Shown here: positions 1-64,000 of the stretch, piece after piece
Numbering within the stretch: the first letter of the stretch is position 1
How the letters are laid out: the number at the start of each line of letters is the position of its first letter
Assembly: GCA_949752745.1 (NCBI GenBank)
Contig: OX457024.1
Span: forward strand, 106,293,692 to 106,357,691
DNA length: 64,000 nt
Reading direction: 5' to 3'
DNA from: Protula sp. h YS-2021
Taxonomy: Eukaryota > Annelida > Polychaeta > Sabellida > Serpulidae
The notes under the pieces: generated by a model
The model's input: only the letters and a program-made list of their open reading frames with translations
The model's database searches: none
What the model was told of the DNA's origin: nothing
Position numbers and translations under genes: made by a program

Positions 1-56
1 ACGAAACTGAAATTTTGCAGCAAACTCATGTTTATTTGACTACAATGCACTCGGAA

Positions 57-105
57 CACCCGCAGAAACACCCCCAGAAACACCCCCAGAAACACCCCCA
101 GAAAA
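57..105. repeat. Short tandem repeat, 12-bp unit
   Basis: About four copies of a cacccccagaaa-type unit. It lies beyond the last CNTLN exon I can see. No function is evident. Confidence 0.8.
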
Positions 106-374
106 AGCCAATCAACAGTTTATGGTCAAAGGCAAAGGCTCAATAATCGTTCTTGTTTCCACCGTTTTTGTTTTTAAGTTTACTAATAAACTGACAGACA
201 AAACTGACAATCAATAAATAACATTACACACATGCAATAAACTAAAGCCATACAAAGACACTGTCTGCGTAGAAAGAGTGCAATAACACTATTACTGCCT
301 TTTGATGTGGGCACTCCAGTTGCACGACCTGAGACTGCGGAAGGATGTTTATTGACCTACTCTTTAACACGTAC

Positions 375-3300
375 CTCTTGCGACAGCTTTTCATAGTTCG
401 CGCCTATGTCTGTGTTTTCTTCTTCAATCGCCTAGTAATTGTTATAAAATAATATTAATCACAAAAATTGAAGAAAAGCAAGCAAAGGCACTAAGTCAAG
501 ACTACAACATAGTCACAGAGTCAGTGAGGAAGAAAAGATGGAAAATCGTAGGACTAAATCAGGATCACAGATAAAATTGTAGGACTAAATCCGAATCACA
601 GATAAAATTGTAGGACTAAATACGGATCACAAATAAAATTGTAGGACTAAATCCCGATCACAGATATGATTGTAGCAGTAAATCCCGATCACAGATAAAA
701 TCGTAGGACTAAATCCGGATCACATATAAAATTGTAAGACTAAATCCGGATCACAGATGCAATTGTAAGACTGAATCCGGATCACAGATAAAATTGTTGG
801 ACTAAATCCGGATCACATATAAAATTGTCGGACTAAATCCGGATTACAGATCGAGTGGTGGCACCCGACGGAGAGTTTTGCGGTTGCCGAAGCCCTCTCT
901 TTTGTGCCGTCTTGTAAATGACAATAGCATAAGAGAAGTTGGTCATGACCTCTCCACCCACCCCCCCCTCCCCGTCTCGCACCCGCCTACCCTCATCAAA
1001 AAAACTAAGGAAGGTATGTCGTGATAAAATCACAACAATTCCAATTAATTCAAGCATAAATTATCAGTAAATTTAAATAATTCAAATATTCACACAAAGA
1101 AATTAGTTCTGGTGAAACGACGTCAAAGATTAACACTGCAAGAAAAAAAATATAGAATAAAAATAAAAATAATGATAATAATAACATAAGTAAATATATA
1201 AATTTAACGAAATTGAGATGAACACGTATTTAAAGACGTTACGGATAAGAACGTCCAGAGACGCCGCGCCCAGCCCTCACCCATCCGTTGCCTAACGAGC
1301 CCACAAATGATAAGCCTTGTCCAGCACTGCAGCGAAACCGGTTCGGGGCCCTGATCTGACCCTTCATTGTCATACGAAGCAGACGCTAAGACCAGACCTG
1401 TCGTGTTTATTCTCTGCCATTAGCGTTTACATATGAAGTGTTCGTACTTACACAAGATGCCTCGCATGAATGCAAGTTTTTAAGTTAATCTGACGGCAGT
1501 AGCTTTTTAAATACGGTTCAAAACCTCAAAGAGCCCTGCGGAAAGGCAGCACTATTCAACAAAAACAACCTAGCAAGCTACTCGCGCCTATGCAAGCGAA
1601 AATTGGGGATGGGAACAGGAGAGGGGAGAGGGTTTTAATTGGGTAAACCTGATGAAGAAAGAAATGTACAAAAAAAATCAATATGAAGCTTGACGTTGCA
1701 CACGTTATTTTATGAGTGGCAAACAAAGCAACAGATCTGAGACAGACACTTTATTGGACAAACGATTGGCCCTCCAGTTACCTTGATGCGTTCTCGGTGC
1801 GAATCCCGGATAGCTTTCAAGTCGTCGTTGTCTTTTTCTAATTTTTCAATCTCCGACGATTTTCTCGACAATTCTTGCTTCAGTTCTACAAACACACACA
1901 CAAGAACATGCACCTGGTCACCACACACTGAACCTGGTCACCACACACTGAACCTGGTCACCACACACCGAACCCGGTCACCACATACTGAACGTCGCAA
2001 CCACACACCGAACCTGGTCACAATATACTGAACCTGGTCACCATACACTGAACCTGGTCACCATACACTGAACCTGGTCACCATACACTGAACCAACTGC
2101 ATGTACTTTTTGTTTGTTCAACACTGAATGCGGCGACCTTCAAATTCTAAATTGCACAAGAAGGCAGAGAATAATCCTGAAAATCAACCTCTTTTGTCTG
2201 CATATTTCCTATAATCATAATCAACATTCCGGAGACAGCCATTACCGAGCTGCTTACCTAGATTTTCTTTGTCCAGCTCTCTGACTGCCTCTCGGCTCGC
2301 CTGATCCCGTAGATTGGAATCCAGCTCCTCCAACCTCACTTTCATTCCAACATTGTCTCTTTCTAACGCATTGCTTCTTTCTTCAAGCTCATTTTTTCTG
2401 CAGTCAAGACGGACATTAAACGATAAACAATAATGATCATGAGCTCTTCCTCGTGTGACATCTACATAAATGTTAGAGCAAAGAAAGGGTGACGGCAAGC
2501 TCTGCTACATCGTCGGCCCCATAATCCCCAAGGTCCCGGGTTCGAATCTTTATCAAATGACATCTATAAAATAAATGATCCCTAACCACGAGCTCGTCCG
2601 CTCATGGCATTCATATCACTGTCATGGCGAACAATATATGAGCTCATCTGACACCTTAAGGCAAGTACCCGAGACCTTAAAACTAAACGTGAACAGCAAA
2701 TATAATGGACTATTTCCTTTGTAATCATTTTTCTTACATCTTCCCAGATACAGTCTCAGAGGGAAATAAAATAATAAAATCTAGTCTCTAATCTATTGTC
2801 ATGATGTTTTCACGCCGTGCCTGATAACAAGTTCGCTGAGTTCCTTTGACTGATTAGACACCAGCTTCTGAAGCTCGTCTATTTTGTCGTCTTTCACGTT
2901 TAAAATCTCCAGCACTTTCCTGTCTTTCATCTCCGCCTTTTCTTTCTCTCTGTTACAACAAAAATAGCACAAACAAAATAAAATTGCCAGTATCCATAAA
3001 GTCAGTAGTAACGTAAAATTAAGCTGCTTTATTTAGTTGAAACTTTAAGGTCCACAATAAGATCAGTGAATATATGTAAAATATGAATATGTGTAAAATA
3101 ATACACAGCACATTAGAACAGACATATCTAACCCAAACATCACCGTTTTAACTGAAAAAAACTTCTGTGATAGAAGAGAACTCAACACATTATACTGAAC
3201 CAATATCACATTCTTCCTTCTTCACATTTGATACGCGTGCGTTACCTTTGCGCAACCATGCCTATGGCTTGAGTTATATCTGGGTTCGCCACTTGCAATC

Positions 3301-5189
3301 GTTTCCATAGTGACCATACAAAATCTTTGTCAGCCTGCAACAATCAGGTATGAGACTCCTTCAACGCGACAAATTCCCGAGGCAAAGCGGACTTTCCAAC
3401 GCATTGCTAACCTTTTTTATTGCTTAATTACAAATAACGCTAATACTTAAGCTTGCATTGAAGACGATCTGCCCTGCCGACGACTCGGTTGATTCTTTGA
3501 CATATAATCATAACTACAATGAAATTTTACCTGACACTGAGCTAATTCATCACAAAGCGACTGGTTTTCGGCTTTAAGCCTACTTAGTTCGGTATCTGAA
3601 ACCGTAAAATTATCATACATAATATATATGTTACAGGCAAACTGTCAAATCAGGCAGATTATAATCTGCCTGAAAGTTTCAGGCAGATTGTAAAATTCCT
3701 GGTTCGACCAGGCACATTGTAATCTGCCTAAAATTTTTAGGCAGATTGTAATCTGCCTGATTTTGGAGCCTGAAAATTTGACAATTTGCCTGATATGAAA
3801 GAAACGTTTGTAATCATGATCCATCCATGCGATTTGGTTGTTGTCTATTCAAATATGTGATCGTAAGAATAAAGGGCGATTGATGTGGTCAATTGCAATT
3901 AAATGGGAGTGAACAATGGTCCGCTCGCTCGTTTCATGCGATTTGATTGCAATGTATTTTCTATTGATACTTTTATCGCATGTCTTCATTGACAACTGCA
4001 TCAATGTATTGAAAAACAATTGTATCGATCTATGGGGTTTTTGAGGTTGCAATTGAACACAAATTTCTTTTTCTATTTATTGTACTAACTAAAAAAATAA
4101 ATATGTAACACTGTAAATGAATTTATCAGGTATCAATATTTATACTGTGCACAAAAAAATCCCATCAAATACCGGAGGAGTAAGAATTAGGAAGCTTCAT
4201 TGGCATGTTGATCTCAAAATATATTACATCATAGAGGTGAGGGAGGGGGGTTGGATTGTGATTTATATCATTGCATTTATTTTATCAAGAAATTGCAATT
4301 TCCAATTGCATTCAATCACATCAATACTATTGTAAAAGTGTGATCAATCAAGACATAAAACAAAGCAATAAGCAAAAAAGAAATTGCAATTAGAAATTGC
4401 ATTTAAACGTATCAATAGCATTATGCATAGCATTATGCAAGTGTAATAACTCAAGGCATTAAAGAAAGCAAGTGGAAAACAAATCACATGAAACGAACGA
4501 GCAAACGGACCACTCAAATGTATTTAATTGTAATTAGACACATCAATCGATTTTTATCCCTACGATCACTTTATTTGAATAAATGAAAACCAAATCCCAT
4601 AAAACGCGTGAGTAGATACTAAAAAACTGGTGTTATGCATGATCATAACCGAATATTTTCCTCTGTGTAATTGCAATTGATCACATCAATCGCCTTTTAT
4701 TCTTGCGATCACACATTTGAATAGGTAACAGCCAAATCACATGAAACAGCCAGTTATGAATGGGGTGGACCATGATTACAAACGTTCCTTTCATTTCAGG
4801 CAAATTGTCAAATTTTCAGGCTCCAAAATCAGGCAGATTACAATCTGCCTAAAAATTTTAGGCAGATTACAATGTGCCTGGTCGAACCAGGAATTTTACA
4901 ATCTGCCTGAAACTTTCAGGCAGATTATAATCTGCCTGATTTGACAGTTTGCCTGTAACATATACAAAAAAAAAAAACCATAATTTAAAAGAGTGTTTTA
5001 TTGACGAAACCGCAATGTTGAAAAATTGCAGTTTCGTCAGCGGTATTGGCCCTCATTACTTGAGTTCTCTCGTTGTCACTAATTTCATAGTACTGTGTTT
5101 TAAACAGGCACCGAATAAATTCACGCCATAGTAGTAAACATCTTACCCTTGCTCCCAGAAAAGGAAGAAGCCATAAAAGATGTAGTCAT
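375..5189 (-). CDS. CNTLN: Centlein (CNTLN), N-terminal coding exons, partial gene
   Basis: Centlein is a long coiled-coil centriole protein that links C-Nap1 and Cep68 in centrosome cohesion. Minus-strand exons I can place by splice sites: 5147-5189 (start ATG, 14 codons plus one base), 3531-3595, 3246-3334, 2814-2949, 2258-2397, 1782-1885 and 375-431; the gene continues past base 1. The exon at 3246-3334 encodes DKDFVWSLWKRLQV followed by NPDITQA, the hallmark N-terminal block of centlein, and the next exon has KDRKVLEIL. The later exons are Glu/Lys-rich coiled coil. Phases agree at every junction except 2814 to 2258, where one or two bases do not fit: either a small exon is missing or the donor differs. 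Acceptors are tag/cag and donors gtaag/gtaac/gtacg-like. Assignment is from remembered family sequence. Confidence 0.85.
541..855. repeat. Minisatellite, 31-bp unit, about 10 copies
   Basis: About ten degenerate copies of a unit built on ggactaaatccggatcacag. It lies in the CNTLN intron between the exons at 1782-1885 and 375-431. It contains no open gene. Confidence 0.92.
1912..2094. repeat. Minisatellite, 20-bp unit, about 9 copies
   Basis: Tandem copies of cctggtcaccacacactgaa lie in a CNTLN intron. Some units have lost or changed one or two bases. Confidence 0.93.
3629..4960. mobile_element. Non-autonomous inverted-repeat DNA element (MITE-like), 1.3 kb
   Basis: The two ends are long inverted copies of each other (about 180-200 bp), starting TGTTACAGGCAAACTG and ending with its complement. 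Each arm contains nested small palindromes built from caggcagatt and aatctgcctg. TA stands directly outside both ends (3627-3628 and 4961-4962), which would fit a 2-bp TA target duplication of the Tc1/mariner type. The interior is AT-rich with repeated attgcaat words and no credible transposase. It sits in CNTLN intron 1. Superfamily is inferred from the TA flanks only. Confidence 0.75.
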
Positions 5190-6221
5190 GATAACAAAAA
5201 ATGAGTTCCCGTCCTAATATTTCATGCTGCAGCCGTGCGTCATCCACTCATTTTCCTACATGGGATGTCAAATATTTTAAATTAATTTTAACATTTATCT
5301 TGATTCGAAATACCCAACATGAAACATTTTTATTATTTTAAACCAAATTTTACTGAAACGGAATTTATTTTCTCGCAATGCACTGTAAAAAATGCGAATT
5401 ACATTTCAGAATGTACATGACTCTTTTACTTACTGAATGCCAACACAAATCTATTCCCCATTTTGGTGATGTGTGTTATAAGTAGGAGACAGTATCTGAG
5501 TGTAATTCACGGGTTTTTCGTGATTTCATGTAACTATACATTGAATTGCTAAGAGCAAATATAAATATGCAGCACTGGCAAAGCAGGTCTAGCCAACAGT
5601 GCTAATACAAAAAAAAAAAAAAAAAAAAACAACAAAGAAAAGAAAACAATAACACCAAAAGTATACATTGCGCTTCTAGGATAAACATTATAAAAGTTTG
5701 AGAAATATTATGGTGGTCTACACGTGAACCAATCTTCAACAGCGATGCAAGCAATGTTGCAGAAATCAAGATGGCGACGTCAAAAATAATAATAAAAAAT
5801 TCTACCTATTTGTCATGTTTTTCTTGAACAACATATGATAATTTCAAGTTGATGTCGCAATATCATGAGATAAACTTCCTCGCGTATATAGTGCTAAGGA
5901 CACACGGTAGAAACCAAGTCAAGTAGGTTTCAGTCTTTCTACGTCAAATTTCCTATTTATATCCTTATCGATTTGTAACAGGTCCTGTAACAGGTCTTGT
6001 TTACCACGTGGCTTCGCAATTGAAACACATACAAGTAAAAATATAGACTGGATTTTTCTGAACTGCTTTCAGAGCACCATGGAATTTACGAACGTTGCTA
6101 CTCCTTTTGATCACCCATTGATGAGACCACAAACTTCATCTACATACCAAATAAATAACCGAGTAGTATTGAATATTTGAATACATACAATACAAAGTTC
6201 TACATTTCGAAGGCGAAACTT

Positions 6222-6450
6222 ATGAGGGAGAGGAGATAGAATTGGTTAGAGTAGATCGTACTTGGTGACAACAATATGTTCAATTCTAGCTAAACTTAAC
6301 AAGCCGAAAGCAAATTTGCCAACCCTGTCGACTAAAATATTCCTTCTTTTGTGATATTTGACAAATAAAAATTGCGTGCAGCTATGGAAGATATTCTTTT
6401 CAATTTCATCAATTTGGATCTTATAGCCACTCGTCCCCCTGGTTTCAAGA
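6222..6450. repeat. Interspersed repeat, copy 1 (second copy near 21487-21715)
   Basis: This about 230-bp segment, with the landmark atatttgacaaataaaaatt, recurs in the same orientation near 21487-21715 with scattered substitutions. No coding capacity is seen. Confidence 0.75.
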
Positions 6451-6504
6451 AACACTACACTGTGGAGGCACTTGGGTCTACTCGTTCTCCCCCTCCTCTA
6501 CAAG

Positions 6505-6975
6505 GCAAGGAACATTCAAATTGACCAGCACACCGTAACTGCTTAAATTACAAACTGGTCTGTTGGCGCATGAAAATTATTATGACCCACAATAAGAATG
6601 TATTAGTAAATCGCGTGGCTTAAAGTTTGTAAATAAATATGGAACAACCGGTGCAAACACTGTTGTCGCATTAAAGAACGCATTTTCAGTTTTGCCAATT
6701 ACAATGTGCTGTTCAATTTTATGTTCTCTCCTTGTACAAGTACGAGACAAGGAACATTCAAATTGACCAGCACATCGTAATTGGCTAAATTAAAAACTGA
6801 TCTGTTGGCTCATGAAAATTATCATGACCCATAATAAGAATATGTTAGTAAATCGCGTGGCTTGAAGTTTGTAAATAAATGTGGAACAACCGGCGCAAAC
6901 GCTGTTGTCGCATTAAAAGAACACACTTCAGCTGTGCCAACTACGATGTGCTGTCCAATTTTATGCTTCTCCCCT
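6505..6975. repeat. Two tandem copies of a 220-bp interspersed repeat
   Basis: Copies at about 6505-6735 and 6743-6975 share gaacattcaaattgaccag and aatcgcgtggctt. A third copy lies at about 23022-23255 inside the hAT-type element. The tandem arrangement suggests duplication after insertion or a tandem-prone parent. Confidence 0.8.
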
Positions 6976-8332
6976 TGTAGATTTTGCCGGTGGGATAATC
7001 TCGAAGGGGTTAAGATCTTTCTCGGTCAAAACCTCTTATCTTACATTCCAGTGACTTCCATTAAGTTACAGATCATCTGTTGAAGCACTTTTAAAAGCAC
7101 AGTTCAAATTGCTTCTCTAAAAGACAAATATTAGCATATGCGGTGTTTTTTATATGTTTTTGATTCCACGACTCTTAAATTATCGCCCTGAGACATGTCT
7201 AAACTTGTTTTAACAACCACCTAGTTATCCATTTAAGGCATCACGACCCGGCAGAATTTTGTTTTTTATCCCTTTAAACTCATCTTCCGTAGATGGAATA
7301 TTGTGTAAACGCGATAAAGGACGTTTGAAACTTCTAAAAATGTTTGTTTACAGTAGCGATCTTCTCCTGTGGCTATGCGCACGCTATTGCAATAACAATT
7401 TTAAGCAGAAAGACAAGGTCGACCATTTGCTTTTTGACAGCTTGCCGTCCTTAAATATGATTACAAAACATCCTAATCGCAAAGAATTTCATCCTAGCAA
7501 ACACCAATATTACACTTACAATTATACTAAATTCTGATAGTGACGCATATGGCACAATAATAAAATAATAGTGAAACTTGGATTCAAATGGTAAACACTT
7601 CCTCCCCGAGAGTATTTTTTAAGTTTCACATGTTATGTACTCCCTTGAATATTTAATGTAAACCTTCATTTTACAAGTAACCTTTTAAATGATTTTACTT
7701 GTTGTTTTAAAACAGCTGACTTTTGTCGAGATATATCTGTTACGCATAAACATACAGGAGATAAATATTTTAAAAAGTTTTTTCCTCTCTTTTGAGTACT
7801 ATTTTTGCAGAATCTCCTGTGGGTGTGCGGAGTAAAAAGGTGTTATACACAATAGACCAAACCTCCATAGACTTGTTCGTATAAAACAGCTGACCTCAGA
7901 TGAAATTAATCTGTTATGTATAAACACAGACCGATGAATATGTCTATCTATCTAGCCGTACTATACATCCCTTAGTGATGAGTATTCTCGATTGGTGAAA
8001 AAGGTGCATCTGAGTGTCCAAGTCACTGGAATTTATATTATAGATATTTTTTTTACAAAGTGGTTCTTCTGCTTAATGTTTACTAGTTTGCGCTGAATCC
8101 CCAGCGGGTCTGCGAAGTAAAAAGTTGTTATACAGAACTGACCGAACCGCTGTAGAGGTCGGCTGTTGAACAACAATACCGTGGACTTCGCTGGTTGTTT
8201 ATTATCTTCATTACGGCTTCTGCATAATCATTTCTGGCCTTGACCTTTAAGAAGCAAAACAAAACTCTGGTCAAGCGGTTACTTAACTTTTGTAGACGTT
8301 TGAAAGTAGATTGTTAGATTGTACACGGCAAC

Positions 8333-16481
<8,149 letters not shown>

Positions 16482-17352
16482 CAGAGACGCGTGTGTAGAA
16501 TGGATTCTCTGCCGCTACAGGCTGTGGCACCAGCAAGTGACAACAATAGCACGCCTGGCAAGATGTCTTTGCAAAGAACTATTTCATTGGACTTGCTGGT
16601 ACTGCCGAAAACTGGATTATTATCAAGGGTGATATATACTATTAGACTGAGGGACTTTGTTGAAATTAAACATTTTTAGGGAAGTATTTTCATATGTGAA
16701 GTTTTGTTGATTAAAGACAGGTTCGTTTACGTATATTTTTGTTTAAATTTCAATAAATCTTCAGTTTGAGTAACCAGATTGTGGTGTGTAAAATGGCCCG
16801 AGAGCGCGACATTTAACTGAGAAATTCAACACACCATCAGTTAGATAATGGGCATAATACAGACTTAATGTGTACGGCTTTGAGTAAAGAAACTCCAGGT
16901 AGAAATGAGAAACTAGGAAAATGTGTATTTTTTTCCCGCGTGTGTGACGTGCATATTGACATGCCTAACAGCATTTGATCATTTCAATGCAAAAACCGAA
17001 TCTGGGTCGGATAAAAAAAAAAACGATTAAAATAAAATTGAATATTTGATTTTAGTTTTTATTGCGATGAGATTGAAATAGTTAATTACTCTTAAGACTG
17101 TGACATTTAATGGTTTCTACAATACTCTGTGTAATAATGATTGCAAAAAAATGAATGTCCTTCTTCCCACCCGCCCCCCAAAAAAAACTATTCTCTCAAC
17201 CCGTTGCTTTGGCCGAAGTTACACAATACTCCTACTGCAAATTGCTCTAGTTCCAAATAAGTAAAATAAATTAATTTATACAAATAATACTGATAAAACA
17301 AAACAAAAGCCAAAAAAAAAAAAACCAAAAAAAACCAGTACATTACAAAGTA
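16482..17352. other. ETFA 3' UTR and convergent intergenic gap
   Basis: AATAAA at 16752-16757 is a plausible ETFA polyadenylation signal, about 270 bases after the stop. The rest up to the C3orf33-like stop codon shows A-rich runs and no gene. Confidence 0.6.
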
Positions 17353-20300
17353 CTACTTTCTCCCCGTTAAATTACGAAACCAAATTTTAATTCTGCTGGC
17401 AACAGATTGTATTTTAGCAGCGGGATATTGCTTGATCCTGTCAGCCAGAGGCGGTCTTTTCCACATGCCCACCCCCCTTTTGTCCGCTTGCTTCTCCCTG
17501 GCTATGAAGCGCTGTAGCATGTTGTTGTACAGTTTGTGATCTTTCAGCGCTGTGTCAAAGTGCACGCGAACGAGACCAGTTCTCACTAAATGTTCATTAA
17601 TGCAGGTGTCCCGGAACCAACCCTGAAAAGGAGGAACCAATAAATGGTTGATCCTTCGAAACAACAGGCCGAGAAAAGAAATTCAAAACAAAACCGAATG
17701 AAAACAGATGACACAATTACACTACGAATGTAAACCCGTAATGGCTCGGAGCATTTATACCTAGCATTGGTGTAACAAGATTAATTGTTAACTGGTTCTA
17801 AAGGTACACTTTACATGTTTAGAATTGACTATGCTGTTTTCAAATTCCCGACAAATTCATTATAATTCTGCTTATTTTCTTATTTAATAACTGGTACTTA
17901 GTTTGGGTCCGACCACAAGGTTCGGGTTCTTTGCTGCCTACAGCACGTCACAGTCTCGAAAAATACATACCAATCTATGATATACAAAACAATCCAGGCA
18001 CTGGTTTTCTTCGTTCCGCCTAAGGACTTGAAACCAGATTTGTTTATGTAGAAGATTTTGGTGTAGCCACTGGATGCTTTGCTCACTCTGCTTTATGCCC
18101 GCCAGACGAAGCGCTACATCAGCTAGAAATAGTAAAATGTAACTTTCCACATCATCTTGGCGATTAGCAGTATGTATTGTTGTCTGGTTCCCAGGAAATC
18201 CAGGAGAGCAGATAATACAAATCGCTTTACAAAAGTCCAAAAACTTCTGTGTGGCCAGTGAAAAATGTGATCGATCACAAAACTCGTAGAAAACACTCCA
18301 GTTTGTATTATCTGAACTGTTCGACTTCCAGGGATCAAATGGACACTACATATGCAATGCAACAGCTGATTTCGACATTTTGACTATTTATCAAGTTTGG
18401 AATGAAAGAAACGAAAACCCCCAAATCTTCACGTAGTGTTGACAAGAACATCGACTTGACCAATGAGATTCTTGTGCCAGTAGGGGGAAGATTTAAAAAC
18501 GAAGCAGCATGGTCTCCCGGAAAATTCTGTGTTCATCAAAATTACAGAATCAAAATGCTTCGTATCAGCATTAAGATTAAAGTCGCTTCTATTTTGTTGC
18601 TTATGCAGAAATTTTCGTTATACGATTATATATTTCGTACTGGTAAGTTGAGAATGCAATAACTGCATAATAATTATACATAAGGAGAGTGTGCGGTTCC
18701 TTCAAGAAGCAAATCTTGACTTTAGCCAAAAGCAGATACACTGCATCACCTCAGCCCCCCCACCCCCTCCCCCCCCCCCCACCCTATCAACCTTGTAGAC
18801 GTGCTGGAGGCGTCCCACCGCCACGCTGGCCGATTTCACACAAGGTACGTGAGCCGAACCTTTGGTGGGCTTGTTTGCGAGCGGATTCTTGAGCTTCATG
18901 ATGGGCAGGTGCTCCACCCACAGCACTCCCTCAGCGTCACATCCGGTCACGTTTGCCCTCAGTCTTACTGCCTTCCTGATGAATTCATTAGGCACTGATT
19001 CCACACTCGTGATGTGCTTCGTCTACAATATGCAGTATACTAGAGCGGCCAGTGCGCTGCAACATCATTGCATTGAACAAATCCATGTATCTCGTTGAAA
19101 TGAGCGTATGGCCAGTGCACACCAGCATACAAACATGTATGATCGACATATTTTACCTGAAACCTTACACAACCCACACCATAACCTAGGTGTCTTTCGC
19201 CACAATCTTTTTGTTTGGCAGAGTGCCTTCCAGCACAAAATACCATCACGAAATAAGGAATTATGTTTGAGGGGGGCAGATGGAAGACAAACATTTTCAA
19301 AATTTCATTTATAATAACAAAAAAAACCTGAATAGCATTACACCATTTACAATAGAAAATAATACCGGAGTTTTACATAGAAGCCCCGGGGCGTCTACTG
19401 GTTTTAAAATGGTCACAATAAAATATCGTTTCCGACTAAAAGCCCCATCTCCATTCGACCTCTTTTCTTGAGTACCTTTGCGTATTCCCTCTTACTACTC
19501 ATACGGTTAATCCTTTTGCCTGAGCAAGGCAAACCCCCTTCTCCCGCCTCCATTAGTCTGCAGAAACAACCCCGTACCGGCGCCTCTACTCCGGAGTATT
19601 ACTCGACCCGTAGCCAACTTTCAAAATAAGGTAATCGAAATATTATTATTTTTTTTCCTCAACCACCAACTTCCCCGTCACATTTTTTTAAATAGACTGG
19701 TATTTTTTGCTATTGGCGCCATTTTTGCTTTCAAACATTATGGCCAGAAAAAGAAAATCTTACGCAATAAAAGAAAAGTCACATACTTTAAAGTCGTGAA
19801 AATTGACAATTCTAATTTGCACAAAGCATCAAAGGAATTGGGAATGAACAGGACAAATTGGCAGAAAATCAGGTTGATTTTCAAAACATATATGCTCACG
19901 AACTTTCAATGTATTAACACCACGCCTTACATTGTGCGAGGCATAAAATTAGGACCTGGCAACTTGGACCCATGATTAGGAGACATCGTTTAGCGCTCTT
20001 ACATAATCCGATTAGTCGGCTGTTCGATTCCTTAATAGTGAATAGCCGCGAGGAAGATCGAATTGTCTGTTAATAGTGCTACGTCACAAGGTGTCAAAAA
20101 GCAGCGTAAGATACGAACATTGTGAAACAAGTAAGTATTTGTGAAACACAGGCAGGCCCCAACCGCCCCCCCCCCCCCAAATTCATAGGGGTATAAAGCG
20201 ATGACGGACAGACGGACGGACGCACAGACAAACGGACACCCCAAACCTATAGGCCCCAATCCGAAGGGTTGGGGCCTAAAAGGCAGTGTTCTTACAATGT

Positions 20301-20355
20301 GAATGCTTCTTCCAATCAACAATACTCCAACGGCTGCTACACCATACGAAACATT
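17353..20355 (-). CDS. C3orf33-like protein (SNase-like fold, membrane-anchored), four exons, first exon missing
   Basis: Minus-strand exons: 20296-20355, 18792-19022, 17971-18122 and 17353-17622 (stop). The first seen exon is one hydrophobic segment ending RSIHI, matching the N-terminal membrane anchor of vertebrate C3orf33. The next encodes VPNEFIRKAVRLRANV and LWVEHLP, then LAGIKQSEQSIQWLHQNL and IWFQVL, then CINEHLVRTGL and a Lys/Arg-rich tail with GVGMWKRP. This order matches the staphylococcal-nuclease-like domain of the family, which appears to lack catalytic residues. Phases are consistent, but the donor after 18792 is gttgat, unusual for its third base. The exon with the start codon should lie at higher coordinates and was not found. 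Function is poorly known. Confidence 0.8.
20153..20277. repeat. Small fold-back element in C3orf33-like 5' region
   Basis: aggccccaac at the left faces gttggggcct at the right. Between them are a poly-C run and a gacggacagacggacgg tract, and the right end itself folds (ccccaatccgaagggttgggg). It looks like a short fold-back repeat. Confidence 0.65.
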
Positions 20356-20377
20356 CTGCAAAGAAAAACACATTGTG

Positions 20378-22264
20378 TCATTTTATATTACTTCATTAAA
20401 TTTTCTGAAAAAAATTGTTGAAAAATTCTGGAAAAGTTTATTTGCAAAATCGAAAATGCACATAAAGATTATAGCCTATTTTGAAAAAGGAAAAAAAAAA
20501 CAATAAATTGAAAGGCATTTTGTTCGGCTCTCGATACCGTTGCTATTAATCATAGACCAAAACAGATGTGAAACCCTCATGCGATGTTTTTTACGACATC
20601 ACTTTAGTGTAACTTACACATTACAAGCACCCCACAACACTGTTAATAGCATCGTCTTGCATTCGGGGATAACATTTGCACCGTCTTTTATCTGACCCAA
20701 AGCTTTACGTTACAGTTTTATGACTCTTGCCTGTAAGAAAACTGCCTGCCCGACTACACTCTTTATCCGCCTACCTCCAAAAAACTTCAGATACACAAAG
20801 CCCCTCCCCGCAATTTTTAACAACAAGAAAAGAAGCACAAAGCGGAAATTATTTAAAACAAATTTATGCTTAAATAATAGCTTTTAATCTTCAAGAAAAC
20901 GCCACCAAGACTGTGTAATGCGCATAGACGCTGCATGGATCTTTCTGGATTTTTCTTAGAAGACACAGTGAGGAGAATCATGCATCGTTTTTCGACTTAA
21001 CGAAACACCCAGCTTGACAACTGTATATTCATTGTTGTTGTGGACGACATAAGTGTTTCTACAGCCTAACCTCAAGAGAAAAGACTTTTCTCTGAACAAG
21101 ATTGTTATTTGACAATTAGATTTTTTCGCTATAATTTATAACGGCGCCACTTACTTGATGCACCTTTTCTCAAAGACCAACACTGGCCTGCGCCGATATT
21201 GGCAAACTGACTTCTAATGCAAGTTTTATTATTGAACTCTGACTCTTCTTGTTACAGGAAGATTGCAAGAGCCTCAAAGCTATGGTTAAACAATCGTAAT
21301 CTGGTATTTTTTTTTGTTTGTTTGTTTTGTTTTTAACATACGGCATTTACTAAATACACCTTCTTTGCATGCATGCACAGAAGATAAATTCTTGATATTG
21401 TCTCAATGAATTTTCTATTCTTTAACCCACTGAACTTGCAATCAAAACATAGCCGCAATAAGAAATTCCCGAAAGTGCGAACTTCTTTCCAATACGAGGG
21501 AGCGGAGATAGAAATGGTTACAGTAGATCGTAATTGGTGACAACAAAATGTTCAATTCTGAATAAACTTAATTAGCCAGATGCAAATTTGGCCACCTTTT
21601 ATACTCAAATATTCCTTATTTTGCTATATTTGACAAATAAAAATTGTTTTCAGCCACGGAAGATGGTCTTTTCAATTTCACCAGTTTGGATCTACTGTAG
21701 ACATTCGTCCCCTCCCCCTTTACGTGTGCTTGACCTTCCCAAAATTGCAAAACAGAATATGGGCAAAAATTTGCGATAACTGGAGTATTTTTCAATGTCC
21801 TATAATATTACAAAAACTTTTTTTTCCATTGCCGAGCCAAAATTTGAAGGCATTTTTACTAGTCCTAGATGACTTGCGGTCTTCCTATGACATCAAGAGT
21901 CATAGCTCCCATAAAAGGAAATGTCATTGATGTCAATTTTCATATCTCGGCGCACGACTGGGGCCAACGGCGTTATTTTAGAAAGGGTGCATCACATAAA
22001 TGGCCCAATTATAAATTATGGCGCACAAGTTTTATGGTCAGATAACAATTTTTACTGAGAAAAATCTGTGTTTTCTTGATATCCGGATATCGAATCCCTC
22101 ATTATCGCCCACAGCAACAGTGAATCTACAGTTGCAAAACCACGGTTTACTCTAGTTTGGGAATTTCGCTGAGGTCGAAAATAATGCCCCAGGGTACTTC
22201 TCGGTGGGCTTTTAAAGAAAAAGCCTGTCAGTTCGAGCCTCGGTGTCCTTGAACGTGCACCGAA
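20378..22264. other. Upstream region of C3orf33-like gene, no gene identified
   Basis: It holds poly-T/poly-A tracts and the second copy of an interspersed repeat (about 21487-21715). The missing first exon of the C3orf33-like gene may be here or further right. I could not assign one by frame and donor. Confidence 0.5.
21487..21715. repeat. Interspersed repeat, copy 2
   Basis: This is the same-orientation partner of 6222-6450, sharing the gagatagaa and atatttgacaaataaaaatt blocks, with scattered substitutions. Confidence 0.75.
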
Positions 22265-22272
22265 AGATCCAG

Positions 22273-23371
22273 CAGGGTTGGCAAGTTTTGGACACGGTGG
22301 TAAAAACCCCTGGTAAAAACCAGGTTTTTACCGTCCTGTCCAAAACAATTTTGGACTGTCCGAAACGGTCCGAAACTGTGCTGTCAAATTTAAACTGTTC
22401 AAATATACAAAACGCGTTTCTCTGTTCATTCAAACATTTCCCTGTTTGTTTTTTAACTTAACGTTTCTGCTTATGAAAACACTTTTAGCCCACATTGCTG
22501 TGTGAGTCGCAAATGTCACATCAGCAAACAGTCCACCCCTGAAAACGCTATCAGTCCGCAATGCTGTGCTCTTACGCGATATAATCCCTTTGCCACCGTA
22601 TACTGCTCTGGGGGTGGATGGAGATGACTCCACATCTGCTTAATATCTTGATGCTCCAGTGTCGTAACTATTGTATATAAGGTAAGTTTCTTTACTGTGA
22701 AATTATACGACTTATGCATAAACATTGTGTAAATATGTGTACATAATAAACAATTTAATTTTTTTTTATTTTTTATTTATCTTTTTATTTCAGACTCCTG
22801 GGTCCATAAACATTTAGTTGATGATTTAGTATACTCAGAATAACCATATGTTAAATGGCAACATATATGATATATAATTCTAAAAAGATAAAACATAGTA
22901 ATTTAAGATATAGCTAAAGAAATATTAATGGCAAAATGATGCATAACATGCATCAAGATTATTTTTTGTTAATTAATCAATAGCAATAAGCACCTCGAAT
23001 AAGTGTCTTTTGTCCATACGAGGCAAGGAACATTCAAATTGACCAGCACATCGTAATTGGCTAAGTTACAAACTGGTCTGTTGGCTGATGAACATTATTA
23101 TGACACATACTAAGAATGTATTAGTGAATCGCGTGATTAAAGGTTTGTAAATAAATGTGAAACAACCGAAGCAAACGCATTTAAAGAACATATTTTCAGT
23201 TTTGCCAATTAGGATGTGCTGTTCAATTTTATGTTTCTCACCTTGTAGAAGTTTAGTTGTTTTAGTTTCGGACCGTTTTGGACAGGTAAAAACCCTTCTG
23301 GGCGGTTTTTACTACGTTTTGGACACTGTCCGGTCCGAAATACGTTTCGGAGGGTCCAAAACCCAACCCTG
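22273..23371. mobile_element. hAT-type non-autonomous element with 8-bp target duplication
   Basis: The ends are CAGGGTTGGCAAGTTTTGGAC on the left and its near-complement ending CCAACCCTG on the right. Both are flanked by the same 8 bp, agatccag (22265-22272 and 23372-23379). CAGGG-type termini with 8-bp duplications are the signature of the hAT superfamily. The arms also share taaaaacc blocks. There is no transposase inside. The right half contains a third copy of the 220-bp interspersed repeat (23022-23255). Confidence 0.9.
23022..23255. repeat. 220-bp interspersed repeat, copy 3
   Basis: Same family as the pair at 6505-6975 (aaggaacattcaaattgacc, aatcgcgtg). It lies inside the hAT-type element. 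Confidence 0.8.
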
Positions 23372-23379
23372 AGATCCAG

Positions 23380-24550
23380 AGCCTCGAAAATTGAGATCAA
23401 TAGCCATTTCTATTGCAGGAACTATGATCCTTTCTGTCCTGTTCTGAGCATCTGTGGAAAGCAATCATTGAAAAGAACCTGTTATCAATAAGCCAATTCG
23501 CACTTTTGACTTTTGCCGAAAAGTTTTTGCGTTTCGGCTGAATTCAGGTGGGATAAGGATATAAAGAAATGATAGGAAAAAAACTGCAAAAATCAACAAA
23601 ATTCCATTTTGCCAGAAATGTATTCACATGTTGGTTATTAAAGGGGGTGAATAATATGTAAAATAGTTTTTAAAAGATCATATGATGGCTTTATAAATTT
23701 GAAAGTGTGCATGTTGAAAGAAAATTAGAATTTTGATTTTTTTACCATATCATTTCTTTAAAATTTATCCCCCAACATTTTCAGTCGAAACAACACCTCC
23801 ACCGGAAAAATCCCAAAGTGCGAATTGACTTAACTTATGATAAGGAATAAATTTGCTCGTAGATTTTGAAAGAAAGTGTGATAAAAAATTAGTTTCTTCC
23901 CCAGTATAATCCTGTTGCAAGAATGTTTATATGCTGATATGTTTATCCGCTCTTCTGCGCGAAGAAGAGTGGAGTAATTATGATATCCTTTTTTATCGCC
24001 CACTCTTGTGTTTTACACTACAAATAACAAATTACTTTCAAGGTTGCTTTTAAACTAAATATACCTTGATTAATCGAATATTCTCATCACAAAAATTTGA
24101 AAAATTAGTCACAGCATTCCTTGCAAAACTTTCCTTTTCGGAACTGTCAGTTTTCATGCCGGAAGTGGCTACTTTTACAACACCATCAGCAAAAAATTTA
24201 TACCAACTACAATATGGATCAAGCAAAAAAATACGTTAAGTTATATAGTAGCACAGTACTATGCCTGACTAGACTTAACTCAGAAACCAATAAAACCCAT
24301 TTTTTTGCAATTAAAAACGGTTATAATTATGCTCATTATTACAAAAATATCACTACCGCATCTGTTAAAGATATTTCGTCGCTCACATTTTCAGCAATCA
24401 GATTTTATATGCACTCTTCGACCGAGATTTTGTGGCAGGTTTCACTAAAGTGCAATCTATTTCATACATGGTCTTTATTCCAGATTGAACCATTTGGGAA
24501 TCACCAGACATAGGAGAAAGTAAAATAGTTCTCGGTTTTCAAATGAAATA
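23380..24550. other. Gene-free stretch left of the Polinton nest
   Basis: The sequence is AT-rich. A 130-codon ORF at 24121-24513 shows no domain, no composition bias of a real protein and no splice context, so I leave it uncalled. I see nothing else. Confidence 0.5.
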
Positions 24551-24554
24551 TGTA

Positions 24555-24786
24555 AGTAGGTGATAAACTTGAGAACTGGACGCTGACACCCCCCCCCCCC
24601 CACCTACGCCGTGGGAATTTTTTGTTGTAATTTTGTATATTTTTTCAGTTTCAGGCAATTCTGAACATTTTTGTTGTTTTTTCTAATATTCCACCCTCCT
24701 CGTCGTGGGAATTTTTTTGTAAGTTTTGCATATTTTTCCGTTTCAGGCAATTCTGAACATTCAACATGTAAGTTCAATATGTTCAA
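24555..24786. repeat. Satellite-type units carrying an AGTAGG terminal motif
   Basis: An AGTAGGTGATAAAC start (24555) is followed by a poly-C tract and two units containing cgtgggaatttttt and tttcaggcaattctgaacat. The same unit occurs at 53010-53111 and, on the minus strand, at 52644-52920 and 59980-60089. The last bases (gttcaatatgttcaa) are the remnant of a GTTCAAC array into which the Polinton inserted. Confidence 0.75.
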
Positions 24787-24803
24787 AGTAGGGTAAAAAG
24801 GCC

Positions 24804-24987
24804 GGAATCAGCTCACTTTGTGACGTCATACTGTCTGGACCGGAAGTGTGGAATCAGCTCACTTTGTGACGTCATACTGTCTGGACCGGAAGTGTGGAAT
24901 CAGCTCACTTTGTGACGTCATACTGTCTGGACCGGAAGTGTGGAATCAGCTCACTTTGTGACGTCATACTGTCTGGACCGGAAGTGA
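24804..24987. promoter_or_regulatory. Four 46-bp repeats, each with TGACGTCA and ACCGGAAGTG
   Basis: Units start at 24804, 24850, 24896 and 24942. Each carries TGACGTCA, the full palindromic CRE/ATF site, and ACCGGAAGTG, a consensus ETS site, about 14 bp apart. Two more variants follow to about 25045. The mirror copy is at about 43510-43752. Binding is inferred from consensus only. Confidence 0.85.
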
Positions 24988-25308
24988 CGTCATGTCTGGA
25001 AGTGCCGTGATCATGTCTGGACCGGAAGTGACGTCATAGTGTCTGTTTGTTTTTATCTGCTTCAGTTTTTGGATGGAGCGCGCGCGCGTGTTGGGATGAC
25101 GAAGGGTAAACGTCAGAGCAGAGTGTGCGTAAACGTCATTTTGTTTTCGTAATTTGAGATAACGGACTTCCGTTGAAGTGATGAACTTATATTTGTAACA
25201 TGTCGCCGTTTTAACTGTGTAAAAGTGAAAAAGAGGGGTAACTTTCGTTATAGTTGACTGATTTACATAAAAATTTCACCATTTGATTCAGTTATTTCCT
25301 GTGTTATT

Positions 25309-25550
25309 TCGCGGATGAATCCCATTTGGCGGATGAATACCATTTAGCGGATGAATACCATTTGGCGGATGAATACCATTTGGCGGATGAATACCATTTA
25401 GCGGATGAATACCATTTGGCGGATGAATACCATTTAGCGGATGAATACCATTTGGCGGATGAATACCATTTAGCGGATGAATACCATTTGGCGGATGAAT
25501 ACAATTTAGCGGATGAATACCATTTGGCGGATGAATACCATTTCGCTTCA
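25309..25550. repeat. 18-bp tandem array in left TIR, about 13 copies
   Basis: The unit is gcggatgaataccattt plus g or a, with the final base alternating between many neighbours. The right TIR has about seven copies (43127-43243). The apparent ORFs of repeated ADEYHL or NGIHPP are products of the 18-bp period, not genes. Confidence 0.95.
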
Positions 25551-25696
25551 CCACCAGATGTCTCTGCTGTATAACAACTGTACAACTGTAGGTGAAATGA
25601 TTCATATCCAAGCAGTGATAAATTCTGCCAAGTCAGCTTTTAAAACAAAGTTCTGTTTGGCGAGTTACACACCATATTTTGATTACATCAGAGTTG

Positions 25697-25703
25697 TATA
25701 AAA
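25697..25703 (+). promoter_or_regulatory. TATA box at inner edge of left TIR
   Basis: TATAAAA is followed by gcatgagtgaaac. The same downstream word (gagtgaaac) follows the TATA box of the polymerase gene, suggesting a shared initiator. It is about 70 bases before the start codon chosen for the first gene. Confidence 0.75.
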
Positions 25704-25767
25704 GCATGAGTGAAACATGTCAACTAGTCAACTAGTAATACATTGTGTGACGAGAAAAGACTTCACA

Positions 25768-26235
25768 ATGTCAGCATTACTTCTTGACAGATGTATGACT
25801 ATGGACGACGTCTTCAAAGTGAATTATACTAACTATGTGTTTTCAAAGCTTCCTACTTTTGAATGGGATTGGATGCAGCAAGTGAAGAATTTACATCTGC
25901 ATTGGGAAGCTGTCGGAAAGACTATTCCAAGTGATTTCATCGACTCGTTTCTGCGTGACTGTGAAGATCTACATATACTATCAACTTATGACATTGATTT
26001 AACATTTATCATATCAACTTACGACATTGATTCAGCATTTATCAACGCGAATACAATTTGGGCAGAGGAGCTCATGTTAGTTGTAGCTGCAAGAATCATT
26101 TTACTTTATGATGATGATGTTCCATTGACGACGAATGTATCAGACCTTGTTCGGTTCAACCATGGACGAGTTGAAGTGAATTCAAAGCTTTGCAAGAAGT
26201 TTGAAAAGCTTGATTCAGCAGATGGTTGGGTATAA
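25768..26235 (+). CDS. Polinton protein of unknown function, paralogue A (155 aa)
   Basis: I do not recognise this family. The protein contains CMTMDDVFKVNY, a Trp-rich middle (DWMQQVKNLHLHWEAVGK) and AARIILLYDDDVPL. Compared with its neighbour it carries a small internal duplication around STYDID. I start at 25768 (MSALLLDR) rather than 25717, because 25717 is only about 14 bases after the TATA box and because the decayed copy at 57923-58402 also begins MSA followed by a short leader and DDVF. Its stop codon TAA lies within the TATA box of the next gene. It is the first gene after the left TIR, a place for early or host-interaction genes. Confidence 0.75.
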   Translation: MSALLLDRCMTMDDVFKVNYTNYVFSKLPTFEWDWMQQVKNLHLHWEAVGKTIPSDFIDSFLRDCEDLHILSTYDIDLTFIISTYDIDSAFINANTIWAEELMLVVAARIILLYDDDVPLTTNVSDLVRFNHGRVEVNSKLCKKFEKLDSADGWV

Positions 26236-26237
26236 AA
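26231..26237 (+). promoter_or_regulatory. TATA box overlapping the stop codon of paralogue A
   Basis: TATAAAA at 26231-26237 includes the TAA stop at 26233-26235. The next start codon is about 50 bases downstream. Confidence 0.8.
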
Positions 26238-26286
26238 GAACGGACCTCAAAGGTATTAGTACATTGTAGACAGATGTGCAGAGACT

Positions 26287-26691
26287 ATGGATGATGTGTT
26301 CAAAGTAAACTATGTTGACTATGTGTTTTCAATCCTTCCTGCTTTTGAATCGGATTGGATGCTGCAAGTGAAGAACTTACATCAGCATTGGGAAGCTGTT
26401 GGAAAGACCATTCCAAGAGATCGTTTCATCCGCTCGTTTCTACGTGAATGTGAAGATCTACATTTACCGTTAACTTATGACATTGATTCAGCATTTATCA
26501 ACGCGAATACAATTTGGGCAGTTGAGCTCATGTTAGTTGTAGCTGCAAGAATCATTTTACTTTATGATGATGATGTTCCATTGACGACGAATGCATCAGA
26601 CCATGTTCGGTTCAACCATGGACGAGTTGAAGTGAATTCAAACTTTTGCAAGAAGTTTGAAAAGCTTGATTCAGCAGATAGTTGGGTATAA
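26287..26691 (+). CDS. Polinton protein of unknown function, paralogue B (134 aa)
   Basis: This is a tandem paralogue of the preceding gene. Most of its length aligns, from MDDVFKVNY through HWEAVGKTIP, CEDLHL and AARIILLYDDDVPL to KFEKLDSAD. It lacks the internal repeat seen in paralogue A, so it may be closer to the ancestral form. It ends in the same way, with TAA inside a TATA box (26687-26693). A homologue with an intact frame remains in the decayed Polinton at 57923-58402, so the family is a stable part of this lineage. No domain is recognised. Confidence 0.8.
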   Translation: MDDVFKVNYVDYVFSILPAFESDWMLQVKNLHQHWEAVGKTIPRDRFIRSFLRECEDLHLPLTYDIDSAFINANTIWAVELMLVVAARIILLYDDDVPLTTNASDHVRFNHGRVEVNSNFCKKFEKLDSADSWV

Positions 26692-26693
26692 AA
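26687..26693 (+). promoter_or_regulatory. TATA box overlapping the stop codon of paralogue B
   Basis: TATAAAA contains the TAA at 26689-26691. It rules out 26682 as a start for the next gene and favours 26772. Confidence 0.8.
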
Positions 26694-26771
26694 GGGAGTG
26701 AACTCAGCAGAGTGAAGTCATTTCTCAGCAGACAGTTGGAGGGAGTGGATCATCAATACATTGTTGCAGCC

Positions 26772-27419
26772 ATGGAGAACAAGACAAGCAACGCAACGCA
26801 GCGCAGCAGCAGCTTTAAAATTAGTGCTAACTTAACCATTACTGTGGAGCATGGAGAATATGGGCCATTTCTACGCATCACACGTGGAGAGAGATGGTGT
26901 GCTTATTCACCATCTTTGTGGAAGATTGTGTGCCAGAGCTTGAAAAATTTACGCGACATTGGCTTCAAACTATACTTAACGCAAACGAAGTGGCTTGAAG
27001 TCATTTCATACTTGGATATGCGTTATGTGAGTTTTGTGCGCACGTCACGGTTTGAAGGGAAAGAATACACACATCACATCAACATGAATGATGGTGAATG
27101 GGAGACACTGCTTCAGGAGATGGACAACATCAACTCAGCCCTATCACCATGTGAGGAATGTCATGACAAGAAAACAATCATCAAGCTGCAAAAGGATGGT
27201 CGGATGAAGGTGTCAAAGTTATCCAAGAAAAGGCTGACTGAAGTTCAGTTGGAGAACATGAACGTGCAAAATCAACTTGGACTTACCTGCGACTATTGCG
27301 GTGCTTGTGGATATGTGGAAGATTATCATTGCCATTGCCACATGTATAATTGCAAGTTGTGTGAACCAAACAACTTCTGCGGCAAGTGTGGAGTACTTAA
27401 AGTCAGTGAAGCAAAGTAA
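26772..27419 (+). CDS. Tandem PC4-like domains with C-terminal Cys/His-rich tail (215 aa)
   Basis: The N-terminal two thirds reads as two diverged copies of a PC4-like strand-strand-helix unit: NLTITVEHG to SLWKIVCQSL, then YLTQTKWLEVISYL and RYVSFVRT to NMNDGEWETLLQEM. The second helix resembles the PC4 helix that packs on its DNA-binding sheet. The tail, from CEECHDKK, has many Cys and His pairs (CDYCGACGY, HCHCHMYNCKLC, FCGKCG), likely binding two or three zinc ions. The start at 26772 is preferred because the upstream ATG precedes the TATA box. RYVSF also appears in the minus-strand gene at 35299-35640, and a broken homologue lies at 59248-59813. Single-stranded-DNA binding is inferred. 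Confidence 0.65.
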   Translation: MENKTSNATQRSSSFKISANLTITVEHGEYGPFLRITRGERWCAYSPSLWKIVCQSLKNLRDIGFKLYLTQTKWLEVISYLDMRYVSFVRTSRFEGKEYTHHINMNDGEWETLLQEMDNINSALSPCEECHDKKTIIKLQKDGRMKVSKLSKKRLTEVQLENMNVQNQLGLTCDYCGACGYVEDYHCHCHMYNCKLCEPNNFCGKCGVLKVSEAK

Positions 27420-27444
27420 AAAGCCCACAAGACACTGAAACAAG

Positions 27445-27973
27445 ATGGACGCATGTTTTAAAAATGCTTATATTGACTTGATGATTGCTAAACTTGCTTG
27501 CTATGGCACTCCAGACTATCAACTTTATCATTTGGATGCTTTTTGGGATGTTGTACATCATAGTGTTGATGTGATTGAACTGCATTCAAGATTTCTTGGA
27601 GAATGTCATAAAATTGGAATAGTTTGGTTTGGTTTGGTTTATTGGTGTTTTAAGTCCCTTTCAGCGATCTCAGCGCTATATCAGGACTACCCTGCCACAT
27701 TATACTGAAATGGGCCATTCCAGTTTGAATCCCTAGGGGGATCATAATTGAGTGCACAGCTAATAGGCACGAGCAGGATTCGAACCCGCACCGGCTATAC
27801 ACCCTAGATCTGAAGACAAACGCTCTACCAACTGAGCTATCCGTACTGATGTTGAAGTATATTTCACCGTAGTGGATCATTTGAGAGATTGTTGTAAAGA
27901 AGAAGAGGAAACCGAGCAGCTTTATCAGGTAAGAGAACCTTTTAATCATCTTTGTAACAACATAGTGAATTGA
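27445..27973 (+). pseudogene. Polinton gene of unknown function interrupted by a SINE
   Basis: The frame opens with MDACFKNAYIDLMI and runs to about 27618, where a 228-bp SINE lies. After the SINE the frame resumes with DVEVYFTVVDHL and an acidic stretch, ending at TGA 27971-27973. As it stands, translation enters the SINE and stops at 27708. A homologue (MDIIFIQIHVDFMID) occurs twice in the decayed Polinton at 58521-58700 and 58981-59160, both ending before the part that follows the SINE here. No domain recognised. Confidence 0.7.
27619..27846 (-). mobile_element. tRNA-derived SINE, minus strand
   Basis: On the minus strand a box A (TAGCTCAGTTGGTAGAGCG, 27821-27839) and a box B (GGTTCGAATCC, 27777-27787) have tRNA-like spacing. 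They are followed by a non-tRNA body and a tail of repeated aacca units (27619-27643). A complete cloverleaf is not convincing, so this is a SINE head rather than a working tRNA gene. I could not identify target-site duplications. Confidence 0.88.
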
Positions 27974-27978
27974 TAACA

Positions 27979-28110
27979 ATGTTTTTCTTACTAGCAAATT
28001 TAGTTTTATGTGAGTGGTTTCAACGTAAACAAAGAAAGAACATGATAGAAGAGGCAGCAACTATATTAAAAGATATATTATTACAGGAAGAAACCGACAT
28101 GTCAGAATAA
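27979..28110 (+). CDS. Small ORF, 43 aa, N-terminal hydrophobic segment
   Basis: The ORF starts five bases after the stop of the interrupted gene. MFFLLANLVLCEWF is a short membrane-type segment followed by a basic patch (QRKQRK) and an acidic C-terminal helix. Such small single-span proteins are common in viral accessory regions. There is no homologue I recognise, and chance is possible at this length. Confidence 0.4.
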   Translation: MFFLLANLVLCEWFQRKQRKNMIEEAATILKDILLQEETDMSE

Positions 28111-28131
28111 AACAACAGAAACAAAGTCAAC

Positions 28132-28569
28132 ATGGAGAATCTTGTGCTATTCAGCGGTCATAAGGACGTTCTTTCAAACATGTTTCCAACACGACTTGAA
28201 AAGTATGGACATATGTTCAACTCAAGTGAAGCTTTGTATCAATATGAGAAAGCAGTGTTTCATCACCGTCAAGATATTGCTTCAGCCATTGCTTCATGTA
28301 GAAATGGATATGAAGCAAAACGTATTGCTAAAGTGATAAAGCCATGTCCGTTATGGCATACAGTGAAGAGAAGCAAAATGCAAGATGTTTTACAAGTCAA
28401 ATGGAATCAGTGTGTATTGTTTCGCAACAAGTTGAAAGAATGTAAAGACAAAACTTTAGTTGAAGCAACGTATGATCATTGGTGGGGAGCTGGTGTGAAA
28501 CAAGTGTCATCTGGATATCCTGGTCAGAATATTATGGGAAAGTTGTTAGAACTGTTGTGTGAGACTTGA
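28132..28569 (+). CDS. NADAR-domain (YbiA-like) protein, 145 aa
   Basis: The whole protein is one NADAR domain: LFSGHKDVLSNMFP, then FNSSEALYQYEKAVF with the conserved Glu near residue 33, AKRIAKVI, a Trp-centred segment, KWNQCVLFRNKL, DHWWGAG and GQNIMGKLLELL. Family members hydrolyse N-glycosidic bonds. YbiA/RibX acts on riboflavin intermediates, and other NADAR proteins remove ADP-ribose from guanosine in nucleic acids. For a DNA virus-like element, reversal of ADP-ribosylation on its genome is an attractive role, but this is inference. It sits in the accessory block upstream of the integrase. A second NADAR domain, in a retroelement, occurs at 61437-62144. Confidence 0.88.
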   Translation: MENLVLFSGHKDVLSNMFPTRLEKYGHMFNSSEALYQYEKAVFHHRQDIASAIASCRNGYEAKRIAKVIKPCPLWHTVKRSKMQDVLQVKWNQCVLFRNKLKECKDKTLVEATYDHWWGAGVKQVSSGYPGQNIMGKLLELLCET

Positions 28570-28726
28570 TGTGCAGACGTGTGAACATGGAGAAGTGTGT
28601 TAAGTGAACAGCAACTGGAAAAAACTTGCTGAACTTGACAGACTTGTGCTACATTGCCGGAGCAGCATAACTTGCTAAACCTGACAGACTTGTGCTGCAT
28701 TGATTCAAGACTCACAAGACTACATA

Positions 28727-29059
28727 ATGGCGGACATGACACTGAGACAATATATTGTGCAAAAAGCTTATTGTGAAGAAATGTTATCCGCTGTAAAAAA
28801 GTTTGCTTATTTAGTCTGTCCTGCTTGCCAACTTGAAGAGTGTTCAGAACATACTTGTCATACTGCATGTGTTTATACATATTGGAATGAAGCTAAATAT
28901 TATATTCATTTAGATAAAGTGTTAGATAATGCAAATCAACGTTGTGAGAAATATGGTGTAGATGCTATTACATTGGATGAACTCAGTCATTGGTTAATGT
29001 TCATTGAAGACCAATGGTCTCCAGTGATTCATACCATTGTATCCATACTTGATCTGTAA
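28727..29059 (+). CDS. Polinton protein of unknown function with Cys cluster (110 aa)
   Basis: I do not recognise it. From the chosen start (MADMTLRQYIVQ, at 28727; an in-frame ATG also exists at 28700), the notable feature is a Cys/His cluster, CPACQLEECSEHTCHTAC, a possible zinc site, followed by a helical, Trp-containing C-terminus (WLMFIEDQWSP). Upstream, at 28623-28702, a 34-bp sequence is repeated twice (acttgacagacttgtgct). The position between NADAR and integrase suggests an accessory role. Confidence 0.6.
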   Translation: MADMTLRQYIVQKAYCEEMLSAVKKFAYLVCPACQLEECSEHTCHTACVYTYWNEAKYYIHLDKVLDNANQRCEKYGVDAITLDELSHWLMFIEDQWSPVIHTIVSILDL

Positions 29060-29192
29060 ATATATGTTAGTTATAAACACATGTTAGTTATAAATACATG
29101 TTAGTTAAGTTACTATATTAGTTAAGTGATGTTGGTTGAGTTATAAAATAAAAGCTGTTCTGTTGAGAAGGTGGTTTTCATTCGGTGTGACC

Positions 29193-30299
29193 ATGTCGAC
29201 GTGGAAAGACTACTTGACCAATATTTACTTCAAACCTGGACAGCCTGGAGCATTTGCTGGTCCTTACAAACTGTATCACATCTTACGAAAACATAATCAA
29301 CCAGTCACACATTCACAAGTGAAGAAATGGCTACAGGATCAAGATGCTTTCAGTTTACTCCAACCTGTCAAATACAGGTTCAAAAGACAACGTGTCATTA
29401 CACGTGGCATTGATGATATGTGGGATATTGATTTGGCAGACATGGGAAACATAGCTCCCTATAATGATGACATACGCTTTTTACTCATTGTCATTGATGT
29501 GTTTTCCAAATATGTCTGGGTACAGCCAATACCTAATAAATCACATACCAGCGTCATACAAGCTTTCCAAAAGATTTTTCATGACACACGACGAAGACCG
29601 CGAACTCTAAGGTCTGATAAAGGAACAGAATTTAAAAACAGATGGGTTAAAGCATTTTTGAAGAAAGAAGGCATTCATGCTTATACCACAAAGAATGAAA
29701 CCAAAGCCAACTTTGCTGAAAGAGTCATTCGTACTCTGAAGGGAATGATGTATCGGTATTTTCTACATAATCAAACTTACCGTTACTTAGACATTCTTCC
29801 AGACTTGGTGTACAATTACAACCATAGACCTCATGGTTCTCTTCCTAATAAATATGCTCCAGCCGAGATTCGTAAAGACAACGAATCAAAAGTGTGGAAG
29901 TATATGTATGTCGACAAACTGAAATTGAAACCGAAGAAGAAGAAGAAGTATAAATTTAACATTGGCGATCATGTTCGTATTTCCCACATTAAATATGTGT
30001 TTCAACGCGATTATCACATCAAATGGACGCAAGAAGTCTTCATTGTCACACATCGTTGTAAGAAGCAAGGAATACATTTGTATCGTGTGAAAGACTTTTT
30101 AGACGAAGATATTGATGGCCATTTCTATGAAGAAGAACTGCAGAAAGTGACCAAAGATATTGAATCTGTGTATAGAATTGAAAAAGTCTTGAAAACACGT
30201 AAAAGACGAGGAGGAGGTGTGAAAGAATTATTTGTCAAGTGGTTAGGTTGGCCAAACAAGTTTAGCAGTTGGGTGAAAGAAACAGACATTCAACAATGA
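29193..30299 (+). CDS. Polinton integrase with C-terminal chromodomain (368 aa)
   Basis: This is a retroviral-type DDE integrase that joins the element to host DNA with 6-bp staggered cuts. The catalytic acidic residues are D80 (MWDIDLADM), D142 (RSDKGTEF) and E176 (NFAERVIR), with 33 residues between the last two. The C-terminus (about residues 320-366) is a chromodomain (YRIEKVL, FVKWLGWP, SSWVKE), which may steer insertion to marked chromatin. The start at 29193 is preferred over 29136 because a TATA-like sequence (gttataaaataaaag) lies at 29136-29150. The stop overlaps the ATPase start (ATGA). A decayed copy lies at 57080-57950. Confidence 0.97.
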   Translation: MSTWKDYLTNIYFKPGQPGAFAGPYKLYHILRKHNQPVTHSQVKKWLQDQDAFSLLQPVKYRFKRQRVITRGIDDMWDIDLADMGNIAPYNDDIRFLLIVIDVFSKYVWVQPIPNKSHTSVIQAFQKIFHDTRRRPRTLRSDKGTEFKNRWVKAFLKKEGIHAYTTKNETKANFAERVIRTLKGMMYRYFLHNQTYRYLDILPDLVYNYNHRPHGSLPNKYAPAEIRKDNESKVWKYMYVDKLKLKPKKKKKYKFNIGDHVRISHIKYVFQRDYHIKWTQEVFIVTHRCKKQGIHLYRVKDFLDEDIDGHFYEEELQKVTKDIESVYRIEKVLKTRKRRGGGVKELFVKWLGWPNKFSSWVKETDIQQ

Positions 30300-30955
30300 A
30301 GCATCCATTTACATGTTTGGTCTCTGGACCTACAGGCAGTGGCAAAACGTCTCTGGTGAAGGAAATTCTAGAACAAAAGTTAATTCAACCCTCTCCGAAA
30401 AACATTTTATGGCTCTATGCAGCAGATCAGCCTTTGTACAAGGGAATGAAAGGCGTGGAATTTTACCAAGGCATTCCAGATGACATTGAAGAGCGTTTTA
30501 ACCCGAAGAAACCAAACTTACTTATCATTGATGACTTAATGACCAAATGTCATAGTGATGAGCGTATGACACGTCTCTTTAGTGTTAGCAGCAGTCATCA
30601 AAATCTAAGCATTATTTTTATTGTGCATAATTTATTCCATCATGGGAAAGAGATGCGAAATATTAGTTTGAATACACATTATATCATTCTGTTTAAAAAT
30701 CCGAGAGACAGTCAACAAATTAGTACATTGGCGCGGCAAATGTATCCTGGAAGATCTCAATTTCTCATAGAAGCCTATCAAGATGCTACTAGCAAACCTC
30801 ATGGTTATTTATTCATTGATTTAAAACCAAAGACAAATGATCAACTACGTATTCGTACAGGCATTTTACCAAAAGATACACATTATGTCTATATTGATAA
30901 AGCAGTGTATGAACAAGAACCAACTCATTTGACCACTCGCAGTCAAGATGTCTAA
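30296..30955 (+). CDS. Genome-packaging ATPase (FtsK/HerA type, A32-like), 219 aa
   Basis: This ATPase drives DNA into preformed capsids. Walker A is GPTGSGKT (residues 11-18) and Walker B is LLIIDDLM (about 76-83). SVSSSHQNLSIIFIVHNLF fits the sensor segment of the family. The length is normal for Polinton ATPases. The start is set by the ATGA overlap with the integrase stop, and its own stop overlaps the next start by 8 bases (30948-30955). In the decayed copy at 56450-57065 the Walker A motif is destroyed by a stop. Confidence 0.96.
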   Translation: MKHPFTCLVSGPTGSGKTSLVKEILEQKLIQPSPKNILWLYAADQPLYKGMKGVEFYQGIPDDIEERFNPKKPNLLIIDDLMTKCHSDERMTRLFSVSSSHQNLSIIFIVHNLFHHGKEMRNISLNTHYIILFKNPRDSQQISTLARQMYPGRSQFLIEAYQDATSKPHGYLFIDLKPKTNDQLRIRTGILPKDTHYVYIDKAVYEQEPTHLTTRSQDV

Positions 30956-31274
30956 ACGTATTCGAGCGAACCAGCCGTTTCTTCATTTGCTTGCACGCAG
31001 TGGGCCTAAACGACGTAAATCCTTGCTACAGCAAGCTACAAAGGAGGAATTAACAAGCTTGTTTGAAATTTGTTTGAATATATTGCAAGGACATTTACCC
31101 TTAAGCTCAAAACGGTTTAAGGAATTTAAACGTGAACGTCATACGCTACGTACTCTAGCAGATAAGAAGATATCCCTTCGACGAAAAAAGAAGTTGATTA
31201 ATCAGAAAGGAGGATTCATTGGAGTTATTGCTAGATTGGCATTGCCCTTGTTAGCCAAACTACTGCTAAAATGA
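30948..31274 (+). CDS. Small basic Polinton protein (108 aa)
   Basis: The protein is rich in Lys and Arg (LARSGPKRRKSLLQQATKEE, SLRRKKKLINQ) and ends with GG plus a hydrophobic segment (FIGVIARLALPLLAKLLL). Proteins of this layout occur next to the ATPase in many Polintons and adintoviruses and are suspected to be DNA-condensing or membrane-active virion components. The first third is preserved in the decayed copy (56345-56447). The function is inferred. Confidence 0.75.
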   Translation: MSKRIRANQPFLHLLARSGPKRRKSLLQQATKEELTSLFEICLNILQGHLPLSSKRFKEFKRERHTLRTLADKKISLRRKKKLINQKGGFIGVIARLALPLLAKLLLK

Positions 31275-31840
31275 AACATATGATGAAAATGGTTCTTATT
31301 CCTGAATATGAATATAAAATGTTGCTAGAAAAGAAAAATGATATCAAAACGAAAGTGAATACACTTTTACGTGGGAAACGAACACGTGAAAAGGCTATAG
31401 AAATGTCTCAACTTCTTGGCCGTCATTTACGAACAAGTCAGTCTAGGCAGCAAAAGCCCTCATCATCATCATCACCACCTGAAAAGCCAGAAAAGCTAGT
31501 GTTAAGTCATTTTCAACCTATCTATCATGGAAAAGTAACACAACTTTTAGCCGAACTGAAGAAATATGGTGTTAAATGGACAGAGAAGAATGAACTTGTG
31601 TTGAAAACGGGCGATATTATCACAAATTCCAACATGGTTGATTTGATGAAAGAAGCATTGGTGGCGACAAGAAGAAAAGAACGAGTCAAACCACATGGCT
31701 GGCATCCGTTTATCCAGGAAATTGTAGATGCGAATATTCCAAAAACAATGTTTAGTAAAAAGACCACTCGTGACGACATTACAACAGAAATGAAACAACG
31801 TCAACAAAGACAGTTTCCTGAAGGATGGGAAAATTTTTAA
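31271..31840 (+). CDS. Conserved Polinton protein of unknown function (189 aa)
   Basis: A charged N-terminal helix and a Ser/Pro-rich linker (PSSSSSPPEKPEK) lead to a conserved-looking C-terminal block with TNSNMVDLMKEAL, KPHGWHPFIQEI and a tail ending FPEGWENF. Similar blocks occur between ATPase and capsid genes in related elements, which suggests a virion or assembly role. It begins by ATGA overlap with the previous gene and overlaps the next by 16 bases. No catalytic motif is seen. Confidence 0.7.
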   Translation: MKHMMKMVLIPEYEYKMLLEKKNDIKTKVNTLLRGKRTREKAIEMSQLLGRHLRTSQSRQQKPSSSSSPPEKPEKLVLSHFQPIYHGKVTQLLAELKKYGVKWTEKNELVLKTGDIITNSNMVDLMKEALVATRRKERVKPHGWHPFIQEIVDANIPKTMFSKKTTRDDITTEMKQRQQRQFPEGWENF

Positions 31841-32034
31841 TATGGTTGAAAGAGCTATGTTGTTGTTGTCAGGAAGATAAACCAACTATTCCTGTAAAAA
31901 TAAGATGTACAAGCGCGTGTTGTGAAGGAGAAATAAAAGACCATGTGAATGAGGATGAGATTTGGCATACTTGGTTGAATGACGCGCGCTATCGTGAAGT
32001 ATATAGACAACGTCAACGCACCTATACCATTTAG
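31825..32034 (+). CDS. Small protein with N-terminal Gly and Cys cluster (69 aa), probable acylated membrane protein
   Basis: MGKFLIWLKELCCCCQ has Gly at position 2, as needed for N-myristoylation (residue 6 is not the preferred Ser), and four consecutive Cys that would suit palmitoylation. CTSACC adds a second pair-rich site. The C-terminal half is charged. This resembles small peripheral membrane proteins of viruses. It overlaps the preceding gene by 16 bases and precedes the penton gene by 8. Acylation is inferred from the motif only. Confidence 0.6.
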   Translation: MGKFLIWLKELCCCCQEDKPTIPVKIRCTSACCEGEIKDHVNEDEIWHTWLNDARYREVYRQRQRTYTI

Positions 32035-32042
32035 TTCCCATC

Positions 32043-32801
32043 ATGGAGTCGACAAGCTTTTACATCACTTTGCCTAGCAATGCGAGTATGACCTATTATC
32101 CCAACAACAAGGCTTCGAATTATCAAATTCGTATGCCTCGAACCATTTATCTGAATGGAAGATATGAAGTGGCTTTAGCTGAAATTCAATATCCACATAC
32201 ATGGACAACGATGAGACAGGGCATGGACTATTCTATTCAGTATCGACAAGAACTATTCGATGATCCTATTCTTAGCACTCTCGATATTCCTTATGGGTAC
32301 TATAGAACCATACAAGAACTATGTGAGGCAGTCAATGAAGAAGCGACTAATGCTCTGAAACTTACAGAAGCTATTCGAATAAAGTATGATAAGATTAGAC
32401 GACGTGTGTTTCTATTTCTCGATTATGGTTATGAAGTGTCCTTTTCCGCTGGATTAGCTGAGATTTTAGGATTTATCCCAGATCACTGGTATACTGAAAC
32501 ATGTACAGCTGACCATAAAGCGGATGTGAAACAGGGGTTTTATACACTGTATGTGTATTGTAGCATTTGTGAACCACAAGTTGTTGGTGATTATTATGTT
32601 CCGTTACTACGTTCTGTTGGCATACAAGGCCATGATGGAGATATTATCATGAAAACGTATGGCGAACCGCATTATGTTCCTGTAAACACATCCAAATTTG
32701 ACATGATAGAAATGAATATTAAGGACGACACAGGCCATAATGTTCCATTTCAAACTGGAAAGGTGATCTGTAAACTTCATTTTCGACCAAAAGCAATATG
32801 A
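32043..32801 (+). CDS. Minor capsid protein (penton, single jelly-roll type), 252 aa
   Basis: It forms the capsid vertices in Polinton-type virions. The start MESTSFYITLPSNASMTYYP, followed by the NGRYEVALAEIQYPHTW block, is typical of the family. The remainder is strand-rich with the expected late segment (YYVPLLRSVGI, GKVICKLHFRP). It directly precedes the pVI/pX-like gene (ATGA overlap) and the major capsid gene, the usual cassette order. Assignment is by recognised family pattern. Confidence 0.88.
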   Translation: MESTSFYITLPSNASMTYYPNNKASNYQIRMPRTIYLNGRYEVALAEIQYPHTWTTMRQGMDYSIQYRQELFDDPILSTLDIPYGYYRTIQELCEAVNEEATNALKLTEAIRIKYDKIRRRVFLFLDYGYEVSFSAGLAEILGFIPDHWYTETCTADHKADVKQGFYTLYVYCSICEPQVVGDYYVPLLRSVGIQGHDGDIIMKTYGEPHYVPVNTSKFDMIEMNIKDDTGHNVPFQTGKVICKLHFRPKAI

Positions 32802-33139
32802 AAGCTTATACACACGATCCGTCTGCATATCGCAACCATTTTCTTCGTCAAGTGGGCGGGGAATTACCAGGATTCAAAGGAGCGCGAATCCAATATGGCG
32901 ATGGTATTGGTTCAATACTGGGATCATTGGCTCGCAAAGCTATTCCACTACTTAAGGCTGGGGCTAAGATCGTTGCGCCACATCTTAAGAAGGCTGCAAA
33001 GAATGTCGCGAAAGATGTGACGGGCCGAGTAGCAGAACGTGTGTTTGGAGAACAAAAGCGTGTGCAACCAATGAAACGTGCCAGAAGACGAAAAACAGCC
33101 AGACGGATAACATCAAAATATCGCAAAGATATTTTTTAA
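32798..33139 (+). CDS. Minor virion protein, adenovirus pVI/pX-like (113 aa)
   Basis: The N-terminus (FLRQVGGELPGFKGARIQYG) leads to Gly-rich and amphipathic segments (GIGSILGSLARKAIPLLKAG, Ala/Lys-rich helix), then an Arg/Lys-rich tail (RARRRKTARR). Proteins of this kind sit between penton and major capsid in adintoviruses and Polintons and are likened to adenoviral membrane-lytic and core proteins. Gly-rich sites could be cleaved by the adenain-like protease, but no site fits its consensus perfectly. Confidence 0.75.
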   Translation: MKAYTHDPSAYRNHFLRQVGGELPGFKGARIQYGDGIGSILGSLARKAIPLLKAGAKIVAPHLKKAAKNVAKDVTGRVAERVFGEQKRVQPMKRARRRKTARRITSKYRKDIF

Positions 33140-33149
33140 AGAAAAAAAA

Positions 33150-34523
33150 ATGTCTCTCATTCATAATCATTCGTGTGAATGTAGTCTTTCTCCATTGGAA
33201 TGGTTTCACGTACCACCGACGCAAACTGCTGTAGAGAAAAGTTATAATGTTGACTATCAACCACTTACAAGTATTAGAGAAGGCGCTCCAATAGAATTCT
33301 ACATTCCTGCGAGTACAGAAGAATATCTAGATTTAAAGAACAGCAAACTTCATATTGTATGTCGCATTGTAAAGGCTGATGGAACAGCGTGTGGCGCAGA
33401 TGATAATGTCTCTTGCATCAATGATGTGTTTAATGGGTTATGGTCTAATATTGAATTGTTTCTGAATGATCGTTTGGTTTCGCATAGCAATAATACTCAT
33501 GGTTATACCAGCATTATCTCTCATCTCATCCATGATTCGGAAGAAAGTCTGCATTCTGAGCGCTCTATGCGTCTCATGTACAAGGATACTGCTGGGTCAA
33601 TGAATAGTCATGAGGTGAAAAGACCTAATCATGAACAATATGTATCCGGGTTTCATGTCAATGCCGACGGTGGTGACTTGGCTGAGCAAGGCAATAATGG
33701 CTTACATCATCGTTATTTACATACTCGTCTTAGCCGTGATGTTATGCTCGCAGGTGGTTTAAGGATAGATTTGTTTGAGCAGGATCGTTATCTTCCGAAT
33801 GGCATCAGTTTGAAATTGCGTTTCCATAGACAAAAAGATGACTATGTATTGATGGCTGCAGATAATACCTATAAGGTAGAAGTGAAAGAGGCATTTTTAA
33901 CCATTCGCAAAGTGAGGGTGAGTCCAGGTATTCAGTTAGGACATACAGATGCATTGATGAAAAGTCCTGCCAAGATCATCATCACTAGAAAAGAATGTAA
34001 AGTCTTGGCTATTCCAGCAGGATTTCAGTCTTTTGTGAAAGATAACATCTTTTTGGGTCAATTACCAAATCGTATTGTTATTGGTCTGGTTCATAATGAA
34101 GCTTTTGGTGGATCAGTATTGAGGAATCCATATGATTTCAAACATTTTGATCTGGACTATATGCAACTGTACACGGATGGTGAACCAGTTCTATCCAAAC
34201 CTCTCAAGCTTGACATTACACAGAACAAATACCTGAACGCTTTTGAAACGCTTTACAAATCGTTTGATCGGTTGAATGGTGAGAAAAGTTCCATTATAAA
34301 ACGGGAAGATTGGCCTAGAGGTTATGCTTTATTTTCGTTTGACTTAACACCGGATTATGATGGTGATGATCATTTCCCCCTGATCAAGCATGGGAATTTG
34401 CGGCTAGAAATGAACTTTGCTACGGCTTTGCAACCTACCATCAATGTCATTGTCTATGCTGAATTTGACAACATTATTGAGATCAGTGCAAATCGCAGCA
34501 TCCAATTCGACTACCAGTCATGA
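33150..34523 (+). CDS. Major capsid protein (double jelly-roll, hexon-like), 457 aa
   Basis: This is the main shell protein of the predicted icosahedral virion. The N-terminus has SPLEWFHVPPTQTAVEKS, IEFYIPASTEEYLDL and the first jelly-roll strands. The middle has DRLVSHSNNTHGY and RDVMLAGGLRIDLF, and the C-terminal roll ends with NLRLEMNFATAL and YAEFDNIIEI. Length and block order fit Polinton and adintovirus capsids. An A-rich leader (aaagaaaaaaaa) precedes the start; the stop overlaps the protease start (ATGA). A full-length open frame supports recent viral function. Confidence 0.93.
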   Translation: MSLIHNHSCECSLSPLEWFHVPPTQTAVEKSYNVDYQPLTSIREGAPIEFYIPASTEEYLDLKNSKLHIVCRIVKADGTACGADDNVSCINDVFNGLWSNIELFLNDRLVSHSNNTHGYTSIISHLIHDSEESLHSERSMRLMYKDTAGSMNSHEVKRPNHEQYVSGFHVNADGGDLAEQGNNGLHHRYLHTRLSRDVMLAGGLRIDLFEQDRYLPNGISLKLRFHRQKDDYVLMAADNTYKVEVKEAFLTIRKVRVSPGIQLGHTDALMKSPAKIIITRKECKVLAIPAGFQSFVKDNIFLGQLPNRIVIGLVHNEAFGGSVLRNPYDFKHFDLDYMQLYTDGEPVLSKPLKLDITQNKYLNAFETLYKSFDRLNGEKSSIIKREDWPRGYALFSFDLTPDYDGDDHFPLIKHGNLRLEMNFATALQPTINVIVYAEFDNIIEISANRSIQFDYQS

Positions 34524-34957
34524 ACACGAAGCAGATTGATGCCATATTGAGTCATGATGTCATGACCAAAGACTTGTTTCAAGGCGTGTTTGCCATGGAC
34601 CAGTTACCGTCTTTACAACGCGGTGCCTATGTGATCAACACAGACGATCAAGATGAACCAGGAGAACATTGGGTGGCAGTGTATTATGATAAAGACCCTG
34701 TGGAATATTTTGACTCTTATGGACTGTTCCCTCTCGATGATCGTTTAGATATGTTTTTAAGAAATGACTATATGTATAATTCTATCTCATTACAAACGCC
34801 AATATCATCGTCATGTGGTTTTTATTGTGTATATTATATATTACATAGAGCTCGAGGTCAGAGTATGTTTGATATTGTGAATATATTAAAAAGAAAGGAT
34901 GGCGATTTTATTGTAAAGGACTTTGTATATAGACATTATAAACCATTGTTTTATTAA
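34520..34957 (+). CDS. Adenain-like cysteine protease (Ulp1 family), 145 aa
   Basis: It matures virion proteins. The catalytic set is visible: H50 in GEHWVAVYYD, D65 in EYFDSYG, Q92 and C99 in LQTPISSSCGFYC, with the seven-residue Gln to Cys spacing of adenovirus protease. It is somewhat shorter than adenain (about 200 aa) but normal for Polintons. It is the last gene of the rightward block. Confidence 0.95.
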   Translation: MNTKQIDAILSHDVMTKDLFQGVFAMDQLPSLQRGAYVINTDDQDEPGEHWVAVYYDKDPVEYFDSYGLFPLDDRLDMFLRNDYMYNSISLQTPISSSCGFYCVYYILHRARGQSMFDIVNILKRKDGDFIVKDFVYRHYKPLFY

Positions 34958-35298
34958 TGTTGTTGTTGTTATATTAGTTAAGTTGTAGTTAAGTTGTTGT
35001 TGTTATATTAGTTAAGTTGTTGTTGTTAAATAAAACAACCCAAGTTTCAAACAACTGTCTTGTTTATTGTGTTCTATTTACAAAGTTTACAAACACTATT
35101 TACAAAGTTTACCAACACTATTTACAAATTCTTAACTACAAAGTCTATTTACACTATTTACAAATTCTTAACTACAAATTCTATTTACACTATTTACAAA
35201 TTCTTAACTACAAAGTCTATTTACACTATTTACAAACTCTATTTACAATCACATTCATTTTTCAATACATTCATCAATGCATGCCATTCATTAGAATC
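34958..35298. other. Convergent intergenic region with short tandem repeats
   Basis: gttgttgttatattagttaa repeats (34964-35027) and AATAAA at 35030-35035 mark the likely end of rightward transcripts. At 35085-35240 are four degenerate units built on tttacaaattcttaactaca. ORFs here are by-products of the repeats. Confidence 0.75.
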
Positions 35299-35640
35299 TT
35301 AATTGATATAGGTATCATAGACATTACATCCGTGTTTGTAAATGCTATGAAAGCTTACATAACGCACATCACCAAACTTTATCACTTTAGCAGTTTCATG
35401 TTCAGACAGTTTCAGTTCATATCCTTCTTCATTTATGTCCATCACACGTATCCATGTCCATATATGTTGTGTCAGCTCAATGGATTTGGTACCCCGCATA
35501 AGTTGTATTCCTTCCTCTTTGAATTCAAGCGTCAGGTTCTTTCCAATCCAATGCTTGCAACAGCGCGTTCCATTCCACTGTGCTGAGGGTGATGATGTCG
35601 TAGTTTTCTGTAAGCTCGTCATGTTGGCGAAATTGTACAA
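35299..35640 (-). CDS. Possible PC4-like relative, minus strand (up to 113 aa)
   Basis: The strand-helix patterns NLTLEFKEEG to HIWTWIRVM and YELKLSEHETAKVIKFGD to RYVSFHSI resemble the half-repeats of the plus-strand tandem PC4-like protein, including RYVSF. The longest frame starts at 35640 but overlaps the previous gene end (35525) by 116 bases. A shorter start (MTSLQ) still overlaps. It may be expressed from within the upstream gene or be spliced. It is the last of the leftward genes. Confidence 0.5.
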   Translation of the reverse strand: MYNFANMTSLQKTTTSSPSAQWNGTRCCKHWIGKNLTLEFKEEGIQLMRGTKSIELTQHIWTWIRVMDINEEGYELKLSEHETAKVIKFGDVRYVSFHSIYKHGCNVYDTYIN

Positions 35641-35869
35641 ACACGTCTAGACCGTTCTCAGTCACACGCACTTCTAATTCATTTGAGACTGCTAGGAGAA
35701 AGCCGGGTATTCTCAACTTGTCTAGATAATCCTTCAACACGGATTGGTCATCAAGCGATAGGACGAGATACTGTCCAAAATGTCGTAGCACAATATCATC
35801 ACATAAGTTTCTCATGTATGAGAATCCATATGTTATGGGTTCATAATCCAACACATAGTCGTCTTCCAT
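35525..35869 (-). CDS. PC4-like protein, minus strand (114 aa)
   Basis: ELEVRVTENGLDVFVQFRQ, followed by IITLSTVEWNALLQAL, fits the PC4 strand-turn-helix end. The N-terminal part (NLCDDIVLRHFGQYLVLSL) may be a second, degenerate half. It starts six bases after the stop of the upstream gene, whose TAA overlaps a TATA-like GTATAAG (35874-35880). Likely a single-stranded-DNA-binding accessory of the polymerase; inferred from fold pattern. Confidence 0.55.
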   Translation of the reverse strand: MEDDYVLDYEPITYGFSYMRNLCDDIVLRHFGQYLVLSLDDQSVLKDYLDKLRIPGFLLAVSNELEVRVTENGLDVFVQFRQHDELTENYDIITLSTVEWNALLQALDWKEPDA

Positions 35870-35874
35870 CTTTC

Positions 35875-36249
35875 TTATACTCGGATGATGTCGAACAGTG
35901 GATGCTGTATAGCTTCTAGGAATCGTAAGATTGCGCGCCAGTTCTTGATATCAAAGAATATCAACTGTGCATAGGGTGTATCTGGCACAACTCCCTTATA
36001 ATCCTTTGGATAATCCTGTAAAAGATTTCTACAGAATGTCACACGTATCTTAGAATCATATTCAGCCACCGTCACTTCCAGTTTATTTTCAAGTCTGCGT
36101 TTAAACCCAGGTTCAAGCGATATGTTTTTAAAGTCTTTCCACACTTCAGATTTAAACCGATAAGCAGATATTCTCCGAGAACCCATCATCACTTCATTCC
36201 TCTCATTAACTTTAAGGTAGACACCATCGTCCAACATGAGTGCATTCAT
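35875..36249 (-). CDS. PC4-like protein, tandem halves, minus strand (124 aa)
   Basis: Two PC4-like halves can be read: GVYLKVNERNEVMMGSRR to FKSEVWKDFKNI, and LEVTVAEYDSKIRVTFCRN to LIFFDIKNWRAILRFLEAI. It begins 13 bases after the stop of the single-domain PC4 gene. Its TAA stop overlaps a GTATAAG motif that could serve the next gene. The paralogy with its neighbours is visible in the helix pattern and less so in identity. Confidence 0.55.
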   Translation of the reverse strand: MNALMLDDGVYLKVNERNEVMMGSRRISAYRFKSEVWKDFKNISLEPGFKRRLENKLEVTVAEYDSKIRVTFCRNLLQDYPKDYKGVVPDTPYAQLIFFDIKNWRAILRFLEAIQHPLFDIIRV

Positions 36250-36262
36250 GATTGTTACCTTG

Positions 36263-36607
36263 TTATGACTTGTCGTCTTGTCTGCGAAGCCTTTTATCCA
36301 CTTCTTTCACCTGCTTCTTCATCATTTTCCATTCAGGTATTGTCAGCAAAATTCCCTTTTTCGTTGGACGGTTTTTTCCAGTCCCCTCATCTCTGAGGTA
36401 TTTGCGAATGTTCACCACACCTTCATTACTTTGTTTCATAATCTTGATATACTTTCCATTGCCTAGAGAAAGCATTCCATCCCACGACTGTGGTGTTGGT
36501 GCTATCTCCACTTTTAATTTCTTGATGGTAGTGTCAGGATGTTTCACATTCATGTCTTTCACTGTATCAGCAAGAGTATCCATATCCGTTGTTGCAGATC
36601 TTTTCAT
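36263..36607 (-). CDS. PC4/Sub1-like ssDNA-binding protein, minus strand (114 aa)
   Basis: This one is clearly PC4-like: LGNGKYIKIMK, VNIRKYLRDEGTG, RPTKKGILLTIPEWKMMKKQ, in the order and spacing of the PC4 C-terminal domain, which dimerises and binds single-stranded DNA. The N-terminus is a Lys/Thr-rich extension. It is directly downstream of the polymerase gene, with a TATA box (36661-36669) 54 bases before the ATG. Protein-primed replication displaces single strands, so an SSB role is a natural inference. Confidence 0.85.
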   Translation of the reverse strand: MKRSATTDMDTLADTVKDMNVKHPDTTIKKLKVEIAPTPQSWDGMLSLGNGKYIKIMKQSNEGVVNIRKYLRDEGTGKNRPTKKGILLTIPEWKMMKKQVKEVDKRLRRQDDKS

Positions 36608-36660
36608 GTTGACGCTTCAGTGTTCACACCTCAACTGACTCTAAAGTTGAAGTGTCTCCC

Positions 36661-36669
36661 CCTTATATA
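36661..36669 (-). promoter_or_regulatory. TATA box overlapping the polymerase stop codon
   Basis: On the minus strand TATATAAGG contains the TAA stop of the polymerase gene (36665-36663). It is placed 54 bases before the PC4 gene start, like the plus-strand stop/TATA overlaps. Confidence 0.8.
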
Positions 36670-39600
36670 CTGTAATGTCCATGCGCCAAAGTGGAATAGC
36701 CATCACTCATCACATATCGCTTGTCATCAAAAGGAGAGAGAGCCACTTTCCTCAACTTCTCCGAGAAGATCTGATGGTTATGACTTCGTATGATGTGTCC
36801 TGTGGTCATCGTTTGCGTTTGGTTGAACAAACTGTCTCTATACTGCTGATGTTTCATCCGTCTTTGACACGCGCGAGTGATGCCTTTGGCCGTACGTTTT
36901 TCTTTCCCACCATACATCATACTATACATTTTCGGTCGAAGTCCAACAAACTCTTCAATGGGAATGCCCGCCGTCTCATCTTTCATTTTCCCAAGCACTT
37001 TCTTGTTCACGTTGGAATGCAGGAAATGATCTGGCGGATAGTCACTTGTGTCGAACAAGTCGGCATCTTCCTGCATGTCTTTGTAGATATCTTCCGTTTC
37101 TATGTCATAACATAGACTGTCGGTGTCGCTGAACAACAGCTTGGCGTCGGGATACTTGGTCATGATGTAGTTGTAATGAAAGTGGAACATGAGCACCTTG
37201 CTGAGGTCGAGAATGGTGAAACCAACTTGAATGGGTTTATCCAGAAGCAGATCCACTTTGCGCAAATGTACCGCGGTCAAATCTTCGTTGAAAATTCTAA
37301 ATTTGTGGAAGGACGGTTTGGCCACAAGTTTCTTGAACCGCTTTTCCTGGTGAACAAGTTCAACATTGATACGCTTTCTTACATTTTCCATGGTTTTGCC
37401 AAACACCGAGTTGTTCATCAATTTGAAAAAGTCTTTCTCAAACGGGTTCTTGGCCAACTTTCTCTTTTCCGTGTTCAAGGAGATGTATTTTGCCAACCAT
37501 TTGCTCTGTGCAAACATGATGGCACGATGCACCTTCGTGACTTTCAATCCCAGTGAGACATATTGCTGTAAATTTCTATAATGAAGTACATATTTCTTCT
37601 TGTCACACAAGTTGGGAATGAGCTTTTCACTAGGTTTGCCTTTCATGTTTAGATCTTTCCGTAGCTTCTGACTATGTTTTGACAATTCTCCCACTTTCAC
37701 ACATTTCCGTTCTGGAGCCACTGGGTAGTGATTATGACGATCATGGATTGAATATGGGTATTCCAAATCCACTTCTAAAATGTATCCAATCTCGTCATCT
37801 TCATCCACATCCATAAAGTCAATGGATTCTGGCTCGCTCACCCACATAAATCCACTTTCCGGCATGCTTTGCGACATAGCCCAGCCATACAAGTTGTTTG
37901 CATCCAGGTACGTCAAGTAGTTGGTCGGTTTCCTGGGATCGTAATCTGCTACGTAGGGGTTATTTGCTTTCGCATACTTGTGTGTGATGACAGATATTCC
38001 TCCACGTAGACCTTGTTCAACCATTTGGTACATGTCAATGTCGTTAATCAATTCCAATTTCACCTTTGTCGCTTTCAACATGGCATCCCAGGACAGTCCT
38101 GGCGCTGTATAGTAGTGAGCAGGATCTAATTCATACGTGTTGAGACATACGTGACGAAAGTTTTCAAACACGTCAGCCAGCAGCAACACATCTGATTTCA
38201 GGTACAAGTCATGGTATTCGCCAAATGTAGTACAGTGGAATGTCTCCCACACCTTCTGCGCATGCGCATAATCCTCATCGCTAATGTCTTCTTCACTGAG
38301 CAGACTGTAAAACTTGTCCTTGGACGGCAGTTGTGTTTCAGCAAACTTGGATGGCTCATCCACGTAATCATAAGGGTATACTCCCTTTCTCAACAGTAAC
38401 TCTTGTTGGTCACTATCGTGAATGTGTGACGTCATGTGATAAAAGTTGTCTTTCCCTTCTGCTGCCAGGTTGGAGACCAACTTCTGTAGAGAAGTACTCA
38501 TGAACTGAAAGCTGTCTGTAAATTTCAGATTGCTCATGGTGAATGCAATATATTTCTCAACGGTGTTGGGAATGACTGTAATCCTTTCGTTTTTAAACTT
38601 TCCAATTTCTTCCATGATCAAATGACTGTCATAGCCTCGTAAATTGTGGAAAAACACAGGAATGATGAAAGAATCTTTATCTCCCTGCTGATCTTTTCGA
38701 AGTCGAAATTGTAAATTGCATTCACTATGTGCAGCTCCGCGGTATTTGCCATTGATATGATCATGATCTCTCACACGATCTGCTCCTAGAGGCTCATGAC
38801 AAATGTAGCAATCTGTGGCGTTCTTATAATGCTCTTCATCTTCATGAGTCATCACCATTTTCTTTTTCTGTTGTAGACCATGCACAATACGATCACGTTC
38901 ATATACCATATGGTCTAAAAAGACTTTCACAGCATTATCGCCTCGATATAGGACTGGCGCACGTGTATCATATTGGCTGACAACCACATAGGCAAAGCTG
39001 TTTGGACGATGATGCTGATACTTGTCTCCTTCATGCTTTTTCGTGAAACATTCAAAGTCCGCATAAATGACAAACGGCGCTCGCTGTTGTTTGGCTACAT
39101 TCTTGAACTTGATGAAGGGTTCCTTGGGGAATGATAAACGTTGTGCTCCATGCTTGCCACACACTTCACGATGCTTGTCTAACAGATCTTGTCGCCTAAA
39201 CCCGTGAAGACAGTTGAAACAATAAAATGCTGCATGCTGATGGTTTGATCGATAAGCCATCAGTCTGCTGAAATTCTTGATGAGGCAGTAATGTCTTGTC
39301 TTGTCATTGCTAATCAAAAGTAAGTTGATTTCTCTGGCGCTGTTGGCGCTGGTGTTTCGACTGAGTTGTATGGGAACAACGACATCATGTTCATATCCAA
39401 ACACGTTAATGGACACATCATTCTCCTTTTCAAACTTTGGAATGTCTGTAATCGGTGTTGGAAATGTCATGCCTTCCACCTTCAATTCGTTCTCAAATAG
39501 CTTGTATTGATTCACACGGTATGGGTTGTTTGTTGAAGGGTGAAGGTGAGCCAATACAGACCATAAGAAGCACTTGTTGTCTTTATTCTGAATGTTTAAC

Positions 39601-40343
39601 ACACCTAATGTATTCTTTACTTTCTTCGGTAGTGGGATAAAACTGCTTGCTTCCAGTGGCGCTGACGTAGCTGTATGCACTTCAATGAATAATATGTTAT
39701 CCAACACCCAGCCAGAGCCTTGTCGCTCATGTTCATCAAACCTGGTAAATTCTTTATAGGCTTCTGGCAAGTCCTTCTCAATATCTGTTGGATTGTATGC
39801 TGCATACGTTGGACTACTGATGAAGGCATTATCCACTTGTTCTACCATCACGCCTTCAACATTTGGTGTCATTTTCTTGAAGCGTGCATGTACCACAATG
39901 TACCATTTCATGCCACGGTTTAACGTCTCTAGCAAATGTCTCTTGATTCTATTCTCTTGTTGTCGCATTTCAAGTAGCAAATCCGATCCATCTTCAGGCT
40001 CAAACCGTCTTTCCTGTGCGTTTTCACCAAGACTCACTCTTCTGCCTCTGCCTACTTGTCCTGTCTCTTTCTTTCTTTGTTCTTCATGAGACACATTTTC
40101 CATCTCAACACATGCATGCGTCTCAAACGCATCCAAAGATGGAAATATTTTAATACATTCACCGCAGAGGACTGGATCAGGTCTTTCAACACCATCTTGT
40201 ACCGTCTTTCGTCTCTTGGCTTCAATCCGCTCAACAAGCTCTTCGTGAGCACGTTTCATCCTAGCTGGTTTGCATGTATGTGCTACGAACAATTCCAGAG
40301 ATGGAAATGTTATATCGCAATCATGACAGTAGACTGTAGCCAT
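36663..40343 (-). CDS. Protein-primed DNA polymerase B (pPolB), 1226 aa
   Basis: This enzyme replicates the element from its termini. Exonuclease motifs: YADFECF (about 424), FFHNLRGYDSH (567), YLKSDVLLLADVF (717). Polymerase motifs: DANNLYGWAMSQSMP (819), NNSVFGKTMENV (979), DTDSLCYD (1075). The N-terminus has two C2H2-like fingers (YCHDCDITF and CGECIKIF), another near CFNCLHGF, and a DHDHINGKYRGAAH Zn/HNH-like block at about 532. I start at MATVYC (40343): the longer frame (40412) would begin only a few bases after the TATA box (40417-40425), and its extra part is a translated gtt repeat. The stop lies inside the next promoter. Confidence 0.97.
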   Translation of the reverse strand: MATVYCHDCDITFPSLELFVAHTCKPARMKRAHEELVERIEAKRRKTVQDGVERPDPVLCGECIKIFPSLDAFETHACVEMENVSHEEQRKKETGQVGRGRRVSLGENAQERRFEPEDGSDLLLEMRQQENRIKRHLLETLNRGMKWYIVVHARFKKMTPNVEGVMVEQVDNAFISSPTYAAYNPTDIEKDLPEAYKEFTRFDEHERQGSGWVLDNILFIEVHTATSAPLEASSFIPLPKKVKNTLGVLNIQNKDNKCFLWSVLAHLHPSTNNPYRVNQYKLFENELKVEGMTFPTPITDIPKFEKENDVSINVFGYEHDVVVPIQLSRNTSANSAREINLLLISNDKTRHYCLIKNFSRLMAYRSNHQHAAFYCFNCLHGFRRQDLLDKHREVCGKHGAQRLSFPKEPFIKFKNVAKQQRAPFVIYADFECFTKKHEGDKYQHHRPNSFAYVVVSQYDTRAPVLYRGDNAVKVFLDHMVYERDRIVHGLQQKKKMVMTHEDEEHYKNATDCYICHEPLGADRVRDHDHINGKYRGAAHSECNLQFRLRKDQQGDKDSFIIPVFFHNLRGYDSHLIMEEIGKFKNERITVIPNTVEKYIAFTMSNLKFTDSFQFMSTSLQKLVSNLAAEGKDNFYHMTSHIHDSDQQELLLRKGVYPYDYVDEPSKFAETQLPSKDKFYSLLSEEDISDEDYAHAQKVWETFHCTTFGEYHDLYLKSDVLLLADVFENFRHVCLNTYELDPAHYYTAPGLSWDAMLKATKVKLELINDIDMYQMVEQGLRGGISVITHKYAKANNPYVADYDPRKPTNYLTYLDANNLYGWAMSQSMPESGFMWVSEPESIDFMDVDEDDEIGYILEVDLEYPYSIHDRHNHYPVAPERKCVKVGELSKHSQKLRKDLNMKGKPSEKLIPNLCDKKKYVLHYRNLQQYVSLGLKVTKVHRAIMFAQSKWLAKYISLNTEKRKLAKNPFEKDFFKLMNNSVFGKTMENVRKRINVELVHQEKRFKKLVAKPSFHKFRIFNEDLTAVHLRKVDLLLDKPIQVGFTILDLSKVLMFHFHYNYIMTKYPDAKLLFSDTDSLCYDIETEDIYKDMQEDADLFDTSDYPPDHFLHSNVNKKVLGKMKDETAGIPIEEFVGLRPKMYSMMYGGKEKRTAKGITRACQRRMKHQQYRDSLFNQTQTMTTGHIIRSHNHQIFSEKLRKVALSPFDDKRYVMSDGYSTLAHGHYSI

Positions 40344-40416
40344 CGTTGTTGTTGTTGTTGTTGTTGCTGTTGTTGTTGCTAGAACTGAAATGAGGCGAAA
40401 TATACGTTTCACTCTT

Positions 40417-40425
40417 CCTTTTATA
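40417..40425 (-). promoter_or_regulatory. TATA box of the DNA polymerase gene
   Basis: TATAAAAGG on the minus strand is followed by aagagtgaaac, the same downstream word seen after the left-TIR TATA box. It is about 75 bases before the chosen ATG. Confidence 0.75.
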
Positions 40426-40559
40426 CCACTTCAATGATGCGTAACTTGTTGACTTAGCAGAATTTATCACTGTTTGAAATGCATGTTTCACTCATGCTCT
40501 TATGCTACTTACATGTAATTAGAATATGGTGTGTAACTTGTTTCAAATATTGTTAAAAT

Positions 40560-40690
40560 CGCTAACTCAGCAGAATTTATCACTGCTTGGATATGAATCA
40601 TTTCACTTACAGTTGTACAGTTGTTATACAGCAGAGACATCTGGCGGTGAAGCTTGACGATGGTATTCATCCGCAAAATAACACACGGCC
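40560..40690. repeat. Internal copy of TIR subterminal sequence
   Basis: The block gaatttatcactgcttggat, gttgttatacagcagagaca and one unit of the gtattcatccgc array repeats sequence from the right TIR (about 43036-43150) inside the element. It abuts the 162-bp array. Confidence 0.8.
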
Positions 40691-42290
40691 ACTGTAAACT
40701 GAATCAAACGGTAAAATTTACTTGAAAATCGGTTAATTATGACGGAAGTTATCTCATTTTTTTTTCACTTTTTACACAGGGAAAATGGCGGTATGTCACA
40801 TTATGCATACAGCCACCGGTGTAAATAGCCCGTGACCACTTAATGCTAAAACTTTACATAAAACTGAATCAAACAGTGAAATTTTCATGCAAATCCGTCA
40901 ACTATAGCGAAAGTTATCCCACTTTTTCACTTTTTACAAACTTAAAATGGCGTCATGTCACATTATGCATACAGCCACCGGTGTAAATAGCCCGTGACCA
41001 CCTAATGTTAAAAATTTACATAAAACTGAATCAAACAGTGAAATTTTCAGGCAAATCCGTCAACTATAGCGAAAGTTATCCCCCTTTTTCACTTTTTACA
41101 AAGTTAAAATGGCGACATGTCACATTATGCATACAGCCACCGGTGTAAATAGCCCGTGACCACTTAATGCTAAAACTTTACATAAAACTGAATCAAACAG
41201 TGAAATTTTCATGCAAATCCGTCAACTATAGCGAAAGTTATCCCACTTTTTCACTTTTTACAAACTTAAAATGGCGTCATGTCACATTATGCATACAGCC
41301 ACCGGTGTAAATAGCCCGTGACCACCTAATGTTAAAACTTTACATAAAACTGAATCAAACAGTGAAATTTTCAGGCAAATCCGTCAACTATAGCGAAAGT
41401 TATCCCACTTTTTCACTTTTTACAAAGTTAAAATGGCGACATGTCACATTATGCATACAGCCACCGGTGTAAATAGCCCGTGACCACTTAATGCTAAAAC
41501 TTTACATAAAACTGAATCAAACAGTGAAATTTTCATGCAAATCCGTCAACTATAGCGAAAGTTATCCCACTTTTTCACTTTTTACAAACTTAAAATGGCG
41601 TCATGTCACATTATGCATACAACCACCGGTGTAAATAGCCCGTGACCACTTAATGTTAAAACTTTACATAAAACTGAATCAAACAGTGAAATTTTCAGGC
41701 AAATCCGTCAACTATAGCGAAAGTTATCCCACTTTTTCACTTTTTACAAACTTAAAATGGCGTCATGTCACATTATGCATACAATCACCGGTGTAAATAG
41801 CCCGTGACCACTTAATGTTAAAACTTTACATAAAACTGAATCAAACAGTGAAATTTTCATGTAAATCGGTCAACTATAGCGAAAGTTATCCCACTTTGTC
41901 ACTTTTTGCAAAAGTTAAAATGGCGGCATGTCACATTATGCATACAGCCACCGGTGTAAATAGCCTATGACTACTTAATGTTAAAACTACATATAAAACC
42001 GAATCAAACGGTAAAATTTTCATGCAAATCGGTTAATTATGACGGAAGTTATCTCATTTTTTCCACTTTTTACAAAGTTAAAATGGCGGCATGTCATATT
42101 ATGCATACAGCCACATGCGAAAATAGCCTGTGACCACTTTATAACAAAAACTTTACATAAAACTCAATCAAACAGTGAAATTTTCATGCAAATCGATCAA
42201 CCATAGCTTAAGTTATCCCACTTTTTCCACTTTTTACAAAGTTAAAATGGCGGCATGTCATATTATGCATACAGCCACATGCGAAAATAG
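40690..42290. repeat. Tandem array, 162-bp unit, 10 copies, partly dimeric
   Basis: The landmark tgtcacattatgcatacagc recurs at 40794, 40956, 41119, 41280, 41442, 41604, 41766, 41929, 42092 and 42256 (spacing 161-164). Copies 2-5 alternate between two types (gcgtc/gcgac before the landmark, aatgtta/aatgcta after it), a 324-bp higher-order pattern. Non-coding; it may be an intron upstream of the polymerase gene. Confidence 0.93.
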
Positions 42291-42297
42291 CCTGCAT

Positions 42298-42358
42298 AGC
42301 AACGGCGGTTGCTATGCGGATCCACTGCATAGCAACGGTTGCTATGCGGGACTACTGC
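42298..42358. repeat. Pair of hairpins built on gcatagcaac/gttgctatgc
   Basis: Two adjacent stem-loops have arms gcatagcaac and gttgctatgc. In the first copy the arms are separated by ggcg; in the second, little or nothing lies between them. They lie between the 162-bp and 100-bp arrays. Confidence 0.8.
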
Positions 42359-42435
42359 ATTGGAGTATGAGTGGAGTGAAACAGTGATGTGTATAGCTGT
42401 GCATGTGGTTGCAGCCCTGCTGGAGTGGGTTGCGA

Positions 42436-42835
42436 TGCGCTTGTGACGAGATCGTCTCGTCGAAATGCCTACTGCACACGGAACAGGAGCGAAATGTTAT
42501 ATTTCGTCATGCGAAGCAACGTATGTGGGTAGCGCTGCGCTTGTGACGAGATCGTCTCGTCGAAATGCCTACTGCACACGGAACAGGAGCGAAATGTTAT
42601 ATTTCGTCATGCGAAGCAACGTATGTGGGTAGCGATGCGCTTGTGACGAGATCGTCTCGTCGAAATGCCTACTGCACACGGAACAGGAGCAAAATGTTAT
42701 ATTTCGTCATGTGAAGCAACGTATGTGGGTAGCGATGCGCTTGTGACGAGATCGTCTCGTCGAAATGCCTACTGCACACGGAACAGGAGCGAAATGGTAT
42801 ATTTCGTCATGTGAAGTAACTTATGGAAGAAGTGA
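42436..42835. repeat. Tandem array, 100-bp unit, 4 copies
   Basis: Units start at 42436, 42536, 42636 and 42736 with very few differences. Each carries the hairpin gacgaga-tcg-tctcgtc. No coding potential. Confidence 0.93.
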
Positions 42836-42910
42836 GGGACGACGAGCCCGACGACCCCCACGACGACCCCCATTATGTTAGTTTTTAAAAACATATGTAA
42901 ATAACCACTT

Positions 42911-42967
42911 ACCGAAATAGCTGCCATCCTTGTTGTATCCATAGTGCGGAGAGCTCATCCTTATATA
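42911..42967 (-). promoter_or_regulatory. TATA box and short leader with splice donor at inner edge of right TIR
   Basis: Minus-strand TATATAAGG (42967-42959) begins just inside the TIR boundary. About 45 bases later comes a cg|gtaagtgg donor (exon end 42913). A closely similar leader (TATAAGG at 48140, donor gtaagtggttatt at 48196) occurs in the neighbouring dimer element. A possible acceptor (ctcatttcag) lies upstream of the polymerase ATG near 40388. Confidence 0.6.
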
Positions 42968-43769
42968 CAACTCTGATGTAATCAAAATATGGTATGTAAC
43001 TCGCCAAACAGAACTTTGTTTTAAAAGCTGACTTGGCAGAATTTATCACTGCTTGGATATGAATCATTTCACCTACAGTTGTACAGTTGTTATACAGCAG
43101 AGACATCTGGTGGTGAAGCGAAATGGTATTCATCCGCCAAATGGTATTCATCCGCTAAATGGTATTCATCCGCCAAATGGTATTCATCCGCCAAATGGTA
43201 TTCATCCGCTAAATGGCATTCATCCGCCAAATGGTATTCATCCGCGAAATAACACAGGAAATAACTGAATCAAATGGTGAAATTTTTATGTAAATCAGTC
43301 AACTATAACGAAAGTTACCCCTCTTTTTCACTTTTACACAGTTAAAACGGCGACATGTTACAAATATAAGTTCATCACTTCAACGGAAGTCCGTTATCTC
43401 AAATTACGAAAACAAAATGACGTTTACGCACACTCTGCTCTGACGTTTACCCTTCGTCATCCCAACACGCGCGCGCGCTCCATCCAAAAACTGAAGCAGA
43501 TAAAAACAAACAGACACTATGACGTCACTTCCGGTCCAGACATGATCACGGCACTTCCAGACATGACGTCACTTCCGGTCCAGACAGTATGACGTCACAA
43601 AGTGAGCTGATTCCACACTTCCGGTCCAGACAGTATGACGTCACAAAGTGAGCTGATTCCACACTTCCGGTCCAGACAGTATGACGTCACAAAGTGAGCT
43701 GATTCCACACTTCCGGTCCAGACAGTATGACGTCACAAAGTGAGCTGATTCCGGCCTTTTTACCCTACT
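42964..43769 (-). repeat. Polinton right terminal inverted repeat (806 bp)
   Basis: Complement of 24787-25700, shorter by six 18-bp units. It holds the mirrored CRE/ETS-like array (about 43510-43752) and a seven-copy 18-bp array (43127-43243). It ends TTTTTACCCTACT and is followed by the target duplication gttcaa. Confidence 0.95.
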
Positions 43770-43798
43770 GTTCAACATGTTCAACATGTTGTTCAAGT
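43770..43798. repeat. Remnant GTTCAAC array between the two elements
   Basis: gttcaacatgttcaacatg and gttgttcaagt separate the Polinton end from the AGTAGGG start of the dimer. The first six bases are the right target duplication of the Polinton. Confidence 0.9.
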
Positions 43799-43829
43799 AG
43801 TAGGGAAAGGGGGTTTCTACTGCACTTTG

Positions 43830-43912
43830 TGACGTCATACTGTCTGGAAGTGACGTCATCATGTCTGGAAGTGACGTCATCATGTCTGGACCGGAAGTGA
43901 CGTCATAGACGT
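43830..43912. promoter_or_regulatory. CRE/ETS-like sites next to left end of dimer
   Basis: Four gtgacgtca sites and one ACCGGAAGTG site lie within 85 bases, interspersed with gtctgg words as in the Polinton TIR. Mirror copy at about 52000-52080. Confidence 0.8.
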
Positions 43913-43980
43913 AGTCATAAGCATAGCCATGTAGCCGTAGCCGTAACCCTGACAGTGGAACCAACGTTTGGTTTTGCATT

Positions 43981-44008
43981 GCAGTGGAACCAACGTTGGT
44001 TCCACTGC
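43981..44008. repeat. Perfect 28-bp palindrome
   Basis: gcagtggaaccaac followed by its exact complement. A half-site copy lies just before it (43953-43970). The right arm keeps the counterpart at about 51900-51927. The subterminal position suggests a protein-binding or replication site, unproven. Confidence 0.9.
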
Positions 44009-44205
44009 AGAATCGGCAGATGGTAGACAGACGGTCAGACGGGCAGACGGACAGACGGTAACTTTTTTTTTTCCATTTCCCACACTCTCATGCATACACA
44101 TATACCAACACAATGATAAACTGTTTTGCTTATTTTGTAATAAGTTGCGGCTGCTCTAAGGCAGCCAGGAGCTCACGCCCCCCCATTGTATTAGTAGTCT
44201 CCTCA

Positions 44206-44904
44206 CTATGGCAGAGACCACTGAGAAGCTTTACAAGAGCACTTCCGCCTATTCCTTGCAATCGTAGCCACCGTTGATTTAAAAGTATCGTTCGATACAG
44301 AGCAGAAGTATGCCTGGATCCGCCCAGCTTCTGCACAATGTAAAACATGCTGCTCAATACCGATATCGGTAGGCAGCACTGTTTTGCACATAGTGCAGGA
44401 GTTGGTGGATCCACCATTCAACCCGTTCAGAATGAGCATAACTTCTTCCATATTATCTTTGGTGGGTTGTTCAGCAATCAGACTACTCTTGCTTACAGAG
44501 GCAGAAGCGTCCTGTAAGTTCTCAGCAGAAGTCTGCGCAGGTGAGGAGACGACGGTCGCAGTCCTCTGCCTCTTCCTTGGTGGAGACGGTAGTGGCAGCG
44601 GCAGTGGCAGTTGCGGTGGAGGTGTCAACGGTGCTGCAGCAGACTCCGTAGCTGTATCGGCAGGCTTAGGGGCTGGTCTAGCAGGCTCTGGAGCTGTGAG
44701 CGCGGCAGGCTGAGGAGCTGGCTGCAGGAAGCCAGGCCTCTGAAATCGGTGCCGCTGCTGTTCTTGCCGATATTTCTCCTCCATCTTTCTTAACCGTAAG
44801 CGTTCATAATCCAAGAACATCTCCTCTACCAACGACACATCTCTTTCGGTGATGTTGTAATGTCGAAGCGCTTCTGGAGCAAAAAATTCTTCTTTGTATT
44901 CCAT
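44206..44904 (-). CDS. Pro-rich C2H2 zinc-finger protein, left arm, intact (232 aa)
   Basis: Not a named family. From MEYKEEFFAPEALRHYN the protein has a charged coiled segment (RLRLRKMEEKYRQEQQRHR), a long Pro/Ala-rich middle, a nuclear-localisation-like PPRKRQR, and a C-terminal zinc finger (CTMCKTVL with HVLHC), then a basic Cys-containing tail. The start at 44904 is preferred; the frame extends upstream to 44985. It looks like a nuclear DNA-binding or regulatory protein. The right-arm twin (51033-51703) has a 28-base deletion near its N-terminus. Confidence 0.7.
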   Translation of the reverse strand: MEYKEEFFAPEALRHYNITERDVSLVEEMFLDYERLRLRKMEEKYRQEQQRHRFQRPGFLQPAPQPAALTAPEPARPAPKPADTATESAAAPLTPPPQLPLPLPLPSPPRKRQRTATVVSSPAQTSAENLQDASASVSKSSLIAEQPTKDNMEEVMLILNGLNGGSTNSCTMCKTVLPTDIGIEQHVLHCAEAGRIQAYFCSVSNDTFKSTVATIARNRRKCSCKASQWSLP

Positions 44905-45549
44905 TTTTTTTTTGAAAACGTTTGCCTTGTAGAGTATGCGTACAAAATGGCGTCGTACAACTTGTAAACCGCAGCATTTCGTCATCTAAAGCCAGCGTAA
45001 TCAGACCGCGTCATCTATAGCAAGCTTAATCAGATTGCGTAATCAGACTTCGTCATAAACAACGTAGACAATGGTGTGTAGCTTTTTGTTTGAGCAAATG
45101 GCTAGCAACCTGAGAGTCCCGGGATCCATCCCCCATCAGGGCAAAACTTTTTTTTTGGTTTTTTTTTGTTTTTTGTTCACTTTTATGACTGTGTGACATT
45201 ATGTGATAACATGTGACTGTGACATCATGTGACTCTGTAACATTATGTGACTCTGTGACTTTTTTTATTTTTTATTTTTTTTTATTATTATTATTTATAT
45301 GATAATATTTAATTAGTCATATTTCAATGGTTTCCCATTACAGTAACCACACACAGCATAAGTACATGTGTACAGAGTGTGGGGGGAAAACCGACTGAGA
45401 AATTTCAGAGTGCACTCGTACAGAGTGTGGAAACGATCAATAAATTTGAGAAGGAATGTGATTTTCCCTACGTTAAGTCCAATGTTATGTTTTAAGTTAT
45501 AGTAGTTGGAAAATGACACTTCTAAAACACATTTAACAAATGTAGTTTT

Positions 45550-45990
45550 TTTGATAACATATAATATATAAAATAAGTTTGAATATTTTAGCATGCTACT
45601 TATTTGAATGTTCTAAAGTTATAGTAGTGGAAAAATGGTGGTTCTAGACCAACTTTAACAAATTTAGGTTTTAACACCATATGATATATAAAATAAGTTT
45701 GAACATTTTAGCACGCTACTTATTTGAATATTCTAATGTCATAGCAGTGGAAAAATGGTGATTCTAGACCAATTTTAACAAATTTTGTTTTTTGACAAAA
45801 TATGATGTATAAAATAAGTTTGAACATTTTACCATGGTGTAGTAGGGTAAAAATAAGGGTTCTAGACCAACTTTAACAAATTTTGTTTTTTGACAAAATA
45901 TGATGTATAAAATAAGTTTGAACATTTTACCATGGTGTAGTAAGGTAAAAATCAGGGTTCTAAACCAACTTTAACAAATTCAGTTTTTTT
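45550..45990. repeat. Tandem array of about 100-bp units with degenerate terminal motifs
   Basis: Four to five units each contain aaaataagtttgaacatttt and gttctagaccaactttaac. Two units carry AGTAGGGTAAAAATAAGGG (45841) or agtaaggtaaaaa (45939), the terminal motif of the element family. Mirror copy at about 49950-50385. Confidence 0.8.
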
Positions 45991-46194
45991 TACACGTTTC
46001 AGACGATTCTACCACTTGGTTGATTGGTTGATTGTTGGAAAATGAAAAGTGAAAATGTGGATAGTTATGTAGGAAAACTGCGCCCATTCAAAAGACGTGT
46101 TCGAATGGCAAGCCCATTTTAAAGACGTGTTCGAATGGTAAGCCCATTCAAAACACGTGTTCGAATAATTTTTGAAAGATATTACGTCGTGGTA

Positions 46195-46352
46195 TTGTTC
46201 AACAAATTGTTCAACATGTTCAACAAGTTCAACATGTTCAACATGTTCAACATGTTCAACAGCATGCTCAACAAGTTGAACATGTTCAACATGTTCAACC
46301 TATTCAACATGTTCAACAACATGCTGTTTAACAAGTTGTTCAACAAGTTGTA
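46195..46352. repeat. GTTCAAC array, left arm, distal to zinc-finger gene
   Basis: Repeated gttcaacat and complement (atgttgaac) words; many adjacent words form short palindromes. ORFs rich in FNMFNM are products of the array. Confidence 0.9.
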
Positions 46353-46510
46353 GTTGAAGAAAAGAAAAAATAAGACATATGGTGAATAGGTTTATTTATA
46401 CACTTAAATACACTTAAATACACTTAAATATATACAGCTTAAATCTATAACAATATTATAACATTTATTGATTTACAAAGTCTTTATTATAAATGTTTAG
46501 TCAAATAAGT

Positions 46511-47224
46511 CTATTTTTCTTCATCTGCTTCACTCTGTTCACTGGAATCCATATCACTTTCTTCGTCACTGCTTTCATCTTCCTCCTCCTCATCTAGAAG
46601 CTCTTCAAAGAATGCATCGTTTCTTCTTATAGCCGCCTTTAGTGCCTTTGAATACTCGTAATGTTTTTCATCAACAAAGTAATTAAAGTCTTCTAAAATG
46701 GTTTCATAATGTTCGTTTTGTTGTAGGCGTTGGGCATATTTGAATAGTCTCATAAACAGTTGTTTAAGTCGACGCTTATAAATGGGTCGAAAGTCATCAC
46801 TTGCTATTTCACGCGCATCTTCAAGCCCTTGTTCTTCATATTCTGAAACCTTTTCTTGAAATTTGGTATCATATTCATCGTAGACTTCTTGAACCATATC
46901 ATACCAAACAGAGTCTGTTTCTGACTCACTTTCAGAGCTGCCGTCATCATCACCCTCAACACAATGTTCCATATGTTTGAACAAAGCTTCTTGACTGTTG
47001 TATAACGCACCACATTCTGTACAAGCATGTGCATTCTTTTCAGTCATGTTGACGCTTTGACTTTCCATAGAAGACTCATCTAAAGTTTCAGTGATAGGTG
47101 GTTTTACAGGGTTTTCCATATCTATCTCTAATTCTTCTTCTTCTGAAGTGTGAGCCTTCTTTAAGTGCCTGTTAAGACTTTGTGGCCAATTGTAAGATTT
47201 CGAACAAATGTTGCATTTATACAT
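46511..47224 (-). CDS. Two-finger C2H2 protein with acidic tail, left arm, intact (237 aa)
   Basis: Finger 1 is C4/C7/H20/H25 (MYKCNICSKSYNWPQSL, RHLKKAH). Finger 2 is CTECGALYNSQEALFKHMEHC-like at about 68-88. A helical domain follows (VWYDMVQEVYDEYD, FRPIYKRRLKQLFMRLFKYA), then a strongly acidic tail (DEEEEDESSDEESD). A TATA box (47285-47277, minus) lies about 55 bases upstream. It is probably a nuclear regulator; an acidic tail could activate transcription or mimic DNA. The right-arm twin has lost finger 2 and part of finger 1. Confidence 0.8.
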   Translation of the reverse strand: MYKCNICSKSYNWPQSLNRHLKKAHTSEEEELEIDMENPVKPPITETLDESSMESQSVNMTEKNAHACTECGALYNSQEALFKHMEHCVEGDDDGSSESESETDSVWYDMVQEVYDEYDTKFQEKVSEYEEQGLEDAREIASDDFRPIYKRRLKQLFMRLFKYAQRLQQNEHYETILEDFNYFVDEKHYEYSKALKAAIRRNDAFFEELLDEEEEDESSDEESDMDSSEQSEADEEK

Positions 47225-47276
47225 CCTTTCGGTTCAACATGCACTTTTCAAATGATGAAAAAGCCTTTAAACATAG

Positions 47277-47285
47277 CCTTATATA
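47277..47285 (-). promoter_or_regulatory. TATA box of left-arm zinc-finger gene
   Basis: Minus-strand TATATAAGG, next to a GTTCAAC array (47287-47358). The mirror box is at 48838-48846 on the plus strand. Confidence 0.75.
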
Positions 47286-47286
47286 C

Positions 47287-47358
47287 AACTTGTTGAACAA
47301 CATGTTGAACAACATGTTCAACAAGTTCAACATGTTCAACATGTTGTTGAACATGTTG
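47287..47358. repeat. GTTCAAC array upstream of left-arm zinc-finger gene
   Basis: Alternating gttgaacaacatgttcaac words. Its counterpart in the right arm is at about 48766-48836. Confidence 0.88.
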
Positions 47359-47654
47359 TCTAGGGTTATGCCGCTTAGCAGAGTCTTATGTCATGACGTC
47401 ATTATGACGTCATCACATCATCATTATAATGTCATGGTGACGTCATTCGAACAGGCGCGTGCTTTATCAAAAACTGACTCAGCAGAATTTATCACTGGTT
47501 GACATGTTTCATTCATGCTTTTATGCTACTTACATGTAATCAAAATATGTTGTGTAACTTTTCAAACGTGTTTAAAAATTGTTGACTCAGTAGATAGTTG
47601 CTTGATATGAATGTCTCACTTACAGTTGTATCACTTACAGTTGTACTGCTGTAC

Positions 47655-47870
47655 AGTAGGGTGAAAAGGGGGTTCTGGACCACTTGATGACGTCATACTG
47701 TCTGGAAGTGACGTCATACTGTCTGGAAGTGACGTCATAGCGTCTGGACCGGAAGTGACGTCTGGACCGGAAGTGACGTCATGATAAACGTAAGGATAGG
47801 CGCGGCCATCCATGACGTGATAATGACGTCATGATGACGTCATACTGTCTGGAGCGAAAGTTGCTTGATA
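47655..47870. repeat. Internal AGTAGGG terminus with CRE/ETS-like sites
   Basis: AGTAGGGTGAAAAGGGGGTT begins exactly where left-arm homology stops. Repeated gtgacgtca and ACCGGAAGTG sites follow. It is built like a true element end, so 47655-52109 may be one complete unit. Confidence 0.8.
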
Positions 47871-47959
47871 GGGTGCTCTGGCCGAGTCAATCATCATGAA
47901 GCTAATGAACTCCACCTGTCAATCAGTGTAACCATGGCAACAGACCCTAAAAAGCCATG

Positions 47960-48080
47960 CCCCCCTAGGACATACTATGTACCGACCCCCCCCCCCCCCC
48001 AGAGCATACTATGTACCCCCCCCCAGAGCATACTATGTACCCCCCCCTAGGACATACTATGTACCGACCCCCCCCTAGGC
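47960..48080. repeat. Tandem catactatgtac/poly-C units
   Basis: Four units of a catactatgtac word separated by C-runs. Related words (gacatagtatgtcctagg) occur inverted near 52920. Confidence 0.85.
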
Positions 48081-48139
48081 GAGCAACATTCTGTCAAGTC
48101 AGCTGAAACCAACAGCTGTTTGACGAGGTCTGAGTGGCA

Positions 48140-48196
48140 TATAAGGCATAAACTCCCCACTCACATGAACTGCAGCAATGGTGGTGACCATATCAG
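48140..48196 (+). promoter_or_regulatory. TATA box and leader with splice donor in dimer centre
   Basis: TATAAGG at 48140-48146, a short leader and the donor gtaagtggttattt at 48196. It matches the right-TIR leader of the Polinton in layout and donor sequence, pointing toward the right-arm genes. Confidence 0.6.
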
Positions 48197-48837
48197 TAAG
48201 TGGTTATTTGCATAGGTGGTTATAAGCATTATTGTAAACAAAAACTTTCATTATAGTTGGTTGATTTACATGAAAATTTCACTGTTTGATTCAGTTTTAT
48301 GTAAAGTTTTAACATGATCATAGGCTATTTGCGCAGCTGGTTGTATGCATTTTTACCGCCATTTTAACTTAAAATTGTGATAACTTTCGTTATAGTTGAC
48401 TGAAAATTTCACCATTACAGTGCTTCTTCGCGGATGAATACCATTTAGCAGACTATTTGACTTCACCGTCAGATGTCTCTGCTGTGCAGCAGTACAACTG
48501 TAAGTGAGACATTCATATCAAGCAACTATCTACTGAGTCAACAATTTTTAAACACGTTCGAAAAGTTACACAACATATTTTGATTACATGTAAGTAGCAT
48601 AAAAGCATGAATGAAACATGTCAACCAGTGATAAATTCTGCTGAGTCAGTTTTTGATAAAGCACGCGCCTGTTCGAATGACGTCACCATGACGTTATAAT
48701 GATGATGTGATGACGTCATAATGACGTCATGACGTAAGACTCTGCTAAGCGGCATAACCCTAGACAACATGTTCAACAACATGTTGAACATGTTGAACTT
48801 GTCGAACATGTTGTTCAACATGTTGTTCAACAAGTTG

Positions 48838-48846
48838 TATATAAGG
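48838..48846 (+). promoter_or_regulatory. TATA box of right-arm zinc-finger gene copy
   Basis: TATATAAGG, mirror of 47277-47285. It is followed after about 30 bases by the new upstream ATG at 48879. Confidence 0.7.
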
Positions 48847-48878
48847 CTATGTTTAAAGGCTTTTTCATCATTTGAAAA

Positions 48879-49358
48879 GTGCATGTTGAACCGAAAGGAT
48901 GTATAAATGCAACATTTGTTCGAAATCTTACAATTGGCCACAAAGTCTTAACAGGCACTGTTTGGTATGATATGGTTCAAGAAGTCTACGATGAATATGA
49001 TACCAAATTTCAAGAAAAGGTTTCAGAATATGAAGAACAAGGGCTTGAAGATGCGCGTGAAATAGCAAGTGATGACTTTCGACCCATTTATAAGCGTCGA
49101 CTTAAACAACTGTTTATGAGACTATTCAAATATGCCCAACGCCTACAACAAAACGAACATTATGAAACCATTTTAGAAGACTTTAATTACTTTGTTGATG
49201 AAAAACATTACGAGTATTCAAAGGCACTAAAGGCGGCTATAAGAAGAAACGATGCATTCTTTGAAGAGCTTCTAGATGAGGAGGAGGAAGATGAAAGCAG
49301 TGACGAAGAAAGTGATATGGATTCCAGTGAACAGAGTGAAGCAGATGAAGAAAAATAG
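48879..49358 (+). pseudogene. Right-arm zinc-finger gene, fingers deleted, C-terminal domain retained
   Basis: Relative to the left arm, about 253 bases are missing between the first finger and the helical domain. The original start (48899) now runs into a stop soon after the junction. An upstream ATG (48879) in another frame happens to read across the junction and restores the frame of the helical and acidic domains, giving a 159-codon ORF without intact fingers. Whether this is expressed is unknown. Confidence 0.8.
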
Positions 49359-49514
49359 ACTTATTTGACTAAACATTTATAATAAAGACTTTGTAAATCA
49401 ATAAATGTTATAATATTGTTATAGATTTAAGCTGTATATATTTAAGTGTATTTAAGTGTATTTAAGTGTATAAATAAACCTATTCACCATATGTCTTATT
49501 TTTTCTTTTCTTCA

Positions 49515-49740
49515 ACTACAACTTGTTGAACAACTTGTTAAACAGCATGTTGTTGAACATGTTGAATAGGTTGAACATGTTGAACATGTTCAACTTGTTG
49601 AGCATGTTGTTGAACATGTTGAACATGTTGAACATGTTCAACTTGTTGAACATGTTGAACGTGTTGAACATGTTGAACATGTTGAACATGTTGAACATGT
49701 TGAACTTGTTGAACATGTTGAACAATTTGTTGAACAATAC
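49515..49740. repeat. GTTCAAC array, right arm
   Basis: Same array as 46195-46352 but about 70 bases longer, showing that the array changes length faster than the arms diverge. Confidence 0.9.
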
Positions 49741-51032
49741 CACGACGTAATATCTTTCAAAAATTATTCGAACACGTGTTTTGAATGGGCTTACCATTCG
49801 AACACGTCTTTAAAATGGGCTTGCCATTCGAACACGTCTTTTGAATGGGCGCAGTTTTCCTACATAACTATCCACATTTTCACTTTTCATTTTCCAACAA
49901 TCAACCAATCAACCAAGTGGTAGAATCGTCTGAAACGTGTAAAAAAAAACTAAATTTGTTAAAGTTGGTTTAGAACCCTGATTTTTACCTTACTACACCA
50001 TGGTAAAATGTTCAAACTTATTTTATACATCATATTTTGTCAAAAAACAAAATTTGTTAAAGTTGGTCTAGAACCCTTATTTTTACCCTACTACACCATG
50101 GTAAAATGTTCAAACTTATTTTATACATCATATTTTGTCAAAAAACAAAATTTGTTAAAATTGGTCTAGAATCACCATTTTTCCACTGCTATGACATTAG
50201 AATATTCAAATAAGTAGCGTGCTAAAATGTTCAAACTTATTTTATATATCATATGGTGTTAAAACCTAAATTTGTTAAAGTTGGTCTAGAACCACCATTT
50301 TTCCACTACTATAACTTTAGAACATTCAAATAAGTAGCATGCTAAAATATTCAAACTTATTTTATATATTATATGTTATCAAAAAAACTACATTTGTTAA
50401 ATGTGTTTTAGAAGTGTCATTTTCCAACTACTATAACTTAAAACATAACATTGGAATTAACGTAGGGAAAATCACATTCCTTCTCAAATTTATTGATCGT
50501 CCCCACACTCTGTACGAGTGCACTCTGAAATTTCTCAGTCGGTTTTTCCCCCCACACTCTGTACACATGTACTTATGCTGTGTGTGGTTACTGTAATGGG
50601 AAACCATTGAAATATGACTAATTAAATATTATCATATAAATAATAATAATAAAAAAAATAAAAAATAAAAAAAGTCACAGAGTCACATAATGTTACAGAG
50701 TCACATGATGTCACAGTCACATGTTATCACATAATGTCACACAGTCATAAAAGTGAACAAAAAACAAAAAAAAAAACCAAAAAAAAAGTTTTGCCCTGAT
50801 GGGGGATGGATCCCGGGACTCTCAGGTTGCTAGCCATTTGCTCAAACAAAAAGCTACACACCATTGTCTACGTTGTTTATGACGAAGTCTGATTACGCAA
50901 TCTGATTAAGCTTGCTATAGATGACGCGGTCTGATTACGCTGGCTTTAGATGACGAAATGCTGCGGTTTACAAGTTGTACGACGCCATTTTGTACGCATA
51001 CTCTACAAGGCAAACGTTTTCAAAAAAAAAAT

Positions 51033-51703
51033 GGAATACAAAGAAGAATTTTTTGCTCCAGAAGCGCTTCGACATTACAACAGAGGAGATGTTCTTGGAT
51101 TATGAACGCTTACGGTTAAGAAAGATGGAGGAGAAATATCGGCAAGAACAGCAGCGGCACCGATTTCAGAGGCCTGGCTTCCTGCAGCCAGCTCCTCAGC
51201 CTGCCGCGCTCACAGCTCCAGAGCCTGCTAGACCAGCCCCTAAGCCTGCCGATACAGCTACGGAGTCTGCTGCAGCACCGTTGACACCTCCACCGCAACT
51301 GCCACTGCCGCTGCCACTACCGTCTCCACCAAGGAAGAGGCAGAGGACTGCGACCGTCGTCTCCTCACCTGCGCAGACTTCTGCTGAGAACTTACAGGAC
51401 GCTTCTGCCTCTGTAAGCAAGAGTAGCCTGATTGCTGAACAACCCACCAAAGATAATATGGAAGAAGTTATGCTCATTCTGAACGGGTTGAATGGTGGAT
51501 CCACCAACTCCTGCACTATGTGCAAAACAGTGCTGCCTACCGATATCGGTATTGCGCAGCATGTTTTACATTGTGCAGAAACTGGGCGGATCCAGGCATA
51601 CTTCTGCTCTGTATCGAACGATACTTTTAAATCAACGGTGGCTACGATTGCAAGGCATAGGCGGAAGTGCCCTTGTAAAGCTTCTCAGTGGTCTCTGCCA
51701 TAG
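51033..51703 (+). pseudogene. Right-arm Pro-rich zinc-finger gene, frameshifted
   Basis: A 28-base deletion after the ninth to sixteenth codons of the MEYKEEF frame shifts it, so that start no longer reaches the body. A longer frame from 50975 enters the correct frame downstream of the deletion and keeps the Pro-rich region, NLS-like PPRKRQR and finger, but with an unrelated N-terminus. The body is otherwise almost identical to the left-arm copy. Confidence 0.75.
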
Positions 51704-52109
51704 TGAGGAGACTACTAATACAATGGGGGGGCGTGAGCTCCTGGCTGCCTTAGAGCAGCCGCCACTTATTACAAAATAAGCAAAACAGTTTATCATTGTG
51801 TTGGTATATGTGTATGCATGAGAGTGTGGGAAATGGAAAAAAAAAGTTACCGTCTGTCCGTCTGCCCGTCTGACCGTCTGTCTACCATCTGCCGATTCCG
51901 CAGTGGAACCAACGTTGGTTCCACTGCAATGCAAAACCAAACGTTGGTTCCACTGTCAGGGTTACGGCTACGGCTACATGGCTATGCCTATGACTACGTC
52001 TATGACGTTACTTCCGGTCCAGACATGATGACGTCACTTCCAGACATGATGACGTCACTTCCAGACAGTATGACGTCACAAAGTGCAGTAGAAACCCCCT
52101 TTCCCTACT

Positions 52110-52520
52110 ACTTGTTCAACATGTTGTTCAACATGTTGAACAACATATTGAACATGTTGAACATCTTGAACTTGTTGAACAACATGTTCAACATGTTTAA
52201 AATGTTGAACAACTTGTTGAACAATTGTCAAACAACTTGTTAAAAAACTTGTTGAATAATATCATGATGCAATATGTTCCAAAAATAATTCGAACACATG
52301 CTTGAATGGGAGCGGTCTTCCTACATCACCAACCAAAGAAAAATATATATATATATAGCAAATAAACATAACAAAGAATTTCACTTACCTCACATTTTCA
52401 CTTTCGATCCTCCAACCAACCAATCAACCAACCAAACCAACCAATCAATTAATCAATCAATCAACCAACCAATCAACCAACCAACCAACCAACTAACCAA
52501 CCAACCAAGTCTTGCCTAAC
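52110..52520. mobile_element. Remnant of an older copy of the dimer family (right flank)
   Basis: The dimer end is followed by a degenerate GTTCAAC array (to about 52250) and then by sequence colinear with 49735-49920 (aattcgaacac, cttgaatggg, ttcctacat, accaaccaatcaaccaa). So the dimer lies within the GTTCAAC array of an earlier element of its own family. Confidence 0.75.
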
Positions 52521-52643
52521 TATTTTGTGAATCGGTCAAGTAGTTTTAAAGTTATGCGCTGTTGAAGTTGTCATGCTATCCGTATGGCAAAATAATTTCT
52601 CACGGTAGGAGGGGTGGGGGTGGGGGGGGGGGGAGGAGGGGGT

Positions 52644-52920
52644 CCAAAAACCAAAAATATTAAGAATTGTCTGATACGGATAAATATGCAAACAAATCAC
52701 AAAATTTTACTACCAGGGGTCAAAGGGGGGAAGGGGTGTCAAAAACCAAAGTTGATCAGAATTGTCTGAAACGGATAAATGTGCTGAAATCGCAAATATT
52801 CCTACCAAGGGGGGAGGGGGAGGGGAGGGGGTCAAAACCAAAGTTGTTCAGAATTGTCGGAACGGATAAATATGCTGAAATCGCAAAATTTTCGTACCAG
52901 GGGGCAGGGGGAGGGGTTTC
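52644..52920. repeat. Three tandem satellite units, about 90-95 bp
   Basis: Units start near 52644, 52740 and 52833. Each has caaagttgatcagaattgtc-like and cggataaatatgctgaaatc-like words and a G-rich tail. Same family as 24555-24786 and 53010-53111 but inverted. Confidence 0.85.
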
Positions 52921-52981
52921 CGACATAGTATGTCCTAGGGGGAGGGGGGAGTGGGGAGGGGGAAGGAGGGGAGGGGGAGGT

Positions 52982-53130
52982 GGGTGATCCAGAACCCTCA
53001 TTTTCCTACTACCAGTTTTGGTTTTTTTGACTCCCCCATTCCCACCCCACCGTGGGAAGATTTTTTGATCTTTGCATATTTTCCGTTTCAGACGATTCTG
53101 AGCATTTTTGGAGTAGGTAAAGAAGGGTGT
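52982..53130. repeat. Two facing terminal motifs around one satellite unit
   Basis: A leftward-type end (ccagaaccctcattttcctact, ending 53010; complement begins AGTAGG) and a rightward AGTAGGTAAAGAAGGG (53112) flank one satellite unit. They may be ends of otherwise lost family members. Confidence 0.6.
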
Positions 53131-55693
<2,563 letters not shown>

Positions 55694-55741
55694 ACCGCCC
55701 GACTCTTAGAACATTGTCTAATAGCCCTTCCTTTTGTTCAC

Positions 55742-56110
55742 TTACTCTTGTATGGTGTAAAGCCCACTACTTCCAACCGCCCTTCCCCGCACCACGCGAA
55801 GTGTCTTCAATGGGCAAATGGTGTGTACGATCTGATCAACAGTTGGACAATTTTCATTCCCTTTGTTAATACACATAGCTTCATTCAAACTAGTGCATAT
55901 CGTTCTTATAGTGCCAGTGTAGTCAGAGTCTAATGCTCCGCCTAATACAACCATTCCACGTTGGGCTAACGATCTTCGCGCCTCCTGTTTATCGTAATGG
56001 TGCGATGGTATTTGAATACGAATACCAAGGTCTACAATTGATATACCCCTGTCAACTATCGTTTCCGCCTCACGACAATAATAGGTCTGCCATATGGCAG
56101 GGTCTTTTTA
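55742..56110 (-). pseudogene. dUTPase-like relic, minus strand
   Basis: The pattern ISIVDLGIRIQIP, a degenerate PRSGLA-type block (RRSLAQRG), GGALDSDYTGTI, INKGNENCPTVDQI and RGRAVGSSG follows the order of dUTPase motifs 2 to 5, with several key residues changed (PRSGLA lost, GFGSTG altered). The frame has no ATG before the conserved part and a stop upstream. dUTPases occur in retroelements and DNA viruses. A TATAAAA-like sequence upstream (about 56105, minus) and the Polinton relic next door make either origin possible. Confidence 0.65.
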
Positions 56111-56344
56111 TACCGCGTTTCACAGAAATATTATCAACTGCCGCTATTGCAATTTATTTTCGAATTAGCAGCTCTTCCATTTCATCCCTGAATCCACCTT
56201 TTTGATTAATCAACTTCTTTTTACGCTTAAGAGAAATTTTTTGGTTATCAACCAGTTGTTAAATAAATATTTTTTATACATATGTGTCTTCAATGCTAAA
56301 TGTCTATACGATAAATTCAAACATATTTCAAATAAACTGGCTAA

Positions 56345-56447
56345 TTAATCTTTTGTAGCTTGCTTCAATAAGGATTTACGTCGTTTAGAACTACTACGTG
56401 CTAATAATTGAAGACATTGTTGATTTGCTTGAATTCGTTTAGACATC
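56345..56447 (-). pseudogene. Truncated small basic protein gene of the decayed Polinton
   Basis: It begins MSKRIQANQQCLQLLARS and ends at a stop after KQATKD; the intact copy (30948-31274) continues for another 70 residues. It overlaps the end of the ATPase relic as in the intact element. Confidence 0.8.
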
Positions 56448-56449
56448 TT

Positions 56450-57065
56450 GACGTTGAATACCGAACTGTTATAATTTTTCTTCATACACTAGTTTATTCA
56501 CACAAATATAATATTTATCCTTTGGTAGAATACCTGTATCAATACGTAACTTATCTTCTGTCTTTGGTTTTAAATCAATAAATAAATAGCCATGAAGTTT
56601 GCTTGTAGCATTTTGATATTCCTCAATAAAAAACTGAGATTTCCCTGGATACATTTGTCGAGCCAATGTACTAATCTGTTGACTATCCCTTGGATTTTTA
56701 AAGAGAATAACGTAATGTGTATTTAAACTAGTATAGGCATTTCCTTTCCATGGTGACATAAATTGTGCACGATGAAAATAATGCTTAGATTTTTATGACT
56801 ACTTCCAACACTAAACAATCTGAGTATGCGTTCGTCACTCTGACATTTAGTCATGAAATCATCAATAATGAGTGAGTTATTCTGTTTTGGATTGAAATGT
56901 TCTTCAATATCCTCTGGAATACCTTGATGAAATGTCACTTCTTTAATCTGCAGCATAGAGCCATAAAATATTTTTAGGAAATGGTTGAATAACTTTTTGT
57001 TAAATGATTGATTTCGCATGAGACATGTTTCAACTAGCTGTTGGTCCAGAAACCAAGCATGTAAA
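56450..57065 (-). pseudogene. Packaging ATPase relic
   Basis: Homologous to 30296-30955. The Walker A region now reads SGPTAS followed by a stop; the second half (LIIDDFMTKC, SVGSSHKNLSIIFIVHNL, STLARQMYPG) is readable in two frames joined by a frameshift near 56740. Confidence 0.88.
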
Positions 57066-57079
57066 TGGATGTTTTATAT

Positions 57080-57950
57080 TGCTTGAATATCAGATGCTTT
57101 AACCCAACTATTAAATTTCTTTGGCCAGCCTAACCACTTGACAAATAATTCTTTCGCATCTCGTCTTTTTCTGTCTTTAAAACTGTTTTAATTTTATATG
57201 GATTGAATGTCTTTTGTAACAGCTTGCAATTCTTCTTCATAGAAATGACCATCAATATCTTCGTCTAAGAAGTCTTTGACACGATATAAGTGCATTACTT
57301 ACTTCTTATAACGACGTGTTACAATGAACACTTCTTGTGTCCATTTTATGGTAATCTCTTTGGAATATATATTTCATGTGTGGCATGCGAACATGTTGAC
57401 TTTTTCTTTGATTTCAATTTCAATTTATCAATATACGTCTCTTTCCACAATTTAGGTTCAACGTTCTTGGTAATGTCTACCGGTGATAATCCATTTGGTA
57501 AGGATCCATGAGGTCTATGATTATAATTGTAGACCAAGTCTTGCAAAATATCTGTTTACCGATACGTTTGCCGATGTAGAAAATATCGACACATCATTCC
57601 TTTAAGAGTACGTATAACTCTTTCAGAAAAGTTGGCTTTCGTGTCATACTTAGTAGTATATGCATGTAGTATGTGCATGAATGCCTTCTTTCTTTAGAAA
57701 TTGGTTTACCCATCTATTCTTAAATTCTGTTCCATTATCTGACCTCAGTATTCTAACTCTTCTCGTTGTTTCTTGAAAAATCTTTTGGAAGGCTTGAATG
57801 ACACTCGTATGACTTGCCTGGAATAGGTGTACCCATGGTCATATGTCCACATCCCACATATCATCAATACCACGGTAATAATACGTTGTCGTTTAAATCT
57901 ATATTTCACTGGTTGAAGCAAACTAAAGGCATCTTGATCTTATAACCAAT
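57080..57950 (-). pseudogene. Polinton integrase relic
   Basis: Fragments match the intact integrase: QDAFSLLQPVKYRFKRQR, then the region after WD, DLVYNYNHRPHGSLPN and the KLKLKSKKK segment, with several frameshifts. The N-terminal part is missing, the frame joining the paralogue A/B homologue instead. Confidence 0.85.
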
Positions 57951-58402
57951 TTTTTACTTTGGAATATGTTACAGGTTGTTTCTCCAAACATTTTACAAAT
58001 GTCTAAATTCACTTCAACTTGTCCATTATTGAACATGACAACCTCTGATATATCCGTGGACAGTGAAACATTATCATCATAATGTAAAATAATTCTAGCA
58101 GCCACAACTAACATGAGGCCGGCTGCCCAAATTGTCTTAGCGTTGATAAATGATGAATCAATGTCATAAGTGTTCCATGGTAAATGCAGTTCTTCACATT
58201 CACTCAGAAAAGAGCGGATGAAACGATTTCTTGGAATTGCCATTTCAACAGCTTCCCGGTGTTTATGCATATTCTTTACTTGTAAAATCCAATTGGATTC
58301 AAAATAAGGAGGCTTTGAAAACACAAAGTCAGTATGGTACACTTGGAAGACATCATCCAATATCTCAATACATCTATGAAGAAGGGATTGACATGCTGAC
58401 AT
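57923..58402 (-). CDS. Homologue of Polinton paralogue A/B, frame still open (159 aa)
   Basis: MSACQSLLHRCIEILDDVF leads through HREAVEMAIPRNRFIRSF and LMLVVAARIILHYDDNVSL, aligning along most of 26287-26691. The C-terminal 20 residues are unrelated and overlap the integrase relic, so the end is probably not original. It supports a two-residue-plus leader before DDVF as the true start of the family. An open frame within a decayed element is probably residual. Confidence 0.7.
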   Translation of the reverse strand: MSACQSLLHRCIEILDDVFQVYHTDFVFSKPPYFESNWILQVKNMHKHREAVEMAIPRNRFIRSFLSECEELHLPWNTYDIDSSFINAKTIWAAGLMLVVAARIILHYDDNVSLSTDISEVVMFNNGQVEVNLDICKMFGETTCNIFQSKKLVIRSRCL

Positions 58403-59222
58403 TGTTCACTTTTCTTCTACAAAATATTCTCTCAAATAATCCACCACGCGAAAGCACACCCCTACATCAGTACAAACTAATTAAAATGCAGAAGTAAAAT
58501 AAAAAAATCCTCTGCGTCTTCTATTTCAGTTTCATAACACTGTTCAATAAACCTTTGTGTAGTTCAATTCTGTTAAGGTTGTGGTGTACAAAGTCCCAAC
58601 AGGTATCTAAGTCCCAAAGCTCTTCTTTCTCGAATCCAAAGCGAGTTAATTCATCAATCATAAAATCTACATGTATCTGTATGAAAATAATATCCATGTT
58701 CACAATAAACAAATCTTTACTGCTTAGTCCGAACAGATTACATATGATTATGCACCTTAGCCAATAAGAAAGCTCTGAAAACACAAAGTCAGTATGGTAC
58801 ACTTGGAAGACATCATCCAATATCTCAATACATCTGTGAAGAAGGGATTGAGATGCTGACATTGTTCACTTTTCTTCTATAAAATATTCTCTCAAATAAT
58901 CCACCACGCGAAAGCACACCCCTACATCAGTACAAACTAATTAAAATGCAGAAGTAAAATAAAAAAATCCTCTGCGTCTTCTATTTCAGTTTCATAACAC
59001 TGTTCAATAAACCTTTGTGTAGTTCAATTCTGTTAAGGTTGTGGTGTACAAAGTCCCAACAGGTATGTAAGTCCCAAAGCTCTTCTTTCTCGAATCCAAA
59101 GCGAGTTAATTCATCAATCATAAAATCTACATGTATCTGTATGAAAATAATATCCATGTTCACAATAAACAAATCTTTACTGCTTAGTCCGAACAGATTA
59201 CATATGATTATGCACCTTACCC
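58315..59222. repeat. Recent tandem duplication, about 460 bp, two copies
   Basis: 58315-58775 and 58776-59222 are almost identical (for example tctatgaagaagggattgac versus tctgtgaagaagggattgag). Each contains the first part of the paralogue A/B homologue and a homologue of the SINE-interrupted gene. Confidence 0.92.
58981..59172 (-). pseudogene. Homologue of the SINE-interrupted Polinton gene (also at 58521-58712)
   Basis: MDIIFIQIHVDFMIDELT, CWDFVHHNLNRIELH and a stop after VMKLK match the first 58 residues of the gene at 27445. It occurs twice through the tandem duplication, with one difference (LHTC versus LDTC). Confidence 0.8.
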
Positions 59223-59247
59223 AAGAGTTCTTTTATCGTGTCACTTC

Positions 59248-59813
59248 TCAATACATTGACCATTTCTCTATATGCATCTCGCCAACCTTTACAGCGTCAC
59301 ATTTACCACAAAAGATTTCAGGTTCACATGATTTACAGTCAAATCTGTGGCAGTGACAATCATCATCTTTTACATATCCTTCAGCATCGCAATATGAACA
59401 TATTAATCCAAGCTGATTCTGCACATTTGCATTACTCAACTGCACTTCAGCCAGTTTTTCCGTGGTCAGATTAGTTGTTTTTATCTGTTTATGTTCAGTT
59501 AACTGGACTGCTGGCGCCCAGCCATGGCATTCCACACACGTCTCATCATGCAAAAGACTGGATGTTGATGATGACACCTCATGTAACACGCTGTTTATTT
59601 GTGGCATTACGTCCATCAGCGTTGCCCATTCCTTATCACTGAAGGTGATGTTGGAAGTATAATCTTGCCTTCGAATTCAGAGCTGACATAGCGCTTGTCG
59701 TTGAAAGTTAGCACTTCTAAACGCTTTGACTTTGTTAAATTGAGTTTGAAATTAATCATGCGCATCTTCATCAAGTTATCATTCACTCTCTTCCAGAGAG
59801 AAGCAGAAAGCAT
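59248..59813 (-). pseudogene. Relic of the tandem PC4-like/Cys-rich gene
   Basis: Two frames joined by a frameshift near 59616 match 26772-27419: SLWKRVNDNLMKM and KRYVSSEFEGK in the first, VQNQLGLICSYCDAEGYV and CHCHRFDCKSCEPEIFCGKC in the second. The Cys pattern is kept, supporting it as a real zinc-binding tail. Confidence 0.82.
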
Positions 59814-59979
59814 TGATCTTGAAATTAGCTATCACTGTTTGTTCCTCCAATTTAGTTACAAAGATAAATTGTTGCTGAGAAATCTGTTGAAGAAAGGCTT
59901 GTACTCATTCAAGTGCTGAAGAAATTATGTGCCGTTCAAAGCAACAGGTATGTCTTTTATATTCTTTTTATACAAACAA

Positions 59980-60089
59980 AGCGAAAATGTTCAGAATTGG
60001 CTAAATCTGTAAAATATGCAAAAATTACAAATTTCCACGACTGGGGAGGGAGCGGAGTCAGCGTCCAGTTTTCTCGTTTATCACCTACT
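59980..60089 (-). repeat. Satellite unit with AGTAGG motif, minus strand
   Basis: The minus strand reads AGTAGGTGATAAACGAG (from 60089), actggacgctgact, then a C-rich tract and ccaattctgaacattttcgc. It is colinear with 24555-24665, upstream of the intact Polinton, and is likewise upstream of the decayed one. Confidence 0.75.
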
Positions 60090-60099
60090 TATGTACAAT

Positions 60100-61436
60100 A
60101 AAGCTGGTTTTGAAATAGAAATAAGTGTTTCCTCTAGCGTACCGTCATTACTGCACGCATGGCGTTCCTAATTCAGTATATGGTTAACATATGTAATATT
60201 GCGTATATCATATAAATATGTGCACGCCAGCTGCGAGTACTTATACTGCCTGTTATTAGGCTTATGTCTCCTGATGTGCAACCCTCACGTAGAGATGAGG
60301 TTTGTGCTGAAATATCTCCATTACCCAGGATGCTCCTCCCAAATAATAAATAAGTGAATAAAAAATAAAATAAAGTACATAATAATAATAATAATATTAT
60401 CATTATGTTTGGTGGGGGAGGGGAATAAAGCTCGACGAAAGTCAGCGCTCGCGTTGTAAGACACACTCTATTCTTGTGTATTGTTTGTTTATTTGTTTAG
60501 TCATGTATGTAAATCACCATGAAGTACATATCTATGAGCCATTCTAATTCATAGCGGGGTATGTTTATTAAAACAAATCTTAATATAAAATAGTTAATAT
60601 TTATTAAAAGATAAAGTATTATAATTACTTGATATCATACCGAATAATATATCCTGAATGTTATAAATGTCCTTGAATCATAATTGTGGCTTTCCAGAGA
60701 ACTCTCCCAGACACATTATTTTCAACAACATACATACCTATACATGCCAACAAAAACACTTGCCAGCGGACCGGGTAACGAATATCAACAGAAGATAACA
60801 TGGGCTTCATAATAATAACGTATTATCTGCCAAAGGGAATAAAGGGATTGCTCATTATGGTAACCCCACTAACACCTGTCTATATACTATGTTGAATAAA
60901 TGTATAAATAAAACAAGATAAACAAATGAAGGATTATAATTACTCTTGTCATTATCCTAAACATCTGCTGGCATAAAGAATTGAATGCACAACAAACATT
61001 TTGTACAAGGAAATCGCACATACACTTTTTGTTAGTATATATGTTTTGTAATGAACAGGTAAACTCTTCTTACTGTTACAGCTTATGAAGCTTTATATAC
61101 ATGACGGATCAGTGATGTCACAAAGTCACTGATAGAAGTCACTTGTAGAAAATAAAATACATCAAACAAAAATACGACAACAAGTCACGGAAAAACCAAC
61201 AGGGGGGTACAATAAATGTGCAATTTATAAATAAGTATAATACTTTTGATATAAATTGAAGGTTTATATACCTATAAATACTGTCTTGATACAGCAAACC
61301 TCTCTGCTTCTTCAGGCACCGACCAGACTTCAACACGCGTTTCGATGATTAGGGTGCTACGAGCTCTGTCTGATCATTCCTAACTACCTCCAGGGTGGCA
61401 CGCTATATTTCACTATCTATCCACACTCATCTAGCT
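60100..61436. other. Gene-free AT-rich stretch
   Basis: No ORF with recognisable content. The last part may be 3' non-coding sequence of the retroelement to its right. Confidence 0.5.
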
Positions 61437-62144
61437 TCACAAGTAAACTCCCGTCGTATTCGTTTTGGTTTCGTCTCTTAATTCCATGTGTAAAGTTCCC
61501 ATGAAGTTTTTTCCCGTCCAATGGCTTATCCTGGTCCAGACAATTTGCTCTTTGGAGAGCCCGCTGGACCAGTAGATGTCTCCTGTGACTGCCTCCGCAA
61601 TTACAGTTCTTGCCTCTAGGAGTTTACGTCTATATGCAGGAACGTCTCTTTCTTTGGCTCTTATTATTTCCCTCATGACGTTGAGCTTCTCATTATCCCA
61701 AGATTGCTCAGCAGGTAATTTCTTCCCTAGTCTCTTGGCCGCACACGCTGTCGTCTGCTTACATATGTTCTCTGCAAGCCCGTCTGGGCCGTAGAACTTC
61801 GCCTTAATGAACTGGTACGCGTGTTCAGAGGACCGGAATCTGCGTTCAAACACTGTCACTTGGCATGGGTATAAATTATTTAGGACGTCGTCTTTGCCTT
61901 TAAATGATGTTACATCGGTTAATGGTGTGGTTAGGCGCATCGGACATCTTTCTGCTAGCGTCTGATGTTCGGTGGATCCGCAGACTTTGCAAATCTGACT
62001 CTCCCGAGCATCAGAAATCACGGGATGGGTTGGCTGTGTGGCTTCAGGGGAGTTTGGGGTTACTTCTGCTGTCGATCTTTCGCCTTTCCTTCTCCATATC
62101 CATAGCGATGAAGATTCCACTCTTTTCCCGGCTTCGTTAATCAC
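61437..62144 (-). CDS. Retroelement C-terminal segment: CCHC knuckle plus NADAR domain
   Basis: The open frame begins in the end of the endonuclease region (SSSLWIWRRKGER). A zinc knuckle (CKVCGSTEHQTLAERCP) follows, then a NADAR domain: SFKGKDDVLNNLYPC, FRSSEHAYQFIKAKFYG with the conserved Glu, AAKRLGKKL, a Trp-centred segment, TGDIYWSSGLS and GKNFMGTL. It was probably the C-terminal part of one long ORF with the upstream reverse transcriptase, now separated by stops. NADAR activity on ADP-ribosylated nucleic acid is known for family members; its role here is unknown. Confidence 0.85.
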   Translation of the reverse strand: MINEAGKRVESSSLWIWRRKGERSTAEVTPNSPEATQPTHPVISDARESQICKVCGSTEHQTLAERCPMRLTTPLTDVTSFKGKDDVLNNLYPCQVTVFERRFRSSEHAYQFIKAKFYGPDGLAENICKQTTACAAKRLGKKLPAEQSWDNEKLNVMREIIRAKERDVPAYRRKLLEARTVIAEAVTGDIYWSSGLSKEQIVWTRISHWTGKNFMGTLHMELRDETKTNTTGVYL

Positions 62145-64000
62145 GTTACGCCTTCCTTTGGCAACGATGCCTAATGTCTTCCACGTTCTCCATAGCGAAT
62201 TTTCTGGGTAGCATCGGCAGCCTACTTCAACAGGAAAGCATCATGTCTTCCAACCGTTTGCTCGGCACTGGTCGGTTAGCTCTGTGTACTTCAACATCTT
62301 TCTCTCGTAGGCCTCTTCAATCCTGTCTTCCCATGGAATGGTTAGCTCTATAATGACGCAAATTCGCTGCTTACTGGAGAAGAGTATGACATCTGGTCTT
62401 AAATTCGTCAAAGCAATTTCTTCAGTTTAAGGTCAGTTAGCAGCTTCCAGTCGTCCGCCATGGTGACTATCCAATTTGCTGTTTTGTTTGTACTTGGTCA
62501 TCTGATAGCTCCTCTGGTTACCCCTGACAAATGTGATGAATCTCGGCTTAGAACTGGCGGGCTTTCTCAGGCTTCCTGCTAGCTCCTCCAGCATCCGTTC
62601 ATGACGCCATTTATATTTTCTCCGGCTAGAGCTTTGCTGCATGAGCTCAGAACGTCCACATGCTTCACAAAATGGGTCATCTTTCAGTCCCCATATTGCT
62701 AGGTTGCTTGGCGTAGGCAACACGTCATATACTGACGCAATACCAAACTTCAAGCGGTAGCTCTCCATTTTCCACATGCCGCTCCAGGTTAACTTCCTGC
62801 CTGCGATACATTCCCATCTCGTCCAGCTTCCCTGTTCCCTTAGGCTCACTGCTTTTGCTTTCCTTGCTTCCTCTTCCTGGTTCCTTATTTTGGCTTAAAC
62901 CATTCCTCTTTGCTGGTCGTTTGATGCTTTGCTCCATTGGGAGCGAGTGATGCATCCTAGGCCCAAGCGGTTTCTAGTTACCGTCCCTACAATGGTGCCC
63001 TGTCTCAAACATGACTCAGCTTCCTCCAGGGATTCCTGAGCTTGCCATTTCTGTCCAGTCCTTACTTCCACTCCTGCCTCACAGACTTTCTCGTCCATGT
63101 TATCTCTAATGGTCATGGCTTGGCGTACTTTTGTCACATTGAATTCTTCCACCAGAGACGTCACGAGTAGCTGGAGCACGCTTCCTGTGCTATACAATGC
63201 TATACTTGTAAGGCTAAGGGGAACATTAAGTCACTTTCGAAGGTAGGTGCTTATCTTTCTTTCTATTTTCCCAACGGTAGATTGCGGGAAGTCGTACACA
63301 AAGAGTGGCCATATTAGTCTCGGCAATATTCCGTGTTGGTAACACACGCTTTGTATGCGCCAGGTAGTCCACTTTTCTGGACTTCCTTTAACCACTTCTC
63401 TATCTTCTCTCATCTGTACTATCTTTGTCTTTTCCTGTGTTGTTGAACCATTTGCCTAAACATTTGATCGGTTTTTCCTTCATTGTGGGTATCGCGTGGT
63501 CGTTTATCTTGAATGCCGAACTTGCTTCGGCTTGCCGTTCTTAATGACGAGACTTCTGGACTTAGTCGGCTTAAACTTCATCCGTGCCAAGGTAAAGATG
63601 GCGACCAGGTCGTCTAGCATCCAGCGCCCTTGATGGATAGTGCGTGTCATTACAGTCATGTCGTCCATGAAGGCTCTGGTGGGCGGCTGGACAGTTTCTT
63701 AAGCTGAGACAACACCCCTTGACTTGTTCTCTTTACTCTTTACAAGAAGGTTAACGGCCGCTGCAAATACAATCACCGATATAGTGCATCCCGTTATGAT
63801 CCCTATTTCAAGGTTTTGCCACGAGGTTGTATAATCCCCGACGGAGAAACGCATTTTTTAGTTCTCGTAGTACTTGTTTAGCATATTCCGTATCTTCGGA
63901 GGCACGTGGTAGTGCTCGAGGGTCAACTCAACCAGTTTATGGAGTATGGTTCCATAGGCATTTGTGAGATCTAGCCAAATAACTGCTAGCCCACCGTGGT
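62145..64000 (-). pseudogene. Degraded retroelement: reverse transcriptase and PD-(D/E)xK-like endonuclease, truncated by window edge
   Basis: The reverse transcriptase palm is visible as AVIWLDLTNAYG near 63960 and the catalytic FMDD (AFMDDMTVMT) near 63665. Then follow thumb and connection segments (YQHGILPRLIWPLFVY, LVEEFNVTKVRQAMT, WKMESYRLKFGIASVYDVLP). Near 62400 comes RPDVILFSS with VIIELTIPWEDR, a PD-(D/E)xK pattern as in restriction-like endonucleases. Several frameshifts and stops (for example near 62260, 62430, 62890 and 63230) break the frame. The 5' part lies outside the window. The exact clade is not determined. Confidence 0.8.

Follow-up and report, generated by a model that had tools for sequence, protein, structure and literature searches.

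An inverted pair with Polinton-type ends, at positions 43796-52112 of the window (the whole stretch of 64,000 nucleotides analysed here), belongs to a large family of gene-carrying satellites that have their ends in common with the Polintons of the same genome; among its members palindromes are common, and they are both inherited and renewed. We consider it rather probable that these satellites are mobilised in trans by Polintons, that their self-complementary genomes are copied on full-length hairpins, and that the copy in the window arose by strand switching. The features of the window element are as follows.

43790..43795, no strand: left flank, 6 bp, TGTTCA, candidate target-site duplication inside a GTTCAACATG array, weak alone
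43796..47654, minus strand: left arm, running inward from the outer AGTAGTAGGG terminus as a partial, inverted copy of the unit that is without the first ~0.84 kb
44206..44985, minus strand: gene A, left copy, 259-aa frame, no Pfam family
46511..47224, minus strand: zinc-finger gene, left copy, open frame of 237 aa, two C2H2 fingers and an acidic tail
47655..52112, plus strand: complete unit, 4458 bp, with an ITR of ~110 bp at each end
47655..47763, plus strand: inner (left-type) terminus AGTAGGGTGAAAAGGGGG with CRE/ETS-like array, the left arm being joined at 47654/47655
47688..48629, plus strand: stretch with 94% identity to one of the two ends of the C3 Polinton (C3:42.76-42.78 Mb), extending over what lies upstream of that Polinton's polymerase-position frame
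48879..49358, plus strand: zinc-finger gene, right copy, internal deletion of ~244 bp relative to the left copy
50975..51703, plus strand: gene A, right copy, with a 26-bp deletion compared with the left one
52004..52112, minus strand: outer (right-type) ITR, AGTAGTAGGGAAAGGGGG read from the outer end
52113..52118, no strand: right flank, 6 bp, TGTTCA

The near-identical inverted arms that had been predicted are confirmed, with 98.6% identity over 3552 gap-free positions. Positions 43769-46919 align with 52142-48950 at 96.4% over 3221 columns (gaps counted), and 47164-47630 with 48959-48493 at 99.1% over 467 columns. The arms are unequal, the right one being without ~244 bp of the zinc-finger gene and also without 26 bp of gene A. 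The AGTAGGG termini are likewise as predicted, both ends (43796 and 52112) reading AGTAGTAGGG. A further AGTAGGG terminus lies inside, at 47655, and the object is therefore one complete 4458-bp unit (47655-52112) with a partial inverted copy joined at its inner terminus. The joint (47654/47655) falls exactly at that terminus and its sequence occurs once in the genome (≤ 3 mismatches), as would fit the strand switching at a terminus that had been suggested for this copy. The inner terminus sequence (47655..47763) also has a single genome occurrence, with no second match at 3 mismatches.

TGTTCA forms the six bases outside the element on either side but, because both flanks lie within a GTTCAACATG-type array, this duplication alone is weak evidence. 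The CRE/ETS-like arrays noted earlier are far above simulated expectation: TGACGTCA, which we take to be CRE-like, occurs 19 times in the window element against 0.14 expected, and CCGGAAGT, presumably ETS-like, four times against 0.11 (100 first-order simulations). The satellites in general are bounded by terminal inverted repeats whose ends are of the AGTAGGG type found in the same genome's Polintons; the termini read AGTAGGG or variants such as AGTAGTTG and are accompanied by CRE/ETS-like arrays. Among the 11 satellites read at both ends (the window copy and ten others), nine have flanking direct repeats of 6-7 bp outside simple repeats, two of these being best read as 7 bp; the window copy (W) and L050 are located in repeats. 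The nine flanking repeats are listed below.

L013: AACAAC
L039: TCAAATA
L040: TGTAAAA
Satellite at C2:61.19 Mb: ATCAAA
Satellite at C5:27.63 Mb: CATACA
L047: CACTGG
L048: AGATAG
L049: TGTGAG
Satellite on C10: CAGAAC

The original prediction placed two zinc-finger genes in each arm, and one of the two holds. The product of 46511-47224 has C2H2 fingers (PF13912, E = 1e-9; PF00096, E = 6.3e-7; both above the Pfam cut-off). The gene A product (44206-44985) has no Pfam match at E up to 1 and no C2H2 fingers above the cut-off, and the 2223 candidates from the protein collection include no homologue of it at E up to 0.001. A 34-base marker of the zinc-finger gene is found at 2186 genome sites, and the marker of gene A at five sites in four loci genome-wide. 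Between the two main branches the dN/dS of the zinc-finger gene is 0.34-0.39 (six comparisons), and within branches it is 0.40-0.99 (four comparisons); to judge from such ratios, the protein is constrained between the branches. Interrupted frames occur in L040 (both copies) and in the satellite at C2:61.19 Mb. Three relatives of the zinc-finger protein were found in the protein collection, on contigs of 820-1597 bases, and none in IMG/VR. The satellites carry this two-finger gene where the polymerase-position frame of a Polinton would stand, and a PC4-like gene is additionally present in one branch. Besides the zinc-finger gene, gene A, the PC4-like gene and repeat-array frames, no large frame (listed from 80 or 110 aa) was found in the satellites read, and for this reason a full-length element of another type was rejected.

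The Polinton next to the window element has the following features.

24787..43769, plus strand: adjacent Polinton, candidate helper type, 652-bp TIR at 99.5%, duplication GTTCAA
29136-30299, plus strand: integrase, rve and chromo (Pfam)
30269-30955, plus strand: packaging-type ATPase (Pfam)
34520-34957, plus strand: adenovirus-protease-like frame, just under the Pfam cut-off
within 36263-36607, minus strand: PC4-like gene
36663-40412, minus strand: 1249-aa frame at the polymerase position

The GTTCAA duplication lies in the same repeat array as the flanks of the window element. The 1249-aa frame is assumed to be the polymerase from its position and from DFEC (452) and DTDS (1096); against Pfam, PHROGs and PDB sequences it gave an endonuclease-VII-like stretch only, and neither the polymerase nor the capsid genes of this Polinton were confirmed by any profile searched. 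None of its 25 frames (≥ 100 aa) has a tblastn match to 43796-52112 at E up to 1e-3, in agreement with the expected lack of Polinton genes in the window element. Only the PC4-like frame, among the same 25, matches any of the 11 satellites (C10 tested in part), and neither of the two Polintons read contains a match to the zinc-finger protein or to gene A.

With regard to the ends, unit positions 34-975 match one end of the C3 Polinton at 94.1% identity, and positions 1-94 match its other end at 95.8% (95 columns). Upstream of its zinc-finger gene the unit has 643 bp with 93.6% identity to the region upstream of the C3 polymerase-position frame; that is, the unit retains sequence upstream of a Polinton polymerase-position frame. 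The satellite unit and an autonomous-type element of the same genome thus have ends in common, and the predicted non-autonomous element with Polinton ends is supported, the genes of the adjacent Polinton being absent from it. From the absence of such genes and from the shared ends, it appears that satellite movement would depend on helper enzymes. Plausible helpers exist in the same genome, as had been supposed: at least 107 integrase copies, 98-100% identical, are present. In a sample of the 150 and 107 matches listed, a listed zinc-finger copy lies within 20 kb of one of the 107 integrase copies, the window's own. Beyond AGTAGGG, the satellite termini are different from those of the window Polinton and, together with the lack of a second match to the inner terminus, this means that the satellites can be assigned to a type of helper only, which counts against the reading preferred here.

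Five of the ten other satellites read end to end (L039, L040, L047, L048 and L050) are palindromic almost throughout; they measure 5.4-8.1 kb, and their arms align over 97.7-99.9% of the half at 99.3-99.9% identity. Duplications of 6-7 bp flank four of the five, and the fifth (L050) lies in a repeat. One palindrome centre is found at 98 genome sites (76 exact; control 0). Inverted dimerisation had been proposed to be an isolated accident; given five full palindromes at separate loci and the 98-site centre, an accident-only origin is rejected for the family, while it is kept as the likeliest for the window's own joint. The window palindrome itself is unlikely to be an artefact, since the same architecture is found at other loci and the symmetry stops at the termini. 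The search for single units was partly successful: L013 (C5:1.83 Mb, 3381 bp, flanks AACAAC) is a single unit with a short ITR, but its modules are ordered unlike those of the window unit.

Within elements that have the recurrent centre, the arms differ by 0.24-0.56% in ten of 11 and by 2.0% in L057, whereas the mean difference between elements is 1.43%. The arms are thus closer within than between elements, which argues that symmetry is renewed, with the reservation that the 11 were picked because both zinc-finger copies were already listed, a choice that favours symmetric ones. For 45 of 55 pairs, the two elements are farther from each other than the arms are within either of them. At 76 variable gap-free columns, the minority base is in both arms in 39, in one arm only in 35, and mixed in two. 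Pairwise site patterns comprise 679 both-arm, 496 single-copy and five others, so that changes confined to one side are also frequent. Symmetrisation is poor in L057, C10 and the window copy, and in the zinc-finger tree the two copies of L053, and likewise those of L056, are not exclusive pairs.

In the favoured account, Polintons would supply replication and insertion in trans. A protein-primed polymerase would begin at a terminus and displace one strand. In a palindromic genome this strand is self-complementary, and it is proposed to fold back over its full length into a hairpin whose terminus is duplex. Copying round this hairpin would restore a symmetric duplex, which the Polinton integrase would insert with a 6-bp duplication. 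Such a cycle would account for the same changes in both arms and for one centre common to many loci. The window copy would be a rare, partly decayed variant, its unique terminus joint arising most simply from strand switching. It is also possible, and is put forward tentatively, that the lineage is selected as whole-length palindromes: the displaced strand would be a hairpin with its own origin, would need no single-strand-binding protein, would be re-symmetrised in each round, and would provide two copies of a regulatory gene, expressed from a promoter that derives by copying from the polymerase gene of the helper.

Polintons are commonly placed near the root of many eukaryotic DNA viruses and, to our knowledge, little is known of their replication and parasites. 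If the above account is true, Polintons can have gene-carrying satellites within the same genome, with 2186 marker sites, a constrained gene and renewed palindromes. Hairpin replication would become testable in a chromosomal element, and the many target-site-flanked satellite insertions would document the activity of the helpers.

The arms of Y-chromosome palindromes are kept alike by gene conversion, and the palindromes here may similarly have arisen once or a few times and been kept alike by intramolecular chromosomal conversion, with no hairpin replication. The likeness of arms within elements and the one-sided differences in some of them (L057) are consistent with this. We regard it as unlikely, however, because conversion would need to act at each of ten of 11 separate loci (0-3 arm differences in 1211 columns), and because both outer ends of an element have its own variable end sequence in common. 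The satellites may also be ordinary non-autonomous deletion derivatives, i.e., Polintons minus the middle in which long inverted repeats are incidental. The unit is indeed 94% identical to a Polinton end, and the PC4-like gene has a Polinton homologue; but a zinc-finger gene and a gene A with no homologue in the two Polintons read, the apparent constraint on the zinc-finger protein between branches, and the recurrence of palindromes make this reading improbable.

False palindromes are known to arise from fold-back chimeras, and an assembly or long-read artefact of this kind could mimic the window element. This is very improbable, because the two arms are not identical, because no symmetry extends past the termini into the flanks, which differ, and because other loci have the same architecture, with whole palindromes flanked by direct repeats and one centre at 98 sites. 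For the window copy only, a post-insertion origin may be considered, in which a complete unit inserted at or beside an older inverted copy and no single dimer ever existed. The complete unit with both termini (47655-52112) and an inner joint unique in the genome are as such an origin would have them. On the other hand, the 6 bp on either side of the whole 8.3 kb match (in the repeat array), and the left arm reaches the inner terminus with no visible direct repeat of the right flank. We therefore doubt this origin, and strand switching is preferred for the window copy.

No Polinton satellite or palindromic Polinton derivative was found among the matches listed from the open-licence literature (titles, abstract starts and exact phrases). 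The satellites resemble Polintons/Mavericks in the AGTAGGG-type termini of this genome's Polintons, the TIR, the 6-bp target duplications and the subterminal arrays. They differ in size (3.4-8.6 kb, the two Polintons read being 17.0 and 19.0 kb long), in having their own zinc-finger gene and whole-length palindromes, and in having 0 of 25 frames in common, except for the PC4-like frame in one branch. MITE-like and Ds-like non-autonomous derivatives of DNA transposons have cis-acting ends and presumably move in trans; the satellites are like them in both respects, but carry their own constrained protein gene and include many inverted duplicates. Defective adenovirus genomes with inverted-duplicated ends and self-complementary AAV are palindromic or self-complementary; in contrast to these by-products or vectors, the satellites are an amplified chromosomal family. 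Virophages and transpovirons are similarly small, gene-carrying and dependent on a larger virus-like element (see also PMC3671162). The presumed helper of the satellites, in contrast, is a Polinton of the same genome, and the satellites were found to have neither capsid nor replication genes. Protein-primed copying through panhandles, described for adenovirus (PMC9863843), is a precedent for the hairpin cycle. Teratorn is a herpesvirus-piggyBac element of 41-182 kb with genes unrelated to those of the satellites, but its long inverted repeats have extra internal TIRs at the inner boundary (PMC6431247), and these resemble the inner terminus at 47655.

The window lies at 106.29-106.36 Mb on contig C1 of the 863-Mb genome. 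Inverted arms had been predicted here, and they are confirmed by self-comparison and alignment of the window. The features concerned are as follows:

24787-43769, neighbouring Polinton, with 652-bp TIRs (99.5% identical) and GTTCAA on both flanks
36663-40412, minus strand, 1249-aa frame at the expected polymerase position of this Polinton, containing DFEC and DTDS
43796-52112, satellite, both ends reading AGTAGTAGGG, with TGTTCA on each flank
44206-44985, left copy of gene A, without Pfam match
46511-47224, left copy of the zinc-finger gene, an open 237-aa frame with an acidic tail and Pfam C2H2 matches
47655-52112, complete unit of the satellite, 4458 bp, with ITRs of about 110 bp (unit position = window position - 47654)

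When the centre is read, an extra terminus, AGTAGGGTGAAAAGGGGG, is seen inside the satellite at 47655. The left part of the satellite is the unit in inverted form, from the outer terminus to about 0.84 kb before the inner one, and a small tandem duplication in the left arm adjoins the joint. The simplest account of this copy is the one put forward in the original prediction, a switch of strands at one terminus, leading into the inverted copy.

Two zinc-finger genes per arm had also been expected. This holds for the frame at 46511-47224 and is not supported for gene A, for which the protein collection also yields no relative with E ≤ 0.001. In the right arm, about 244 bp are missing from the zinc-finger copy, and gene A carries a 26-bp deletion. 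The satellite has none of the neighbour's enzymes, as anticipated: none of the 25 neighbour frames (≥ 100 aa) matches it at E up to 1e-3. By eye, a TATA-like box and possible splice sites at 48140-48492, in the left end of the unit, could point to another short spliced transcript.

The Polinton and the satellite are separated by 26 bp, and both lie within one GTTCAACATG array. In Pfam, the Polinton has an integrase (PF00665 with a chromodomain) and an ATPase (PF02456/PF04665), together with an adenovirus-protease-like frame (PF00770, E 3.9e-4, just below the cut-off). Profile searches with the 1249-aa frame gave no polymerase match; from its position and motifs, we read it as a putative protein-primed polymerase. 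Its DFEC and DTDS motifs lie on either side of an endonuclease-VII-like stretch (residues ~506-575). Two tandem related genes (25717-26235 and 26287-26691; DNA 84.6% identical) stand near the Polinton's left end. A degraded second Polinton fragment (56297-58405, minus strand), 76-84% identical to parts of 25765-31097, covers the integrase/ATPase and left genes in the opposite orientation to the intact Polinton, and contains a relative of the tandem genes at 57923-58402.

The ends of the satellites are of Polinton type. At one end, a second Polinton of this genome (C3:42760215-42777228, AAGCAT on both flanks) matches unit positions 34-975 with 94% identity. Upstream of its polymerase-position frame, which in this copy was read as several pieces, it shares 93.6% identity with the 643 bp that precede the zinc-finger gene. 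The window Polinton has shorter stretches similar to the unit, one upstream of its polymerase-position frame (79.9% over 204 bp) and one upstream of its leftmost gene (74.7% over 217 bp). Neither Polinton contains a match to the zinc-finger protein or to gene A. The core stretches of the two Polintons are mostly 91-95% identical and their termini differ; exchange seems to be faster at the ends than in the core. Potential helpers are many and nearly identical: there are at least 107 integrase copies with 98-100% protein identity and, among those listed, all but two lack an internal stop. Near-identity of these copies and of the neighbour's TIRs suggests that Polinton activity in this genome is recent, probably as a burst.

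Parts of the unit were found at many genomic places. Eleven satellites, drawn from these places and from some of the listed zinc-finger places, were read at both ends; besides the window copy, they are:

L039, palindrome of 5357 bp, two divergent zinc-finger genes
L040, palindrome of 5923 bp, two divergent zinc-finger genes, both interrupted
L047, palindrome of 7112 bp, two divergent zinc-finger genes
L048, palindrome of 8148 bp, two divergent zinc-finger genes
L050, palindrome of 7055 bp, two divergent zinc-finger genes
L049, inverted arms around one zinc-finger gene
C2 at 61.19 Mb, inverted arms around one interrupted zinc-finger frame, PC4-like gene beside it
C5 at 27.63 Mb, inverted arms around one zinc-finger gene, PC4-like gene beside it
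C10, arms no longer matching well
L013, single unit of 3381 bp, 324-bp ITRs

Palindromes are flanked as one unit. Direct repeats of 6 or 7 bp, the length of a target duplication, flank nine of the eleven satellites outside simple repeats; the remaining two, L050 and the window copy, sit in repeats. In the three elements with arms around a single zinc-finger gene or frame, the arms span 0.53-0.74 of the half. The PC4-like gene (180 aa; PF02229, E 3.7e-10) encodes a protein that matches a Polinton gene product (E 6e-17; 40% identity over 87 aa).

The zinc-finger marker (34 bases, ≤ 2 mismatches) has 2186 genomic sites and the PC4 marker 617 (control 0 for each). The gene A marker (≤ 3 mismatches) has five sites at four loci, and the joint and the inner terminus of the window copy each occur once in the genome at ≤ 3 mismatches. 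The arms of this copy (98.6% identical) are more divergent than those of the five palindromes. On these three grounds, the window copy is atypical within its family. Among 150 zinc-finger places scored out of 6572 candidates, 76 form 38 pairs less than 2.5 kb apart (36 divergent, one direct, one convergent), and the first 100 exact marker sites, all on C1, include 19 neighbours within 2.5 kb (17 divergent, one convergent, one direct). Three unpaired sites were fetched: L060 has inverted arms (94% over 1011 bp) enclosing one zinc-finger gene, L061 has a PC4-like gene and an inverted arm of 257 bp, and L062 has a PC4-like gene and, in the 3.6 kb retrieved, no inverted arm of 200 bp. Membership of a two-gene palindrome is thus not shown for roughly half of the copies listed.

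A 34-base pattern spanning one palindrome centre occurs at 98 sites (76 exact matches, 19 with one mismatch, three with two; control 0), two of them only 66 bases apart. Eleven elements with this common centre were compared; they were chosen because both zinc-finger copies were already listed, so that the sample favours symmetric elements. Arms within an element differ by 0.24-0.56% (inner arms up to 1650 bp), except in L057 (2.0%), and the difference between elements averages 1.43%. In 45 of 55 pairs, two elements are further apart than the arms of either are from each other. Summed over pairs, 679 sites are of both-arm, 496 of single-copy and five of other patterns. Of 1211 gap-free columns 76 vary, with the minority base in both arms in 39, in one arm only in 35 and mixed in two; of the 39 within-element differences, 25 belong to L057. 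A tree built from 35 zinc-finger copies unites the pair from L039 (99/93) and the pair from L040 (99/97). In L050, L051, L055, L057 and L059, the two copies are identical to each other and to no others, and in L047, L052, L054 and L058 they are identical both within and across elements; L053 and L056 have no exclusive pairing. The palindrome is inherited and renewed: a centre that arose once would leave mutations in one arm, and many have been copied to the other. The outermost 25 bases point the same way: they vary between elements, yet the two ends of one element are alike in eight of the eleven satellites, one base apart in L047 and L013, and further apart in C10.

Six comparisons across the two main zinc-finger branches give dN/dS (NG86) values of 0.34-0.39, and four closer ones give 0.40, 0.42, 0.65 and 0.99 (dS 0.015-0.037). 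Constraint on the protein holds over the longer time span and is not demonstrable over the shortest. It has no relative in IMG/VR, and three in the protein collection outside the host genome (33-50% identical over the alignment).

In the most likely mechanism, polymerase and integrase would be supplied in trans by a Polinton helper, and the displaced satellite strand would fold on itself and then be copied. In adenovirus, the ITRs of the displaced strand pair into a panhandle that serves as template for initiation (PMC9863843); with a palindromic satellite genome, the whole strand would become the panhandle. The zinc-finger protein may regulate transcription or act by binding the shared upstream region, and its expression would track expression of the helper's polymerase.

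Non-autonomous elements are well known. Self-complementary, gene-carrying elements feeding on Polintons are undescribed as far as the literature searched shows: no Polinton satellite or palindromic Polinton derivative was found in the open-licence literature searched. Tlr elements were suggested earlier to be non-autonomous Polinton derivatives (PMC4028283).

Arrays of GTTCAACATG type occur both at the insertion site (43770-43795 and 52113-52310) and inside satellites (unit positions 1107-1185 and 1863-2085), possibly as a shared tandem repeat or a preferred target.
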